Positions 1-64,000 of a stretch of 64,000 nucleotides of DNA are shown here, one piece after another. Made by a program: the position numbers and the translations under genes. Origin of the DNA: Candidatus Heimdallarchaeota archaeon. GTDB taxonomy: Archaea > Asgardarchaeota > Heimdallarchaeia > Heimdallarchaeales > Kariarchaeaceae. The notes beneath the pieces were generated by a model, which had not been told where the DNA came from, did not search any database, and saw nothing but the letters and a program-made list of their open reading frames with translations. The stretch is taken from NCBI GenBank assembly GCA_030149205.1, contig JASBSB010000003.1, positions 62,001 to 126,000 of the forward strand, read 5' to 3'. Position 1 is the stretch's first letter. Each line of letters begins with the position of its first letter.

Positions 1-776
1 GTTGCTCCTACTAATTCAGGTTTATTAGAAATCTGTTGAGGATAATAAATTCCGGGATTTAACTGACTTGAAATCATCAGAGTTAGAACCAAAAGCAAAA
101 TAAGATAGGTAAATAGTTTATGAACCTGCTTTTCGATTAGAATATCCCTCTTTGTTTCTGATACATGTTGTGTTATTCCGCTTAGAAATTTACGAGGATT
201 TAAATCATAAAATTCATCTTCACTTTCCTCATCATCCTTCCCAAAGACCCAAATACTTACCCCAATTCCACCTGCAACAAGATATAAAATGATCTGGATG
301 CCAATATTCCTTTGTAATGCCAGGCTGAGATGCCCTAAATATTGAGCCTTCAAAACAATTTTTCCAAGCACTGCTTTCATAGGTATCTGGATACTGTTCC
401 CAGAGTAAATATCAGGGATGCTGTTAGTCACAGGATTGTCCCCTTTGACTGAAAGATAATTCTGTCCTAAGCTTTGGGTTTTCAGGATGACCCTATGTAT
501 GACTAGTAAGTTTGAGATAGGGTTATTATATACAATCACATCTCCGACCTTGATTTCCTCCCAATTTGCATGTTGAATAATAAAAATGTCTCCTTGCATG
601 TAAGTAGGATTCATCGAATTAGGGTCACTGTTTTGAATTACAACAAAACTGTATCCCAGAAGAGAATTTAAGGTGCCTGTAATAAACAAAAGGGCGATTA
701 TTACAACCAATCCTAAGAAGAAGTATTCCACATAGTCTTTTTTAATTCGCACTAGCTTATCTCTGAATCTCCCCAA
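1..776 (-). CDS. Signal peptidase I (S26B-like), C-terminus cut by window edge
   Basis: This is a membrane-bound serine protease that would remove signal peptides from exported proteins. Reading the minus strand gives a membrane segment near the N-terminus, then the motif NSMNPTYMQGD, in which the Ser before Met matches the catalytic serine of signal peptidases. VIHRVI follows, with the His used by archaeal and eukaryotic SEC11-type enzymes, and then KGDNP. Two more hydrophobic segments lie towards the C-terminus, so the protein is longer at its end than a minimal SEC11. The frame is open to position 1. No ATG is available after the in-frame stop; TTG at 774-776 is the first candidate start and GTG at 750-752 the next. 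It lies 37 nt after the M50-like gene and may share its transcript. Family call good, start uncertain. Confidence 0.75.
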   Translation of the reverse strand, partial: MGRFRDKLVRIKKDYVEYFFLGLVVIIALLFITGTLNSLLGYSFVVIQNSDPNSMNPTYMQGDIFIIQHANWEEIKVGDVIVYNNPISNLLVIHRVILKTQSLGQNYLSVKGDNPVTNSIPDIYSGNSIQIPMKAVLGKIVLKAQYLGHLSLALQRNIGIQIILYLVAGGIGVSIWVFGKDDEESEDEFYDLNPRKFLSGITQHVSETKRDILIEKQVHKLFTYLILLLVLTLMISSQLNPGIYYPQQISNKPELVGA

Positions 777-813
777 TAAATATTCATCTAAATCATCTTG
801 AAATTATTACTAG

Positions 814-2130
814 TTATACAGGAATTGGGAATGATAATGTTGCGGCAATTACAGCAAGAACCAGCATTATTTTACTGTGAGGTGGAAGCTCACTTATATG
901 ATTTAATACATCAAGGCTTCCATATCTCCCTGTGAAAAAGAAAAGAAGCAGCGCTAAATATACAAGACCATTCATTACCAGTAATAAAATTACGAGAAGT
1001 GAAAGTAGCATGGACTTCTGCTCACCTAAGCTTATTCTAAATAGGGTTCCACCATTGAACTGGTAAATAGGAAGAAACTGTATACCTGTTAAATAAATAA
1101 ACCCATATGCAATTAATGAGTAAGGAGAGAGCAGATAATTCGATGTGTATGACCCCGAAAAATTTAGTAATCCTAAATATTTTCCTAAATTAGTAAACAA
1201 TACCAACACAAGAGGTTCAAAGTTTCCTGAAACAAGAATTGACCTTACACCAAAAAGATGGGCTGCCTGGGCATCTAGAGTATTAGTAGAGATAAGTAGA
1301 AAGAAAGCAACAAGAGAAATCAACCAAACAATGAAGTTACCATAAAAGGAAACGTTGAATAGAGTCCCTTTATTGATGATCTTTTTCTTTTCTAATAGCA
1401 AATTTCCTAAGGTTCCTAATTCAAAGTAAGGTATAATTGGGATAGGAACAGATCTAACTGATTCTTCATTATTTATCTGAGAATTAAAGAGTTGAATTTT
1501 TGAACGTATTAAAACTATAGAAATTACTATCAAAGAAAAGATGCCTGCTTGAATGAGCATGTCCGCAGAGGATGGTAAAGTAAAAAGGCTTAGATAACCA
1601 GTTTCTAAGTGATTGATTGAGTTATTATATCGAAGAACCTCGAAATAACCAGACATTAATATTGTTAAGATGGTAAAAACCCAAAATAATCTATTCCATT
1701 TTTGAAATGTGTTCGAATTAGACCCTGAAGATCTATAGCTATAAACAAGGAGAAAGGAGTCTTTCCTCCTTCCAATTGGATATGCATTCGGGGTTAACCC
1801 AGCGTTAATTGATCGACATTCAGTAACTAGATCAGTAAATGTTTTATCAAGATTAGTTGGAACCTTAACTTCAAAAATTGGAGGAGAGATGGCTTTTGTA
1901 TTAATTATTGGGAACTTTTCCTCTGTGAGGTCTATAAGATCATTTAGTTTAAGGTCAAATTTTTTTCCTTTTGGACCGTCAAAGCTTACCACTACATTTT
2001 CTGGATTTAATTTTAACTTCTCTTCTCTAGATTGTGCGGTCGGATCCAAAACTTGCTCGCCACAATGTATACATTTGCCAGCGGGTGTTTTTTCTCCACA
2101 GGACCAGCAAACGAAGGTTTTATTTGACAC
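814..2130 (-). CDS. Zinc-ribbon M50 (site-2 protease)-like membrane protein, probably inactive
   Basis: The protein has 438 residues. It begins with a zinc ribbon (CWSCG at about 9-13 and CIHCG at about 20-24), then a soluble part of about 110 residues, then six or more membrane segments. The stretch around FELGTLGNLL, followed by KGTLFNVSFYGNFI, matches the GTLGA...R.ALFDIGIAGP pattern of M50/EGY-type intramembrane proteases. QFNGGTLF sits where those enzymes have the DGG metal-ligand motif. The HExxH zinc motif expected before GTLG is missing (IRSKIQLF is there instead) and the Asp of DGG is Asn. I infer a non-catalytic relative that may bind membrane proteins. It lies between a signal peptidase gene and another membrane protein gene on the same strand, so a membrane-protein handling role is plausible. 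The family call rests on motif spacing only. Confidence 0.55.
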   Translation of the reverse strand: MSNKTFVCWSCGEKTPAGKCIHCGEQVLDPTAQSREEKLKLNPENVVVSFDGPKGKKFDLKLNDLIDLTEEKFPIINTKAISPPIFEVKVPTNLDKTFTDLVTECRSINAGLTPNAYPIGRRKDSFLLVYSYRSSGSNSNTFQKWNRLFWVFTILTILMSGYFEVLRYNNSINHLETGYLSLFTLPSSADMLIQAGIFSLIVISIVLIRSKIQLFNSQINNEESVRSVPIPIIPYFELGTLGNLLLEKKKIINKGTLFNVSFYGNFIVWLISLVAFFLLISTNTLDAQAAHLFGVRSILVSGNFEPLVLVLFTNLGKYLGLLNFSGSYTSNYLLSPYSLIAYGFIYLTGIQFLPIYQFNGGTLFRISLGEQKSMLLSLLVILLLVMNGLVYLALLLFFFTGRYGSLDVLNHISELPPHSKIMLVLAVIAATLSFPIPV

Positions 2131-2193
2131 TAAGAAAAAGTAGGAACCTAGTTTATTAAGTTCTACACATGAGCATGGAAAAGTAATAGAATC

Positions 2194-3084
2194 TTAATAT
2201 CTCTTTTCTTTTGCAATGAGACCTCTGACAAATCTAAGTGACATTGCTACTAACAATAGCACGAAAGTATTTGCCCAGTTGTATAAAATGAATTGATTTG
2301 AATTTTGAATTGAAGCGTATATGTACATCCCTCCACTACTAAGCCAGAATATACCCTCGAATATGCCTAAGACATAATAATCATTGATCACTCTTTTTGA
2401 GACACTTGACAGGACAATTAGTAGACCCATAACTGAAATTCCAGCACCAAGGTACAAATCTGAGGTTATATACAGCCATTCTATATCATAAACCGTCATA
2501 TAGCCGAAATAATATGCAATAAATGAATAACTTAACACCGCGGAAATCCCCAAAAATCCAAAGGATTCAAGGACAATAAAGATATTTTTTCCTCGAAGAA
2601 GTAGTATTGATATGAAAAGAAATACACCTCCGCCTAAAAGTGATCCACCTATCAGTATTGGAGAGTACTGATATATTATTGTATTCCATAACTCAGAAAA
2701 AGTGTTAACGTGTATCTGGGCCAGATAATTCTCTAAAACAAAAAATGGGTCAAAAGAACCTACAGCATGTAAAATCAAATTATAAAACCCACCCATGAAG
2801 AGTGAAGAACCGATCAACATAATAATTCGTTTAACCCAATTTGCAGTTACAATAGGGGTATCTTTCAGGTGACTAATTTGAGAAACAGAATCTAGGTCTA
2901 CTCCTGCTATTTGCTCATACTGTTTATGTAATTTAGTGTAATATTCTTCGAGATCATTTCTCTTCTTAAGCAGATCTGCATTGGTTTTATCCTTTGCCAA
3001 TTTTTCATTTACGTTGTGTATCTCTCTACTGGTTGCTTCAATTTCTAAACGTAAATTAGCTCTAATTCTTTTTTGACTGTCCAC
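2194..3084 (-). CDS. Coiled-coil membrane protein, unknown function
   Basis: The 296 residues divide into a charged, heptad-like N-terminal coiled coil (about residues 1-62, rich in Lys, Glu, Asp and Leu) and a C-terminal part with about six hydrophobic helices (starting near residue 85). I do not recognise a family. The ATG start is followed directly by the coiled coil, with no signal peptide. It is the first gene of a minus-strand group that continues, after 63 nt, into the M50-like protein and then the signal peptidase. A membrane anchor with a cytoplasmic coiled coil could serve as a scaffold, but nothing in the sequence gives a reaction. Confidence 0.6.
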   Translation of the reverse strand: MDSQKRIRANLRLEIEATSREIHNVNEKLAKDKTNADLLKKRNDLEEYYTKLHKQYEQIAGVDLDSVSQISHLKDTPIVTANWVKRIIMLIGSSLFMGGFYNLILHAVGSFDPFFVLENYLAQIHVNTFSELWNTIIYQYSPILIGGSLLGGGVFLFISILLLRGKNIFIVLESFGFLGISAVLSYSFIAYYFGYMTVYDIEWLYITSDLYLGAGISVMGLLIVLSSVSKRVINDYYVLGIFEGIFWLSSGGMYIYASIQNSNQFILYNWANTFVLLLVAMSLRFVRGLIAKEKRY

Positions 3085-3190
3085 ATCTGAGGTTAATAAT
3101 TATATTTTATTATCTTTCTCTTTCATCTTTAATAATTCGTAAAAAGTAATTTGTTAATTTATACTCCATAGTTCACTAAATCAAAGTTCG

Positions 3191-3200
3191 CATTTTTAAA
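3191..3200 (+). promoter_or_regulatory. TATA-like box for the gene at 3223
   Basis: The run CATTTTTAAA is centred about 27 nt before the TTG at 3223. This spacing is what an archaeal TATA box needs to place transcription start at the first codon, so it supports a leaderless mRNA with a TTG start. Confidence 0.4.
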
Positions 3201-3222
3201 GGTCATCACCATATTTTTACTA

Positions 3223-3672
3223 TTGAAATATGCACAAGTTACAGAGGAGAAAATACGCGAGCTGTTGACGTCTGAAACCTTTAATCCTAGTATTCAGACT
3301 GAATTAGAATACATAATTGGACTTAGAAGGAAGTATTCACCTTTAAGTGATATTCTATCAATTTTAAAACGAGAGGGAAAGAGTCTCACTTTTATAACTT
3401 TTAAAAAATCTGGGTTCCAGTTTCTCCCTCTCCGGAATGTGATAAGAGTTTTACTTAAACTTAGTAGCGTTGAATCCTCTCATCTTTACAAAAAAATTGA
3501 AATTTATGGTATGGAAATTGGTTGTGACTATTTTAAAGGAAAGTGTTGTATATACTTAGAAGAATCTTGTATAAAAATTAATTACTTGTGGAGATGGACA
3601 GGCTTTGAAGGAGATATCCATTATGACAAATTTATAAATTTTGAGACAATTGAAATATCGTTAGAAAATTAA
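3223..3672 (+). CDS. Unknown protein, 149 aa
   Basis: I do not recognise this protein. It starts with TTG, supported by a TATA-like box about 27 nt upstream and no nearby ATG. The N-terminal 60 residues look helical and basic (TEEKIRELL, YIIGLRRKY, ILSILKREGKS), a layout compatible with a small winged-helix or other nucleic-acid-binding fold. The rest is mixed strand and helix with three Cys near residues 101-108 and 116. It converges on the HerA-type ATPase gene with a 4-nt overlap of the 3' ends. Confidence 0.5.
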   Translation: MKYAQVTEEKIRELLTSETFNPSIQTELEYIIGLRRKYSPLSDILSILKREGKSLTFITFKKSGFQFLPLRNVIRVLLKLSSVESSHLYKKIEIYGMEIGCDYFKGKCCIYLEESCIKINYLWRWTGFEGDIHYDKFINFETIEISLEN

Positions 3673-5504
3673 CTAGACAATAATTGTTGTAATTGTAGTA
3701 TCTTCATTTCAACCGTTTTTTCTGCGTGAATTGGGCTTAAACTTTCTGGGTTATAACTAAATACCCATGATCTAAGTTCCCGATGGTAAGAAAGATACTC
3801 ACCAATGTCTAAGTTAGGGATGAACTTTTTAATTTGGTCAGTGAACAGTGTATCTAAATCTGAATTGGTTGTAAAGGATTTTCTAAGTCTAAAAACTAAA
3901 ATTTCAGAGTTACTCACAACCCAAGGATCAAACTCAGGTGCTTGAGAAATTGCCATCAAAAATAATCCAAACTTTCTACCTTCAGAGGCTAAATTTCGTA
4001 TCCATTTGTCATTAGCAAGATTCTGAGCCTCCTCTGCAACTATTAGTATCCTGTCACTTATTTTTTCCTGAATTGCCATATTTAGAATTCTCTTTAATAT
4101 GGTCGAAACTATTGTTGTTACAATCCAGGGTTCATCATAAGTTGGCCAAAAAACTATTGTTTCAGCAGAGCTGGTTGGTAATATAACATCTTCTTCTTTG
4201 TCAAGAAGACTCTCAATGGTATCGACAACAAATCTTGAAATAGTAGGTCTTGTTTGTTCTTCTATAGCCTGAAGCTTTTGTGCGAGGTCATCGGGCGATG
4301 CCCCTTCCTGAGAAAATACAGTTTGTTGGGTTCGAATATGCTCCTGAGCAGTTGTAAAAGTATCTCCTATCTCATAGACGGGATAATAACTGGTTACCTC
4401 TGGTTTTTGTTCGCCACCGATTTGAATTATTTGATCAGCGATATCTGCATATTCCAAGTGGTGATCAAAAATAAATACAGTCGTATCTTGAACACGTTTG
4501 TTTTCTTTTATAATTTGTTTGACCAGTGTTGTCTTTCCAACCCCTGTCTGACCTACGATAGACAAATGAGGAGATCCTGCGGGGTTTGCACCCAATATAG
4601 GTACTTCACCAACTGCAACAGGGATATTGAGTTTCATCTTGTTGACATATTTTGTTAGCAAGTCCTCTAATCGGTCTAAATATGGAGATTCAATCAAGGT
4701 ATGTGGAATAATTTTTGATTTTACATGACTTATAGTGTATGAATCAACATTTTCGTTTGAAAATCCACGAATCAGAGCTTCTAAAGCCATGAGTCTTGAG
4801 TCAAGATATTCAAAATCCTCATGAGCATATTTTTTTAGTACCCTTAGTAATTCCAATCCCTCTGTTAAAAAGGAAGTCTCAGAATTATACCTTTCAACCA
4901 TTAATCCAAGCAATTTCAAGAAAGCATTATAAATTTGTAAGGCTATATCTTCTGGATTCCCCTTTCTTTTGAAGAAAAACCCACTTGATTCAGATTGAAA
5001 CTTTTGAATCTGTTCAATGAGTTCTTCTATTAGCTCCTCTTTTTTGTCTTTAGCGTATTTAAGATACCTAAGACAGTAATCGTCTAAACCCTCGAGTAAA
5101 AGGTCAACTATGATATTAATAATCTGTTCAATCCAATCAATCCCCTGAGCCATCTCAAGAGCACCAACTCTAGATTTTACCGCATCACTCAGGTCTTCAT
5201 TCAGTGTTTCTAAAATTTTGGCTTTAAAATGGTAGGCGTAAAGGATAAAGAAAGGGCCGAGTTTGTCAAAATACGGTGCCTCAAGATTTCCTCTCTCAAT
5301 CACCACTTGTAATATTTTTTCAAGACGTGACAAAAGAAGGTGAGACTCTTTCTTTTTACCGACTCCTTCAAAGTATAAAATTGCCTTTTCATATTCTCTG
5401 TATCCACTTAAGTAATCTGTAGTAGAACCTGAGCTAATGGCTTGTTTAAGGGTTTCTTCGGCATCTTTGGCATAGTCCATATAAGATTGAATTGCTTGTT
5501 CCAC
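3669..5504 (-). CDS. HerA/FtsK-superfamily ATPase with helical N-terminal half
   Basis: This 611-residue protein joins an alpha-helical N-terminal half (about 1-290, TPR-like in look) to a HerA/DUF87-type P-loop ATPase. Walker A is GQTGVGKTT near residue 318, in the VGQTGVGKT form typical of HerA and conjugation ATPases. IFDHHLEY follows as the first acidic loop. Walker B is ILIVAEEAQN, and SEGRKFGLFLMAISQAP follows as the sensor and arginine-finger region. HerA proteins form hexameric rings that move or remodel DNA, and classical ones pair with the nuclease NurA. No NurA, Mre11 or Rad50 gene is adjacent, so this is probably a specialised HerA relative whose helical half supplies the partner contact. 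It is transcribed alone. Confidence 0.75.
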   Translation of the reverse strand: MEQAIQSYMDYAKDAEETLKQAISSGSTTDYLSGYREYEKAILYFEGVGKKKESHLLLSRLEKILQVVIERGNLEAPYFDKLGPFFILYAYHFKAKILETLNEDLSDAVKSRVGALEMAQGIDWIEQIINIIVDLLLEGLDDYCLRYLKYAKDKKEELIEELIEQIQKFQSESSGFFFKRKGNPEDIALQIYNAFLKLLGLMVERYNSETSFLTEGLELLRVLKKYAHEDFEYLDSRLMALEALIRGFSNENVDSYTISHVKSKIIPHTLIESPYLDRLEDLLTKYVNKMKLNIPVAVGEVPILGANPAGSPHLSIVGQTGVGKTTLVKQIIKENKRVQDTTVFIFDHHLEYADIADQIIQIGGEQKPEVTSYYPVYEIGDTFTTAQEHIRTQQTVFSQEGASPDDLAQKLQAIEEQTRPTISRFVVDTIESLLDKEEDVILPTSSAETIVFWPTYDEPWIVTTIVSTILKRILNMAIQEKISDRILIVAEEAQNLANDKWIRNLASEGRKFGLFLMAISQAPEFDPWVVSNSEILVFRLRKSFTTNSDLDTLFTDQIKKFIPNLDIGEYLSYHRELRSWVFSYNPESLSPIHAEKTVEMKILQLQQLLSS

Positions 5505-5677
5505 GAGAGTTTCCTCCAGAAAGTCACCGTATTTCCGGTAAGGTTTTCCTTTAGCAAATTTGGGTAAGCTTAATTATTAAGGTTTTTTCTTGCTAGCTTG
5601 ATTTATCCCACTTATTTTAAAGGAAAGGTATCCACAATTGTAAATTAAGAATAATTTATTTGAAGAAGAGAGAATAA

Positions 5678-5687
5678 GCTTATATGA
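5678..5687 (+). promoter_or_regulatory. TATA-like box for the gene at 5710
   Basis: GCTTATATGA is centred about 27 nt before the ATG at 5710, the spacing expected for an archaeal promoter with a leaderless transcript. Confidence 0.5.
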
Positions 5688-5709
5688 TAACACTCCCCAC
5701 ACACTGTTA

Positions 5710-6282
5710 ATGATACAACTCTTGGACAAGGAGAGTATTGGTGATGAGCTAGTTGAAAGAATTGTGATTAGACTTACTGATCAGGGATATGATGAGGTTT
5801 TTCAGGTTTTAAGCAAATTGTTTCCAAAAGCCAAAGCAATGAGACTTCGTTCAATGTCTGAAGACCTTTCTGAGAAAAGAGACAACAGACTAATAGAATT
5901 CAACAATTTGATAGAAATGGAACCATTGGATCTGGAACTATTTAATACCCTCTCCAGTGCGGATCAAGATCCACAATTGATTTTCAACAGGGGGTCATGG
6001 GATCCCACAAAGTTTGAGCTCAAATTGGTTTGTGCGAGAACCCCATTAAAGGAATTTTTTGATGAGTGTAAAAGTATAACCTGTGAAAATTGTATAGTTA
6101 GCAGACTAGAAGCGTTTTCTCCTTGGAAAATCACATTGAACAGGGTTGAGGATCGAAGAGTTGATTTATGTAACAACTGTGGAATAATCCTTAGCAAGAA
6201 GGACCAAATTTTCTTAAGGAATGAGAGACTAACCTACGTGTGTCATAATTGTGGTCACAAAGGGTGGAATAAAGCTAAATAA
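5710..6282 (+). CDS. Unknown Cys-rich (zinc ribbon) protein, 190 aa
   Basis: I do not recognise the family. The N-terminal 100 residues are helical. The C-terminal part has paired cysteines: CKSITCENC near 117-125, CNNCG near 156-160 and CHNCGHKG near 179-186. The last two pairs have the spacing of a zinc ribbon. A TATA-like box 27 nt upstream supports the ATG. The 3' end overlaps the end of the topoisomerase VI subunit A gene by 8 nt on the opposite strand. A nucleic-acid or protein adaptor role is possible, but this is inference only. Confidence 0.6.
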   Translation: MIQLLDKESIGDELVERIVIRLTDQGYDEVFQVLSKLFPKAKAMRLRSMSEDLSEKRDNRLIEFNNLIEMEPLDLELFNTLSSADQDPQLIFNRGSWDPTKFELKLVCARTPLKEFFDECKSITCENCIVSRLEAFSPWKITLNRVEDRRVDLCNNCGIILSKKDQIFLRNERLTYVCHNCGHKGWNKAK

Positions 6283-7687
6283 AATTACTGGTTTCTAATT
6301 TATCTGGTAAATAGTGATTTGTTATGAACTGAGGGTCTCTGGCATTTAAAGCCTGTATTTCTGCTTTAACGCCCAAAGACTGCAAAGTTTCCAGCTGTTT
6401 TCGCCACTTTGGTTTCCTTCGAACAAATTCTTCTTCCAACATTAATTTAATTTTGTTCTCATCGTTTTTAGTCAGCTTAATATGAGTTGAGGATGGAATA
6501 TGAAACCCAGAATCATCTTGCAGATCGGAAGGTAACAACCCCAACCATTTCATATTTGGAACAGCTAAGTTTGAGGCTTCAAAAGATAATGATTTAGACC
6601 CAACAGTGTATACTCTCATAATTTCTATTCCATAAACATCAGCATCCATGATTGCTAAAATTGGTAATTTCAATTCCTCATCAATCTTCTTAAGAAACAT
6701 TCTCGTTGCCATATCAGGTTGTCCTTTTGCTGTGACAATGATTGATGGGATATAATCATAGAATTGATCCTCTGCCAATCTATTAAAGACTGCATCTTTT
6801 TCAATAACCAGAACCATTTCTGCGTCACTTTGAATGTTCGAGATTTCTTCTACCATTGGGGCAATGGATTTCCCGGTTCCGATTTTAGTACAATCAATAA
6901 AATCTCCTTTTTCTTCAAATTGAAGCTTTCCAATCACCACACCTTTTGATGAGGCACTAACATTCAGGGAAGGCCTTGTAACTTGGAGTAATGCGCTAAG
7001 ATCTTCTATAAGGCTGTCTGAAGTGCTCTGCCCTTCGAATGCGTTTACATCTTGGTAGAATATATCTCTCTTTGTTGCATGTATATCTCTACTTAAAATT
7101 TCATCTAAGATAACCATCAACCTTGAAAGTTGATAAAAAGATTTTACTGAAGACAAGCTTCTAAATGCACGTTCAATTTTCTGTCGACCTAAAAGCACAT
7201 ATTCGCTCTCTTCATCATATCCTATGTTATCTCCAGAACGTGATGGAATGGAAAACGATGCTTCAGACGGATTCTTAAGAGAATCAAGAACAAATTGTTT
7301 TACAATCTGAGTGAGTCGACTCCTCGTCTCCTCTTCCTCAGTTTGATCAACTTTAAGAATACCGTAAGGCATGATCATTTCATCAGAATATTTACTCTGA
7401 AGGTCTCTAAAGTAGCTCTGGAACTTACTTAAACTTACATCTCTTTTTACATCTATTTCAAGTTTATCTGCCTTAAGGTCGTAGTCACTCAATTTCTTCT
7501 TAGGATCCAAGAAATACCATTTTTTCTTAACACGGATAAATAGTACAAATTTGCTGTTAGGAAGGTTGAACTCTTTTTTGACTTCCTTTTTTAGATCTGC
7601 CATTTCCCAAGTTGTATCTAAATTCAATATGGAATGCTCAACTGGTAGTGTTGTAGAATTTCGGATGGGGATCTCTCTTTTGACCAT
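6275..7687 (-). CDS. top6A: DNA topoisomerase VI subunit A, Spo11/plant-Top6A-like, with ubiquitin-like N-terminal extension
   Basis: Subunit A makes the double-strand cut of topoisomerase VI. Residues about 14-82 form an extension that resembles a ubiquitin or FERM-F0 beta-grasp domain: KKLSDYDLKADKLEIDVK can be laid over the ubiquitin segment around LSDYNI. The winged-helix (CAP-like) domain carries TKRDIFYQD, with Tyr211 at the catalytic position. The Toprim domain has IEKDA (Glu296) and DADVYGIEI (Asp348 and Asp350), all conserved. The segments KGQPDMATRMFLKK, GSKSLSFEASNLAVP and WLGLLPSDL read much closer to what I recall of human SPO11 and plant Top6A than to standard archaeal Top6A (YGWYIYSVIK-type). 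The gene directly abuts subunit B (TAA then ATG), with a GGAGG ribosome site inside the end of B. Function is sure; the eukaryote-like affinity needs a tree. Confidence 0.95.
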   Translation of the reverse strand: MVKREIPIRNSTTLPVEHSILNLDTTWEMADLKKEVKKEFNLPNSKFVLFIRVKKKWYFLDPKKKLSDYDLKADKLEIDVKRDVSLSKFQSYFRDLQSKYSDEMIMPYGILKVDQTEEEETRSRLTQIVKQFVLDSLKNPSEASFSIPSRSGDNIGYDEESEYVLLGRQKIERAFRSLSSVKSFYQLSRLMVILDEILSRDIHATKRDIFYQDVNAFEGQSTSDSLIEDLSALLQVTRPSLNVSASSKGVVIGKLQFEEKGDFIDCTKIGTGKSIAPMVEEISNIQSDAEMVLVIEKDAVFNRLAEDQFYDYIPSIIVTAKGQPDMATRMFLKKIDEELKLPILAIMDADVYGIEIMRVYTVGSKSLSFEASNLAVPNMKWLGLLPSDLQDDSGFHIPSSTHIKLTKNDENKIKLMLEEEFVRRKPKWRKQLETLQSLGVKAEIQALNARDPQFITNHYLPDKLETSNFI

Positions 7688-10600
7688 TTATTTTCCTCCT
7701 TTGGATTTATTCTTTTTGCCCGGCTTTGTGGTTGGTTTACTTGTTTTCTTTTTCTCCTTCTCCAATTTCAATCTAAAATTAGATATCTCTTTGTTAGTTA
7801 AATTTGAAAATTGTTTAATATCTACATTTGGTGCAAATAAGAAATCTCCAAAAGATTTGATTTTTGATTTCTTAAGCTTCTTCTTTGCTTCAGATGGCAA
7901 TTTAGCTTCTTCTATATCGGTAGCCAGTAACCTTTGTAAGCTTAGTATACCTTCTGTGAATGGACTATTCTTGGGTAATTTAAAATCATTTATGTACACC
8001 TGAATGACGGATTTGATACCCTGCTTGTTTAATTCCTCAATATCCATTGCCCTAATTTTGCGAACCACGTTTAAGGGAGTTATGTCCTCCTTCCTGGCTC
8101 TGTTAATATCAGCTCGAGAGATTTCTGCAGTAACTGATTCAAATTCCTCTAAATTGTTTACCTTAAAATCTTTGAACAATGCGTCAGGAGGAGAAATCAG
8201 AATGTCATAGAGTGTCTTAATTTTCTTTCTTAGCAAGGCTTTAATTGATTTCAACCCTAGAGACCTGAGCGTTTGGGATTCCCAAAGGTAAATGTCTTTC
8301 AGTTTTTCTGATTGACTGAATGTGTTTTCTGTGATCCCTTGTAACCCACTAAAGTCAGCTGCTAAGACATTTGTAGTTAATTGAATCCAACTTGTAAAAT
8401 ATGAGTTTTTCAAACTATCAAAGGAGTTTTGAGGGAAATATCCTATATAGAACAGATTTTTTGTATTAACTAATTTATTTAGATCTAAGTTCTTCAATAA
8501 TGGAAAGTCATTGCTATCGTGTATGACCTTTGATAATATTACATCGGAGACATGGGTAATCCCCTGTTGTACCAATTTTTGAATATCATCAAGCTCTAGT
8601 TCAGGAATTGATAGAATTGAACTTCGTAATGTTTCTCTTGTAAGGTTTAGGTTTTCTGAAATTGAGTTATTTAAGTAATAATTATACATAAACTCCTCAA
8701 CAGTCTTAATACTTGAAGCATTCAATTCACTCTTTATTTGTTTGGGAACAGTTAAGGAGCTAAAGTCATGAAGGTCTGTCAAATAGTCATTTATATCCCA
8801 TTCGTTTACCAAATTTTCAAACATTGAACCCTTCAGATTATCTTCAGAGATATCTCCAAGAGTATCTCCTGTAAACAATTTCAAAATTTCAACTCGTTGC
8901 AGTTGTGGTAATTCCCAATAAAATTTTGCTGCCCAGAGTTTCGAGTTCAAAAATGATTTTAGATGACTAACTGGTTTAAATGTATTAGATAGAGATTTTG
9001 GGATATTAGGGTAGATTGATAATATCTTGAAATCAAAAAGACTCAATGAGAATAATTTTAACTCTGATTTAAGGAGATTAGACACGAATTTGTTATTATT
9101 CGTGGCAAACTCAACCTTAAACTCACCTCTTTTGTCGCTAAACGATTTGGCAGAAACACCTAAAGTATTAATCATTTCTTCCTCACTTTCAGTGTGAAGT
9201 TGCCAATATGTTGTGATACCAATCTCTCTAAGGTCTTTACTCCACTTTTCAGGGAAATTTATTATTTTGTTTAACGGGAGATGTAATAAACTTAGGATAT
9301 CACAAGTTTTCAACTTATCAGATTTTTGGAGTCTTTGTAAGGTTTCTTCATTAATCAATTCATTCATGGTTTCAACTTTATTGCTTTTTAAAAATTCAAC
9401 AAGGTTATGCTCTTGTATTGTATCTTCGACAAGCATTGAGCGTTGTACTATTATTGGGGTTGTAATGGGATCATGCTTGCTAAAATATTTATCTAAGAAT
9501 ACGCTAACCTTCACATTTGAAGTTGGTTTTTGAGAAAATACATCGTTATTAAGTATTAAATCAGCACTCTGACTTAGTTGAGACTTTATAGAATTGATTC
9601 TTTCTTCTTCAATCCCCATTTCGATCAACTGGTTTGAATTAGTCTCAAGGAGCTGTGTGAACAAGAAGATACCATTAGAATTGAGAATTTTTTCTTCTTG
9701 TGTTCGAATTTCAGGTAGGATATTTAATCTTGGGAGGTTACTCAAAATTTCATCTAAATCTAGGGGAGAAAGCGTAGTTGAAACTTCCTTTGATTGTAAA
9801 CCTTGTAGAAATTCTATGATTGTCCCTTCTGGTTCTATTTTGGCCTTTTCTAATAATTTTCTAATTTTCTGTGAATAGTTTAAAAGTAATGCAGGTGAAT
9901 TTAACAGGTCTTTGTATTGTTTTAAGATATTTTGATCTGGTTTACTCAACACTTGAGGTATCTCAGAACCAAGATCAATTAGACTATAAATATTTAAAGC
10001 CGTTAGCCGTTCTTTTCCTTTATCACTGATACTCTGGATGTTATTTATCTGAAGATTATCAATTGAAGTTAGTTTTTCAATCTCAACAAAGTTTATGCTT
10101 TTGATTTTTTCTTTTAATTCCTCTGTTGATATGTTTAAGACCTCAGTGATCGCTTTAGGAGAGGACACTAAAAGGTCAAATATGGAAGATATATTCAATT
10201 CGTCCAACTTATCCTGATCAAACAGTTTCAACAATTTTACACTTGTAAAGAAAATTCTTTGTTTAGAACCTAATTTTCCAGAACCAACTTTTTCCATCAA
10301 ATTTGACAATGGTTGAGATAAATCAATGAAAGATTTCATTGATTTTGGCAGATTTAAGTCGGAAACCTTAAGCAAACTTTGAACCTTTCTATGATTGTGA
10401 ATTATTAAATTAACCCTATCTTGATAATTTGATAATCTTTCAGAGAAATCAACTAAAGATTTTGGAAACATCAGAAAGTCTACTATTTCAAATATTGATT
10501 TTTTGAGTAATGCCTTTATTTCATTTAAGGTTAAAATATCTCTAAGTGTAGTATCTAGGATATGTGTAACCAAAAGAAAATGAATATTTTTTAATTCGAA

Positions 10601-13600
10601 GTCAATATTTACCAAGGGATGACTTCTTCTAATAAACAATTTAGGAAGTGTGTGGAGCGGATCTTCTAAAAATTCCAATGACTCCTCAGAGTACAAATCA
10701 TCATAATTTGAAATTTCTTCGCTATCAACATTAATAACAAAACTCAAGGCTATATCTTGCAGTTGTTTTATTCTCTTTTTAGATATTGAAGTGTTAGTAA
10801 ATAGCTCTGCCGGAGCTAACAGCAGGTCATTTATTGAGATGATCCCTGATTTCCATAATTCCCAAAGTTCTGTTTCTTCAATTGAAGAGAGCCCAGAAAT
10901 CAAATTGTATGAATTTTTGATGATTCTTTGAATAGGAAATGTGGGTTGTGAATTTGTTTTCATTATACTCATCGATCTTTCTATGGAATAGTTCCAAAGG
11001 TGGTGAAATCCAGTTACATGAGTTGCTAGCTGAGTCGAAATTTCATCAATACTGTTTTCCGGAAGATTCAATTCATCATGAACCACTAAATTTGATTGCA
11101 GTTCATGCCAAAATATATTGAACTCATCTTTTGACATTAAATCTTTTAGTTCTGATAAATAATGGATTAGTTCGTCTAACCATAATATTGGGATAGGAAC
11201 AGACAAACTGCGATTGTTGATAGACAACATGGTTAAAGGTATTTTCAAACCTTCACGAACGGCTTTTAAATTATTTTGCTTAATTCCTAAATAGGTATCT
11301 AACCTGTGAGGAGAGGATAGAATTGTTTGTACATTGACCTTCTCAGATTCAACCCTTCTAAAAAGGCTAAGAGAGACAGTTCTGATGAACTCTAAAGGTA
11401 ATTCTAGTTCAGTTTGAATTGTTGGATTTTTAAGAAATGTATCAACAAAACCTTTGGGTAATAACGGTCTTAGAAATGGGTCAGTAAGAAGTTCAAGTAC
11501 AGTTGAACAAGAATATTTGGTTGTAGCCAGATGAAGTAATGCCCCAGGTAAATCCAATAGAAGTGGTGATTCACACAAGGTTTCGTAAAGTAACTTTCCT
11601 TTTTTAGGTAGATTAGTCTTCCTGGATGGTTTTAAATCAACCCACATCTTAAAATTTTGAAGATTTGTTATTCCGACCGAACTTGGAGTATTTAGCGAAA
11701 TTTCTAAAGGTAACTGATTTTCAAGATATGTTTTCCAACCAACTAACAGGATATCTCTTATAATATCTAATTCATAGTCCATCATCCTAAAGGCCAGAAT
11801 TGATTCGATTATTGTTCTGGCTCCCAGATTTATAGTGTCTTGGAGGTCATTTGCATATCCATGTAAAAATACATTCGAAGAAAACAAAAATAGTTTAAGT
11901 TCTCTAATGTTTGGATTTTGAGTTGTCAGAACTGTGACTGTCTCGTCAAGGAACTTCACATTATCAAATTTTAAACTTGAATCGAAAACAAATTGATCAA
12001 CTGATAACCCTTTTCTTTCTAACAACTCGTTAAGCTCTGTAGTATCAAAATTATCCTTAAGTTCTCTAAAGAATTTTTGAGTCAAACCAGAGATTAAAGA
12101 CAGCTCCTTAGGGTCATTGAGGATCGCACCTTCAACAGTGGTAATACCCGCATTATAGAGGGACCTAAATTGTTCAGGGGTGAGATTTAGAATAGTTATA
12201 GGTGTTGTACCAGTTTTAACCAGTTCAATTAATGCACCTTTTTGTTTAAGCAATGACTGTATTATTGAGATAGTACCCTCTTCTGTGTTATCATAAAGTA
12301 ATACAAGGTCTGCAACCGTTAATTCAGATAGGTCATCTGATATCTCTTGATCCAGGACATTCACAAATGGAGTATTTTTTAACTCTAAACTGAGAAAGGA
12401 TCGAATTCTATAGAGTACCTCATGATTTAACGCAGGAGAGTTTTCTTTCCACCTTTCTAGTAATGTTCCATCAATTTCTTCATTTGACCCTGCAATTGCA
12501 GGTATCTTAGACATTGCAATTAATGGTTTAAGGTCAATGAATTTCTTCGTAAGTAATGTTAGTAATGCATCAATTTCGGGTGTGGGACTTGGGAGATCTT
12601 CATTTGATACAAACAACAAATCAACCAAATTATTTACATGAAACTCGTGTAATAACGATAGATCACCCTCACTAATAGTTTGGAAGACTTCCAAAGGTAA
12701 GTTTAAGACTTCTTGGACAGAGTTAATTATATCTAACAAATATCCTTCACCAAGAAAGTTAGAAGTGTTTATTTGATAGTACAGCTCTTGTAAGGTGTCT
12801 ATCTGACTAATTTCAAAGATTGTAGCCTTTTCTATGGTCTTTAATTCTGTTCTGTTGAATACATTTATGTCCTTTAAAGGTATTCCATTTTCAGATTCCT
12901 TCTGGGTGACTGATTCTATTGATACTAAATCTTTGATACCTCTCACATCTTTTTCTGATAATGTAAGAGTCTTTGCTAGTTTCTTGTTTGATGTCTCAAA
13001 AAAGTCTAAGATTGTATGAATTCCATTTGTAATTAGCTTCTGGGTTTCAAAATAAGTTAGACCAGGAATAAAATACACAGATTTATAAAATTGCCCCACC
13101 AATTCTTCGAATTCTAAAACGTGTTTTAGATTCTCATACCGCTCTGCCGGGAGCCCAGTCTTCTGTTCAAGTATTGGATCACCTGTTAGTAGAAAATCAA
13201 TAATAGTATTGACTCCATTTGCATTTAAGAGTGAAACTACATCCTCTCCTAAATCGTTTTCAACAAAATTAATTGGTAACCTAAGGATTGATTTTATTGC
13301 CTTAATTGCTTCCCAAGGGATTAAATTTGAGTCCCAAGACTCTTCAAATGATGAAAAATAAAGGTCTTCAACTGTGATATAATTCATTGAATTCAGGTGA
13401 GAAATATGTGATGGCCTGAATAGGTTGAGATTTTCAAGCTCAATTCCAACCTCTTGTAGGAATGCAGTGGTCTGTCTTTCTCGAGTTTTCTCCTCAGTCC
13501 AATCCAAGATCTTTGAGATTACTTCACTGGGTTGGGTGAGGAAATCAAAAACTCTGGTTAATTTTGCTAAAGAAAGAGACTTTAATTCGTCAGAAGTTAA

Positions 13601-16600
13601 TGTAACATATCGGAATTTTTTGGTTGTCACCGTTTCTTCCCCACTATCCACTCCCTCAGAATCTACTGGATCACCATCGTTACTATTCTCAGAATTTTCT
13701 GGAATTAAATCATTATCGAGTTCAGATTCTTCTCTTGGAATTTTGGTTGTTACCTCATATTCCTCTTTCCAAGATAAAAGTACAGAGGGAGACCGTAAGA
13801 GACTCTTCATATGATTAATTATGCTCCAGCTTAATCCAACTACCTCGAAGTTTTTAGCATTTGTTAGATAATATAATGTCTCTATGGTGTCATAACCACT
13901 ATCAATGAGACTATCAATCTCGGAATTACTAAAATGAGATATACCCTCATAATCAAAGGTAAAAATGGGTGAGTACTTCTTCCCTTCCAATTTGACTAAT
14001 GGGGTTCCAAAGTTCCTAAAAGTAGACTTGGATAATTTTTCATTTATGTTTTTCAGTGATTGTCCTAGCACTTTGGAAATTTTTGTAGCTGATGTTAAAA
14101 AGAGCTGGTAGACAGTCTTGATATGATGATTTTGAAGTAAATCAACCTCAACTGTGCTGAATTCACTTAAATGAATCAAAGATTTGGATAAATTCTCTTT
14201 GAGGTTAAAAACACGTATCCCAGAAAGAGTTGGTTCTATTAGTCCCTCAGGAAAGTTATTTTGTTTGAGGTTTAGATAAAGTTCTTCAATTAGGCCAGAT
14301 CCTTTCTTGTTTGAAACTAGTTTTGTTAACTTCGGAATAGAAGATGACATAAAATCAAATAAAAGTACAACACCACCATCTTCTAAATTTTTCAGGGCAG
14401 ATTTTAAGCTTTTTTCCTCTGATTTCGACACTTTCAGATTATCAACTAAGACACCAAGAGGTGAAAAAAGAGTATGGTTCAGTGTTTTATGATCATATAT
14501 ATTACCGTTTGTTAATGAATTTGGCAACTCGTCATTCCAAAGAGTTGTAATTAATTGATTTAAACTTTTAAAGCCGAGTTTCTCAAGAGCAATGATATCT
14601 TCTTTTGAGATAACATTTGTGAAATCATTGTAATCAGTTTGTTTGTTATTGACTTTATTGAGAGAAGAAAGTGAAATTCCGTCCAGGATTAAATCAAACC
14701 ACTCCCCACTAAGATTTGTAATAATTTCTAATTCGTCGGTATCCCAGATCAATAGTTTCCCTACTGTATTAATACCCGCGTCTAACAAGATTGGTAAATG
14801 TTGAATTAACTCTTCGGAGACTGTGTTTATTGGCAACAACATATTAGAATAAAGCTTCTCAAGTTTTTTTACATCTTTTTCATCTTTTGCATTTCCAATA
14901 AAATAATCAAAATTGAAATAAAACTCCTCCAGAGTTGAGACTCCAATTTTATTGAGAAGTTTTATCTCAGAGCTTTTTAACCCTTTAAACACAGTTTTGA
15001 ATGACTTTGCCCTTCTAACATGGTCTCTGATTTCACTTGGGAATTTATCAATTGGTAAGGCTAAAAATTCAGAGAGAGAGAGTAGATCATGTTTGATCAA
15101 ATAGCTTTCCAAATCTTGGTTTATGATTTTTAGCTCATAAAGGCTTTTAACATCATTTTGGCTTACTAGTTGGTCGATAATTTTTGCTTTGGTTGAGTTA
15201 AATAAGGCAATTGTTAATTTAGAATTTGCGTTTAATTTTGCACAATAATCAAGAGATTGTGTTAATGCTAATTCTTCTAGACTAGAAATACCCTCTTTCT
15301 TAAAGAGAGGCACATATACCATTGTTTCTTCATCAACCTCTTTAAACTTACCTAAGTCTGTCTTGACTTCTTTTAGTTTATCTATAATCCTTGTAAAAAT
15401 AAGTCTTAACAGCTCAGACATTTCTAAAAGAAGTTCGTCAGTTGCGCCTAAAACATCACCTAGCTTTGACAATTTTCTACGTTTAAAGGAGTTTTTTGTG
15501 TATCCGTCGGTCCATTTTTGATTCTGATCAATTCTTAAGTCTTTTAAGTCAGGATTTTTTTCTATAAGCTTTAGTATGCCATTTTTAAAATTGTCAATAA
15601 TTAATTGATTTAAACTATCATAAGTAATGGGGGATGATGGATTGGTAGTTTCAATCAAAAATTCAACATAAGAGGTTATTTTTCTTTTTTTCACTTCAGG
15701 GTATTCTAAAATCTCCTCAACAGTCGGTAAAAAGAAATCTAATTTAATTTTATCTGCTGTTAAACTTTCTGTTATTTCTTCCCTTAACTTAGGGTTAATA
15801 GCTTCAGGGATTGAGGTAGATTTAGAAGTCTTTTCTGGATCTTCTAGATTTATTTCTAAGAATTTCTCAAGTCCCATTAATTCTTCTTTTGAAAGCTGTA
15901 AATCACCAGAGGTGTTATCTCTATTTGTATATTCTAGTATATGTTGAATGATTTCAAGTCTTTTTTCTTCAAATATTTTAGGAAGAAGCCCCTGAATTCT
16001 TAGGAGATATTCATCTGGTGTAACTAGATAATCCCAAACATTTCTAATCCACTTTCTTGGGAGAGCTTTAGAAAGATGTAAGAGATTTAAACTTAAATCA
16101 CGTGAATGAAATCTCTTTTCTATTTCAGGATTAAGAAAAACCTGAGTTACTATGGGTTTAATTTTCTTAAAGTCATCAAATATAACTATAGTTCTTCTCT
16201 TGATCTCATCAATTTGGGATATATCGAGGTTGAGAATTTTCGAAAGTTTTTCGTTTCTTTCGGTCAAAAATTCCTCAACGGTCAAAATTCCAGATTTTTG
16301 TAGATTGTTTATAACATCAACATCACTCCAGATTGGTTCAATCAAAACGTGTTTTGTTTGAGGCTTAGAAAACCTTGCAATTCTGGCTTCACCTGAAGAA
16401 AGAGCTGCAATTACCCTAGATGGTTTTAATCCAGTCTTTGTATTCCAAACCCCTCCTCTTTCCAGTAAATTTATGAGATTTTCAACTGTTTTTGGTGCAT
16501 ACAGTTCAAATCGAGACCTTCTTTGTCTCTCTCTTTGCTTTCTTCGAGATCTACTTAAGAAAGATTTTAATTTTCTACCAAGCTGTAGCAGTGCTAATTT

Positions 16601-18094
16601 TACCTCTTCTGCGATTTCATCCACTTTATCAATATATTCTTTTGACGTTTCTGGGAAAGGGATTTTTGTAGAAACCAAAGATACCGCAATAGCTAGTGGA
16701 TCAGTTTGACGTGTGAGTCCATACTCGTTCCATTTTATGGAATTGACTACCTGAGTTATAACATCATTCCCTGCTCCAAAAATCAATGGAATTCTATTTG
16801 CATATCTATAAATAATTTTATTGTCAACTACTGTTACACCTTTGGAATTAACAGCTGAAGATACTCCTCCTCCGTAACCCAGTGCAGCTTCAATTACAAA
16901 TGGATGTCCTTCATAAGCCCTCGGTGGTCTTGAAACAGCTTCAACAAATACCGGCTCTAACTCTTTTTCTATCCCTTTTCTAAGTCTTGTAGTGCCTAGT
17001 GGAGATAAAGCGTCACCCTTAGGGTCATCAAATTTGAACACTCGATCCCTTTTCCTCTTAATCTCTTTAGATTCTCTAAGTGCCCTTTGAAATCCATCAT
17101 GTACGATTCGTCTTATTTCCTTATCTGTTAATTCTGAGGGAAGTTTCGATGAATCTACTCCAACTTCTTCGAAAAATAATTCTGCTGCTTGTTCAGTTAC
17201 ACCCATAAAATGTGTGACAAGGAAGTCTAAAACATTCTGTCCAGGTTCTGCGCTCACAATTTCTCTGCGGAAGGTTGTGATATCCGCACCCCAAGGGTGT
17301 ACTGGAACCACCTCTGGTGGTTTTGGAAGTTCATCAACAACTCTTTTGAAGAAGAACTCATCATCTAACCCTGCGGTATCGGAGGGTAAGAAAATATGCA
17401 TATCTGCATAAGGTGTAATTATAGCAAGCTGTTTGAAATATTCACGAACGTAATTTTTAGCCTGTCCCCAATTTCCTGTGAATGATACTTTTATATCCGT
17501 CCCGAACTCATCAAAAAATTCCTTGTCTCCCTCTCTGAATTGCTCATCACTGACAATTATAGGTTGGTTCTTTTCTAAATCGATCAGTAGTTTAACCCTA
17601 TATGTTACATCTTCACCAAGAGGTCGAGTCGTAATCTGAATCGGTAAATCCAATGTTGACATTGAGTAGAGAAGAACCATTTTACTACCAAGTCCAAATC
17701 TTCCCCTTGTTTGTTGAGCCCCATATTTTGTCCCTGCGAGAACTGTCCCAAATAGAGTTGGAATCAGTTCCCTTCTTACACCAACACCATTGTCCTTACA
17801 TGATAATTCTAGGAAGTCAAGTTTCTTATTCGACAATTTAGAAATCTCGATCTCCATTAGATCTCCAACTTCTGACAGGCTCATTTTTCTCAGTTGCATA
17901 CTAATTAATGGGGTAATATTACGCTTTTCTGAGGCATCTAACGCATTTTCTACTAACTCTCGAACTGAGGTGAATACAGCTCGCAATGGATTCCCAAAAC
18001 CTGCAATACTCTTGTTATCATTGAAAAAAACAGCAGCACTGGCTGCTCTTGCCTTTGAATCAGACTTTATAGCTTTCTTTTGTTTTGTACTCAT
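7688..18094 (-). CDS. top6B: Giant DNA topoisomerase VI subunit B (3,468 aa) with long HhH-like repeat tail
   Basis: Subunit B is the ATP-driven clamp of topoisomerase VI, normally about 530-670 residues. Here residues 1 to about 545 are a full Top6B. The GHKL ATPase has RELVENALDAS (Glu46, Asn50), DNGVG (101-105) and TRGRFGLGSKM (about 129-139). An H2TH-like segment lies at about 290-340, and the transducer has STKIPF with Lys477. The forms DNKSIAGF and GRFGLGSKM resemble plant Top6B more than standard archaeal Top6B. About 2,900 more residues follow in one open frame. They contain around 20 divergent modules of the type L-x3-G-I-x-T-V-x-D-L-L, then about 10 residues, then L-(S/T)-x-E-x-I; anchors include Gly602, 1107, 1627, 1691, 1983, 2417, 3178 and 3359. 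These look like helix-hairpin-helix/SAM-like repeats. An acidic linker (near 1,475) and a Lys-rich tail are also present. GGTGAC before the ATG is a fair ribosome site. Confidence 0.93.
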   Translation of the reverse strand: MSTKQKKAIKSDSKARAASAAVFFNDNKSIAGFGNPLRAVFTSVRELVENALDASEKRNITPLISMQLRKMSLSEVGDLMEIEISKLSNKKLDFLELSCKDNGVGVRRELIPTLFGTVLAGTKYGAQQTRGRFGLGSKMVLLYSMSTLDLPIQITTRPLGEDVTYRVKLLIDLEKNQPIIVSDEQFREGDKEFFDEFGTDIKVSFTGNWGQAKNYVREYFKQLAIITPYADMHIFLPSDTAGLDDEFFFKRVVDELPKPPEVVPVHPWGADITTFRREIVSAEPGQNVLDFLVTHFMGVTEQAAELFFEEVGVDSSKLPSELTDKEIRRIVHDGFQRALRESKEIKRKRDRVFKFDDPKGDALSPLGTTRLRKGIEKELEPVFVEAVSRPPRAYEGHPFVIEAALGYGGGVSSAVNSKGVTVVDNKIIYRYANRIPLIFGAGNDVITQVVNSIKWNEYGLTRQTDPLAIAVSLVSTKIPFPETSKEYIDKVDEIAEEVKLALLQLGRKLKSFLSRSRRKQRERQRRSRFELYAPKTVENLINLLERGGVWNTKTGLKPSRVIAALSSGEARIARFSKPQTKHVLIEPIWSDVDVINNLQKSGILTVEEFLTERNEKLSKILNLDISQIDEIKRRTIVIFDDFKKIKPIVTQVFLNPEIEKRFHSRDLSLNLLHLSKALPRKWIRNVWDYLVTPDEYLLRIQGLLPKIFEEKRLEIIQHILEYTNRDNTSGDLQLSKEELMGLEKFLEINLEDPEKTSKSTSIPEAINPKLREEITESLTADKIKLDFFLPTVEEILEYPEVKKRKITSYVEFLIETTNPSSPITYDSLNQLIIDNFKNGILKLIEKNPDLKDLRIDQNQKWTDGYTKNSFKRRKLSKLGDVLGATDELLLEMSELLRLIFTRIIDKLKEVKTDLGKFKEVDEETMVYVPLFKKEGISSLEELALTQSLDYCAKLNANSKLTIALFNSTKAKIIDQLVSQNDVKSLYELKIINQDLESYLIKHDLLSLSEFLALPIDKFPSEIRDHVRRAKSFKTVFKGLKSSEIKLLNKIGVSTLEEFYFNFDYFIGNAKDEKDVKKLEKLYSNMLLPINTVSEELIQHLPILLDAGINTVGKLLIWDTDELEIITNLSGEWFDLILDGISLSSLNKVNNKQTDYNDFTNVISKEDIIALEKLGFKSLNQLITTLWNDELPNSLTNGNIYDHKTLNHTLFSPLGVLVDNLKVSKSEEKSLKSALKNLEDGGVVLLFDFMSSSIPKLTKLVSNKKGSGLIEELYLNLKQNNFPEGLIEPTLSGIRVFNLKENLSKSLIHLSEFSTVEVDLLQNHHIKTVYQLFLTSATKISKVLGQSLKNINEKLSKSTFRNFGTPLVKLEGKKYSPIFTFDYEGISHFSNSEIDSLIDSGYDTIETLYYLTNAKNFEVVGLSWSIINHMKSLLRSPSVLLSWKEEYEVTTKIPREESELDNDLIPENSENSNDGDPVDSEGVDSGEETVTTKKFRYVTLTSDELKSLSLAKLTRVFDFLTQPSEVISKILDWTEEKTRERQTTAFLQEVGIELENLNLFRPSHISHLNSMNYITVEDLYFSSFEESWDSNLIPWEAIKAIKSILRLPINFVENDLGEDVVSLLNANGVNTIIDFLLTGDPILEQKTGLPAERYENLKHVLEFEELVGQFYKSVYFIPGLTYFETQKLITNGIHTILDFFETSNKKLAKTLTLSEKDVRGIKDLVSIESVTQKESENGIPLKDINVFNRTELKTIEKATIFEISQIDTLQELYYQINTSNFLGEGYLLDIINSVQEVLNLPLEVFQTISEGDLSLLHEFHVNNLVDLLFVSNEDLPSPTPEIDALLTLLTKKFIDLKPLIAMSKIPAIAGSNEEIDGTLLERWKENSPALNHEVLYRIRSFLSLELKNTPFVNVLDQEISDDLSELTVADLVLLYDNTEEGTISIIQSLLKQKGALIELVKTGTTPITILNLTPEQFRSLYNAGITTVEGAILNDPKELSLISGLTQKFFRELKDNFDTTELNELLERKGLSVDQFVFDSSLKFDNVKFLDETVTVLTTQNPNIRELKLFLFSSNVFLHGYANDLQDTINLGARTIIESILAFRMMDYELDIIRDILLVGWKTYLENQLPLEISLNTPSSVGITNLQNFKMWVDLKPSRKTNLPKKGKLLYETLCESPLLLDLPGALLHLATTKYSCSTVLELLTDPFLRPLLPKGFVDTFLKNPTIQTELELPLEFIRTVSLSLFRRVESEKVNVQTILSSPHRLDTYLGIKQNNLKAVREGLKIPLTMLSINNRSLSVPIPILWLDELIHYLSELKDLMSKDEFNIFWHELQSNLVVHDELNLPENSIDEISTQLATHVTGFHHLWNYSIERSMSIMKTNSQPTFPIQRIIKNSYNLISGLSSIEETELWELWKSGIISINDLLLAPAELFTNTSISKKRIKQLQDIALSFVINVDSEEISNYDDLYSEESLEFLEDPLHTLPKLFIRRSHPLVNIDFELKNIHFLLVTHILDTTLRDILTLNEIKALLKKSIFEIVDFLMFPKSLVDFSERLSNYQDRVNLIIHNHRKVQSLLKVSDLNLPKSMKSFIDLSQPLSNLMEKVGSGKLGSKQRIFFTSVKLLKLFDQDKLDELNISSIFDLLVSSPKAITEVLNISTEELKEKIKSINFVEIEKLTSIDNLQINNIQSISDKGKERLTALNIYSLIDLGSEIPQVLSKPDQNILKQYKDLLNSPALLLNYSQKIRKLLEKAKIEPEGTIIEFLQGLQSKEVSTTLSPLDLDEILSNLPRLNILPEIRTQEEKILNSNGIFLFTQLLETNSNQLIEMGIEEERINSIKSQLSQSADLILNNDVFSQKPTSNVKVSVFLDKYFSKHDPITTPIIVQRSMLVEDTIQEHNLVEFLKSNKVETMNELINEETLQRLQKSDKLKTCDILSLLHLPLNKIINFPEKWSKDLREIGITTYWQLHTESEEEMINTLGVSAKSFSDKRGEFKVEFATNNNKFVSNLLKSELKLFSLSLFDFKILSIYPNIPKSLSNTFKPVSHLKSFLNSKLWAAKFYWELPQLQRVEILKLFTGDTLGDISEDNLKGSMFENLVNEWDINDYLTDLHDFSSLTVPKQIKSELNASSIKTVEEFMYNYYLNNSISENLNLTRETLRSSILSIPELELDDIQKLVQQGITHVSDVILSKVIHDSNDFPLLKNLDLNKLVNTKNLFYIGYFPQNSFDSLKNSYFTSWIQLTTNVLAADFSGLQGITENTFSQSEKLKDIYLWESQTLRSLGLKSIKALLRKKIKTLYDILISPPDALFKDFKVNNLEEFESVTAEISRADINRARKEDITPLNVVRKIRAMDIEELNKQGIKSVIQVYINDFKLPKNSPFTEGILSLQRLLATDIEEAKLPSEAKKKLKKSKIKSFGDFLFAPNVDIKQFSNLTNKEISNFRLKLEKEKKKTSKPTTKPGKKNKSKGGK
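7694..7699 (-). promoter_or_regulatory. Ribosome binding site for top6A inside top6B
   Basis: Read on the minus strand, GGAGGA lies 6 nt before the ATG of subunit A, within the last codons of subunit B. It implies translation of A from the shared B-A mRNA. Confidence 0.6.
7750..16330 (-). repeat. Tandem HhH-like protein repeats within top6B
   Basis: Around 20 degenerate repeats of about 40 conserved residues, set 60-150 residues apart, run through the C-terminal five sixths of the giant subunit B. Examples by nucleotide position are GILTVEEFL (near 16265-16291), GINTVGKLL (14756-14776), GVNTIIDFL (13196-13216), GIHTILDFF (12998-13024), GITTVEGAI (12122-12148), GIISINDLL (10820-10846), GITHVSDVI (8537-8563) and KIKSFGDFL (near 7845-7870). 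The repeat is seen in protein, not in DNA, so the expansion is old. The pattern resembles the hairpin of Rad51 N-terminal, RNA polymerase alpha-CTD and DUF4332 domains. Confidence 0.65.
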
Positions 18095-18100
18095 TAGCTT

Positions 18101-18106
18101 GTCACC
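18101..18106 (-). promoter_or_regulatory. Ribosome binding site of top6B
   Basis: On the minus strand AAGGTGAC precedes the ATG by about 6-8 nt, which supports this start for the giant subunit B. The gap up to 18323 holds A+T-rich promoter-like sequence, including a TTTTAAG run near 18166-18175, and no gene. Confidence 0.5.
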
Positions 18107-18323
18107 TTGCTACATTCAACATCCCAGAGAAAATTAATTGGAAAGCACCGACTAAAAATCACTTAAAATACGGATTTATTTTCAATTTCCATGTAATTAA
18201 AGGTTATCTATAATGCGATAGCCAATAACTAAATTTAATTAATCAATAATATATTGAATTATATTAGAGATTAGCTATTAAATAATACCCCAGTAGTTTA
18301 TATTTTCAAGAAATAATTTGATG

Positions 18324-19934
18324 CTAAAATTTCTTGGATTTTACAAGCTCAAATTGATATCTCTGTTTTAATTTTTCAATTTCTTGAAGAAAATTTGAAG
18401 ATTGAGTTATATTACTTGATTCTTCTAGAAATACTGTAAGAGAGGTATTATATTGTTTCGAGATGATCCCCATAAATAGGATATATTTCAAAATGAGGCT
18501 ATTCTCTAACATTGTATAAATTGGTTTTCCTTGGGATATCGATTCTCGGATTGAGGTAATATAAATTGAATAATCTTGTAGCCACCCCTTACTAACGGTA
18601 AGAAGGTTTTCCATTGTTAATGATTGATCTGAAAGATACATTGTTTTTAATAGGTGTAAGGCTGCTCCTACAGAGCCTCCTGAATATCCTATCTGCTTTA
18701 GATCATCACCTGTGATTAATTCATTAAATTTTTTCTGGAAAGTAGATAAAGCTGAAAACCGTTCTTCTAACTGATGATAGCTGATATGTGTTGTCTGACC
18801 TTCTATTGATATACAGGTTAAAGTTGAGATGTAGGTTTCAATCAATTCTGATCTCAATTCTAACAAATTCAATGCTTTTGTAAAGTGATCAAAGCTTATG
18901 ATAAGGTTTGACGCAATACCTATGTTGAACTTCGAATCTTGAAGATGAACGTCGTGGGTCAAGAATCGGAGTATTATCGCAATTTTATTAACATCCTGAC
19001 GTTTCATTCCTCTAAGATATTTCTTAACAAAGTTGGATAATATTTCGATTTGAAATACTAGAATTTTATTGTCTGATTGATTAAGAATGAAGGTGTAATA
19101 GAAGAGAACCCATCTGACATCTGTGTTATAGTTTTCTGAGACTTTCAGTTGAGCTATTAGAGTTTTAAGTAAATTAGAGGGAACTTTTGCATCAAATAAT
19201 AGACCAAAAATGTTAATTTCTGTGAACTCTTGAAAGGCTATATGTGAGTTAGGTGATTTGAGTATTGTGTTAAATTCAAGATACACACGTTCTTTCGACA
19301 CTCCTCGTAATTTTGATTGTAATGTTTTTGAAATCATGGCTTGTTTAGTTAAGGGTTCAATCTTAAAATTAAATCTTGCTGCGAATCTTACAGCCCTTAT
19401 TATCCGTAAACTATCTTCTTTAATTCGTTGTTCGGGGTTCCCGACAGTTCTGATGATATGATCCTTAAGATCAGTTATCCCTAAGAAGTGATCAATAATT
19501 TCACCATTTTCGTCAGATGCCATCGCATTTATTGTAAAATCTCGTCTTGCCAAATCTGACCTTAAATCAGACACAAAAGTCACTTTGTCTGGCCTTCTAT
19601 TATCTGAGTAACCCATATCAATTCGATAAGTAGTAATATCAGCCTTGAGCCCTTGGAATAGTATTCCAATTGTCCCATGCTTGATTCCAATAGTGAATAG
19701 CTTGTATTTGGAAAATATGGTTTTTATTTCCTTTGGAGAAGCATTTGTTGCGATATCAACATCAAGAACCATGTTCTTGACAAAATTAACTACATTAGGC
19801 TCAATTTTGAAAAAAGAACTGTTTTGAAGGATGAGAGAGTCTCTCACTAACCCTCCGACCAAATAAGCCTGATATCCTTTAGTCTTTATGAGGTTTAGTA
19901 ATTCTTGTACTCGGGGGTCTATGGTAATTTGCAT
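18324..19934 (-). CDS. cca: CCA-adding enzyme / poly(A) polymerase, class II (bacterial/eukaryotic type)
   Basis: This is a nucleotidyltransferase of the Pol-beta superfamily, most likely adding CCA to tRNA 3' ends. The class II signatures are clear: LVGGLVRD (25-32), the metal-binding DVD (58-60), RRDFTINAM (130-138), and the nucleotide-reading EDSLRIIRAVRFAAR (from 173). An insertion of about 15 residues separates VRD from DVD. The protein is 536 residues; the C-terminal 300 are helical and poorly conserved to the eye. Archaea normally use the unrelated class I enzyme, so this gene may have come from bacteria. It is the last gene of a run with the P-loop kinase (6 nt upstream) and malic enzyme. 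The tRNA at 40499-40580 lacks an encoded CCA, which fits a need for such an enzyme. A poly(A) polymerase or A-adding role cannot be ruled out. Confidence 0.85.
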   Translation of the reverse strand: MQITIDPRVQELLNLIKTKGYQAYLVGGLVRDSLILQNSSFFKIEPNVVNFVKNMVLDVDIATNASPKEIKTIFSKYKLFTIGIKHGTIGILFQGLKADITTYRIDMGYSDNRRPDKVTFVSDLRSDLARRDFTINAMASDENGEIIDHFLGITDLKDHIIRTVGNPEQRIKEDSLRIIRAVRFAARFNFKIEPLTKQAMISKTLQSKLRGVSKERVYLEFNTILKSPNSHIAFQEFTEINIFGLLFDAKVPSNLLKTLIAQLKVSENYNTDVRWVLFYYTFILNQSDNKILVFQIEILSNFVKKYLRGMKRQDVNKIAIILRFLTHDVHLQDSKFNIGIASNLIISFDHFTKALNLLELRSELIETYISTLTCISIEGQTTHISYHQLEERFSALSTFQKKFNELITGDDLKQIGYSGGSVGAALHLLKTMYLSDQSLTMENLLTVSKGWLQDYSIYITSIRESISQGKPIYTMLENSLILKYILFMGIISKQYNTSLTVFLEESSNITQSSNFLQEIEKLKQRYQFELVKSKKF

Positions 19935-19940
19935 TTGTGA

Positions 19941-20633
19941 CTACATCTTGATATCGTCTATAACCATCTTAAAGACCTTGATTGTTTTTTCTGTGGTGTT
20001 AAAAGGCCAGACTCTGTCTTCTGTATTGACAACGAAATCAGCCAAAGCCATTAATTCCCCTAACCCATATCCCAATTCTTTTGAATCTCTAAGATCAAAT
20101 CTTGACCGGTCTCTTGCCATAGCCAGATCCTCAGTTGCTTTACTCTCCCCCTGCTCTTTAGATGCTTCCTGTCTGTCCACATTAGTTAAACGACCATGTC
20201 GCGTATCAGCTGATGCATGAAATGAGATCAAAAACACATTAGTTTCACCCACCTTTTCTTTGACCAATTCATATTCACTTCGTGCCTTGATCCCAGATAA
20301 GAAAACTACTGGTTCAGATTTATAATTTTTTTCAATAAACTCGATAGCTCTTTCTGTAAAATACGAATCAGATTCTTTTTTACATTCTCCAGCTACTTTG
20401 ACAATATTTTCAACTGTTGCTTCTAACCCCCGTTCTTCAACTGCTTTATATACAAAGGTCCCTGTTTCAACCAAAGGGATGTTTTCTAAGTCACCTAGTT
20501 TTCTTGCATGAGATGACTTCCCAGAAAGTGGTAATCCAACTAAAATTATAACCTTCAACGAAAGGACAATTTTCAATAATGCTTTTAAGTTTCCTTTACT
20601 GTTCAAATCTGTTGATAAATCTTTATCACTCAA
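19941..20633 (-). CDS. P-loop nucleotide kinase-like protein (UPF0200 / dephospho-CoA kinase-like)
   Basis: The 230-residue protein has a P-loop, GLPLSGKSS (residues 33-41), after a 25-residue leader. It continues with a kinase-like layout: PLVETGTFVY in the NMP-binding position, VVFLSGIKARSEYELVKE as the Walker B strand, SADTRHGRL, and a helical lid with RDRSRF. This pattern matches the archaeal UPF0200 family of adenylate- or dephospho-CoA-kinase-like proteins, whose substrate is not settled. It lies 18 nt after malic enzyme and 6 nt before the CCA-adding enzyme, so the three are probably one operon. Kinase fold is likely, substrate unknown. Confidence 0.7.
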   Translation of the reverse strand: MSDKDLSTDLNSKGNLKALLKIVLSLKVIILVGLPLSGKSSHARKLGDLENIPLVETGTFVYKAVEERGLEATVENIVKVAGECKKESDSYFTERAIEFIEKNYKSEPVVFLSGIKARSEYELVKEKVGETNVFLISFHASADTRHGRLTNVDRQEASKEQGESKATEDLAMARDRSRFDLRDSKELGYGLGELMALADFVVNTEDRVWPFNTTEKTIKVFKMVIDDIKM

Positions 20634-20651
20634 AACTATCCAATTGAATAG

Positions 20652-21977
20652 TTAGATAGACTTCAAAAATTCCTGTCTCTTTTCTACAAGAGGAGATATA
20701 TGCTTTCTATAAAATTTTAGTCGATTTTCTGTTGATACAAGTACTTCTTCTGCAGTCACAGAGTTGGTGTTAACACCATCTTTGATCGCAGCTCTTGCAA
20801 CCGCTGAGGCTTCATAGGGCATAATTCGTGGGTCGGTTGGGCTAATTATAATTCGTTCCTCGTGAATTGGATCTTTAGCTGTTAGTTCAGCTATCGCATT
20901 TGCAGCTGCAATCTTCATATTATCTGTGATATCTGTAGCTCCAACATCCAACGTCCCTCTAAAAATTGCAGGAAAACCTAAAACATTATTTATCTGGTTT
21001 GCAAAATCACTTCTTCCTGTTGCAACAATTCTAGCACCAGCCTTGTAAGCCTCATTTGGTAGGATCTCGGGGACTGGATTTGCTAATCCAAATACTATAG
21101 CATCATCATTCATACTTTTTACGTATGAAGACTTAAATTGACCAGCGGCAGAAACCCCAATCAAAACGTCTGCACCCTCACAAGCTTCAGCTAAGCTTGG
21201 TGATAGTTTTTTAGGATTGACCAGATTTGCTAGTTCATCCTTGTATGGATTCATTCCCTTCACTCTCCCAGAAAAGAGAGCTCCACTTCTATCAAATGAC
21301 ATCATGTTTTCTCCCCTTACACCAGCAGTCAGTAACATTTTTGCTATTGCAATTCCTGCAGCTCCTGTGCCATTAACAACAACTTTGACATTTTCAATCT
21401 TTTTGTTGACAATTTTCAATGCATTGAATAATCCAGCTAGGGTCACAATAGCCGTTCCCCATTGATCATCATGAAAAACCGGAATATCAAGAAGTTCATT
21501 AAGCTTTCTTTCAATGTAGAAACAGTCAGGGTGTTGTATATCCTCGAGGTTAATCCCGCCAAAATTTTGAGCCAAAGCCTGAACATGAGAGACAAACTTA
21601 TCTGGGTCTTTTTCATGAAGTATCAGTGGAAAAGCATCCACATTTGCCAAAGCTTTGAAGAGAATAGATTTTCCTTCCATTACTGGGTAACCAGCTATAC
21701 CAATGTCTCCAAGACCTAGTATTCTAGTACCGTTTGAAATTACTGCAACGGTATTTTTTATATTCGTATACAATCCTAGAGTCTCTGGATTTTTTTCAAT
21801 TTCTGTACATGCTACAGCAACCCCTGGAGAGTAGGCTAATGTCAAATCTTTTGCTGTTCTGACTGAAGTTTTAGAGATCACCTCAATTTTCCCAGGTGTT
21901 GGAAAATTTTTGTTGTGATAGTTAAGAACTTCAAGATCGGTGTATTCAACTGTTTGTGTGGTATTTTCATTGGGCAT
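20652..21977 (-). CDS. Malic enzyme (NAD(P)-dependent, decarboxylating)
   Basis: It converts malate to pyruvate and CO2 with reduction of NAD(P). The 441 residues match the short bacterial/archaeal MaeB-type enzyme without the phosphotransacetylase domain. Recognisable parts are TLAYSPGVA near the N-terminus, LGDIGIAGYPVMEGK, the FKALANVDAFP region with its catalytic Lys, FHDDQWGTA (metal-binding Asp pair), the Rossmann motif NGTGAAGIA, and FGLANPVPEI. It is the first gene of the run with the P-loop kinase and CCA enzyme. Together with the acyl-CoA synthetase and IorAB elsewhere in the window it fits heterotrophic, pyruvate-centred metabolism. All expected motifs are present. Confidence 0.93.
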   Translation of the reverse strand: MPNENTTQTVEYTDLEVLNYHNKNFPTPGKIEVISKTSVRTAKDLTLAYSPGVAVACTEIEKNPETLGLYTNIKNTVAVISNGTRILGLGDIGIAGYPVMEGKSILFKALANVDAFPLILHEKDPDKFVSHVQALAQNFGGINLEDIQHPDCFYIERKLNELLDIPVFHDDQWGTAIVTLAGLFNALKIVNKKIENVKVVVNGTGAAGIAIAKMLLTAGVRGENMMSFDRSGALFSGRVKGMNPYKDELANLVNPKKLSPSLAEACEGADVLIGVSAAGQFKSSYVKSMNDDAIVFGLANPVPEILPNEAYKAGARIVATGRSDFANQINNVLGFPAIFRGTLDVGATDITDNMKIAAANAIAELTAKDPIHEERIIISPTDPRIMPYEASAVARAAIKDGVNTNSVTAEEVLVSTENRLKFYRKHISPLVEKRQEFLKSI

Positions 21978-22143
21978 GAAGAATCGCCTTACCAGTAATT
22001 AAAATCTAGAACCACTATAAATTTAACTATCAGGCTCATTAATTTATAGAAAATTTTCAAAAATTCAAATACTCACCCACATTCCTTAGATATTTCACAA
22101 ATTATTTTAAATAAATTGACAATTTCCAATATATCACTATAAA

Positions 22144-24675
22144 TCAGATAAATAATTCATCAGTTCCAATTTCCAAATCTATGTTAGTTGTGGAAGATCC
22201 AAGAGCCTCCAGAACTTTTACTGCCTCTACCCTGTTTAGAGGTGAATTATTGTTACCACATTGGTAGGAGTAAGTACACCGTGGGCAACCATCGGTTCTC
22301 TCGCAGGGGCAATCCTTAAGGATCTTTAAAGTTCTATCAAGTGCTTCCTTGAGGTTTGTATAAAGAAGCTTTGATAATCCGGACCCTCCCTTCGCACCAT
22401 CATAAACAAAAACAAGTCCCGTGTCACCCACTGACACTCCGCCTATCTCATTTGCTCCACTGCCAGTAAGTGAATTACCTGATTCTATTAGTACATGTTC
22501 TATCGCATGAAAAACACCAAGGATATTTCCATTTGTTTGGTCTGCCAGAGGTGGAAAATTTATTGAAAATCCTTTTGTTCGATAGGTGTATTGAAGTTGT
22601 TGGTCTAAAGTTTGCTTGTCCTTGACTTTATCTGTAAATATATTGTATGAATAATATCCAGTCACCAATTCTGTGATCTCAATTGATATATATGAAATAG
22701 CTATTCCGTGAACCTCTGTTTCTTCATGTACAGATATAACTTTTGGAATTGTTGTTCTTAATGCTTGGGTACGAATACCTTTGTTCTCAGTCTCATTTAC
22801 CGTTGCGATTTTGGTGATAGGATTTAAATTTGTAATTTCATATGTTCTTCCACCATGTAAATAGATTGCACCAGGATGAAGTTCTCTTAACGCCATTGGT
22901 AGCCCTCGAAATCCTATGATTCGTTTATTGTGACTAATTTTCACAACGTCACCAGACCCCCTCAAATTAAACTTTGATAAGATATCCAGCACTTTATACT
23001 TATCTTTTATATGAACTGTCCCATTTATATACACAAGCAAATCCTTTGCAATAAGCTTCTCTACCCATTCAAAGTACTTTGGCAATTCATCTTCAATTAA
23101 CGGTTTTTCTATAATTGTTGCCAGCATCTGCATCATACCTACATGATCATTGCTTGGTTCAACGAATACTGGATCTATTGTTGTGAGATATTCACTTGGA
23201 TTTCTTGCATAGTACGCTGAGATTGGATCATCTCCCCTCAAAACTAAAACTGCAATACTTTCTTGTCCGATTCTTCCTGCTCTTCCAATCCTTTGAATAT
23301 AATTAGTTAACCCTGTAAGCATTGTAACAACTGCATCCAAATCACCAATATCAATACCTAGTTCTAAAGTTGGTGATGAAACAATTACTTGAATCTTACC
23401 AGTCCGAAAAAGATTTTCCACTCGATTCCGATGGTTGATTGACAAGCCAGCTCTATGCACTTCTGACAGCACACCATTACGTTTAAGAATAATATTTAGG
23501 ACTTCAGTGGTTAAATGGCTGTTCCCAAAAACTATTACCTTTTTCTGCTTTTTCACAAGAAATTCTGCAACTCTAGCCATAGTGGATAAGTTTGATGCTT
23601 CTTTGGGATACACTATCAACTGATGAAGTGGGGCTTTTCTTGCAGTCCCAACTCGGACTACCTTAACTTCTCGATCAAATAATGAACTTACGAATTCCTT
23701 AGCGTTTGAGATTGTTGCGGAGACACCTATAGCTTGGAAATTTGGATTTAACCTTCTCATCCTTCGAATTAACCATAATATATTGCTACCGAAAGATCCA
23801 ACACACAAATGAATTTCATCAATAACAATAAATTTTACCCTTTTAATTAATGATCTAAAAGTCATGTTTCTCAACAAATGATAATGAATCATATCTGGAT
23901 TTGTGATTAAGATATCAGGTGGATATCTATAAAGTGAATCTCTATCAGATTGGGAAGTATCACCATCAAATTTTTTGACTGTCAAACCTAGTGCGTGAGC
24001 ATATTCACGGATCTTCAGGGTCTGATCCTGTGCAAGGGCTTTTGTTGGATATATCAACAACGTACTCGGTCTCGTGTAATTTGAATCATTAAGTATTTCA
24101 TGTGCCAAAGATTCTATTATGGGTAATATGAAAGCTTCTGTTTTACCCATACCTGTTGGTGCAGAAATAACCAAATCATAACCAGTTTTGATTAATTCAA
24201 AAGATTCTTGTTGGAAATCATAAAGATTTGTAATCCCCTTTTGATACAGAACCTTTCTTAGCCCCTGAAATTCGATTAAATCTTCGACAGGATAAATTGA
24301 ACTGGGAAGGTTCTCATTAAAATATTCATAATATACGACGTTGAAGCTGTTATCTTGTACAAATGGTTGAAGTAAGTTCTGATGTCTAGATTCGATCCTC
24401 TTTCGAGTTTCCTTATCATTATATTTAACCTTAGGATCTGTCTCTAACTTCTTACTTTTACTTAATTTAAAACTAGATCTTCTTGATTTCACAGAAAACC
24501 CAGATGAATTTTTAGCCCTTCTTTTGTTACCATTCAACAGGATATAGACTTCTTCTGCAGTATATCCAGCTTTGCCTCTGTGGCTAAATCCACACCCCTC
24601 ACAAAAGAAAGTAACAACTCCTCTTCTTCTGCTGTTATCCATAATCTGTTGACAATTAGGACAGTTGAATTTCAT
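22144..24675 (-). CDS. MrfA/Hrq1-like DEAD/DEAH helicase with C-terminal four-Cys (DUF1998-type) domain
   Basis: This is a superfamily 2 DNA helicase of 843 residues. An N-terminal zinc ribbon (CPNC at 4-7, CEGC near 24-27) is followed by a basic linker. The helicase core has SAPTGMGKTEAF (Walker A, about 170), a VIDEIHLC DEIH box (about 287), GVSATISN, and QRIGRAGRIGQ (motif VI). The C-terminus has CPCERTDGCPRC followed by YQCGNNN, the four-cysteine metal site of MrfA/YprA and the fungal/plant Hrq1 family, which act in repair of mitomycin-type and crosslink damage. It is transcribed with the 87-residue Cys protein just upstream (10 nt). The repair role is known for the family and inferred here. 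Confidence 0.88.
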   Translation of the reverse strand: MKFNCPNCQQIMDNSRRRGVVTFFCEGCGFSHRGKAGYTAEEVYILLNGNKRRAKNSSGFSVKSRRSSFKLSKSKKLETDPKVKYNDKETRKRIESRHQNLLQPFVQDNSFNVVYYEYFNENLPSSIYPVEDLIEFQGLRKVLYQKGITNLYDFQQESFELIKTGYDLVISAPTGMGKTEAFILPIIESLAHEILNDSNYTRPSTLLIYPTKALAQDQTLKIREYAHALGLTVKKFDGDTSQSDRDSLYRYPPDILITNPDMIHYHLLRNMTFRSLIKRVKFIVIDEIHLCVGSFGSNILWLIRRMRRLNPNFQAIGVSATISNAKEFVSSLFDREVKVVRVGTARKAPLHQLIVYPKEASNLSTMARVAEFLVKKQKKVIVFGNSHLTTEVLNIILKRNGVLSEVHRAGLSINHRNRVENLFRTGKIQVIVSSPTLELGIDIGDLDAVVTMLTGLTNYIQRIGRAGRIGQESIAVLVLRGDDPISAYYARNPSEYLTTIDPVFVEPSNDHVGMMQMLATIIEKPLIEDELPKYFEWVEKLIAKDLLVYINGTVHIKDKYKVLDILSKFNLRGSGDVVKISHNKRIIGFRGLPMALRELHPGAIYLHGGRTYEITNLNPITKIATVNETENKGIRTQALRTTIPKVISVHEETEVHGIAISYISIEITELVTGYYSYNIFTDKVKDKQTLDQQLQYTYRTKGFSINFPPLADQTNGNILGVFHAIEHVLIESGNSLTGSGANEIGGVSVGDTGLVFVYDGAKGGSGLSKLLYTNLKEALDRTLKILKDCPCERTDGCPRCTYSYQCGNNNSPLNRVEAVKVLEALGSSTTNIDLEIGTDELFI

Positions 24676-24685
24676 GTTTGGACAC

Positions 24686-24949
24686 TTATTTTAAGTCTTC
24701 CAAAGTTCCATCATCAGTAATGTTTTTCAAAAAGGCATACATCTCCTCTTGTATTGAAAAGGATTTTTGCATTGAAGACATTTGTGTGAATTGTAACGAA
24801 AATAGATCACCCATCAGACATTGTGTGCAAAGTTCAGGAGTCAGTTCCTGATCAGGATATCTGCAAGGAAATTTCATTACTTTGAAACCATCCTCACCTT
24901 TCTTACGAATTGGTGGTTTCCATTTGCATTCTCGTTGACTTTGTTCCAT
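24686..24949 (-). CDS. Small Cys-rich protein upstream of the MrfA-like helicase
   Basis: The 87-residue protein has Cys at about 8, 29, 42 and 45 (ECKW, FPCRYP, LCTQC), a spacing that could hold zinc or an Fe-S cluster, followed by an acidic helical tail. I do not recognise a family. It ends 10 nt before the helicase start, so the two are probably translated from one mRNA and may work together. The first methionine is followed by a hydrophilic stretch, and no signal peptide is seen. Confidence 0.6.
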   Translation of the reverse strand: MEQSQRECKWKPPIRKKGEDGFKVMKFPCRYPDQELTPELCTQCLMGDLFSLQFTQMSSMQKSFSIQEEMYAFLKNITDDGTLEDLK

Positions 24950-25103
24950 AAGTAATAATTGTAAGGGATATTATAAATCTAGGTTTTAGAAATCCAATCA
25001 ATTTATGTATCCTGAAAATTGAAGCTCAAATTTATGTCTAGGTTCCCATAATTATACTAATTTACAACTATCATATCATGTTAATATCTGGTCATTGCTC
25101 TAT

Positions 25104-25985
25104 TTAAATAGAAACCAACTTTTCTAAAACTAGGATAACCCTTTCTAGCTGACTCATGAGGCGTTCTAATATAAATTCATCCTGACTAATAACACAAAGC
25201 AATGCACCTTCATAGATTAACGAAGGAAGAACTATTGCCTTTTCCTCTCCAAACTCCAGCGATTCAACCTCAATTGTTAGATTACCCAATGGGTCATTTA
25301 ATTTGGATTTACATGCATCAAGGAACTGTGTCAGATCTTCAGCAGGTTTTCGTCCACTAAATAGCACATTAATTGACCCCTTGTTTTTAACCAGAAAAAA
25401 GATCCCAGATAACCCTTTATGTGAAGTTGCTAATTTGGATAGGATCTGTCTGACTTTGATCCAAATTTTCGACTTAACATTGATCTTTGAGAGATTCATA
25501 GTATTTACTATATCTGAGGTTTTTATGTTCTCCAACAACGCACTTTCATGGATGTTTTTAATCGTATCCCAGTCAATAGCCTTTCCTTGATCCATAAACA
25601 AGGTTCTAAACACCAATCTCTTATCTGGATCTTTAGCTCTCATTTTTTCTAATGTGTCAAATCTATCCATAATTTGAGAAATCAACCAAACTCCGTCTTC
25701 TGAACTGATAGATGTATCTACATTTAAGACCACCAACTTATTAATATAAAAACTAAATGCAAATTTATGGTTCTCTAACTCAATAACCTCAATTTCCCCA
25801 CCACCTAATTGTTTAGCATACAGATGAACTGTTGCAAACATTGCACTTGTTAAATCTGGGTCTTCATGGTCATCGGTAAATTCTTCATAATGTTCTAATA
25901 TCCCCGACTCGTCAATTATATAAAACGCACGTGCATGAGGTAACAGAGTATCAAGTTTACGTGTTTTTATTTGTGGTTGACTCAT
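25104..25985 (-). CDS. Two-domain roadblock/longin-like protein
   Basis: The 293 residues appear to hold two copies of a profilin-like alpha/beta fold. The first (about 15-125) runs AFYIIDESGIL, a long helix (LTSAMFATVHLYAKQLGGG), two strands, then a C-terminal helix. The second (about 185-293) repeats the scheme with GIFFLVKNKGSINVLF and ALLCVISQDE. This order of strand, helix and strands is usual for longin and roadblock/LC7 domains, which in Asgard archaea and eukaryotes serve as partners or regulators of small GTPases. A Rab-like GTPase is encoded at 56710-57225. The assignment is by pattern only, with no single diagnostic motif. The gene is monocistronic. Confidence 0.5.
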   Translation of the reverse strand: MSQPQIKTRKLDTLLPHARAFYIIDESGILEHYEEFTDDHEDPDLTSAMFATVHLYAKQLGGGEIEVIELENHKFAFSFYINKLVVLNVDTSISSEDGVWLISQIMDRFDTLEKMRAKDPDKRLVFRTLFMDQGKAIDWDTIKNIHESALLENIKTSDIVNTMNLSKINVKSKIWIKVRQILSKLATSHKGLSGIFFLVKNKGSINVLFSGRKPAEDLTQFLDACKSKLNDPLGNLTIEVESLEFGEEKAIVLPSLIYEGALLCVISQDEFILERLMSQLERVILVLEKLVSI

Positions 25986-26072
25986 ATCTAAGACAAGATA
26001 GAATAAATTTACTTGTATTAATCTTTTTTTGTTCTAATGACCAATGAAACCAGAAGAGAATCTTACTTCTGG

Positions 26073-26504
26073 TTAAACTGGTTGTTCGTCAGTTTTTTCT
26101 AAATTAGTAACAGGAGATTCTAAACTTTTCTCAGGCAATCTTAAAAACTCTATACCAAGAGAAAAAGATGAAAATAATTGAAGTACAAACCCGATCATTA
26201 GTTGAATATAATAGCCAAATGGAACAAAGCCTAAGAAAGTAGAACCTCCGAGCACCTTTCCAGAGAATAGAGAAACAGTGATTACTGCAATTAAGACAAT
26301 ATTAATCACACCCATTACTCTGTTAGGAATGAAGGATTCTCTTTTCAATTGTAAAGCGACAAAGTACCCACCATTTACCACCAATAGAAGTACAGTAACA
26401 GCGAGCATCCCGTAGGTAGTCATAGCATCCATCCTTGATGAAACCAAGAGAGTAAACAATACCCAAAAACTTGCAATTATATTAATTATTAACTTTCCTT
26501 GCAT
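26073..26504 (-). CDS. Four-helix membrane protein, unknown
   Basis: The 143-residue protein is nearly all hydrophobic, with four predicted membrane helices and a short polar tail (SPVTNLEKTDEQPV). No family is recognised. It starts 2 nt after the stop codon of the penicillin-acylase-like gene and so is co-transcribed with it; it might be a membrane partner of that enzyme. There is no catalytic motif. Confidence 0.6.
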   Translation of the reverse strand: MQGKLIINIIASFWVLFTLLVSSRMDAMTTYGMLAVTVLLLVVNGGYFVALQLKRESFIPNRVMGVINIVLIAVITVSLFSGKVLGGSTFLGFVPFGYYIQLMIGFVLQLFSSFSLGIEFLRLPEKSLESPVTNLEKTDEQPV

Positions 26505-26506
26505 AC

Positions 26507-28936
26507 TTACACTCTCCTATAAACTACACTTATTGGTTGTTGTGCTTTAACCTCATCCAAATTAAATACCCATTTTGTGTAATGGACATCTAACCAATTT
26601 CTAAATGAGTCTGCATAATGAGGGGAGAGTTGGTTTCCACTCTCTCCTGGTGGCAAAAGTCCATAAACATTACTCCATGTTGGTTCGACTTCGTAGATTG
26701 CACGCTCTGAAGGTCCATGTGTTTGACTAAAGTCAAGATTGTTGATGTCCCCACCTCGACCTCCACCTGCATTTACAGTAAAGGTTGTACCGTTAGACGG
26801 AGCAGGACCCACGTTCATGCTAATGAATGGAACACGGTTCCCAAAAACGTGCGCAAAAGTTACTTTATGTAACTGACCCCAAGCCCAGAGATCTATATTC
26901 GAAGAATACTTCTTACTCAAAAAGGAAATGGTATGATTTAGAGCCAACGCTGCTACATCAATATAAGTTTCTTTTTTACTAGTCCCATTTATATCAAACC
27001 ATGGGTTATTAGTTGGATTCTTTAAGAAAGTTGCTAGTGCTTCATGAGCCTTGTAATTTACATCTCGAGTTAAGTTATACCCAAGTTTATCGACAAAGGT
27101 ATAATGTACAAAATTAATTCTGAATGTTACAAAAATTGAAGCTGCGATTGATTTCACATACATTTTCTTATCCCATGTTTTTAAATATCCAAGTGCCTTC
27201 TGAATGAGTGGGACATTTGCATTTAATTTTGTAAAATCGTATTTCTCCAGTCCTGATAACACAGGGGTAAGTATATCATCTACCGCTAGGGAGTATATGT
27301 CTGCCTGCAACTGTTTCATTGTGGCGGGAGTCATTTTTTCGTTTGCAGAAATCTTTGCTGATAAAAATTGATTGATTCTCTCACCTCGATATTTCACCGC
27401 ATAAGTTTCAGCAATGTAGAAGAGATGCCTGGTATCAATCTCTTGGTTTGCTGTGGCGAAGAAACCTTTTGAGGGGTTTAAGACATATAATTGCTGGTCA
27501 TATGGAATTGAACCATTCCAATCAATTCCAGGAGCACTTCCGTTTTGTGGTAGAACCCCGAATCCCATGGTTCTTTTCGGAATTAATCCCGTAAATTGAT
27601 ACCCAAAATCTCCAGAAGTAGTCGCAAACACCACGTTTTGACCTGGTACTGCAAAATAGTAAAGTGCGTTATGTATATCTGCAGCGGTTTTCGCTTGATT
27701 CAGTAGAACTAAACTTCTAAATATCTGATCTCTTTGATATCCTACATTCAGTGTCCATTTTACAGCATAACCATTTCGAGTCAGATTCATCACACCAAAA
27801 TGACTAAACTTGATTTTAAGATCATAGGGATTTTGACCTTTTACAGGGATTTTCTCATCAATATAGGTGAATTTTTTCCACGTATTTCCGTTCATTAAAT
27901 AATGAGTTGAATTTTGGTTAAGTGCAAATAGATCAATTGCATCCAGTCCAGTGTTTGTAAATCCCCAAGCTATATTTTTATTATGACCCGCCACTACAAA
28001 TGGCCCACCTGGTAAAGAAAATCCTTGAACTTGGAATGATCCATCAGATACAATAAGATTAACCTGATACCATATTCCTGGAGCTGCTAATCCTAAGTGC
28101 ATGTCGTTTGAAACAATGGGGTTCCCAGATACTGTATGTGCTCCTCCTACCACCCAGTCATTTGATCCAACCCCAATTGAAGTCCGATCAAAGCTTCCAA
28201 ATAATGCTGAAAGAGGGTTATTTGGTAGAAGGGCTTTCAGCTTAGAAACATCTTGTTTTGTTAGGTTACCAACATAGTTAGATGCAGGTCTGTAGGTAAT
28301 AGGAATTATATCAAGTGATTTTGCACCACCTACTGCTTTAATCATATCTAATCTTCTTAGTTCACTTTGCAAACCTCCAAAGGCAAGGTCATATGACATA
28401 ACACCCTGAACCGCCAATGAATCTGCCACTGTCCATAGTTTTGGACCTACACCTAAAACTTGGAATTCCAGGGGAAGAGAATTCTTGTGGCTGGTTATGT
28501 AGTCATTAAGTCCTTGCACGTAAGATGCGACTAAATCAGTAACATTACTGGGTAATCTTTGTTCTGTCGCAATTGCTGCTCGTTTGATACCAAGTTTTCG
28601 TAGAAAGATATCCGCAGACAACTGACTGGGACCAATAATTCTTGAGAGTTCACCATTCGCCACGGAACGATAGAACTCAAGTTGCCATAGTCTATCTCTT
28701 GCAAATTCATATCCTTGAGCATAGACCACATCTTTTAGTGTTTTTCCAACTATGGTTGGGATCCCTAGCTTATCACGATAAACAGTTACAGAGTTGGTAA
28801 GATGAGTTGAGCTTACTTGACCAAATGTGTCATAGCTGTTATTTAACCCTAAATATATCCCCCCAGATAATATCATAATCAAGGCGAGGAACACAACCAA
28901 AGTCCACTTACTAATAACTTTGATTAGATTCGTCAT
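26507..28936 (-). CDS. Penicillin acylase family (S45) Ntn hydrolase, membrane-anchored
   Basis: This is an N-terminal-nucleophile amidase that cuts amide bonds of small acylated molecules, with acyl-homoserine lactones, N-acyl amino acids or beta-lactams as family substrates. The 809 residues start with one hydrophobic helix (about 12-32), suggesting an anchored enzyme facing outwards. The A-chain part has VVYAQGYEFARDRLWQLE. The self-cleavage site is GSNDWVVGG with Ser258 as the new N-terminus of the B chain, followed by SNDMHL and the oxyanion/binding strands. NAGGGRGGDINN sits near the C-terminus, as in the family. The length is normal for a precursor. It is co-transcribed with the small membrane protein downstream. 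The true substrate cannot be told. Confidence 0.88.
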   Translation of the reverse strand: MTNLIKVISKWTLVVFLALIMILSGGIYLGLNNSYDTFGQVSSTHLTNSVTVYRDKLGIPTIVGKTLKDVVYAQGYEFARDRLWQLEFYRSVANGELSRIIGPSQLSADIFLRKLGIKRAAIATEQRLPSNVTDLVASYVQGLNDYITSHKNSLPLEFQVLGVGPKLWTVADSLAVQGVMSYDLAFGGLQSELRRLDMIKAVGGAKSLDIIPITYRPASNYVGNLTKQDVSKLKALLPNNPLSALFGSFDRTSIGVGSNDWVVGGAHTVSGNPIVSNDMHLGLAAPGIWYQVNLIVSDGSFQVQGFSLPGGPFVVAGHNKNIAWGFTNTGLDAIDLFALNQNSTHYLMNGNTWKKFTYIDEKIPVKGQNPYDLKIKFSHFGVMNLTRNGYAVKWTLNVGYQRDQIFRSLVLLNQAKTAADIHNALYYFAVPGQNVVFATTSGDFGYQFTGLIPKRTMGFGVLPQNGSAPGIDWNGSIPYDQQLYVLNPSKGFFATANQEIDTRHLFYIAETYAVKYRGERINQFLSAKISANEKMTPATMKQLQADIYSLAVDDILTPVLSGLEKYDFTKLNANVPLIQKALGYLKTWDKKMYVKSIAASIFVTFRINFVHYTFVDKLGYNLTRDVNYKAHEALATFLKNPTNNPWFDINGTSKKETYIDVAALALNHTISFLSKKYSSNIDLWAWGQLHKVTFAHVFGNRVPFISMNVGPAPSNGTTFTVNAGGGRGGDINNLDFSQTHGPSERAIYEVEPTWSNVYGLLPPGESGNQLSPHYADSFRNWLDVHYTKWVFNLDEVKAQQPISVVYRRV

Positions 28937-29143
28937 TGTTTAATTCTGGAAATTGAGTTTATAAAATTAATCTTAACCGAATTACGATTCTAATTGATTT
29001 TTATACGAAATTTAGGGTAAAAATTTACAGAAAATTATAGTTTTAGAAATCATTTCATTCTAGCAAAACTATTCCATTTTTTATACATTAGACCTAATTT
29101 TGATGTAAGTACATAAAGAAAGAATATCGTAAAGAACTATGAA

Positions 29144-29836
29144 ATGACTTTAGGTACTGAGGATATTATTGTCCACAGAGGTATGGGGAAGCCAGAAAAT
29201 ACCATCTCCTCCTTTGAAAAAAGTATGAGTAGGGGTTACCATTTTGTTGAACTAGATGTTCATCTCACACTCGATGAAAATTGGATTGTATTTCATGATT
29301 TTGAATACTCCAAGGGGAAAAAGATAGAAGAATCTAATACTCAAGAAGTTAAAAATTCGAAGGAGTATGAAGTACCACAGCTTACTGAGGTTTTAACAAA
29401 GTTACCAAAGTTAAGGGTAAATATCGAACTTAAAGTACCAAAAAATGATGAAAACTCATTTAATATTGGTAAAAAGTTTGGTAAATTTATAGACTCATAT
29501 TTTTCAGTTGAAAGAGGCTACATCTCATCTTTTAATTCAAAAGCCTTGAAAGGTGTGAGAGCCTCAAACCAAGAGGTGAAACTTTCATATTTGACCACAA
29601 GGCCAAAGCCAAGTGAATGGGAGTTGTTAAATCGAAAAATTGATCTCTACTCGGTAAATCCATTGTTTATTCTATTAAGAGAAAAGCATGTTATCTGGGC
29701 ACACAAAAATAATCTTGAGGTACATCCATGGGTTGTAAATCACAGAAGAATGATTCTTCGAATGATGCGCTTGGGAGTTGATAAGCTTATCACAGACAAG
29801 CCAGACCAGGTAAAATCAGTCATTGAAACTACGTAA
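29144..29836 (+). CDS. Glycerophosphodiester phosphodiesterase family protein
   Basis: It would hydrolyse glycerophosphodiesters to glycerol phosphate and an alcohol. The TIM-barrel signature is complete: VHRG with His11 and Arg12, PENT with Glu18, ELDVH with Glu36 and Asp38, and HDF with His51. A later lysine in NIELKVP is the usual position of the sixth ligand region. The protein is 230 residues, typical for soluble cytoplasmic forms, with no signal peptide. A TATA-like TTTTTATAC at 29087-29095 lies about 50 nt before the ATG, so a short leader is possible. It faces away from the penicillin-acylase gene and stands alone. The substrate in an archaeon with ether lipids is not evident. Confidence 0.85.
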   Translation: MTLGTEDIIVHRGMGKPENTISSFEKSMSRGYHFVELDVHLTLDENWIVFHDFEYSKGKKIEESNTQEVKNSKEYEVPQLTEVLTKLPKLRVNIELKVPKNDENSFNIGKKFGKFIDSYFSVERGYISSFNSKALKGVRASNQEVKLSYLTTRPKPSEWELLNRKIDLYSVNPLFILLREKHVIWAHKNNLEVHPWVVNHRRMILRMMRLGVDKLITDKPDQVKSVIETT

Positions 29837-30042
29837 CTGTATCTGATGTGCAGAAGTGGTTCTATAATTGATATATCAGAGAGATAGAAATTAGAAACTG
29901 TGTTTGTGGTTTGTATTAAATACAATGAAATGATCTCTGCTTCTCACAATTATTGCGTATAGGAATTATTAAACGAAAAGATACCTGTCTCATTGTATCC
30001 CTGATTTTTTGGGTTAAATTTATGCTAATTAGATTAAGATGT

Positions 30043-31371
30043 TCAACTCGCCTCAACACTCAATTGTTGAAATTTTCTTATTAGCGGAAGAAAAATCAGT
30101 ATCCCAATCAATACCAAACCTATTGCCACGTAAAAAGTTACACGATATGCATTTACATCAAGGTACCCCTGACCAATCAGGTAATCCGCCAATGGCCCTG
30201 TTATTGCAGAACCTGCAAGTCCAAATGAAAGCATAAAACTTGCATTATAGATCGCAAATAATCTTCCTCTCATCTTCGGTGGGATAGAGTATGAAATTAA
30301 TGAATAACTTACCACCTGAATAAGAATCTGACTGCTGCCAATCAAAGCTGCGGCAATCAAAGACAGGGTAAAATTGGGAACAAAACTTAGAACGACCAAT
30401 CCAACAATAGATAATAGGGATCCTATCATAAACAAATGAATCTCCTTTCCAACAAACTTATACCTATAAAGGAGTAAACTTACGACCAAAACTGCAATTG
30501 AACCAATATTCCTATACAACCCCAATTCAGGTCCACCCGCATTAAATCCTGAGTTTGAGGCGAGGAATAATTGAGTGATTAATATAACCGAGTTTCTTCC
30601 AAAGTTGATAAAAATTAAACTAACAATAAAGGCCACAAACAACCATTTTAAAGGAAATTCAGAGAAGCTCTTATCTGAAACCAAGTTTTCTTCGATCGAT
30701 GTCTCATCCCTTAAAGCTCTTGCTCTTTCATCATTTAATGTAAGTTTTACAAACAAAGCAGTGAGGATCATAATCACTGCTGGAACATAGAATAGAATTC
30801 CATTTTCAAATCCCATTCCATCCTGGTAGAGAAAGCCACCAAATAGAGCACCAAGTATCCCGCCAAACCCACCGACAATCGAAAGCATAGCCATAAGAGA
30901 CGTTCTTTCTTTGGGTAAAGTTAGATCTGAGATGATTGTTGACCATCCTACGTTGGAGAGACTCCAAGGAATTTCAATTAGCGCTAATCCAAAAATGATC
31001 GCAAATCCTGCTTCTGTTAACCTGTTTTGATTTAAAAAGTAAAGTTGAACACCAAACACAAGAAAATGACCGAGACCAGCGATGAATTCTCCTAGAGTAA
31101 TGAATAAAACAGGTCGATGATATTTATCTAACAATCTCCCCCAGAAAAGAGTCTGAGCAGTAGTGTTAGTAATCATCCCCGCAGTTGCAAGCAATGTTAC
31201 CTCAAAGGTTGATAATTTTAATAACTCCTTAAGATAAACACTGACAAAGGTATAGAAAATCGCTCTTCGCAGGAAAGCAAGAAGCTGAAAAGTCGATAAT
31301 CCCAGAATCTCCCCCTGCTTAATAATGGTAAACTGCTCACCAAAAACAAGTTTATTCCCAAGTCTCAACAT
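30043..31371 (-). CDS. MFS transporter
   Basis: The 442 residues form about 12 membrane helices with a central hydrophilic loop (about 205-235), the usual layout of the major facilitator superfamily. The cytoplasmic loop between helices 2 and 3 has GRLLDKYHRPVLF, a variant of the G-x3-D-x2-R-R motif. A glycine-rich stretch (SIVGGFGGILGALFGGFLYQ) marks helix 5. The substrate cannot be told from sequence. It is transcribed alone and divergently from the acyl-CoA synthetase gene, sharing a 120-nt intergenic region. Confidence 0.85.
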   Translation of the reverse strand: MLRLGNKLVFGEQFTIIKQGEILGLSTFQLLAFLRRAIFYTFVSVYLKELLKLSTFEVTLLATAGMITNTTAQTLFWGRLLDKYHRPVLFITLGEFIAGLGHFLVFGVQLYFLNQNRLTEAGFAIIFGLALIEIPWSLSNVGWSTIISDLTLPKERTSLMAMLSIVGGFGGILGALFGGFLYQDGMGFENGILFYVPAVIMILTALFVKLTLNDERARALRDETSIEENLVSDKSFSEFPLKWLFVAFIVSLIFINFGRNSVILITQLFLASNSGFNAGGPELGLYRNIGSIAVLVVSLLLYRYKFVGKEIHLFMIGSLLSIVGLVVLSFVPNFTLSLIAAALIGSSQILIQVVSYSLISYSIPPKMRGRLFAIYNASFMLSFGLAGSAITGPLADYLIGQGYLDVNAYRVTFYVAIGLVLIGILIFLPLIRKFQQLSVEAS

Positions 31372-31491
31372 ATCTCTCCTGTTACTATGGTTAAAATCTT
31401 GTTGAAAGCTCTAAATGAAATTATAGAATCTTAAGCAAGTGTATAAGTAAATTGCACAGATTCATTGCAACAAACTATACTTTTTATTGCA

Positions 31492-33603
31492 ATGTTCATT
31501 GACTCTCATGTGAAATTATCAACGGAAGACATCTCCCATCTTTTCTATCCCAAGTCTTTGGCCATAGTTGGAATAAGCAGAAGAGAAAACTCGCTTGGAA
31601 AAAATCTATTTGATAACTTATTAGCTTCAGGATACAATGGGAGCATTTATCCAGTAAACCCTAAAATGGACGAATTTGAGGGGTACCCTGTCTTTCACAA
31701 ATTATCAGATATACAAGGGGAGGTAGAGCTTGTTGTTTCACTTGTCTCACGAAAATATGTTCTATCACTCGTTGAGGATTGCATTTCAAAGAATGTTAAA
31801 GCTTTGGTCATTATAACCTCAGGATTTGGTGAAATTGATGAAGAAGGAAAAATCATTGAAGACAGAATCCTTGCTCTAACTAATAAAAACAAGATCAGGG
31901 TAATTGGCCCTAATTCTATGGGGGTAAGAAGTGAACTTATGGATTTAAGTTTTAGCCCAGTCAGAGGAAAAGTTGGGGATATTGGGTTTATTTCTCAGTC
32001 AGGTGCTATTGGCGCTGTTACAATGAATCACACCAACCAGAAAGGTGTTGGTCTCTCTAAGTTTATCTCAATTGGGAACAAGAGAGATCTAGATGAGAAT
32101 AACTTGTTAGAGTACCTAGCAACAGATGACTCAACGAAGGTTGTGATGATGTATCTTGAATCCATAAAAGATGGAAATTTGTTAAGAGAACTGTTTAACT
32201 CTAACCCTTTGAGTAAACCAGTAATAGTTGTAAAAAGTGGAAGAACGTCTGAAGGATCCAGAGCTGCAAAATCACATACGGGAGCTGTTTCTGGTAGAGA
32301 TGATCTAATATCTACCATGTTTCATGATCTAAATATTATTCGGGTTAGAGGTATTAAAGAGATGGTTGATGTTGCCTATACATTTAAGAAATCATTACTT
32401 CCAAGTGGGGACAGAATTGGTATAATTTCCAATGCAGGAGGTCCAGGGACTCTAACAACTGATGAGGTTATTCAACGTGGGTTGCGCGTCCCTCTACTGA
32501 CTGGAGACCTGCAGAGAGAGCTCAGAGAAGTGCTACCTGATGAAGCAAGCACACAAAATCCAGTTGATGTTCTACCATCTGCAAGTCCTGAAACCTATAG
32601 GCATTGTATTGAAGTATTACAAAATTCTGATGAGGTAAACATAGTTATTGTTCTTCTACTCCCACCTGTTTTATACCCAATTCAGGACATGTTAAATACA
32701 ATTAACTTGATTAAAAAAACTAAACCAGTAATCGTGGTTGCTATGGGATGTGAAGGGACGATTTCTAATTATGTGTCTTATAGCTTTCCAATATTTTATA
32801 CTCCAGAAGAAGCTGCAATTGCTGTGGAGGCTTTATCTAGGTTTACATTGAATCAGAAGAAACTTACAACACGTAAATCTTCTTTTTCTGGAGGAATTCC
32901 AAATCATATGATTGAAATTGTGGAACGGATCTTAGTACAGAACAAAGGTATTGTGAAACAAGCTGATATCTCTGAGATTTTTTCTCAGTATAACATCCCT
33001 GAGGTTCCATCTCAAGTTGCGAGTAATGTTGATGAGATTACAAAAATTGCTGATCTTTTTGGGTATCCTGTGGTCTTGAAAGCTCAATCTGAGAACATTC
33101 TCCATAAATCAGATAAAGATGCAGTTAAGCTCAATATACAAAATGAGATTGAATTAGTAGAAGCATTTTCTGAATTAATACAGATTTATCGAAGTTTGAA
33201 TATCGATTCTAACGAAGTTATCATCCAGAAACAGATCAACACATATTTTGAACTGGGTGTGGGAGGAATAAGAGACCCAAATCTTGGCTCTTTTGTTCTT
33301 GTTGCTCATGGAGGGAAGTACATTGAGATCAACAATGATTCACTTTTACATTCTGCGCCACTCACTGTTTCAGAAGCCTTGGAAATGATTAGATCATTGA
33401 AGATTTATCCAAGAATTCGGGGTTATCGAGGAGATAGAGGAATGGATGAAACTACTATCGCCGAAATTTTGGTCAATCTCAGCCTTCTAATTTCAAATCA
33501 CAAAAATATAAAGGAGATCGATTTAAACCCAATAATAGGATTTGATAAAAATCTGTATTGTGTAGATAGCAGAATTATTTTATTTGATTCAATGGAATTA
33601 TAA
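31492..33603 (+). CDS. Acyl-CoA/acetyl-CoA synthetase, ADP-forming, fused alpha and beta parts
   Basis: It makes ATP from acyl-CoA, ADP and phosphate, releasing the organic acid, a key energy step of fermenting archaea. The alpha part has the CoA-binding start (FYPKSLAIVGIS), FISQSGAIG, and the phosphorylated-His region SHTGAVSGRD (His near 270). The beta part is an ATP-grasp domain (YNIPEVPS, YPVVLKAQSENILHKSD, FELGVGGIRDP). The order alpha then beta in one chain is the common single-subunit form. An upstream TTG at 31465 is in frame, but I prefer the ATG at 31492, which sits just before the usual N-terminus; a TATA-like GTATAAG is at 31441-31447. With IorAB downstream it suggests amino-acid or keto-acid fermentation. 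Confidence 0.9.
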   Translation: MFIDSHVKLSTEDISHLFYPKSLAIVGISRRENSLGKNLFDNLLASGYNGSIYPVNPKMDEFEGYPVFHKLSDIQGEVELVVSLVSRKYVLSLVEDCISKNVKALVIITSGFGEIDEEGKIIEDRILALTNKNKIRVIGPNSMGVRSELMDLSFSPVRGKVGDIGFISQSGAIGAVTMNHTNQKGVGLSKFISIGNKRDLDENNLLEYLATDDSTKVVMMYLESIKDGNLLRELFNSNPLSKPVIVVKSGRTSEGSRAAKSHTGAVSGRDDLISTMFHDLNIIRVRGIKEMVDVAYTFKKSLLPSGDRIGIISNAGGPGTLTTDEVIQRGLRVPLLTGDLQRELREVLPDEASTQNPVDVLPSASPETYRHCIEVLQNSDEVNIVIVLLLPPVLYPIQDMLNTINLIKKTKPVIVVAMGCEGTISNYVSYSFPIFYTPEEAAIAVEALSRFTLNQKKLTTRKSSFSGGIPNHMIEIVERILVQNKGIVKQADISEIFSQYNIPEVPSQVASNVDEITKIADLFGYPVVLKAQSENILHKSDKDAVKLNIQNEIELVEAFSELIQIYRSLNIDSNEVIIQKQINTYFELGVGGIRDPNLGSFVLVAHGGKYIEINNDSLLHSAPLTVSEALEMIRSLKIYPRIRGYRGDRGMDETTIAEILVNLSLLISNHKNIKEIDLNPIIGFDKNLYCVDSRIILFDSMEL

Positions 33604-33693
33604 CCATCCACTCATTTCTAACTAAGCAATTATTTAGACTTAAACCTTTAAATTAATATACATTTTATTGCTTTTTGTTTTATGGTGAGCTAA

Positions 33694-35523
33694 GTGTTAA
33701 TAGGAATTGAGGCTCAGCAAAAGGGAACACTTTTGTTGGGAAATGAGGCAGTAGCCCAGGGGTTATTAGATGAAGGAGCAACATACTTCGCAGGGTATCC
33801 CGGTACCCCTTCAACAGAAATTATTGAATATGTTTTCAAAACAAATAAAAGTGAATCAATAGTTGTTCATTGGTCTTCTAATGAGGCTGTTGCCTTTGAA
33901 GAAGCAGCTGCTGCTGCGATATCTGGAGAATATGCAGTATTTACCGCAAAACACGTGGGATTGAATGTCGCAGCTGACCCATTTATGACACTAGCTTACA
34001 TGGGTGTAAGAGGTGCAATGGTGATTTGTGTTGCAGATGACCCATCAATGCACAGCTCACAAAATGAGCAAGACACCAGATGGTATGGACGGTTGGCCCA
34101 TTTACCAGTGTTAGAACCTACTGACCCAGAAAATGCCTATGAATGGGCTAGAAGAGCGTTACAACTCAGCTACAAAATCAAATTACCGGTAATCCTTCGA
34201 CTGACAACCAGAGTTTCACATGGGTTATCTTCGATTAAATTTGCCCCACCTATTAGTAAACCCAAACAGGATTACACAAAGGATCCCTCCAGGTTTGTTT
34301 CATTACCATCCAACGCAAGAAAAAACAAACTTCGATTAAACAAGGCCTTTTCCGAGGTTGAAGAGGAAATCGAGAATCCTATCTATTACAAGAAATCCTT
34401 ATCAACTCCTCAGCATAGTTTAGGGATAATAAGTGCAGGTACTGCAGCCAGCTACTGTGAAGAGTTACAGGCTGATCTTCCATTTGACCTCTTTATCTCA
34501 TATGTCACACATCCTCTTCCAAAAAACGCATTAACAAAATTTATGCAACAACATTCAGAAATTTTGGTGGTTGAAGAACTTGATCCTGTTATTGAAGGTG
34601 ATTTGAAACAATTAGCTTATGAGAGAAAAATTGAAACTAACATAGTTGGTAAACAATATATCCCCCTAAACTACGAATTAGGTCTAGAGAACATAGAAAA
34701 TGCAATAAGAGATCTTTTGGGGCTAGAAAAACCAGAGGTAATTGAGATCCCCTTAAACAATTCAGATATTATCGTCAGACCCCCAACCTTTTGTGCAGGA
34801 TGTCCACACCGTGCGACCTACTATGATTTAAACAAAGCATTAAAGCATCAGGATGTGATTTTCTCTAATGACATTGGATGTTACTCGCTTGGAGCTCTTC
34901 CCCCGTTTAATGATGCGGACTCACTTCTCTGTATGGGAGCAAGCATAGGAATGGCAGTTGGATACTCGGAAATTTTCCCAGACAAAACAATTGTGGCAAC
35001 CATTGGTGATTCGACATTTTGGCATTCTGGGGTAACTGCACTTTCAAATGCAATTTGGCATAATTCCAATATTCTTGTTGTAGTGATGGATAACTCTACC
35101 ACAGCGATGACAGGTACTCAAGAGAATCCTTCAACGAATAACACCCTAAACATTTTGGAGACTGCCAAAGGTATGGGAGCATTAGCCTGGCAAGTTAACT
35201 CCTTTGAGAACAAGGAATTAGTGCAGATAATCAGAGAGAAGGTAAAGTTACCGGGAGTTAAGGTGTTAGTTGCTAAGCAACCTTGTGTCATTTATGAAAA
35301 TCACTTAAACAAAGAAAGAGAGATACCACCAAAGGGGGTCATTAAGGTCGATATGGATAAATGTACTCTCTGTGAGCTCTGTGTCTCTGATTTGAACTGT
35401 TCTGCTCTTAGTTTACAAAACGGTGAAATTATTGTAGATGGGGCACAATGCAATGGATGCGAATTCTGTGCAACCATATGCCCTCGAGACGCATTTTCTT
35501 TGGAGGTAAGGACAAATGAATAA
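33694..35523 (+). CDS. iorA: Indolepyruvate:ferredoxin oxidoreductase, alpha subunit
   Basis: It oxidises aryl-pyruvates from aromatic amino acids to aryl-acetyl-CoA, reducing ferredoxin. The 609 residues match IorA: LLGNEAVAQGLLDEGA and GYPGTPSTEI at the start, the pyrimidine-binding domain, then CAGCPHRATYY and the thiamine-diphosphate motif GDSTFWHSG to DNSTTAMTG. Two ferredoxin-like [4Fe-4S] motifs close the protein (CTLCELC and CNGCEFCATICP). The GTG start has a GGTGAG ribosome site 7 nt upstream. It overlaps iorB by 8 nt, so translation is coupled. Its acyl-CoA product could feed the ADP-forming synthetase just upstream. Confidence 0.95.
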   Translation: MLIGIEAQQKGTLLLGNEAVAQGLLDEGATYFAGYPGTPSTEIIEYVFKTNKSESIVVHWSSNEAVAFEEAAAAAISGEYAVFTAKHVGLNVAADPFMTLAYMGVRGAMVICVADDPSMHSSQNEQDTRWYGRLAHLPVLEPTDPENAYEWARRALQLSYKIKLPVILRLTTRVSHGLSSIKFAPPISKPKQDYTKDPSRFVSLPSNARKNKLRLNKAFSEVEEEIENPIYYKKSLSTPQHSLGIISAGTAASYCEELQADLPFDLFISYVTHPLPKNALTKFMQQHSEILVVEELDPVIEGDLKQLAYERKIETNIVGKQYIPLNYELGLENIENAIRDLLGLEKPEVIEIPLNNSDIIVRPPTFCAGCPHRATYYDLNKALKHQDVIFSNDIGCYSLGALPPFNDADSLLCMGASIGMAVGYSEIFPDKTIVATIGDSTFWHSGVTALSNAIWHNSNILVVVMDNSTTAMTGTQENPSTNNTLNILETAKGMGALAWQVNSFENKELVQIIREKVKLPGVKVLVAKQPCVIYENHLNKEREIPPKGVIKVDMDKCTLCELCVSDLNCSALSLQNGEIIVDGAQCNGCEFCATICPRDAFSLEVRTNE

Positions 35524-36154
35524 CCTCCAGATTAACATTGTTGGAGTTGGTGGCCAGGGAACTATAAGTATAGGCAGACTCCTTTTACAAACAGGACTGA
35601 TCCAAGAATACAACATAAGAGGAAATGAAACTCATGGGATGAGTCAAAGAGGCGGTTCTGTTAACTTTCAAGTCAGAGTTGGACAATTTAAGGGGGTCTT
35701 GATCCCTAATTCAGGTGCAGATATCATTTTGGCCACTGAGCCCATGGAGGCAGTGCGGTGGATCAACTCTTTAAAGCCAGATGGAATCGTAATTTCTGAC
35801 AAACACGCAGTCATTCCCGCTATTGTTAATGTGACAAAACAGAAGTATCCAAAATTAGAGAAGCTGATAGACTATGTTAGAATGAAAACAAATAATATCA
35901 TTTTGATCCCCGCCATGAAAATAGCAAGATCATACAATAATGACAAAGCCGCAAACTTGGTGCTCCTTGGAGCTCTGCTACAGGTGACTCCACTCTTTGA
36001 TCCAAATATCTTACGATCACTAATCAAGGAGAAATGGCCTAGAATGGCTGAGTCTAACACCATCTGTTTTGATGCTGGTATCAGATACGTTCAAACCAAT
36101 TATCCAGATTATGTTAAGAATCGCTCTAAGCTTATTCAAGATAACCCAGTATAG
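35516..36154 (+). CDS. iorB: Indolepyruvate:ferredoxin oxidoreductase, beta subunit
   Basis: This is the gamma-type domain subunit that pairs with IorA. The 212 residues contain VGVGGQGTISIGRLL near the N-terminus, then ETHGMSQRGGSVNFQVR, the hallmark of the 2-oxoacid oxidoreductase gamma domain, and ILATEPMEAVRW. Start and end overlap or touch their neighbours: 8 nt with iorA at the 5' end, and a duplicated promoter-like element begins at its stop codon. Confidence 0.95.
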   Translation: MNNLQINIVGVGGQGTISIGRLLLQTGLIQEYNIRGNETHGMSQRGGSVNFQVRVGQFKGVLIPNSGADIILATEPMEAVRWINSLKPDGIVISDKHAVIPAIVNVTKQKYPKLEKLIDYVRMKTNNIILIPAMKIARSYNNDKAANLVLLGALLQVTPLFDPNILRSLIKEKWPRMAESNTICFDAGIRYVQTNYPDYVKNRSKLIQDNPV

Positions 36155-36194
36155 ATTCTTCCGAGCTTAAATGTAGATTCTTCCGAGTTTAAAT
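36152..36194 (+). repeat. 22-bp tandem repeat carrying two TATA-like boxes
   Basis: The 21-base unit TAGATTCTTCCGAG(C/T)TTAAAT occurs twice with a 22-nt period, at 36152-36172 and 36174-36194, differing at one base. The first copy begins with the iorB stop codon. TTTAAAT in the second copy is centred about 26 nt before the GTG at 36217, the distance of an archaeal TATA box, with CCGAG in front as a possible BRE. It reads as a duplicated promoter for the 78-residue protein and the polymerase. The second copy is the better placed one. Confidence 0.6.
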
Positions 36195-36216
36195 AGTAAA
36201 GCAATGATTTACTGCT

Positions 36217-36453
36217 GTGAGTAATAGGGCACGGATGTTAGCTAGAGAAATCAAAGAGAAATTTGAACCAATAATAAGAACCTCAAACTATTCCAGCCTG
36301 TTAACAGATGCACTTGAAGTTGTTGAAAGTCAGGAGCAACCAACAAAGGATGATTTTTACTGGTTGCTTTATACCATCTCAACACTACTTGTGGAAAAGA
36401 TTCAACTGTTAGAAGACCAGCTTAAAAAATGTGAGAGCAATGAAAAAGATTGA
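36217..36453 (+). CDS. Unknown 78-aa helical protein before the polymerase
   Basis: This is a short, charged, mostly helical protein with a leucine-rich C-terminal helix (LLVEKIQLLEDQLKKC) that could form a coiled coil. I do not recognise it. The GTG start is placed by a TATA-like box about 26 nt upstream (leaderless). Its 3' end overlaps the start of the B-family polymerase, so the two are almost certainly co-translated; a small accessory or clamp-loading-type partner is possible, but this is inference from position only. Confidence 0.6.
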   Translation: MSNRARMLAREIKEKFEPIIRTSNYSSLLTDALEVVESQEQPTKDDFYWLLYTISTLLVEKIQLLEDQLKKCESNEKD

Positions 36454-38755
36454 GGGATGGATATACGCGATCTATTTTAAAGGAGAAAAAACCTTTGTCT
36501 GGGTCAAGACACAGGAACATAAGACAGTCATGCTTCGTCTAAATTACACCCCATTGATCTATGCGAAACATGACAAATCTCCTGATATCTACCATGAGGA
36601 CATTGTGGGAGAAACCACGGTTAAAAGAAGGATAAACAGCACAGACAAGAAGGTATATCCTGTTTTCAAGATAAGTACAAGGTCTCCAAAACATTTTCAG
36701 GGGGTAAGAAAATATCTGTTGGCCAACAATTTTGAGCTTTTTAACAGTGATTTGAATATGAGACAGAAGTTTTTCTTAGACACTGAATCTGCTCCATTCC
36801 TGTATTCCAGAATCACTGTAGATATTGATGAGACATTTACCATTGAAGTATTAGAGAAACCCGGAACGTCACTATCGAGATTACCTGACTTTTCATTTCT
36901 GAAGTTAACACCAAAAATTAAATCTCCACCAACAAGATTTCCAACAATGGATGATACACTTGAAGAGATGGAGCTTCAATTTAGCACCAGTCATGATACA
37001 GACCTGTTGATAGAAAGTATTGATACCTCCCCTCTAAATACGGCACTACGAATTAACGAAACACATCCATCACCAGCTTCAATTGAACATTTCAGGTTGA
37101 TCGGGACTGAACAGGATATTCTTGAGAGACTTTTTCAGTTGTTACAAGATTTGGACCCGGATTTTTTGTTAGTTAAAAATGGAGACAACTTTAACGTCCC
37201 CTTTCTCTATCACAGAGCAAAGGAAAATCAGTTGGAGGATTTTTATCTTGGAAGGATCCCCTCAAAAGTCTACAAAACAGGAAATGGGCAGAGTTTTGTG
37301 ACGTATGGGGCAATTCAGTACAAGTCTGCACCGCTGTATCTTCCCGGCAGAGTCTATATTGATGTGAAGAATTCATTTTTTGTCGGTGAATCTGGCTTGT
37401 GGGGGGTATTAGAGCTATCAAGAATGTCCGGTGTTCCTGCAGATCGTTGTGCCAGAAACTCTATAGGGACTGTGCTAACTGCCATTGAATGCCGTGTGGC
37501 AAATGAATCTCATCCACAGATACTCATACCCGAAGGGAAGGCAAGATCAGAGCAGTTCAAAGAATCATTGCAGCTTTTGTCAAGTGATAGTGGGGGACTC
37601 ACCTATCCTGCAACACCAGGTATCTACGATCAGGTTTGGGGAATTGATTTCACATCACTGTATCCCTCAATCATGATGAAACACAACATTGGAAACGAGA
37701 CTGTATTGTGTGATTGTTGCTCACAAACATCAGATATCACAGTCCCAGAAACCGCATATCACATCTGTCAAAAACAGACAGGGATTGTGCCAGAGGCAAT
37801 GAGAGTGATTCTCAGGAGACGGATGGAAAACAAGTTCCTTAAGCTTCAAAACATTCGACACAGACGTGCAATCAAAGGCAGTGATTCTGCACTTAAATGG
37901 ATATTGGTGGCATGTTTCGGATATTTAGGCTTCAAAAACTCTAGATGGGGAAGTATTGAATCACACCAAGCAGTCACTGCCTATGCAAGACATTACCTGA
38001 TTTTTGCCAAAACAATCTGTGAGAGGGAGGGCTATCGAGTTGTTGCTGGGCTAACTGATTCATTGTTCATTCAGGCGGTTGATCCGCAAAAAAACTCCAT
38101 TACAGAGGTCGAAAAGTTGGTTTATCTGATTTCAAAAGAGACTGGATTCTCAGTTTCTATTGATGGGTGCTTCAACTGGATTGTGTTTTGCCACATCAAA
38201 AATTTTTCAAATATAGCTGCCCTCACAAGATACTTTGGGGCATATGACAGTGGAAAGTATAAGATTCGTGGAATTGAAAGCAGAAAAAGGTCAACTGCAA
38301 AATTCATAGCTGAATTTCAGGAAGAGTTATTGACGCTGTTCCTACAGGCAAAAGACAAAAAACAGTTTATTCATCTCATACCCACAGCAGAAAAGATATT
38401 GGATCAATGGATCAAAGAGCTGTATGCGTGGAAGATACCTACCAAAAAGCTGTATGTGAGATACAGAAGTGGAAAAGGAGCGAGGGGGTACAAATTTAAA
38501 ACCTTACAGGCTCTTGCAGCAGAAAGGTACAACCTTTTGGGAAGAGTGATTGAGCCTGGGCAAAACATGAAATTCATAGTTGTAAACAATTTGAGCAAAT
38601 CAACACAAAGCATAAGGATTGAAGACGAGGAGATAAAAACCATCGACTTTCAATGGTATGAAAAACTGTTAAAAAATGCATATCTTGATCTTGTTGAGAC
38701 AGTGATAAATCAAGAGAAGTCATTTGTAATACAGTCAAGCCTACTAAATTTCTAA
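36440..38755 (+). CDS. Family B DNA polymerase, exonuclease-degenerate (PolB2-like)
   Basis: The polymerase motifs are recognisable: motif A DFTSLYPSIM (Asp about 403), motif B around FGYLGFKNSRWGS, and motif C GLTDSLFI, where the usual DTD is LTD. The second Asp, the main metal ligand, is kept. CDCC with a later Cys gives a possible zinc site after motif A. The 3'-5' exonuclease looks lost: no DxE is seen for Exo I, and the Exo II-like DNFNVPFL has Asn where Asp is expected. Loss of exonuclease residues together with a TDS-type motif C is what I recall of archaeal PolB2. The ATG at 36440 is chosen; an in-frame GTG lies at 36431. Base composition looks somewhat richer in G+C than the flanking genes. 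It could be a translesion or accessory polymerase rather than the main replicase. Confidence 0.85.
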   Translation: MKKIEGWIYAIYFKGEKTFVWVKTQEHKTVMLRLNYTPLIYAKHDKSPDIYHEDIVGETTVKRRINSTDKKVYPVFKISTRSPKHFQGVRKYLLANNFELFNSDLNMRQKFFLDTESAPFLYSRITVDIDETFTIEVLEKPGTSLSRLPDFSFLKLTPKIKSPPTRFPTMDDTLEEMELQFSTSHDTDLLIESIDTSPLNTALRINETHPSPASIEHFRLIGTEQDILERLFQLLQDLDPDFLLVKNGDNFNVPFLYHRAKENQLEDFYLGRIPSKVYKTGNGQSFVTYGAIQYKSAPLYLPGRVYIDVKNSFFVGESGLWGVLELSRMSGVPADRCARNSIGTVLTAIECRVANESHPQILIPEGKARSEQFKESLQLLSSDSGGLTYPATPGIYDQVWGIDFTSLYPSIMMKHNIGNETVLCDCCSQTSDITVPETAYHICQKQTGIVPEAMRVILRRRMENKFLKLQNIRHRRAIKGSDSALKWILVACFGYLGFKNSRWGSIESHQAVTAYARHYLIFAKTICEREGYRVVAGLTDSLFIQAVDPQKNSITEVEKLVYLISKETGFSVSIDGCFNWIVFCHIKNFSNIAALTRYFGAYDSGKYKIRGIESRKRSTAKFIAEFQEELLTLFLQAKDKKQFIHLIPTAEKILDQWIKELYAWKIPTKKLYVRYRSGKGARGYKFKTLQALAAERYNLLGRVIEPGQNMKFIVVNNLSKSTQSIRIEDEEIKTIDFQWYEKLLKNAYLDLVETVINQEKSFVIQSSLLNF

Positions 38756-38837
38756 AATTTTGTACGGAAAATCGCTTGATATTCTTGGTTATGCTAAAAG
38801 ATTTTAAAAGTAGGAGGAAGATATATCGTGAGGAAAA

Positions 38838-39548
38838 TTGCAGCGCTGTAATATATGTGGGGAAGAACAAGAGGAAAACGCGAAATTTTGTCAGAAATGT
38901 GGAAATAAATTAGAAGTAACAACGACTAAAAATACAAGCATTCAATCAGTTGCGTCAAAGGAAATTGATAAAGAAACAACAAAGGAAACAGAGCCAAAAA
39001 CCTATTTAAAAAATCAACAAAAAGTTCATGCACAAACAAATCAAAATCAGAATGTTTTCAACCCTATGTTGGAATATAAAGAGGGAAAAAGTGGTGCATA
39101 TTACTTAAATTTACCATCTGCATTGAGAATTGCAGTGCTAGGAGAGATTATCATAGGGTTTTTAGATATTGCAGGAAGTTTAATAATGTTAACGTTGTAT
39201 TTAGCATTAACACAGGTACTAAAAACACAGATAAACTTACCAGGAGTTGATTTTGTACGAACTTCTTTTACTGTGATTGTTGTCGTTACTATAATTATCT
39301 CAGGTCTAAGGTTTTACAACAAAAAGTCCAAACTAAGGTATAACATCTATTTAACAACTATTGGAGGATATTTGCTCATGAAACTAGTTTTTACGATAAT
39401 TGATCAGAACATCTTTGAACTAATCAACTTTTTAATAGCATTCTCCTTGTTTAATCTTATTGTTGTGATTACAGCAGATACTAGGGATTGGTTTGAAATG
39501 AGAAAAAAATTGGATGTTGGTTCTGTGAAGGGTCAGACAAGATATTAA
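38838..39548 (+). CDS. Zinc-ribbon membrane protein, unknown
   Basis: The 236 residues begin with a double-CxxC zinc ribbon (CNICGEEQ and CQKCGNK) of the kind found at the start of many archaeal membrane proteins. A polar linker of about 50 residues and about four membrane helices (from about residue 95) follow. The TTG start is next to a GAGG ribosome site (38830-38833), and the ribbon begins at residue 4, so an earlier start is unlikely. No function can be given. The following gene is on the same strand 35 nt downstream. Confidence 0.6.
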   Translation: MQRCNICGEEQEENAKFCQKCGNKLEVTTTKNTSIQSVASKEIDKETTKETEPKTYLKNQQKVHAQTNQNQNVFNPMLEYKEGKSGAYYLNLPSALRIAVLGEIIIGFLDIAGSLIMLTLYLALTQVLKTQINLPGVDFVRTSFTVIVVVTIIISGLRFYNKKSKLRYNIYLTTIGGYLLMKLVFTIIDQNIFELINFLIAFSLFNLIVVITADTRDWFEMRKKLDVGSVKGQTRY

Positions 39549-39583
39549 ACCCAGTAACAATATTATTTTGAGATTAGACTGAA

Positions 39584-40516
39584 ATGAGGTTTGAGGAGGA
39601 TTTTCGAAAAATCAACATATTGGTTTCAACCTTTTATCAGCTAATTAAACACGAAACTAACCTAAATGCTATTTTGAAGATTCTTTCAGCCCAATTACTA
39701 GATTATGAATTTCGCAGGGTTAATCAAACATTTATCTACCAAAGATACCGAACAAAAATCAGAGATAAAAAGATTAGCAGAGTTATTAATGGATACGCAG
39801 TGGGAATAAAGGTTCTTTATAGATTTTTTGAGGAAAATAAGAATCTCCCCCTCCAATTGGCCTATGTATGTAATTCTTGTGGAGAACTGTTTGAAACAGA
39901 CTATACAATTGAAGATGTCAAACTGCCTAGCTTGGAGGGTACAGGATTGCTTTTAACAATTGAATCAAAAAATTTTGTATTTGATCTAACAAAATACAAG
40001 AGAGCACCTACCTATTCGAATTTCCTGGGAAATGATGAATTGTTTCTATTGCTGCTCTCAAAATCAACAGTAATCATTTCCTATTACAGGAAGGATGATA
40101 GTGACGTTCACAATTTATTTAGGTTTAAGAATCTTGGTGAGACTAAGACGGTTGATCAGAATGTGAGCGGAGTGGGAGCTACAAATGTAAACAGGCAAGA
40201 AAAAACAATAATAAACCAGAAAAAAGTTGTAAAACCGTCTATATTTGAAGAGATCGAGGCCAAACAACAGATCTTAAAAGAAAAATTGTCTATACAGCTT
40301 AGAAATGGGAAATATGCTGGAGAAAGCTTTTATTCATTAATAGGATCTAAACCAAGGTATATTATTCAACTGCTGGAGGAGGAAGATCCAACAGAGGAAC
40401 TAAGTGATTATATTTCAGATGTAATAAAATTAGGTGTAGAAATTAATTTTGATGGTTTTCCAGAGCTTTTGGAGCTAAGAAGTCTTCTAAGAGAACATGG
40501 CTTGAGCGGGAATTGA
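39584..40516 (+). CDS. Unknown protein, 310 aa, overlapping a tRNA at its 3' end
   Basis: I do not recognise this protein. It is soluble, with a helical N-terminal third, one CNSCG near residue 102, a mixed middle part and a helical C-terminus (about 215-310) rich in Leu and Glu. The ATG start is preceded by no strong ribosome site. The last codons (ending HGLSGN) lie over the 3' end of the tRNA gene encoded on the other strand, an 18-nt antisense overlap, so its C-terminus cannot change freely. Confidence 0.55.
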   Translation: MRFEEDFRKINILVSTFYQLIKHETNLNAILKILSAQLLDYEFRRVNQTFIYQRYRTKIRDKKISRVINGYAVGIKVLYRFFEENKNLPLQLAYVCNSCGELFETDYTIEDVKLPSLEGTGLLLTIESKNFVFDLTKYKRAPTYSNFLGNDELFLLLLSKSTVIISYYRKDDSDVHNLFRFKNLGETKTVDQNVSGVGATNVNRQEKTIINQKKVVKPSIFEEIEAKQQILKEKLSIQLRNGKYAGESFYSLIGSKPRYIIQLLEEEDPTEELSDYISDVIKLGVEINFDGFPELLELRSLLREHGLSGN

Positions 40517-40580
40517 ACCCACGACTAGAGAGATTTGCAGACTTCCACAATCTCTTATGTTACCCCTACACTATCAAGCC
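40499..40580 (-). tRNA. tRNA with enlarged anticodon loop (probable very short intron); His(GUG) or Cys(GCA) anticodon unresolved
   Basis: On the minus strand a cloverleaf is clear. The acceptor stem is GGCTTGA with TCAAGCC (7 pairs), the D-stem GTGT/ACAT has GGGG in its loop, the T-arm is GTGGG-TTCAATT-CCCGC, and the discriminator is A. The anticodon stem AGAGA/TCTCT closes 17 nt rather than 7. Removing about 10 nt at the usual 37/38 site leaves TTGTGGA (anticodon GTG, His); removing 10 nt after position 33 would leave TTGCAAA (GCA, Cys). Neither fits perfectly: His tRNAs normally have C73 with an extra G-1, and Cys tRNAs have U73. The base before the acceptor is A. No CCA is encoded. Confidence 0.8.
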
Positions 40581-40775
40581 TATTAATATCAACAACACAA
40601 TGTAGATTTAAATAAATTATGAAAGAATCCTAACTAATAAAGTCGAAAGCTTAGGAGATTGTAAATTAATCAGTTGAATATATTTTTGTATTTTGTTTAT
40701 TTAAATTGCATGTTTCGAAGTTTTCATTAATAGAACAAATTGAATAGAAATAAGGAACGAAAGAGGTAGAATTGA

Positions 40776-41993
40776 TTGGAATTAGTAAGTGATATATCGA
40801 GTTCTTATGAGTTAAAATCTGGAGAAATCCTCTTAGTTTCTTTAGCGCAGTTTGCTGTTGGGGGAGTTTCTGTGGTGTATCAAAGTTTTGTCAATAGTCA
40901 GATGGCCTTTTCTGGATGGACTCCTGAAACAATAACTTATTTTTTTGGATTTGCGGTTTATTTTGAGGTGTTAAGGGTTGCTGCGGGGTATTTCAGTGAT
41001 AAATATAAAAACATAAAAACATTTTTTCTGGTTGCTTTTGTAATATCACTGACGTCAATTATTTCGATTTCATATGTCTTATCACCTCCCAACAACCTCT
41101 TGCTACTTTTATTCTTAATTTTGTTCTCAATCGGTTCTGCTGTGATGAGCACACTCATAGACAGTTATGTAACTATGGCTTCATCACCCCAAACTCGAAA
41201 CAAGGTCGCAGGAGTAATTCAGTTTGCCAGATTATCTGGATTTGCCTTTGGTGGGATATCAGGTTTCATTTTATATCCAATGTTAGACTTTAACACCTTT
41301 ATGTCGGTCTATTTTGTTATCTATTTGGTCTTCGGGTTTGGAACTTTTATCCAGATTAACAATGACGTTGTTGTGAAGTCCACCCGATCAGTCTCATTTT
41401 CAAATATCGGACAATTGCTAGGGAAGAAAAATGTACAACTCATTTTATTATTTCTGATCTTGTATCCGATAGGGCTGTTTATGCAGGACAACATTCTTGA
41501 ACCTTTTGCAATTTTAAGTTTAGGGTTTTCAAAAGAGGGAGTTGGCAGATTGTCTGCAATCTGGACAACATTAACCCTGATCTTCGTCCCTGTAGGTATC
41601 AAACTTGGTAATAAATTTGGGAAGAAAAAAACCATCTATTTTGGTGAAATTTTTTCAGCTATGGGGTTAGTCCTGATCGGATTGTCATCTTCACTTAAAT
41701 CAGGAAGTTTGCTCTATCTAGGGTTGGTGCTTTTTGGTGTTGGAGCGGGAATCTATAGTGTACCTGGAATAGCGCTTATGTTTGACATAAGTAATGCTCA
41801 ATTTGAGGGGATATCTTTTTTGCTTGCCATCTTCGGGATGGTCGTAACTATCTCTCGTGGAACTTCAGGTATAATTGCAGGATTTTTACTTGGTATATTT
41901 AATAGTTACAGCCTAGTATTTTATCTTGAAGCCTTTATTGCTGTATTGTCAATTTTGCCAATTTATCTGATATCCAATAATCTCCAAGAATAA
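40776..41993 (+). CDS. MFS-type transporter, PucC-like
   Basis: The 405 residues form about 12 membrane helices. The loop after helix 2 has AAGYFSDKYKN in the place of the MFS motif A, and FGVGAGIYSVPGIALM near the C-terminal third resembles the PucC/BCD subgroup of the superfamily. The TTG start at 40776 has GAGGTAG 7 nt upstream; no ATG is near. The substrate is unknown. It stands between a tRNA and the Fe-S carrier gene and is probably transcribed alone. Confidence 0.75.
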   Translation: MELVSDISSSYELKSGEILLVSLAQFAVGGVSVVYQSFVNSQMAFSGWTPETITYFFGFAVYFEVLRVAAGYFSDKYKNIKTFFLVAFVISLTSIISISYVLSPPNNLLLLLFLILFSIGSAVMSTLIDSYVTMASSPQTRNKVAGVIQFARLSGFAFGGISGFILYPMLDFNTFMSVYFVIYLVFGFGTFIQINNDVVVKSTRSVSFSNIGQLLGKKNVQLILLFLILYPIGLFMQDNILEPFAILSLGFSKEGVGRLSAIWTTLTLIFVPVGIKLGNKFGKKKTIYFGEIFSAMGLVLIGLSSSLKSGSLLYLGLVLFGVGAGIYSVPGIALMFDISNAQFEGISFLLAIFGMVVTISRGTSGIIAGFLLGIFNSYSLVFYLEAFIAVLSILPIYLISNNLQE

Positions 41994-42007
41994 ATTCTTC
42001 TATCAGA

Positions 42008-42016
42008 ATATATAAG
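42008..42016 (+). promoter_or_regulatory. TATA-like box for the Fe-S carrier gene
   Basis: ATATATAAG is centred about 29 nt before the ATG at 42042, consistent with a leaderless or nearly leaderless archaeal promoter that may also serve the zinc finger and EF-1 beta genes downstream. Confidence 0.5.
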
Positions 42017-42041
42017 AAGTTAGACGAGAAAAATAAATTAT

Positions 42042-42407
42042 ATGGTTGAGTTATCACTTTCATTCTCTGCACCGACCAAGAATGAATTTACAATCACAGA
42101 AAATGCAACAAATCAGATTATGAAACTCCTCAAGTTGGAGAACTTAAGCAATTATGCCTTTAGAGTTAAAGTAACACCAGGAGGTTGTGCAGGATTTCTT
42201 TACGATTTCGAATGGATCAATGAAAATGATCTTACTGATCAATTGGTATTTGAAAATGATGGAGTAAAGGTCGTAATAGGTCAAGCAGATATGCGATTAA
42301 TAAACGGTAGCACTTTAGACTTTATAGAAACCCTTGCTGCAAGTAAATTCGAAATTATCAACCCCAATGCTCAAGCGACATGCGGTTGTGGTAAGAGTTT
42401 TGCATAA
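42042..42407 (+). CDS. A-type iron-sulfur cluster carrier (HesB/IscA/ErpA family)
   Basis: It carries or inserts Fe-S clusters. The 121-residue protein has the three conserved cysteines of the family: one in TPGGCAGF (near residue 50) and the pair in CGCG close to the C-terminus. The fold order (ENATNQIMKLL helix, RVKVTPGGC strand, NGSTLDFIE) matches IscA/ErpA. It has a good TATA-like box and is followed by translation-factor genes. Its client proteins could include the ferredoxin-type subunit IorA in this window, but that is only a guess. Confidence 0.9.
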   Translation: MVELSLSFSAPTKNEFTITENATNQIMKLLKLENLSNYAFRVKVTPGGCAGFLYDFEWINENDLTDQLVFENDGVKVVIGQADMRLINGSTLDFIETLAASKFEIINPNAQATCGCGKSFA

Positions 42408-42457
42408 TTGAGAACCCTATCGAGCTGTTTTTATAAATTAGTGAGGAGAAAATCTTA

Positions 42458-42637
42458 ATGAGTACAAACATTAAGTTGGAAACGTGTTATACTTGTAACA
42501 AAGAGATAAGTCCCACAGTTAAAGGAAGTACTAAATTTGATTGCCCTAACTGTGGAACTAAAATAATTAGATGTCATACCTGCAGAAGACTTGGAAACAG
42601 GTACAAATGTATCAATTGTGAATTTGTTGGACCCTGA
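42458..42637 (+). CDS. Small zinc-finger protein upstream of EF-1 beta (COG2888 type)
   Basis: A 59-residue protein starts at ATG 42458 and ends at TGA 42635-42637. It has four CxxC-type pairs: CYTC, CPNCG, CHTC and CINC, forming two zinc ribbons. This small protein is widespread in archaea and typically sits directly before EF-1 beta, as it does here (10 nt apart). Halophile relatives affect growth and biofilm, and an RNA- or ribosome-linked role is suspected. A GGAG sequence lies about 12 nt before the start. Confidence 0.85.
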   Translation: MSTNIKLETCYTCNKEISPTVKGSTKFDCPNCGTKIIRCHTCRRLGNRYKCINCEFVGP

Positions 42638-42647
42638 GGTGTAAAGT

Positions 42648-42926
42648 ATGGGCGAAGTAATGGTTCAATATGACATAAAAGGCAAATCACCAGACACTGA
42701 TATGGATAAAGTAGCAGAGAAAGTCAGAGAGAAATTACCTTCTTTAGATACCAGATTTAAAATGCAGTTGGGAGTTGAAATAAAACCATTGTTTTTTGGT
42801 ATCAAAGCAGCAGTGGCTCAGTTCATTCTTCCAGAGGAAGATGGAGTACAAGATAAACTCGAAGAGTGGTTGTTGAAACAAGAAGGCGTAGCAGACATCG
42901 AATTATCGTTTACTACTAGACTGTAA
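42648..42926 (+). CDS. ef1b: Translation elongation factor 1 beta (guanine nucleotide exchange factor)
   Basis: aEF-1 beta reloads EF-1 alpha with GTP. At 92 residues it has the normal archaeal size. The segments KPLFFGIKAAVAQFILPEE and the terminal GVADIELSFTTRL match the conserved core and the glycine-valine end region of the family. A GAGGTG ribosome site is made by the end of the zinc-finger gene. The pair with the zinc finger is a conserved archaeal arrangement. Confidence 0.92.
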   Translation: MGEVMVQYDIKGKSPDTDMDKVAEKVREKLPSLDTRFKMQLGVEIKPLFFGIKAAVAQFILPEEDGVQDKLEEWLLKQEGVADIELSFTTRL

Positions 42927-42986
42927 TAATTCAGAATATGATGATATTAAAAGAGAACTTAATAAAAAACAAAATGAAAGATAACT

Positions 42987-44870
42987 GTGTTTAATTGGAA
43001 CCATTGGTTTTATGTAAAATATAATAAAGATGACACTTTAAATTTTAATCAAATAGTTCCATTACTCCCGGAAGTCAGCAATGAAGAGGTTAGAAATCAC
43101 AAAGAATCAATAGAACTCCTTTTAGAACAATCAGATCAAATTATGGAGTTAAACTTAATTGATGAAAAAAACTTCTTAGGTCCATTTCAATTTGAAAACA
43201 TCGCATTGTTTCGTTCAAAGGAACCCAATTCGACCCAAGTTTTGGTATCTTTTGATTATGACACCCACGACTATTGGGTTCCCAAAACCTATTTTCATAA
43301 TAATTTAATAGGGAATTTTAAAGGTTACAAAGAACTTGAACAAGCTAGGTATGAAAAACTAAATATCATAGCCTCACCGTCATTTAGAGATACACAGAAT
43401 CCCATCACAGACCTTCTGGAAACAGAGCCCAGGACAAAGTTTATTCCTCTAGAATTAGATACCGCTGTGACTAATGAGAACAGTAAATCTGAATTAGAAG
43501 AATTTGTAAATCTTCTGGACTTATATTATGAACGCTTGAGAATCTCAAAAGGGGAGTATTCAACATTGAAATTCCTTAGGACTACACTTGACCAAGTAAA
43601 AAAAAAGATAGAAGAACAAAACAATGAGGGGGAAATCTACCTAGTTTTGTTAAACTTGTTTGATGCTCTTACCTTTCTTCATTTTTCACCTAGTCATCGA
43701 ATCAAAATATGTCAAACTATTAAACTTATTTTGAATACGTGTCAAGGCTATCTTTCGGAAACGACAAACTATGTATTTCAATTGTATTATGCAATTTTCA
43801 GTAACACCAGTATTGAACTGAGAGAAGATCTTGTGGAAAATTTACCTGTTTCACTTCATCTGATGTTAGATCTATTTTCAGAAAAAACACACACCCTGGA
43901 GTCATTACTCAATTTAACTGAAAGATATGTGAGTTCAGAGGTTTATTATAGAGGATATCCACTATTGAACGAATTAATTGGAAATCATTATTTTGACCTA
44001 GAAGATTTTGAAAAAGCTCAAACCTATTATTCCTTAGCAAAGAGCTATCTTATATTTCAGCAGAGTAATTCTTCTAAAAAAATGCTTTTAGACTCTTTAA
44101 TTGTCAATTCTATGGAAAAAACCATAGTCCAAATTCACCATGCAGCTCTGTATGCATTAAACACACTCAAATTAGAGGAGGCCAAACGATTTAGCTGGAC
44201 AGGTTTACTTAAAGTCTTGGAGTTGTTTGAAAAGGCATCCCAAACCGAGAACCTCAACTTAATTTCGGTGAATGATCTATTTGAGACCTTGAGACTATTT
44301 AAGAGAATCCTGGTTCTTGAAGAAAATGAAATGACCCCAGTGATTGATCTCAAAATAACATTGTTGATTGAGGAGTTAAGTGAAATATTTGAAAAACAAA
44401 CTTTAACTCTGAATACAGACTTTTTCGAGATGCATAGGGAGTCACTTAGTTTCATTGTTCCCAGAAGTCCCATTCAGTTTTTGTTTTTAACCACCGATGG
44501 TCGATTGTTATTTAATATAGTTGGATCACACCCCCCAACTCTGGTCAACGATTCTAAAAGCCATCTATTAGCAGGAGTGTTGACTGCAGTCAGAAGCATA
44601 TTTTTGGAAACAAGTTTTGGCGCGGACTCTTCATTACATGAGATCAATGCTGGAGAAAATATTCTCTTTATAGATGCTCTGGAGGGTGTCGTGGTTGTGG
44701 CATCAAATAACGTTATGAATGATAACCTGCGAAGCTTTGTTAGAAGTTTAACAAAAAATATCATGGTGAATTTTGGTAAGATACTGAACGATTGGGACGG
44801 TTCATTAGATTCAATCAGTATGGTTCAAAAATTCGCACTTTCAAGTATTGAGGAATTTATTAATGAATAA
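42987..44870 (+). CDS. Unknown 627-aa protein with TPR-like middle and roadblock/longin-like C-terminus
   Basis: No family is recognised. The middle (about 165-480) is a series of paired helices with TPR-like spacing (for example EDFEKAQTYYSLAKSYL). The last 125 residues run as strand (FLFLTTDGRLLFNI), long helix, strand (NILFIDALEGVVVVASN) and helix, which looks like a longin or roadblock domain. The N-terminal 120 residues are mixed. GTG at 42987 is the start. The build of helical array plus small-GTPase-type interaction domain suggests a scaffold or GTPase regulator, by inference. It follows EF-1 beta but is probably separate. Confidence 0.5.
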   Translation: MFNWNHWFYVKYNKDDTLNFNQIVPLLPEVSNEEVRNHKESIELLLEQSDQIMELNLIDEKNFLGPFQFENIALFRSKEPNSTQVLVSFDYDTHDYWVPKTYFHNNLIGNFKGYKELEQARYEKLNIIASPSFRDTQNPITDLLETEPRTKFIPLELDTAVTNENSKSELEEFVNLLDLYYERLRISKGEYSTLKFLRTTLDQVKKKIEEQNNEGEIYLVLLNLFDALTFLHFSPSHRIKICQTIKLILNTCQGYLSETTNYVFQLYYAIFSNTSIELREDLVENLPVSLHLMLDLFSEKTHTLESLLNLTERYVSSEVYYRGYPLLNELIGNHYFDLEDFEKAQTYYSLAKSYLIFQQSNSSKKMLLDSLIVNSMEKTIVQIHHAALYALNTLKLEEAKRFSWTGLLKVLELFEKASQTENLNLISVNDLFETLRLFKRILVLEENEMTPVIDLKITLLIEELSEIFEKQTLTLNTDFFEMHRESLSFIVPRSPIQFLFLTTDGRLLFNIVGSHPPTLVNDSKSHLLAGVLTAVRSIFLETSFGADSSLHEINAGENILFIDALEGVVVVASNNVMNDNLRSFVRSLTKNIMVNFGKILNDWDGSLDSISMVQKFALSSIEEFINE

Positions 44871-44977
44871 TCAATTATTAATATTAAAATTAGATATAAA
44901 GCATTAGGGATACTGGAAACTAATCTAAGAGATTATTAAATTAAATAGTTATCTGCCAATTTTAATAAAAAAGATAT

Positions 44978-44986
44978 TTTTATAAG
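44978..44986 (+). promoter_or_regulatory. TATA-like box for the cation exchanger gene
   Basis: TTTTATAAG is centred about 27 nt before the ATG at 45009, with A-rich sequence ahead. It is the expected layout for a leaderless archaeal gene. Confidence 0.55.
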
Positions 44987-45008
44987 TGGTCTAAATTCAA
45001 TAATTTTT

Positions 45009-45986
45009 ATGGTATTGTTATTTACGATTTTATGGGGGATATTTCTACTTTTAATGCTGGCTTTATCGTCTGAACTTTTAGCGAAGGGGGCAATATTGTT
45101 AGAACACAAATTTGGTAGCGGTTTTGTCGGATCTGTGGTTTTAGGATTTATTACAATGTTACCTGAGCTAATATTTGTATTGGTTGCAGTTAGGTCAAGA
45201 GAGATTGACGTTGCTTTAGGGTCTGCGGTCGGTGGAAACATTTTGCTTTTTACAATAGGCCTCGGTGCTGTTATTATACTGGCATATTGGAGACATAACA
45301 AAGTAATTGAGCTTCCTTTTACGATTAAGGATGATCTTTATTATCTTGTTGCTTCATCTCTTTACCTCCTCTACGCATCGTGGGATGGTTTTCTTGACAT
45401 CTATGAAGGTATTGTTTTAGTTTTGTTCTATGTCATTTTTGTTATTCACCAGTATTGGGAAGCAAAACGTCATCATGTTGAACCAGAACATGGAGAACCT
45501 CTCCCACGTAAAAAGGTGATAACAACAATAGTATTGTTTTTTGTAGGAGCAATCGGTCTCGTCATAACAGCAGAACCATTTGTTCATGTGATTGTTGAAG
45601 TATCTCATGAAACAGGTGTACCTGCAATGTTTCTTGCATTGGTAATTTCTCCTTTTGCATCTGAACTCCCTGAAAAGATAAATGCGTTTATTCTAACTAT
45701 GAATTCCATGGTAGGGGCTGAAATGGCAATTGCGAATTTCGTTGGATCCAAAATCCAAGCAAATACACTACTATTTGGTTCAATGGTCTTTTATTTTGCA
45801 ACATTAACAGGAGGTGGTAGTGTTGAAGTTGGAAAAAACTTCCTGCAAGTGATGTTATCTATAATATCCACATTAGCAGGTGTTTGGATCCTTTATGATT
45901 ACAAACTTAAATTAAAGGAAGGATATGTTGTGTTCCTGTCTTATATAATAATTGTTTTTGCAATTTATGCTAACGGAGGAGTCTGA
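45009..45986 (+). CDS. Sodium/calcium exchanger family membrane protein
   Basis: It would exchange Ca2+ (or another cation) for Na+ or H+ across the membrane. The 325 residues hold about ten helices in two halves. The first alpha-repeat has LPELIFVLVAV and ALGSAVGGNI; the second has FASELPEKINAF and ANFVGSKIQANTLL. Both keep the Pro-Glu of the ion site, although the second GSN reads GSK. A His- and Glu-rich loop (about 155-170) separates the halves. Size and layout fit CaCA-family antiporters such as YrbG. Exact ion unknown. Confidence 0.85.
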   Translation: MVLLFTILWGIFLLLMLALSSELLAKGAILLEHKFGSGFVGSVVLGFITMLPELIFVLVAVRSREIDVALGSAVGGNILLFTIGLGAVIILAYWRHNKVIELPFTIKDDLYYLVASSLYLLYASWDGFLDIYEGIVLVLFYVIFVIHQYWEAKRHHVEPEHGEPLPRKKVITTIVLFFVGAIGLVITAEPFVHVIVEVSHETGVPAMFLALVISPFASELPEKINAFILTMNSMVGAEMAIANFVGSKIQANTLLFGSMVFYFATLTGGGSVEVGKNFLQVMLSIISTLAGVWILYDYKLKLKEGYVVFLSYIIIVFAIYANGGV

Positions 45987-46034
45987 ATACAACAGAGTTT
46001 AAAACCCCTTTATTTTGAATATAATTAACTACTT

Positions 46035-46934
46035 ATGAACCCCTTCTTTTTTTTGGATTTTTCTGAGAGCTTTGATATAGGAATAATTCAAAGCATAAAG
46101 TCGGTTACTGGCTCTAATTTAGTTATGTTTACGCATGAATCCTTTTTTGAAATCATGGTTGACAAGGTAGCAGATCGTCTTATAATTTACGCACCAAATC
46201 CAAAACTGGTTGAGGAACATCTACAAAACATCTTTCTAATGCTAGCTTCTCAGACTCAACTCGCAATATTGATTGATGCTCAAAATAGAAACCTTAAAGA
46301 CTCTGTTGAACTTATTACAAATACATTACAAAAAGCTGGTTTTAATTCAGAGTCTGTGTTGATTGAAGAGGTGGATACAAGATTCAAAATGAAGCTTGAA
46401 TCTCTTAAGGAGTTTTTCTGTGAACAACAAAGCTCCAATCTTAAACCAATATCACAAGCTGATGAGACGGATCAGATTAGAATATTTTTCTCGAAAATAA
46501 CTGAGTCTGGTCCAAGTATAATTATGGAAGATGCAAGTAGTGATTCAACACTTGGAATTGATAAATCCATGCTTTTGAGTTTAGCAACGAACCTCTCAAT
46601 AATTTTCGGACAGGGTCACCAATATGTTGAAGGTGTGATAACCCTACCTCTTAAACAAAAAATGAGCCACAAGATCATAGCTTTGACTTTAAGACTTCCT
46701 GATCAGTCTAATATAGTGGACAAACGATTGGACATTGGGGCTGGATTATTGGGTCTTATCATCCCAAACAAGCAGTTTGAAATTTTCATGAATAACTATA
46801 TACAAAAGGAAAAGGGTTTGCTTAAACATTTTAAATCATATTTTGATTTCTCCAATCTTCAGAACAGACCTTTATCTGAGTTAAAGGGAGAAATGATAGA
46901 TATACTTTCTACTTCAATATCGAGGAGCAATTGA
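46035..46934 (+). CDS. Unknown 299-aa protein, possibly longin/roadblock-like
   Basis: I do not recognise it. The C-terminal part (about 150-275) alternates strands and helices (SGPSIIMEDASS, SLATNLSIIFGQG, KIIALTLRLPD, GLLGLIIPNKQF) in an order that resembles profilin-fold regulators. The N-terminal part has a similar but weaker look. There are no cysteine clusters and no membrane helices. The ATG start is 27 nt after a TTTATT run that may be its promoter. It lies 43 nt before the Ski2-like helicase and may share its transcript. Confidence 0.45.
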   Translation: MNPFFFLDFSESFDIGIIQSIKSVTGSNLVMFTHESFFEIMVDKVADRLIIYAPNPKLVEEHLQNIFLMLASQTQLAILIDAQNRNLKDSVELITNTLQKAGFNSESVLIEEVDTRFKMKLESLKEFFCEQQSSNLKPISQADETDQIRIFFSKITESGPSIIMEDASSDSTLGIDKSMLLSLATNLSIIFGQGHQYVEGVITLPLKQKMSHKIIALTLRLPDQSNIVDKRLDIGAGLLGLIIPNKQFEIFMNNYIQKEKGLLKHFKSYFDFSNLQNRPLSELKGEMIDILSTSISRSN

Positions 46935-46977
46935 AATCTAACTAGAGGTTTTTTACAATTAAAAGTTATATATAGTT

Positions 46978-49656
46978 GTGAAAAAAGTTCGAAAGCTAAT
47001 TGGGGTCTTTCTAAATTGGAGAAGAATAGATTCCGATTCTTTCGAAGTAGATTTTTATTTGGTACCTTTTTCACAATCTCTTATTAAAATTAAACCAATT
47101 TTACGGTCAGATATACTATTGGATCTTCGTCCATCAAAGCTTCATGCGATGAGAACTAGAATCCACACTGGACACCTTAAAAAACCGATGACCTTTAAAG
47201 CATATAAAGAGAAGAACTTCAGAAATCTTGAGATAGTTGGAATTTCAAAGCAAGACAATATAGATCATCTTGATTTGTTTTTAAAGTTTTTAACTGATAA
47301 TGGGCTTCCACCACCAAAATGGTTTGAGCTCTGTAAATTCTGTATTTCAAAATACAATCTTATAAGTATAATAACTCCTAAAACTGCATACGAATATTTT
47401 GGAAATAAAGTCTGTTATTATTGCGCTTTAGAGGAGATAAAGGATGATTTCAGAAGAAGGGGATTAGAGATTACTGAGTCAACCAACAGCTTCATTACGC
47501 AACAACTTAGAAGAACGAAATCAGTAGATAAAACTGTGGACCTTGTAACCAATCGAAGGTCTCTGGTCGACAACATCGCACCCTCATTGTTTGATGTAAT
47601 ACCAGCAGACAATACCACAACCCCAGTAAATCTGAGAAAATGGTTCAAAACAGGAAGATTTAATGATAAAGTTCCAGAAAATCTAATTAAACACTGGGAG
47701 GGTTTAGGGTACACACAACTACTTCCAGCTCAACTCTTAGCACTCAACAATGGCCTTTTAGATTTGGAACATTTGCTAGTTGTAGCAGGTACATCTTCAG
47801 GAAAAACCTTTATAGCGGAAATTGCAGGTTTAACACAATGGATAAAGAAACAAGCAACTTTTATCTTTCTAACCCCATTGGTTGCACTTACCAACCAAAA
47901 GTATGAGGATTTTAAGAAAAAATACAGACCATTAGGTGCTAGAGTAAGCATCAGGGTTGGAATGACGCAGATAGAAGTCAATGATCAAGACAAGGTTATT
48001 GTAGATGGTCGGATTAAGGGTGCTGATATAATAGTTGCTACCTATGAAGCTTTTGATTGGATATTGAGAAGTGGTGAATACAAGAAAATATCTAATTTAG
48101 GTTTGGTAGTAATAGATGAGGTTCAACTGTTAGGGGATGAAGAACGCGGTCAGGAATTAGATGGAATTATCGCTAGAACAAAACTATTATTTCCACATAC
48201 ACAAATTATTGCACTTTCAGCAACAATTGGAAACAGTCAAGAATTGGCTGAAGACCTCGAAATGTCATTAGTAGAATATAATAAGAGACCAGTTGCAGTA
48301 GAACGATATATAACACTTCTTGAAAAAGATGAGGAAAAAATATCTTTAATTGCAGATTTAATTAAAAAAGACTCTAAAATCAAATCCAAGGAAGGATATT
48401 TCGGTAAAAGCTTGGTCTTTACAAATTCAAGAAGAAGAACACAAGAGATAACTGTTTTTCTCAGATCTGAGGGTATCAGAGTTGCGTATTATCATGCAGG
48501 TTTGACATATTATGAAAGGAAACGAGTTGAATCAAGGTTTGAGAAAGGAGAAATTGATGCTATTGTGACCACCGCAGCTCTTGGAGCAGGGATTGATTTT
48601 CCGATTTCACAAGTTATTCTTGAAAGACCTGCGATGGGAGTTAGGTGGTTAACAGTTGCTGAATTTTATCAGATGTTAGGGAGAGCTGGTAGGTTTGGAT
48701 ACCATTCAGTTGGTAAAGTACATTTATTACTCACACCGGGTTCGAAAATCTACGCGGGTATGAATGGAACTGAAGACACTGTTGGATTTGACCTCTTAGT
48801 AAAGGAGGTGGAACCCATAGATCTGAACATTGATTTTCAAAGTGAGGCTGAGCAGGTATTAGCTTTTGTTGCAACTCAATCAAAGACTAACTCAAAGAGA
48901 ATAAACCTATTCTATGAAAAATTAGTCTTTGAAACTAGACAGATACAAGAGATCATTAAAGTTTTGAACCATTTCAAAATGATAAGGAAGGATCGCTCAG
49001 AGGTCTATTTGAGCTTGTTGGGAAGAGCTACAGCAGAAAGCTTCCTTACTCCAAAACTCGCCTATCAGGTAGCTGTGGACACATTAAATAAGTCTGTGTT
49101 GGATGTAGCACTTAGTTTAACACCCTTCGAATCTTTGCAACTTTCTTCTAGAGCCCACGCAAGACTCGAACAAACCTTCAAAGCAAGGGTAAGCACAAGG
49201 TTCTTTAATGATACAGTTTTAGAACTAATCTCAGGGAATAGAAGCAGCAACCATACCATATCAAAATCGTTTTCGTTATTAATCAATAAATGGATAAAAT
49301 TATTTTTTGATTGTCAGTGTAAAGAAAATCCATATTGTGAACATCCCCAGATTAAAGCTTCAAAATTGATTCTAAATTTAAGAATGAAAGAAAAACTAAA
49401 TCCTGTTCAAATTAACAATATCCTGATCCAAAAATATGATCTCATGGCATATCCTGGTGACCTGTTTGCCTGGTTAGAAACTGTTCTTCATTCATTAGAA
49501 AGCATTTCTAAACTGGCTACTGCGATGAAAAAGGATGAAATCGCAGATGAGGCAAAAGAACTGAGAAAAGAAATTAGTCAAGCTCGAGGGAAACGTGGTG
49601 TTCCCAAGGGCCGGAAATCTAGAAAAAGACCACAAAAATCAATAAAATCCAAATAA
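46978..49656 (+). CDS. Archaeal Ski2-like helicase (COG1202 / ASH-Ski2 type)
   Basis: This superfamily 2 helicase of 892 residues has an archaea-specific N-terminal domain of about 235 residues containing CKFC and CYYC. The core follows: AGTSSGKTF (Walker A), VIDEVQLL (DEVQ box), ALSATIGN, then TTAALGAGIDFP and MLGRAGRFG (motif VI). CQCKENPYCEHP near residue 782 is a second cysteine cluster seen in this family. Relatives associate with ribosomes and the aRNase J exonuclease, so a role in RNA decay is likely. The Lys/Arg-rich tail may help bind RNA. The GTG start is used as the first in frame; TTTTTACAA at 46949-46957 may be its TATA box. Confidence 0.87.
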   Translation: MKKVRKLIGVFLNWRRIDSDSFEVDFYLVPFSQSLIKIKPILRSDILLDLRPSKLHAMRTRIHTGHLKKPMTFKAYKEKNFRNLEIVGISKQDNIDHLDLFLKFLTDNGLPPPKWFELCKFCISKYNLISIITPKTAYEYFGNKVCYYCALEEIKDDFRRRGLEITESTNSFITQQLRRTKSVDKTVDLVTNRRSLVDNIAPSLFDVIPADNTTTPVNLRKWFKTGRFNDKVPENLIKHWEGLGYTQLLPAQLLALNNGLLDLEHLLVVAGTSSGKTFIAEIAGLTQWIKKQATFIFLTPLVALTNQKYEDFKKKYRPLGARVSIRVGMTQIEVNDQDKVIVDGRIKGADIIVATYEAFDWILRSGEYKKISNLGLVVIDEVQLLGDEERGQELDGIIARTKLLFPHTQIIALSATIGNSQELAEDLEMSLVEYNKRPVAVERYITLLEKDEEKISLIADLIKKDSKIKSKEGYFGKSLVFTNSRRRTQEITVFLRSEGIRVAYYHAGLTYYERKRVESRFEKGEIDAIVTTAALGAGIDFPISQVILERPAMGVRWLTVAEFYQMLGRAGRFGYHSVGKVHLLLTPGSKIYAGMNGTEDTVGFDLLVKEVEPIDLNIDFQSEAEQVLAFVATQSKTNSKRINLFYEKLVFETRQIQEIIKVLNHFKMIRKDRSEVYLSLLGRATAESFLTPKLAYQVAVDTLNKSVLDVALSLTPFESLQLSSRAHARLEQTFKARVSTRFFNDTVLELISGNRSSNHTISKSFSLLINKWIKLFFDCQCKENPYCEHPQIKASKLILNLRMKEKLNPVQINNILIQKYDLMAYPGDLFAWLETVLHSLESISKLATAMKKDEIADEAKELRKEISQARGKRGVPKGRKSRKRPQKSIKSK

Positions 49657-50595
49657 CTAAAGTTCTTCTGCCAAAGTAATGGGTTCGCTCATTTTAATTG
49701 CCAAATCATTTAGGTCGATTTTTCTAGTTTGAATGTTATTGACCAAACCTGATCGAATTAATCGATTAGTAACTCTCTGTGCTTGATTTGTATCATTTGG
49801 ATAAAATTTAATTATCGAACCAGTTTTAATGTAATGAGGCCAAATCTCACGTAATTCATGATCTGTTAACGATCTTTTTGGAATTGCATTTATTTCATAA
49901 GAATAAGGCAATGATTCCGTTAGTTCTTTTATTGATATAGTTTGGTTAGATATTCCTCCAGGTTTTAATATTAAGATTTCACTACACAATCTCTCAATAA
50001 CGTTACTGTCATGATCCACAATTAATAGAGTTTTATTTTGAACCTTATTGGAAAGGTATTCTAAAACTTCTTCCTTACGATTGACATCTAAACCGAGAGT
50101 AACCTCATCCAAGAAGAGAATCTCACTCCTTTCCTTCATAAGCCCAATAGCAAGTCTTGTGATGGCTTTTTGTCCCTCACTAAATGTCTCTGCTCGTTTG
50201 TCTATGATATGAGTCATGTTCATATCTTGGATAAATTTGTAGGCGTCCTCAGTAGAACTATTTTGGACTTTTGCAAAAAAGTTTAGATTCTCTTCTAAGG
50301 TTAATTTTCGCTGAAAGTCTAATCCTGCCGATACAAAAACCACTCTTTCTTGAATTTCTCTTGTTTGTTTACGAAGATCCAAGTCAAGTATTTTGCAATC
50401 ACCTTCGTCTGGTAGATATAGAGTTGATAAAACTTTTAACAAAGTGGTTTTTCCAGAACCATTGCCACCGGTCACCGCAAGTTTAGCGCCTTTTCTTAGC
50501 TGAAAACTAATATCAGTTAAAATTTTGATGGGAGCTTGACCGGGAGATCGAAAAATCTTGGATAGGTTTTTACAGGTTATAGCGTAATTTACCAT
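49657..50595 (-). CDS. ABC transporter ATP-binding protein
   Basis: This is the ATP-driven motor of an ABC export system. Walker A is GGNGSGKTT, the signature is FSEGQ (a variant of LSGGQ), Walker B is ILFLDEVTLGLD, and the switch His is in IVDHDS. The first 225 residues are a standard domain of the multidrug/polysaccharide type. About 80 extra residues at the C-terminus (SLTDHELREIWPHY onward) do not resemble a second ATPase. It starts 10 nt after its permease partner. Confidence 0.92.
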   Translation of the reverse strand: MVNYAITCKNLSKIFRSPGQAPIKILTDISFQLRKGAKLAVTGGNGSGKTTLLKVLSTLYLPDEGDCKILDLDLRKQTREIQERVVFVSAGLDFQRKLTLEENLNFFAKVQNSSTEDAYKFIQDMNMTHIIDKRAETFSEGQKAITRLAIGLMKERSEILFLDEVTLGLDVNRKEEVLEYLSNKVQNKTLLIVDHDSNVIERLCSEILILKPGGISNQTISIKELTESLPYSYEINAIPKRSLTDHELREIWPHYIKTGSIIKFYPNDTNQAQRVTNRLIRSGLVNNIQTRKIDLNDLAIKMSEPITLAEEL

Positions 50596-50605
50596 TTTTT
50601 GTCCC

Positions 50606-51535
50606 TCAATAAAATTCTATGGTACCCCATTTTCTGCTTACCTTTGTTAACATTCCTGCAAAAACAATTGAAATTAATACAAAAATAATTGAAACAATCA
50701 ACATAAAATGTATGGTTGGGTCTGTGATTCCAAAATTTGTTGCGTTTAATCCAAACAATTGGTTGAAGCCCTCAAATGGTAGACCATCCTTTGAACTTAA
50801 TCCACCATTTTGTAGTGCTGATTGGGTAGGAACTGAAAATATCCATCGTAGGGATTCTAGTGCATATGTTGGAGGAAACCATATAAGCAAGTTAGAGAGA
50901 GGTTTCCCAAACAAATGAATGCTCTTATCAAATGAAAAAATTGGTACAATACCACCTGAGGCAAAACGTACCACATAGATTCCAACTTTATTAAACGTTG
51001 TAGTTTTTTTAAAAATTAATGAAACAGAGGTAAAAATCAGAGTAACCCCCATCATGAATATCCATGCGATGATGAAGACAATTGTAGAAGAAACAATCAA
51101 AGTTAAAGAACTTGGATATACCCCTTTGAAGACTAAGGGAGGTATTACAATTACAAATAACACAATCATCCACCTTGCTGTTGCGGCTATATATCTACCA
51201 ACGATTAATAGCACTGGAGACACTGAATTGGTGACTAAAAAGCCCATTGTTCCTAGCTTGTTTTCCTCAATAATCGCGTCTACTGTTGATTCCATAACTC
51301 CAGAGAACACAGTGTAAAATCCTGTAGCAACTAGGAAGAAGGTGATCATTGAATAAGGTACCCCTGAGGGTGAAGCAGTGGCATCCCAAGCAGCACCGAG
51401 TAATACAAACACTAAAACATTTACCGCAGTCCATGTTATTTCAACTATTATCTGAAACTTGTAGCGAAGGTCTACAATTAGATTCCTTTTGATGACTGCG
51501 TTAAGCATTCTTAACTCGGAGAACAAAGCGAACAT
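50606..51535 (-). CDS. ABC-2 type transporter permease
   Basis: The 309 residues contain about six membrane helices. The first helix is preceded by a cytoplasmic amphipathic start (MLNAVIKRNLIVDLRYK), and the hydrophilic loop before the last helices carries GKPLSNLLIWFPPTY, the pattern of ABC-2 exporters. It is the first gene of a two-gene operon with the ATPase downstream. The cargo is unknown; a multidrug, lipid or polysaccharide exporter is possible. Confidence 0.82.
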   Translation of the reverse strand: MFALFSELRMLNAVIKRNLIVDLRYKFQIIVEITWTAVNVLVFVLLGAAWDATASPSGVPYSMITFFLVATGFYTVFSGVMESTVDAIIEENKLGTMGFLVTNSVSPVLLIVGRYIAATARWMIVLFVIVIPPLVFKGVYPSSLTLIVSSTIVFIIAWIFMMGVTLIFTSVSLIFKKTTTFNKVGIYVVRFASGGIVPIFSFDKSIHLFGKPLSNLLIWFPPTYALESLRWIFSVPTQSALQNGGLSSKDGLPFEGFNQLFGLNATNFGITDPTIHFMLIVSIIFVLISIVFAGMLTKVSRKWGTIEFY

Positions 51536-51663
51536 CTTGATTTATCTAAAATTATTTCCAACACAAAGATATTTTAATCTAAGCCTAACAATCCTGAAGA
51601 ATTATCACTGAAATACTAATTGCAAAAAATGATGTTTATCTTAAGTGGTGTTCATACGAAACG

Positions 51664-51673
51664 GTTATTTTAA
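51664..51673 (+). promoter_or_regulatory. TATA-like box for guaA
   Basis: TTATTTTAAG is centred about 26 nt before the GTG at 51694, consistent with leaderless transcription of the guaA/PfkB pair. Confidence 0.5.
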
Positions 51674-51693
51674 GTGAGTTTGGCAGTATAATT

Positions 51694-53229
51694 GTGTGTG
51701 TTGCAATATTAGATTTTGGCTCTCAGTACAGTCATTTAATAGTCAGACGAATTAGAGGTTTAGGATACAACGCTTTTCTTTTACCTCCGTCAACCACCTA
51801 TAGTCAATTGAGGAAACTAAGTGTGAAAGCAGTAATACTATCTGGAGGGCCACAGGATGCATATATCCAAGGATCCTTGAGGGTGGATCACAAAATTTTG
51901 GATTCAGAGCTTCCTCTTCTTGGAATTTGTTATGGACACCAATTATTGACTATTCAATCAGATGGACTGGTTGAACGTGGTGAAAAGGCAGAATACGGGA
52001 TTGCAGATGTTAAAATCAATAACAAAAATTCATTGTTCAGAGGGATTAAAACTGACTCCATCCAAGTTTGGATGTCGCATTCAGATAAGGTACAGTCACC
52101 TCCTAAAACTGCAAAGGTCCTAGCATCTAGTGCAACAGACATGTATACAGCTTTAGAATTTACACCAACCCGCTTTAGTGTTCAATTTCATCCTGAGGTA
52201 TCTCATACTGAATTTGGGTTAAACATATTAAGCAACTTTATGGAACTTACAAAATGTGAAAAAAATTGGAATCCTTCTCAGATATATACTGATATTCATA
52301 ATTCTCTACTAGGTAAAGAAGGTAACATCCTAATGGCAGTGTCTGGAGGGGTTGATTCTACAGTAGCAGCTGCATTAATAAATGAGATTTACCCTGATAA
52401 CCTGTATTGTGTGTATGTTGACACAGGATTAATGCGTGATGGAGAAACCGAGTATGTCAAATCAGTGTTTAATAAATTACACATAAATCATCTTTTCATT
52501 GTTGAGGCACAAGACCTCTTTCTTAGTCGCTTAAAGGGAGTTAAAGACCCAGAGCAGAAAAGAAAGATCATTGGACAGACATTTATAGAAATTTTTGTCG
52601 ATGAATCTAAAAAGTTAGAAAAACAATTTGGAAACTTTTCATATCTTGGTCAGGGAACAATTTACCCTGATAGAGTTGAAAGTTCCTTTGATAAAGATGG
52701 AAATTCAAAGGTTATAAAATCACATCATAATGTTGGTGGATTGCCTGATTATCTACCCTTTGACCTAATCGAACCTTTGAAAGAGTTATACAAGGACGAG
52801 GTAAGAGAAATAGGTAAGAGACTCAAATTGGATGAAGAATTTTTGTCAAGACAACCATTTCCTGGCCCAGGACTAGCTGTTAGAATTTTAGGAACAATAG
52901 ATGAAGAAAAATTAAATATAGTTAGGAAAGCTGACAAAATATTACACGAAGAATTGAAACGGAATAACCTGATTGAAAAAGCTTGGCAATTTTATGCAGC
53001 CCTGTTACCTATAAAAACAGTTGGAGTAAAAGGGGATGCCAGAAGTTATGAAAACTCAATTGTAATAAGAATAATCGATTCTATTGATGGGATGACGGCG
53101 GATATTATTGACTTACCCAAAAAAGAGGCTGTGAGAATTTCATCAAGAATTGTGAATGAAATTGATGGAGTGAACCGTGTATTCTATGATATCACACAAA
53201 AACCACCAGCAACTATTGAATTGGAGTAA
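51694..53229 (+). CDS. guaA: GMP synthase, glutamine-hydrolysing, single-chain form
   Basis: It turns XMP into GMP with glutamine nitrogen and ATP. The amidotransferase domain has ICYGHQ with Cys79 and FHPEVSHTE with the His-Glu pair. The ATP-pyrophosphatase domain has AVSGGVDSTVAA (P-loop), then the dimerisation domain with QPFPGPGLAVRI and the terminal ITQKPPATIELE. The full 511 residues are in one chain, as in bacteria and eukaryotes, whereas many archaea split the two activities. The GTG start is 26 nt after a TATA-like box. It is followed after 9 nt by a PfkB-like protein. Confidence 0.97.
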   Translation: MCVAILDFGSQYSHLIVRRIRGLGYNAFLLPPSTTYSQLRKLSVKAVILSGGPQDAYIQGSLRVDHKILDSELPLLGICYGHQLLTIQSDGLVERGEKAEYGIADVKINNKNSLFRGIKTDSIQVWMSHSDKVQSPPKTAKVLASSATDMYTALEFTPTRFSVQFHPEVSHTEFGLNILSNFMELTKCEKNWNPSQIYTDIHNSLLGKEGNILMAVSGGVDSTVAAALINEIYPDNLYCVYVDTGLMRDGETEYVKSVFNKLHINHLFIVEAQDLFLSRLKGVKDPEQKRKIIGQTFIEIFVDESKKLEKQFGNFSYLGQGTIYPDRVESSFDKDGNSKVIKSHHNVGGLPDYLPFDLIEPLKELYKDEVREIGKRLKLDEEFLSRQPFPGPGLAVRILGTIDEEKLNIVRKADKILHEELKRNNLIEKAWQFYAALLPIKTVGVKGDARSYENSIVIRIIDSIDGMTADIIDLPKKEAVRISSRIVNEIDGVNRVFYDITQKPPATIELE

Positions 53230-53238
53230 ATTCAAAGC

Positions 53239-54006
53239 ATGAATCCGCAAAGAATTCTAATAGTTGGGCATGTTAGTCTCGATGTAATAGGGGGAGAAAA
53301 GAGAGTGGGAGGCCCACCATATTACATCCATAACACTCTAAAAGGTAAAGGACATGAGCTGACTATTTTTACCTCATATGGTAAAGATTTTACCTATGAA
53401 TTTCCAGCAAACGTCAATGTTATTCTAACCCCAGCTAAAAAAACCACTACCTACGAATTCTCTGAAGGTGATGATGAGTCAGATGATCGAACTCTTCGTT
53501 TGAGATCAAAAGCATCTCAACTCGAATTTAGTGATTTTAAGGAAAAAGGGCACTATGATTGGGTTATAATATCTGGTATAGCGGGTGAAATCAATATTGA
53601 ATCCCTTCTTGAATTTACAAAATTAGGTGAACGAAGCATCCTTGATTTACAATCTGTTACCAGACAATTTAATTCTAATAACAAGGTAGTGGTTAATCCC
53701 AATATAATTGACGTCAAGGATCTAATGGATAATTTCTTCCTTATCAAAGGCTCAACTGGAGAAATTGATATTAACAACATTGAAGAAATAACTACGAATA
53801 TACTCATCACAAAAGGAGAAAGGGGTGGGATTCTTTATACAAACAATGATTATTTTGATCTTAAAATTGACGGTGATGTTAAACCATATTCACAAACTAT
53901 TGGAATGGGAGACAGGTTGATAGGGTTAATACCTCATTATTATGTGGATAAACATTCTTTGGTTGTTGCAATTGAAAAATCTATGAAGCAACTGCTTAAT
54001 CTTTGA
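53239..54006 (+). CDS. PfkB-family sugar/nucleoside kinase-like protein, divergent
   Basis: The 255 residues follow the ribokinase/PfkB plan: VGHVSLDVI and VGGPPYYIHNTL near the start, ITKGERGGILY in the middle, and TIGMGDRLIGLIP near the end. In active kinases the last motif is GAGDxF with the catalytic Asp; here GMGD keeps the Gly and Asp, but the rest is changed and the protein is shorter than the usual 300. It may act on a nucleoside, which would fit its place 9 nt after guaA, or may be a degenerate member. No substrate can be named. Confidence 0.75.
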   Translation: MNPQRILIVGHVSLDVIGGEKRVGGPPYYIHNTLKGKGHELTIFTSYGKDFTYEFPANVNVILTPAKKTTTYEFSEGDDESDDRTLRLRSKASQLEFSDFKEKGHYDWVIISGIAGEINIESLLEFTKLGERSILDLQSVTRQFNSNNKVVVNPNIIDVKDLMDNFFLIKGSTGEIDINNIEEITTNILITKGERGGILYTNNDYFDLKIDGDVKPYSQTIGMGDRLIGLIPHYYVDKHSLVVAIEKSMKQLLNL

Positions 54007-54033
54007 TCAATTTACTTTAATTAATGTTTAGGA

Positions 54034-55458
54034 CTATTCAAGGGCTTTTACTCTAGGATCATTTAAAATTTCTTGTAGGAGCCCAGCAAAGGCATTTGCA
54101 ATTTGAGTTGAGTTGGCTCTTGGTACATAACCCATTTTATTCATCCTAAACCAGAATTGATTCATTATGTACTCTCTGTTCTTTTCAAAATGCTCCTGAG
54201 GGTTTTCAGTGAATTCTTTGTAATATCTGACATCTATAAATAACACTAGAAATTGAGGATACTCCTTCATAATTGGATAGAAGAAGTCATTTAAGAAATA
54301 TTCCCTATACTTTTCCATATGAGGGATATCCTGTTTTCCAAACTCTTCTAAGGCTCGTCTTCTAAGAATCGTTTCAATGAGTCTTTTGGCCTTGATTCTT
54401 TGTTCTCCCATAAATGGTCGATTAAAATGGATAGCTTCAAAGATCATTCTATCCACGTTTGCCCTCAATGATTCTGTTGCTCCCTGTCTTGGTTGTTTTA
54501 CATTCAATAAGTTTTGGCTTGCCTCTTTTGATTCTTTCTTTTGTTTTATTGCTTCATCAATCTGAGGTTGTACCATCAATTTTACTTTGTCGTAATAAAC
54601 TTCAAATATCTGTGATTTGGTTAAATCCCAATATAAATCATCTCCGGAACTTAACGGATAGGTATTTGACAAGTTTTCATAAAGGTCAAATATTGATATA
54701 TTCTCTAGATTTTCTCTTGTGATTCCTTTGAATCCGTAAGAGATGTGAGCAATAGCATATCTTAGGTCTAATTCAACTCCACTTGATTTGTAAAGTTGAT
54801 AGATATGATCAATCAAGGGGATCAAATGTTCTCTAATAAGAATAGAAGAAATTGCCAAGGGAATTCGCTCATTTACATTATGAAGAATTAAATCTTTGAT
54901 AAATAGATTAATTGCAGACACATTGAAAATATTTGCCTGATAATACGCACTTAATACTTTGACTAATGGGGTTTCACCTTTGTTTGCATTCGAAGTTCGT
55001 TCTTGCCATGTCGGTGTGTTAATCGATTGTACGAATTTTTTTGGGATTGGTTTTAGATCTGACCTTCCTTTTACCTCAATTTGCTTTTCTTCAATTTGTT
55101 CAGGTTGAGTAATTTCTTCAGATACCGGATTACTTTCCTCAATCTCCTTCTCATCAGTTTCGGTGTTGTAAGATGATGGTATAATGGTACTTAGGTAATT
55201 TACGTCCTTAACAAATGATGTGACATCATAATCCACCAAAGACTCATCAGTAAGGCATATCCCGTATAATGCTGCAAGATTCCTGATTTCTCTGTCTTCA
55301 TAGTTTAAATGTTGTTTGATTTTTTCAACAAGTGAGTTTACATATTCCCCTTGGGTGGTTTGAAATACCTCAATCCTTGAAGAAATCGAAGTGAACACTT
55401 TTGCATATTCTTCTGTTATTTCATTTTGTAGATTTCTGCTGACACTCAAATTAAGCAC
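54034..55458 (-). CDS. Unknown helical protein, third gene of the GTPase operon
   Basis: The 474 residues are almost all helix, split by an acidic, Glu-rich linker at about 98-128. I do not recognise a family. The N-terminal part (1-95) and the C-terminal part (about 160-474) have no membrane helix, zinc site or nucleotide motif. Its first codons overlap the end of the preceding zinc-ribbon protein by 8 nt, so the two are translated together. With the small GTPase two genes upstream it may be a partner or effector; this is inference from position. Confidence 0.55.
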   Translation of the reverse strand: MLNLSVSRNLQNEITEEYAKVFTSISSRIEVFQTTQGEYVNSLVEKIKQHLNYEDREIRNLAALYGICLTDESLVDYDVTSFVKDVNYLSTIIPSSYNTETDEKEIEESNPVSEEITQPEQIEEKQIEVKGRSDLKPIPKKFVQSINTPTWQERTSNANKGETPLVKVLSAYYQANIFNVSAINLFIKDLILHNVNERIPLAISSILIREHLIPLIDHIYQLYKSSGVELDLRYAIAHISYGFKGITRENLENISIFDLYENLSNTYPLSSGDDLYWDLTKSQIFEVYYDKVKLMVQPQIDEAIKQKKESKEASQNLLNVKQPRQGATESLRANVDRMIFEAIHFNRPFMGEQRIKAKRLIETILRRRALEEFGKQDIPHMEKYREYFLNDFFYPIMKEYPQFLVLFIDVRYYKEFTENPQEHFEKNREYIMNQFWFRMNKMGYVPRANSTQIANAFAGLLQEILNDPRVKALE

Positions 55459-56713
55459 CCCTTTCTGGTATATCGTCTATATTAGAATATTGCCCTATCT
55501 GTTCAAGATCAATTTTATCTGTTAAAATCCAATCATTTATAATTGAATTCCGTAAAATCTTTTCTAGTGTGTAACCTTTTTGGAAACCTTCAACTAAGTC
55601 TCTATTCAAAGTGACACTTGCTAAAGAGGAAACCAAAACATCTTCAAATTTAGAGCCCCCAAATTTTGAGTCAGAGATTGAGACAAATAAATTTACATCC
55701 CCATTATCAACTCTATAGTTGCATTGTAGTTTAACAAAATCCTCAAAATTTAATTTTGAAGAGTAAAAGGCCTGTGAAGGTACAGTAACTAATTCGCTGA
55801 AAAATTCGGGTGCAAGTCTATTGACTGTCAGAGAGATATTCCTAGGCATAAAAATCCCAGTAAGATACCCAAGGTAGGTTGATGGATCCTGTTCTTCTTC
55901 TGACTCAAATAATGTCGCAAATTTTGGAGGTTTTAAAAATTGAATGTTTTTAACTTTAAGAATAGGGGGAGAAGTCACCAACCCTCCCTTACAATTGGGA
56001 CAAATTGTAATATCTGAACCTTCAATATCCTTTTCTGTGAAGGACATCCCACAATCACCAACACATTGGACCTCCCCAAAATCAGGTGTCATTTGAACAT
56101 ACAATCCTAAATACATGAAGGCAGGTTTCTTGACAGTTTTTGGCTGATCTCGAAATGATCTCTCTGAGAAAATTTTGTAATGCATAAAACCACCAAGATG
56201 ATCCACATCTCTTTTGCAAATTTCAAATTTTTCTTCGTTATCAATTGAACCTATTTCTTCCTGCTTTCCAGCTCTCCTGAACACACCTGCAAGAGCTTTG
56301 CTCATGAAGTCAATTTCTTCAAAAGTAGATTCTAAATTTAAATCAGCATATGGGGTCGATAAATAGTTAAAGACATAAACATTGTTAGTATATGCTTTTT
56401 GAACATAAATATGTGGCAATAGTTTTGTTTTAGCTTCGTTTAATCTAAAGGTAGAATACACTACTGATCTAAAGATGTGCTTTTCAAATCCAAACAAGGA
56501 TTGTAAATTTAACTGACCAAAGGCTTCTTCAACCTTCAGTTTTGCTACCTCATCGCTTACAATGTCCTCGCCACCCAATAACAAAGGAAAATTCATTGGT
56601 AGCCCTGAACTTTCATCTAACATGGAAAATGTGTATAGATTTATGGAGGTTCTTTCCATCTGGATACTTACGGGAAGTTCAGTCTTGTCCGCTTCTGAAT
56701 TTTCTGAAATCAA
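55451..56713 (-). CDS. Unknown protein with internal zinc ribbon, second gene of the GTPase operon
   Basis: The 420 residues have a mixed alpha/beta character. A zinc ribbon (CVGDC near 218-222 and CPNCKGG near 238-244) sits in the middle, following a conserved-looking hydrophobic strand. No family is recognised. It overlaps the small GTPase gene by 4 nt upstream and the helical protein by 8 nt downstream. Tight overlap on both sides suggests a stoichiometric complex with them. The ATG start is set by the 4-nt overlap. Confidence 0.6.
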   Translation of the reverse strand: MISENSEADKTELPVSIQMERTSINLYTFSMLDESSGLPMNFPLLLGGEDIVSDEVAKLKVEEAFGQLNLQSLFGFEKHIFRSVVYSTFRLNEAKTKLLPHIYVQKAYTNNVYVFNYLSTPYADLNLESTFEEIDFMSKALAGVFRRAGKQEEIGSIDNEEKFEICKRDVDHLGGFMHYKIFSERSFRDQPKTVKKPAFMYLGLYVQMTPDFGEVQCVGDCGMSFTEKDIEGSDITICPNCKGGLVTSPPILKVKNIQFLKPPKFATLFESEEEQDPSTYLGYLTGIFMPRNISLTVNRLAPEFFSELVTVPSQAFYSSKLNFEDFVKLQCNYRVDNGDVNLFVSISDSKFGGSKFEDVLVSSLASVTLNRDLVEGFQKGYTLEKILRNSIINDWILTDKIDLEQIGQYSNIDDIPERGA

Positions 56714-57225
56714 ACTTTTTCCTCCTTAATCATCTGTTCTGAAAGATACTCAAATGCCTCTGAAATACCAAGATTCTTTAACGCAGAAGTTTCAAAATAT
56801 GGAAGATTTAATTCCTTGGCAAATGATAGAGCCTCATCTTTGCTCACTTTTCTGGCCACATCTAGATCGATTTTTGTGCCAATCAAACAAATTTTTGCGT
56901 CTGGAATTTTTGATTTAGAAGTATTAAACCAATAATCGATCTCCTCAAATGACTTTCTGTTTGTTACATCAAAACAAACTAACACACCTTTCCCTCCTTT
57001 ATAATAAGTTTCAACAATTTTGCGAAATTTTTCTTGGCCTGCAGTATCCCAAATGCTTAATCTCAATGCAGAACCGTCTTTTAATTCTAGGTTCTTAAGC
57101 ATAAAATTGGCACCTACTGTCATGAGGTGACTTTCTTTAAATCCACCCGTAGTATATCTGGTAGCAATACTAGTTTTTCCAACCGCACCTTCACCAATGA
57201 TAAGAACTTTGAAAGTTTTAACCAT
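56710..57225 (-). CDS. Rab/Ras-type small GTPase
   Basis: This is a molecular switch of the Ras superfamily, 171 residues, close to Rab in layout. The motifs are G1 GEGAVGKTS (11-19), G2 Thr36, G3 WDTAGQE (59-65), G4 TKID (117-120, with Thr for the usual Asn) and G5 ETSAL (145-149). The Gln of DTAGQ, needed for hydrolysis, is present. The C-terminus (MIKEEKV) has no cysteines, so it is not prenylated as eukaryotic Rabs are. It heads an operon with two unknown proteins that overlap it and each other. Small GTPases of this kind are numerous in Asgard archaea. Family sure; role unknown. Confidence 0.97.
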   Translation of the reverse strand: MVKTFKVLIIGEGAVGKTSIATRYTTGGFKESHLMTVGANFMLKNLELKDGSALRLSIWDTAGQEKFRKIVETYYKGGKGVLVCFDVTNRKSFEEIDYWFNTSKSKIPDAKICLIGTKIDLDVARKVSKDEALSFAKELNLPYFETSALKNLGISEAFEYLSEQMIKEEKV

Positions 57226-57310
57226 CTACGATAATAGTTAAGGATTCATGGATTAAAACCTTTATTAAAAATTTCATCGTAATATAGAGTTCTTTTTCTA
57301 CATTGACTTA

Positions 57311-57318
57311 ATTTATAC
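57311..57318 (+). promoter_or_regulatory. TATA-like box for the gene at 57345
   Basis: ATTTATAC is centred about 30 nt before the TTG at 57345, supporting that TTG as the start of a leaderless mRNA. Confidence 0.4.
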
Positions 57319-57344
57319 CTTGAATATCATTAAACTCTGTAAAA

Positions 57345-58574
57345 TTGTTTAGAAAATTTATTAAGTGGTTTTCGTATATGTTCTTGATGAGCGACGAATT
57401 AGTTTCGGAAATGTACAAAGACTTCAACATTCCAAATTATTTCGTCCCCGTTTTTAGAGATATGGGTATCAACTTTATATGTTTTATAGAATTTGATATT
57501 GAAATCGGTCAGGTAGTTTATATTTCTGAAATTAAGACAGGGTCAGAATATATCAATGAAATTAGAAATATAGGCAAGCTTTCCCAGGTTTATGCGGGTG
57601 TTGCAGAAAACAATATTGATGAATTTTCAGTTTCGGATCTTGAGAAAATAGTAGTTGCCCGGCTCGACGTAGAAACTGAAACCTATGCACAGACTGTGAG
57701 TGTTTTGCTTGTGTCTTGCCTTCCGACTTCTGAAACATCAGAAATTCAAAAGATCGCTCAATCTACTTTGACTAAATCTAAAGCCAGACCAGATTTAATC
57801 CCAAAATTGTTTTATCAAAAATTGCAAGAATACAACTTCAAAAAGTTAAGTGTTATCAGACTAAAAGGAGACCAACAGAAGCTTAAAATCAATAGTTCTT
57901 CCAGAATAACCGAGGAATTAAATTTTCAATTTATAAAAGCTTTTTTGTTAATTGACTTAAACACAAATGTCGTAGACTTAAGGTTCTTTCCACAGTCCAT
58001 TAAAGACAAATCAATTGAGAGCATAGAATTTTTAAGCCTATTAGTCGATTATCACCAGACCGTGAGACCCTTTGAAATGCGAACAATTATTTTTAACAAT
58101 ATCCCCTTTCAGTACTTGTCATCTGATAAAAACACTATTGTTGTGTTATATTTTTCGGAAACAGAAATTTATGGAACAGCACGATTTACAGAGATCTCTG
58201 AGGGTATTATTAAGATAATTTATGATAATTGGAAAGATGCTTCTAAAATAGAACAGTTACATTTGTTCGAGCTATTTGATTTAACTTTGACTAAAAAAAT
58301 TCCTTTGGCTTCCATCGAAAAGTATGCACAAATTAGTTTAAGAAGTGAGAGAATTATTCCAACAATAAATCATGACATGCTATTTGATTTAAAAATTGAA
58401 ATTGATCCGCTCATAAATTCACAACTTTGGGCCAACCTTAAAAGTCTTAATGGTGAGGAAAGTGTACATGAGCTTACACAAGCCTGGAATAAGAACATAC
58501 TACAAACTATTTTATTACTAGAATGGGCAAGGGTACGAAATGTCTTAAGTTACGTGGATAAAGCAAAACGTTAA
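57345..58574 (+). CDS. Unknown 409-aa protein with longin/roadblock-like stretches
   Basis: No family is recognised. Two stretches have the strand-helix-strand order of longin-like domains: about 45-130 (INFICFIEFDIEIGQVVYIS) and about 205-300 (FIKAFLLIDLNTNVVDLRFF, then strands and a helix). The C-terminal 100 residues are helical. The TTG start is supported by a TATA-like box; an in-frame ATG lies at 57378. It lies next to, and faces away from, the small-GTPase operon, so a shared control region of 119 nt could coordinate the two. A role as GTPase regulator is inference. Confidence 0.5.
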   Translation: MFRKFIKWFSYMFLMSDELVSEMYKDFNIPNYFVPVFRDMGINFICFIEFDIEIGQVVYISEIKTGSEYINEIRNIGKLSQVYAGVAENNIDEFSVSDLEKIVVARLDVETETYAQTVSVLLVSCLPTSETSEIQKIAQSTLTKSKARPDLIPKLFYQKLQEYNFKKLSVIRLKGDQQKLKINSSSRITEELNFQFIKAFLLIDLNTNVVDLRFFPQSIKDKSIESIEFLSLLVDYHQTVRPFEMRTIIFNNIPFQYLSSDKNTIVVLYFSETEIYGTARFTEISEGIIKIIYDNWKDASKIEQLHLFELFDLTLTKKIPLASIEKYAQISLRSERIIPTINHDMLFDLKIEIDPLINSQLWANLKSLNGEESVHELTQAWNKNILQTILLLEWARVRNVLSYVDKAKR

Positions 58575-58632
58575 TCAGTAAAAATTCTAGAAGACTTATT
58601 AAGTCTAGAGTTCATTTTTAGATTTAGGTTAT

Positions 58633-59604
58633 ATGGGTAGTCTAGAGAAATTACCGACTAATTTGAAGATTGCTGTAATTCAGTATTGTAAGTGGTTAAT
58701 GAAGCATAAGCTAGATACACCAATGGAAACCCCTGCAATGATAGGCAAAATCTTTTACGAGAAAAATTGGTCAGATAAATACATTCCAGTTGTAGAATAT
58801 ATCTTCAAATTTTTGGTTCTATTTGAAATTCTTGAAGAATCCGGTGATATGTTTTCTTTGAGGGTACAAAACTTAAATTTGTTAATTGATAGATTGTACA
58901 CAAGTATTAGTATTAAAATCGTGGTGGATCAGCAACCTGTATATGTCTTTATTGAACTACTCCTGAATTCCTTAGATGTTGAACTAGATTGGGACCAATC
59001 AATTGTTGACATTGAACAACACTCACTTCTTTGGGAAAGTGTTATTGACCCTTATGCAGACTCAATTGCATTAGTTGCCCATGAAAAATTAATTAATAAA
59101 AATTCGATAACTGATGATATTTCTGTGTGCATAATTGGTGAAAATCTCTACAAAATAATTGAAGCAATTGCAAGTACAACTATGTACCCCGAAAACGTCG
59201 ATATTGTAGTCCCAAATAAATTAAGGAAGGATCAATTAATATCACAAATAGAGTTAAATTCTGAGCTAAGTGATTATTTACCTCGTATTAAGTTGTATGA
59301 GGACGATTCATCAAAGAGTTACGAGGTGATTGTTGCATTCTGTTATTTTGGGTTATATCTTGAAGAATCTAATGCTTTTAATCTTATAAGAGCAAGATCA
59401 CATCCAGGAACTGAAGTGTTGTTTCAGATTTGTAGTACTGACCAACCTACCTTTGGATTTGAACCACTTCTCAAACTAATCAAACAGTGGAGATTTGCAC
59501 TATCAACAAGCAATTTTAAAACCAAATTTTCAAATTTGGGTTATTCCAAAATAGAAACCGCTGACGATGACAAGAAAATATTTACAATGGAATTTTCACC
59601 CTGA
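58633..59604 (+). CDS. Methyltransferase-like protein, divergent (weak call)
   Basis: The 323 residues have an N-terminal helical part like the dimerisation/winged-helix domain of SAM-dependent O-methyltransferases. An alpha/beta part from about residue 160 follows, with VCIIGENLYKIIEAIAS in the place of the SAM-binding loop and VIVAFCYFGLYLEES in the position of motif IV. The glycine-rich loop (GxGxG) is not kept, so binding of SAM is doubtful. It may be a degenerate relative or unrelated. It follows the preceding unknown gene by 58 nt and may be co-transcribed. Confidence 0.4.
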   Translation: MGSLEKLPTNLKIAVIQYCKWLMKHKLDTPMETPAMIGKIFYEKNWSDKYIPVVEYIFKFLVLFEILEESGDMFSLRVQNLNLLIDRLYTSISIKIVVDQQPVYVFIELLLNSLDVELDWDQSIVDIEQHSLLWESVIDPYADSIALVAHEKLINKNSITDDISVCIIGENLYKIIEAIASTTMYPENVDIVVPNKLRKDQLISQIELNSELSDYLPRIKLYEDDSSKSYEVIVAFCYFGLYLEESNAFNLIRARSHPGTEVLFQICSTDQPTFGFEPLLKLIKQWRFALSTSNFKTKFSNLGYSKIETADDDKKIFTMEFSP

Positions 59605-59612
59605 ACTTCATA

Positions 59613-60287
59613 TCATTCTCCTAAATTGTTGATATAAAACGCAAGAGCAGCTAACAACAATGTTAATCCTGCTACCCAACTAAGTGGAAGAAGTGTGTCA
59701 ACACCCAACTTGCCTTTTAGAATAATTCCAAACAGAGTAACTTCGAAAGTTGCTCGCATGACTGCAGCAAATAGTAAAAATTTTGTATTGATTTCTACTG
59801 CATTGATAAAATAGAAAATGGAGAAAGATTCTATGAATACTATACTTAAATAAAAAATACCCACGTTTATCTCCATCTGATAAAATGGCAAATGAAGTAA
59901 TACCTCAATCAAACTCCATAATATAACAGTTGCAAAAAATTCCTCTTTGTTAAAAGTACTCTCTCCATAATCGTAAAGAATTAACCATTGCGACCCAACA
60001 ATAACAAATCCAACAAAGACAAGAGAAAAGAAGGTCACAATATCATGATTGTAAATGTTTTGAATTTGGAAATTGAAGTTTCCAAAAAGCGAGAAATAAA
60101 TAAGTTCTAAAACTCCAAAAGATAGAGAAAATCCTATCGAAGCAATCAAGAGTGTCAAAGAAGTTAACCTCAATAACCAATTACTGGGTTCAACATGGAA
60201 TAATTTTACAAAGATCACTATGATTATTGAAATGATTCCAACAAGAAACACACTCGGATCAAATAGGAAAACCACATTTTCACTCAA
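59613..60287 (-). CDS. Seven-helix membrane protein, unknown
   Basis: The 224 residues are almost entirely hydrophobic, with about seven membrane helices and short polar loops. There is no recognised family and no conserved polar pattern for transport or catalysis. The ATG start gives a short polar N-terminus (MSENVV) before the first helix. It converges on the methyltransferase-like gene with an 8-nt gap. Confidence 0.55.
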   Translation of the reverse strand: MSENVVFLFDPSVFLVGIISIIIVIFVKLFHVEPSNWLLRLTSLTLLIASIGFSLSFGVLELIYFSLFGNFNFQIQNIYNHDIVTFFSLVFVGFVIVGSQWLILYDYGESTFNKEEFFATVILWSLIEVLLHLPFYQMEINVGIFYLSIVFIESFSIFYFINAVEINTKFLLFAAVMRATFEVTLFGIILKGKLGVDTLLPLSWVAGLTLLLAALAFYINNLGE

Positions 60288-60349
60288 GATTCACCTATAA
60301 AAAAATGATTCATCTAGAATTACAGAATGAAGATAAATATTGGAAATCT

Positions 60350-60358
60350 TTTATTTAT
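60350..60358 (+). promoter_or_regulatory. TATA-like box for the gene at 60380
   Basis: TTTATTTAT is centred about 26 nt before the GTG at 60380, the spacing of an archaeal leaderless promoter. Confidence 0.4.
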
Positions 60359-60379
60359 TCATATGTTTTGATGAAATAA

Positions 60380-61084
60380 GTGAAGCAGCATGAAAGCAAC
60401 CAAAAATTTAATGATACTTGGTTTAGGGACTTTCTAATTATAATTTTGTTAGCCCCCATATTATCAGGATTTTTTTACCTATACCAAGAGAACACCTCAT
60501 TCGGATTGATAGAGGGGAATGTATTTCGTGCCTCTCGAATGTTAATAATATATGTCATTCCGACACTAATTTTCGCCAGAAGACATGCCATACCATTCAA
60601 AAATTTAGGATTTAGATTTGACAAACCGAAGTTAAACTTGTTGGTTTCACTTATTGGAGGGATAGTATTATACTATATTGCTGGGTTGGTTTTTGTAAAA
60701 GACAATATCTTTTTTGGTGGTTGGAGTTCTGTTTCAGAGATCGATGCTTGGACTTCCCTGGGGTTAATTGGAATAATGGCGGGAGTTACAGATTATTGGA
60801 CAAGGGGATTTATTCTGTTATCACTTACAAGGAAATACAACTATTATGTTGGGATAACAGTTCAAAATTTAACTTGGTTTATAATACATATTTACGAGAT
60901 CGTTTTATTAATCCCATTTATAGGTTTAACAGGGGCTATATTACTAACATTATTCCTTGGCATAGTTGGAGATATTATTGCACTTGAGAGTGAGAATATT
61001 ATTGGACTTATTTTTGGTCACATACTCTTGAACATGATGGTTATGTTAACAGCAAGAGGGGTTGTAAATTTTGTTTTCTTCTAA
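60380..61084 (+). CDS. CPBP (Rce1/CAAX-like) family membrane protein, probably degenerate
   Basis: The 234 residues form about seven helices. Three motifs line up with CPBP intramembrane proteases: TDYWTRGF in the place of EExxxRG, WFIIHIYE in the place of FxxxH, and FGHILLNM in the place of HxxxN. The second and third keep the His, and in the first the Arg-Gly remains, but the two Glu are Thr and Asp. Activity is therefore uncertain. The GTG start has a TATA-like box about 26 nt upstream. It stands alone. Confidence 0.6.
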   Translation: MKQHESNQKFNDTWFRDFLIIILLAPILSGFFYLYQENTSFGLIEGNVFRASRMLIIYVIPTLIFARRHAIPFKNLGFRFDKPKLNLLVSLIGGIVLYYIAGLVFVKDNIFFGGWSSVSEIDAWTSLGLIGIMAGVTDYWTRGFILLSLTRKYNYYVGITVQNLTWFIIHIYEIVLLIPFIGLTGAILLTLFLGIVGDIIALESENIIGLIFGHILLNMMVMLTARGVVNFVFF

Positions 61085-61117
61085 TTACCTCTTTCAAAAA
61101 ACCTTGAGGAACCTACC

Positions 61118-61861
61118 TTAAAATTTAATTTCCATGTCATCTTCTGCAAGTTGAAAGTTCTTTTGAAAAGAAAGTGTATTTGAACTTACACTTGAGTCAA
61201 CATGAGATACAAAAAAAGAATTTGGTCTATTAATCCCCACCTCTAAAAGGTCTTTAATGGTTGTGTGATTAGGTATCACAAGATCAAAAGTACTTGCTTC
61301 ATGAATTACAATCTTACAAGTCAATAAAACATTGAGACTTTCTAGCACCAAAGATGTATCTCCTGAGTATCCCAAGCTGAAAGCGCCTTTAATTGCAACC
61401 ATCCGAGCGTTAGCAGTGTGTTCTGCCCTTAGAAATTGGAAGTGGAGAGAGAAAAGATTATATTCAGATCCTGGCTCGGTCTCGATAAATTCATAAGTTT
61501 CTGGTAATACTTCTGCTTCATCTTGAGAGTATATTGTTTCACAAATTGTGCGTAGAAATTTTTGGGTACCAACCGGACATATCAATTTGATAGGGTTACT
61601 CAACTTACTTATCCATTTATTGTCTAGGACAAGTAAAGCTAAACCTAACATGTGGTCTGGATGTAAATGGCTTATATAAATCAGGTCGAGGTCTCCTAAA
61701 GAATATCCTTTCTTATGTAGAGCAGGGAGTGTTGATGGCCCACAATCCATCATCATGAGTCTGTGTTTTCCTTTATCCTCAAATTCAATAAGGTAAGAGG
61801 AGTGTCTTCTTCCATCATGGCCAAAGGCATTACCTGATCCTAAAAATATTAATTTTGACAA
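61118..61861 (-). CDS. Metallo-beta-lactamase fold hydrolase (RNase Z/phosphodiesterase-like)
   Basis: The 247 residues begin with FLGSGNAFG, as in RNase Z and PqqB-like proteins, followed by MDCG and the metal motif SHLHPDHMLG (HxHxDH). LGYSGDTS is the next ligand region, and VSHVDSS near the end is the last His region. The exosite arm of true tRNase Z is not seen, so a phosphodiesterase or other ester hydrolase is more likely. It faces away from the E1-like gene. Confidence 0.82.
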   Translation of the reverse strand: MSKLIFLGSGNAFGHDGRRHSSYLIEFEDKGKHRLMMMDCGPSTLPALHKKGYSLGDLDLIYISHLHPDHMLGLALLVLDNKWISKLSNPIKLICPVGTQKFLRTICETIYSQDEAEVLPETYEFIETEPGSEYNLFSLHFQFLRAEHTANARMVAIKGAFSLGYSGDTSLVLESLNVLLTCKIVIHEASTFDLVIPNHTTIKDLLEVGINRPNSFFVSHVDSSVSSNTLSFQKNFQLAEDDMEIKF

Positions 61862-61977
61862 TAAAAGAATTTTTTAAGATATTTTATAAGCTCATCACTC
61901 TATAACTCAAATTCTTGTTGATTTTTTATCGGTCACCAAATTAAGAATTTATTATTGTCTTTCTACAAATTAGATTG

Positions 61978-63051
61978 ATGACCGATGTCAACTTTGAGGA
62001 ATATTACTCAAGACATTTCCCCTTAAAATCCCTGGGTAAACTTAACCAACAATTACTCCAAGAAAGTCATGTGCTCATAGCTGGTGTTGGTGGCTTAGGA
62101 ACTCATTCAGCAGAACTATTAGCTTCTTTGGGTGTTGGTGAACTAACCCTTGTGGATTTTGATGTGATTGAGGCCTCAAATCTACCTAGGCAGGTTCTCT
62201 ATACTGTTGATGATATTGGTAAAGCAAAAGTTGATGTTGCACGAGAAAGAATCGAAAAAAGAAATCCCTTTATAAAAATCAACACATCCACCTATTCCAT
62301 TGATGGATTATCTATTCAAGACCTAATTCAAGGAGTTGATATAATTGTGGATGGATTAGACACTTTTTCGACTCGGAAAATAGTACATTATCATGCCCTT
62401 AGAAACAATATCCCATTTGTGTTCGCTGGTGCTACCGGTGAAAGTGGAAATCTTATGAGCTTTGATTTTAAGAACAACCATCCTTGTATGGAATGTGTGT
62501 TTGGTGATGTTCAAGATAATAAGAATTTTTCTTGTGAGGTTAGAGGAATTCATCCTATAATCTTGAATTTAATTGCTTCTGCACAGGCCTTAGAGGTGCA
62601 GAAAATGTTACTTGGACAAGACCCCAACTTTTGTGAGTCACTCCTTCTTGTTGATCTTGAAAAGTTCAAATTTACAAGAGCAAAGGTAAAGAAAAATCCA
62701 ACTTGTCCCACTTGTTCTAAATATGAATTTAATGATCCCACCAGTAGAACGTATGATATTGAAACAAAATTAGGGAAGGTTCATATTACTTCGTTATGTG
62801 GACGTGGTGCTTTTATTTTTAAACCACAAAATAAAATGGATATCAATCTTAAGACTATCGTTCAATTTTTGGAGGAGACAAACTCAACGATCAAAGTAAG
62901 AGGAGCAAGTGCGGTATCCTTTGTGAAAGAGAATATAGAGGTAAGTGTGCTCAATTCTGGAATTGTTACCATTCGTAAAGTTAGTAACCTTAAACTTGCT
63001 GAATATATATATGAAGGTTTAGTTGATTCTATGTTAAGTGCAAACCTATAA
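61978..63051 (+). CDS. E1-like adenylating enzyme (ThiF/MoeB/HesA family)
   Basis: It would activate the C-terminus of a ubiquitin-like or sulfur-carrier protein by adenylation. The Rossmann motif GVGGLGTHSAELLA is near residue 39, and the VDFDVIEASNLPRQ region carries the conserved Asn and Arg. Zinc is held by CMEC and CPTC. FSCEVRGIHP has a Cys in the place of the ThiF/MoeB active cysteine. The C-terminal 110 residues (from about 245) are extra. ATG 61978 is chosen over the TTG just before it; a TTTATTA run lies about 28 nt upstream. No ThiS/MoaD-like gene is next to it. Confidence 0.9.
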   Translation: MTDVNFEEYYSRHFPLKSLGKLNQQLLQESHVLIAGVGGLGTHSAELLASLGVGELTLVDFDVIEASNLPRQVLYTVDDIGKAKVDVARERIEKRNPFIKINTSTYSIDGLSIQDLIQGVDIIVDGLDTFSTRKIVHYHALRNNIPFVFAGATGESGNLMSFDFKNNHPCMECVFGDVQDNKNFSCEVRGIHPIILNLIASAQALEVQKMLLGQDPNFCESLLLVDLEKFKFTRAKVKKNPTCPTCSKYEFNDPTSRTYDIETKLGKVHITSLCGRGAFIFKPQNKMDINLKTIVQFLEETNSTIKVRGASAVSFVKENIEVSVLNSGIVTIRKVSNLKLAEYIYEGLVDSMLSANL

Positions 63052-63080
63052 TCGAAGTATGATTAATAAGGTTTAATAAG

Positions 63081-63323
63081 ATGCTAATTTTAATTAATAA
63101 CGTGGCAGGAACTTACAATCCACTTATTTCAGGTCTCTGGTTAAACATATTTACATGGACATTTTTAGTTTTAGGACTAATCAGCTTGATCACATTTGTC
63201 TTATATTATCAAAAGGCCAAGGAGAAAACTATGTTAAGAACCATTATTTGGGCTGTTGTAACAGCATTTTTATTGGCTCTGGGGACTCAGTTCTTTCTCT
63301 TTCAGAATGGTTTAACTTATTAG
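63081..63323 (+). CDS. Small two-helix membrane protein
   Basis: The 80-residue protein has two hydrophobic helices joined by YYQKAKEKTMLRT. No family is recognised. It lies 29 nt after the E1-like gene and 24 nt before the truncated glycosyltransferase. The second helix ends close to the stop codon, so it may be a small subunit or anchor for the glycosyltransferase. Confidence 0.5.
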   Translation: MLILINNVAGTYNPLISGLWLNIFTWTFLVLGLISLITFVLYYQKAKEKTMLRTIIWAVVTAFLLALGTQFFLFQNGLTY

Positions 63324-63347
63324 CTCAAGAATTAGTTGGTGGACTAG

Positions 63348-64000
63348 TTGAAAAAGCCCAGTAACCAAACGTTAATCTCCGTGGTTTGGCTCACTATTGT
63401 AGGCTTCTTATTAATTTATTCAATGTCGGACATTCTGAAAATTACATCAGTACTCGAATTTGTTCAATATTTTGTTTTACTTCTTGTATTATCTCAGATT
63501 TTAGCGTTAATTGTTTCAGTGATCTTCCCTTCATCTGAAAGAAAGAAATTACACAGCTCCAGTTCTTCAGAACTCAGTAATATTGATGTTATAGTCCCAA
63601 TCAGGTCTGTTGACCCCTCAGTTTTAGAGTTAACACTCAAAGGAATTAGAGATTCAGACTATCCTCAAGAGTTAATCACTTTGGTTATTGGAGATGACAC
63701 CCCCAATATAAAATTGAGCGAAATTTATTCTAAACTTGCTACTACATACAAGGCTAGATACATTTACTTACCAGAAAACAAAAAATACAAGGCAGGTATG
63801 GTAAATTATTGTCTTCAGGATCTTGACTCCCCCCTTGTATGTCTATTAGATTATGATCAGATACCGACAACGAACTTTTTCAAAATTTGTATACGTGGAA
63901 TACAAGATGAGGATGATATAGCATTTGTTCAACTGATAAAAAGGTTCAGAGACCTAAAATCTATATTTAATAAATGGTCTGCATTATTATATCTGCAATT
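63348..64000 (+). CDS. Family 2 glycosyltransferase, cellulose-synthase-like, truncated by window end
   Basis: It would add sugars from nucleotide-sugar donors to a polymer or lipid at the membrane. The visible 217 residues start with two membrane helices and continue with the GT2 core: NIDVIVPIRS, LVIGDD (first Asp pair), KYKAGMVNY (the KAGN-type acceptor loop), and LLDYDQIP in the place of the DxD metal motif. These match BcsA-like synthases. An in-frame TAG at 63345-63347 fixes the region of the start, and TTG 63348 follows GGTGG at a suitable distance. The C-terminus, with the expected QxxRW motif, is outside the window. Confidence 0.82.
   Translation, partial: MKKPSNQTLISVVWLTIVGFLLIYSMSDILKITSVLEFVQYFVLLLVLSQILALIVSVIFPSSERKKLHSSSSSELSNIDVIVPIRSVDPSVLELTLKGIRDSDYPQELITLVIGDDTPNIKLSEIYSKLATTYKARYIYLPENKKYKAGMVNYCLQDLDSPLVCLLDYDQIPTTNFFKICIRGIQDEDDIAFVQLIKRFRDLKSIFNKWSALLYLQ

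Follow-up and report, generated by a model that had tools for sequence, protein, structure and literature searches.

Gene Organization of the Giant top6B Locus

The 64,000-nucleotide stretch of Asgard archaeal DNA analyzed here (the window) carries on its minus strand a giant top6B gene directly followed by top6A (Table 1). The top6B frame extends from an ATG at 18094 to a stop codon at 7688–7690 and encodes 3,468 residues, uninterrupted and free of stops, as claimed in the preliminary description. That description also placed a complete Top6B in the first 545 residues, which was borne out by comparison with known families. Residues 10–546 matched NF003218 (E = 4e-132; 441 bits, cut-off 274), residues 358–525 matched the transducer family PF09239 (5e-53; 179.5 bits, cut-off 24), and the core aligned with the Sulfolobus subunit 2zbk_B (E = 8e-89), including the ATP-binding boxes; TIGR01052 scored 368.9 bits, slightly below its cut-off of 380.7. 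RELVENALDA, DNGVGV, and RGRFGLGSK, which we take to be the GHKL boxes N, G1, and G2, were aligned to 2zbk_B, and the STKIP motif, presumably contributing the functional lysine of the Top6B transducer, occurred in both proteins. On this sequence evidence, the protein is subunit B of topoisomerase VI and is predicted to take part in ATP-dependent double-strand passage. No other Top6B transducer match was found in the genome (3.3 Mb).

The adjoining Top6A matched PF21180 and PF04406, and its Toprim and active-site regions, the latter with the catalytic tyrosine region, aligned with 2zbk_A. An N-terminal extension of approximately 115 residues precedes the part matching known Top6A, and the Top6A frames of the window's order were similar in total length (466–501 aa). 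Among relatives' loci with a closed frame, top6A lay directly behind the giant top6B in 27 of 29, the exceptions being L082 and L083, both of which contain masked stretches.

An HerA/FtsK-like ATPase (DUF87) is encoded near top6A at 3669–5504 of the window and was also found beside top6A in L056, L058, and L073. A GyrA-type subunit (889-aa frame; G000:C7:153987-155324) lies on the same contig, approximately 28 kb past the end of the window. In eight of nine genomes of family f6 and three of four of family f26, the long Top6B is accompanied by a second match of ordinary size (about 500 aa in f6 and 565 aa in f26; L086, L087, L108, and the f26 records); the second Top6B of f6 had its own Top6A neighbor in both loci examined.

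Table 1. Features of the top6A–top6B locus in the window; residue numbers refer to the giant Top6B.
Feature	Residues	Positions	Strand	Remarks
top6A		6275..7687	-	470 codons; first base directly after top6B stop
Giant top6B		7688..18094	-	Single frame, 3,468 codons + stop
Top6B core (GHKL ATPase, H2TH, transducer)	1-545	16460..18094	-	NF003218, PF09239, 2zbk_B alignment
Basic stretch linking transducer to arm	490-560	16415..16627	-	Net +11
Array of modules, predicted RAD51-N-terminal/HhH-like	546-3444	7763..16459	-	23 scored, about 40 estimated
First clear module	591-633	16196..16324	-	RAD51D_N Pfam match at 592-620
Conserved island, near part of arm	673-697	16004..16078	-	Mean share of commonest residue 0.74
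Conserved basic island WTDGYTKNSFKRRK	861-874	15473..15514	-	Six residues (W, D, N, F, R, R) identical in all 21 sequences compared
Acidic loop, predicted disordered	1455-1486	13637..13732	-	pLDDT below 50
Module among the clearest	1600-1659	13118..13297	-	45.5 bits
Clearest module	1671-1725	12920..13084	-	46.0 bits
Clear module	1958-2017	12044..12223	-	43.9 bits
Last module	3386-3444	7763..7939	-	36.4 bits; AlphaFold2 model confident
Lysine-rich C-terminal tail	3445-3468	7691..7762	-	

Repeat Modules and Their Predicted Fold

The array behind the core comprises 2,923 residues in the window's protein and about 3,750 in that of Candidatus Heimdallarchaeum endolithica PR6. Modules were counted with an iterated profile of 61 positions (consensus, LKSLLSLPISFLPGLSPEEIKKLKKNGITTIIDLLLTPDEELSSILGLSEKEIEEIKKSL), accepting copies of at least 6 bits. 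The profile scored 23 copies in the window, 37 in PR6, 25 in L076, and 7 in L084, as compared with one copy in 20 shuffled window tails and none in 37 Top6B cores; the earlier figure of around 20 modules is thus fair for the clear copies. Because approximately 16 modules could be read by eye in a 1,111-residue AlphaFold2 model of the window's arm, the arm probably holds around 40 in total, which is an estimate and not a computed count. The helical array is interrupted at residues 1440–1498 (window 13601–13777), where two long predicted strands flank the acidic loop. In the remainder of the window's genome, the module profile detected no protein with the same array at E 1e-3 or better: the best match outside Top6B was a 1,086-residue frame at C2 (E = 1.1e-3), and the next, a 470-residue frame at C4, matched in three weak stretches.

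The preliminary description had read the repeats as an HhH/SAM-like fold, and family profiles, structural models, and profile searches of the PDB agreed with this reading. The best module copies matched RAD51D_N (PF21794) at 60.5 bits against a cut-off of 27.3 and RNA_pol_A_CTD (PF03118) at 26.6 bits against 23.8, while HHH_5 (PF14520) reached 18 bits, below its cut-off of 27. AlphaFold2 modeling of two stretches of the arm, one on either side of residues 1641–2379, followed by structure comparison with the PDB, recovered the RAD51/RadA N-terminal (HhH-like) fold in both. The structural matches also included SAM domains, and the title of one PDB match was that of the RAD51 N-terminal lobe bound to a histone H4 tail; the AF1548 C-terminal domain joined RAD51/RadA, the RAD51D N-terminal domain, and the RNA polymerase alpha-CTD among the module likenesses. 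The first arm model taken whole gave no Foldseek match at E 0.001 or better. By sequence alone, a profile of 13 window modules retrieved RAD51D, RNAP alpha-CTD, RAD51, and RadA from the PDB, with values between 1e-4 and 2e-3; the entry that nominally ranked first was a chain called CAP REPEAT, whose match consisted of five weak stretches. No Ig-like beta-sandwich was present behind the transducer, residues 546–1366 being modeled as helices with isolated bridges only. Together, these data predict a RAD51-N-terminal (HhH-like) fold for the modules.

Distribution and Length of Array-Bearing Top6Bs

A Top6B match was obtained in 51 of 56 relatives and, across the phylum, in 215 of 227 genomes. Within the window's class, 53 of 58 genomes had a match, and the longest frame was at least 1,000 aa in 49 of these 53. 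Frames of at least 2,000 aa were present in 26 of the 31 genomes of the window's order that had a match. The four class genomes without a frame of at least 1,000 aa were G001, whose locus (L031) lies on a 3.3-kb contig; G038, whose frame (L094) reaches the contig end; G046; and G004. In G004 (L033:5134-15807; the same stretch in L074), the core and a 3,018-residue array occupy two overlapping frames, the core part spanning 570 residues from the start of the locus match and the break falling at the core–arm junction; this may be a sequencing frameshift in a draft genome or a real split.

Complete chains differed in length between families. The chains of twelve f4 genomes measured 4,161–4,292 aa (mean 4,192, sd 35), including the 4,292-aa Top6B encoded on the complete chromosome of strain PR6 (CP084167.1; G014). 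Seven f5 genomes had chains of 2,280–2,318 aa (mean 2,311), and five f6 genomes had chains of 1,111–1,118 aa (mean 1,114) with an arm of about 570 residues; the complete f3 chain (L056) was 3,569 aa, and f1 ranged from 2,190 aa (L073) to 3,496 aa (the window's congener L058). Outside the class, three of four f26 genomes contained frames of 2,286–2,297 aa with the same modules. No such modules were found in the parts read of the Top6B chains of f16, f18, and f19 (978–1,250 aa; L103, L105, L113-L123), and thus the extra length of these chains is something else; the parts read of a 1,353-aa f15 frame contained none either. Array-bearing Top6Bs of varying arm length therefore occur in nearly all genomes of the class examined.

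Phylogeny and Selection

A maximum-likelihood tree of 40 Top6B cores was constructed with 200 bootstrap trees after removal of columns filled in <30% of the rows; rows W, L067, and L076 included non-core residues, and the root was set at the midpoint only. All 20 array-bearing rows fell on one side of a branch with a support of 100/98 that was recovered in 100% of the bootstrap trees. Family f6 was the first branch among them in the midpoint-rooted drawing, and four long-branched rows (f15, f23, f26-short, and f29) were of unsure placement.

The tail diverges faster than the core, and chain length is nearly constant within f4, f5, and f6. The window's protein and that of L058 were 82.5% identical in the core and 36.2% in the tail at nearly equal lengths, and tail identity within f4 dropped to 36% while chain lengths held (sd 35 in 4,192). 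In ten close f4 pairs, dN/dS was 0.114–0.162 for the tail and 0.030–0.088 for the core, the tail value being 1.6 to 4.4 times that of the core; tail values in f5 and f6 pairs were 0.04–0.13 where dS was finite, and one f5 pair (L077–L078) showed similar values for core and tail (0.112 and 0.103). Because tail dN/dS is low yet above that of the core, the tail is under purifying selection and is constrained less than the core. Neutral drift of a read-through tail was ruled out by these values. The single tree group and the tail dN/dS in the ten closely related pairs upheld the earlier suggestion that the array is old and kept by selection.

Charge and Hairpin Motifs of the Arm

The window's tail carries a net charge of -72 (pI 5.3), and the twelve complete f4 tails carry +3 to +60. 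In the window's order, charge varied along the chain: residues 490–560 were basic (net +6 to +15), the middle was neutral to acidic, and complete chains became basic again over their final 350 residues (net +13 to +67). Of the order's 16 complete chains, 15 carried at least 12 lysines in the last 60 residues, L073 being the exception; 0.8% of 5,150 overlapping windows taken from chain middles reached this density. The residues accompanying these lysines were mostly Pro, Ser, Thr, and Ala, a composition like that of histone H1 tails. Seven f5 chains had no lysine-rich tip (last 350 residues, net -3 to +3). In five f6 chains, the region adjoining the core was not basic (-1 to 0), the arm began with an acidic part (-19 to -36), and the end was basic (+22 to +35).

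Canonical Gly-h-Gly hairpins were absent from the window's tail, on the basis of which we did not file its modules as canonical HhH motifs. Each of the five f6 chains contained four such hairpins, and some f2, f5, and f7 chains contained one or two; over 37 chains, the hairpin glycines were retained in 52% of 887 and 32% of 737 module positions. The preliminary description had proposed that the array tethers the enzyme to DNA. This proposal appears plausible mainly for the ends of the arm, since the middle is acidic and devoid of the hairpin; an array binding DNA as HhH along its whole length is unsupported in the window by both charge and hairpin glycines.

The tips of f4 chains shared a motif, [KR]Q-x-T-L-x-[DE]-hydrophobic, within the last 40 residues of all 12 complete chains (L055, L060-L065, L067-L071), which resembles the sliding-clamp (PIP) motif. 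The PIP motif is Q-x-x-h-x-x-aromatic-aromatic, and the aromatic pair is missing from the f4 tips, which are hence termed PIP-like only. The f4 motif did not occur within 130 residues of the C-terminus in the window's protein or in the f1, f3, f5, and f6 chains examined.

SMC Proteins in the Class

The Pfam SMC hinge was detected in 3 of 35 genomes of the window's order, 1 of 12 f5 genomes, and 9 of 9 f6 genomes. The idea that SMC was lost where the arm is huge was rejected, as f5 encodes a full 1,202-residue SMC mostly missed by the hinge model and f2–f4 encode a diverged SMC-like protein of approximately 1,000 residues. With the f5 SMC as query, scoring at most 12 candidates per genome, strong matches were obtained in 12 of 12 f5, 2 of 2 f7, and 9 of 9 f6 genomes, as against 2 of 35 in the window's order (G032 and G034, drafts with 6–8% contamination). 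The search for the diverged protein, scoring at most 23 candidates per genome, yielded matches with E under 1e-40 in 21 of 23 f4, 3 of 3 f3, and 1 of 1 f2 genomes, for a total of 25 of 27; the PR6 copy, the sole copy scanned, had partial SMC matches in NCBIfam. The eight f1 genomes gave one weak match per query (7e-4 in G002 with the f5 SMC; 2e-5 in G005 in the diverged-protein search). Among the candidates scored in the window's own genome, there was no SMC, only a Rad50-like protein (942 aa). A connection between SMC and the arm is only a lead, and a diverged SMC in f1 is possible.

Comparison with Known Systems

Topoisomerase V of Methanopyrus kandleri is a type IC enzyme, and topoisomerase VI is an ATP-driven type IIB enzyme that passes double strands. 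The modules of the window's protein resemble domains that, to our knowledge, occur once per chain: the N-terminal domains of RAD51/RadA and RAD51D, the alpha-CTD, and the AF1548 C-terminal domain share the fold and profile of a single module, whereas in the window's Top6B the modules stand in tandem. In topoisomerase V, tandem (HhH)2 domains are described as looping around DNA with few direct contacts and as an apparent processivity factor (PMC9489208). A tandem array, of at least 23 modules over 2,923 residues, is present in the window's Top6B as well; however, its catalytic part is Top6B, with no type IC catalytic domain, and its modules are closer to RAD51 and the alpha-CTD than to the topoisomerase V repeats.

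C-terminal extensions of archaeal Top6B have been described as Ig-like and about 100 residues long in euryarchaeal group II, and a globular extension was reported for gyrase-encoding archaea including Asgard, with the idea that Top6B gained such extensions in archaea possessing gyrase (PMC9348778). The window's protein is like these cases in that the extension follows the Top6B transducer and the genome also has a GyrA-type match, which fits the published idea. It differs from the Ig-like extension of the Methanosarcina type in being helical and repeated, and the section of PMC9348778 on Top6B extensions does not speak of chains thousands of residues long.

PMC8813620 reported two circular genomes of Heimdallarchaeum, including that of Ca. 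H. endolithica, and lists giants over 3,000 aa for Asgard representatives; the giants of interest in that paper are the mobile-element proteins Otus and Ephialtes, and the word topoisomerase is absent from its text. As the species of CP084167.1 is covered there, its 4,292-residue homologue may be among the giants of Extended Data Fig. 7, unnamed in the text. The preliminary description knew of no account of such a protein, and our search of titles, abstracts, and text passages likewise found no published counterpart of a true topoisomerase VI with such an arm, apart from two partial precedents.

Proposed Role of the Arm

We tentatively propose, with somewhat more doubt than confidence, that the arm of repeated modules keeps topoisomerase VI attached to DNA, chiefly through the two ends of the arm. 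In its best reading, the enzyme would work like topoisomerase V with an unrelated catalytic part. As an A2B2 enzyme with two B subunits, it would have two arms, each of which would grip DNA near the core and again at the lysine-rich tip, while the middle would act as a spacer that loosely encloses DNA or reaches past it. The enzyme could thereby stay on chromosomal DNA and reach duplexes far away, which would improve its processivity or its decatenation. Such arms may have begun as a short f6-like arm (about 570 residues, with four canonical hairpins) that was later lengthened via module duplication. The lack of a basic stretch next to the core in f6 slightly lowers our confidence in a DNA-holding arm and slightly raises that in the scaffold and spacer readings considered below.

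It is somewhat unlikely, though worth serious consideration, that the arm is a protein-docking scaffold, the modules of which would bind partners, touch DNA little, and recruit topoisomerase VI to the apparatus of replication or segregation. The acidic middle and lost hairpin glycines are consistent with such a role, as are the SAM domains and the histone-bound RAD51 lobe among the structural matches, the PIP-like motif in the lysine-rich tip of every complete f4 chain, and the conserved islands at residues 673–697 and 861–874. However, no partner is known, the PIP-like motif is confined to f4 among the chain ends compared, and fast divergence over most of the arm is hard to fit with many conserved docking sites.

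The conservation of length despite sequence drift, seen in f4 (tail identity to 36%), f5, and f6, would be expected of a spacer or ruler, in which the length and flexibility of the arm matter and its surface does not, and which sets a fixed distance from the enzyme to a tip-bound anchor. We regard this as doubtful, since folded domains hold length anyway, conserved islands exist, and family means of 1,114, 2,311, and 4,192 aa together with the range within f1 (2,190 to 3,496 aa) show that no common distance is conserved. More doubtful still is a two-armed chromosome-bridging machine with approximately 40–55 modules per arm and a histone-H1-like anchor, which would take over part of the work of SMC complexes, diverged in the window's order and undetected in its genome; one enzyme would keep hold of distant chromosomal regions and pass strands from one to another.

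A chain translated as one frame and cut afterwards, leaving an ordinary topoisomerase VI and the array as a separate protein, would suit the two overlapping frames of G004, but these may result from a frameshift in a draft genome, and it is very improbable given that the remaining complete relatives examined each have one open frame and that top6A directly follows the array in 27 of 29 complete loci. Metagenome-assembled genomes are prone to errors, but the chance of an assembly or gene-call artefact, such as a fusion of two genes, is negligible given an architecture common to many independent assemblies including the complete chromosome CP084167.1, relatives of the same length at 36% tail identity, and a tail dN/dS well below 1.

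Implications

Topoisomerase VI, regarded as the ancestral type II topoisomerase of archaea, is a relative of the meiotic SPO11 machinery. Here, a B subunit two to eight times the usual size is kept through a whole Asgard class, showing a type IIB topoisomerase remodeled around a long arm of repeats in a lineage close to eukaryotes. This would be the second, independent topoisomerase joined to an HhH-type array, beside topoisomerase V. Whether such an arm turns a strand-passing enzyme into a chromosome-holding one becomes a testable question, and the short f6 form, at about 1,115 residues, is of a size suited to expression.
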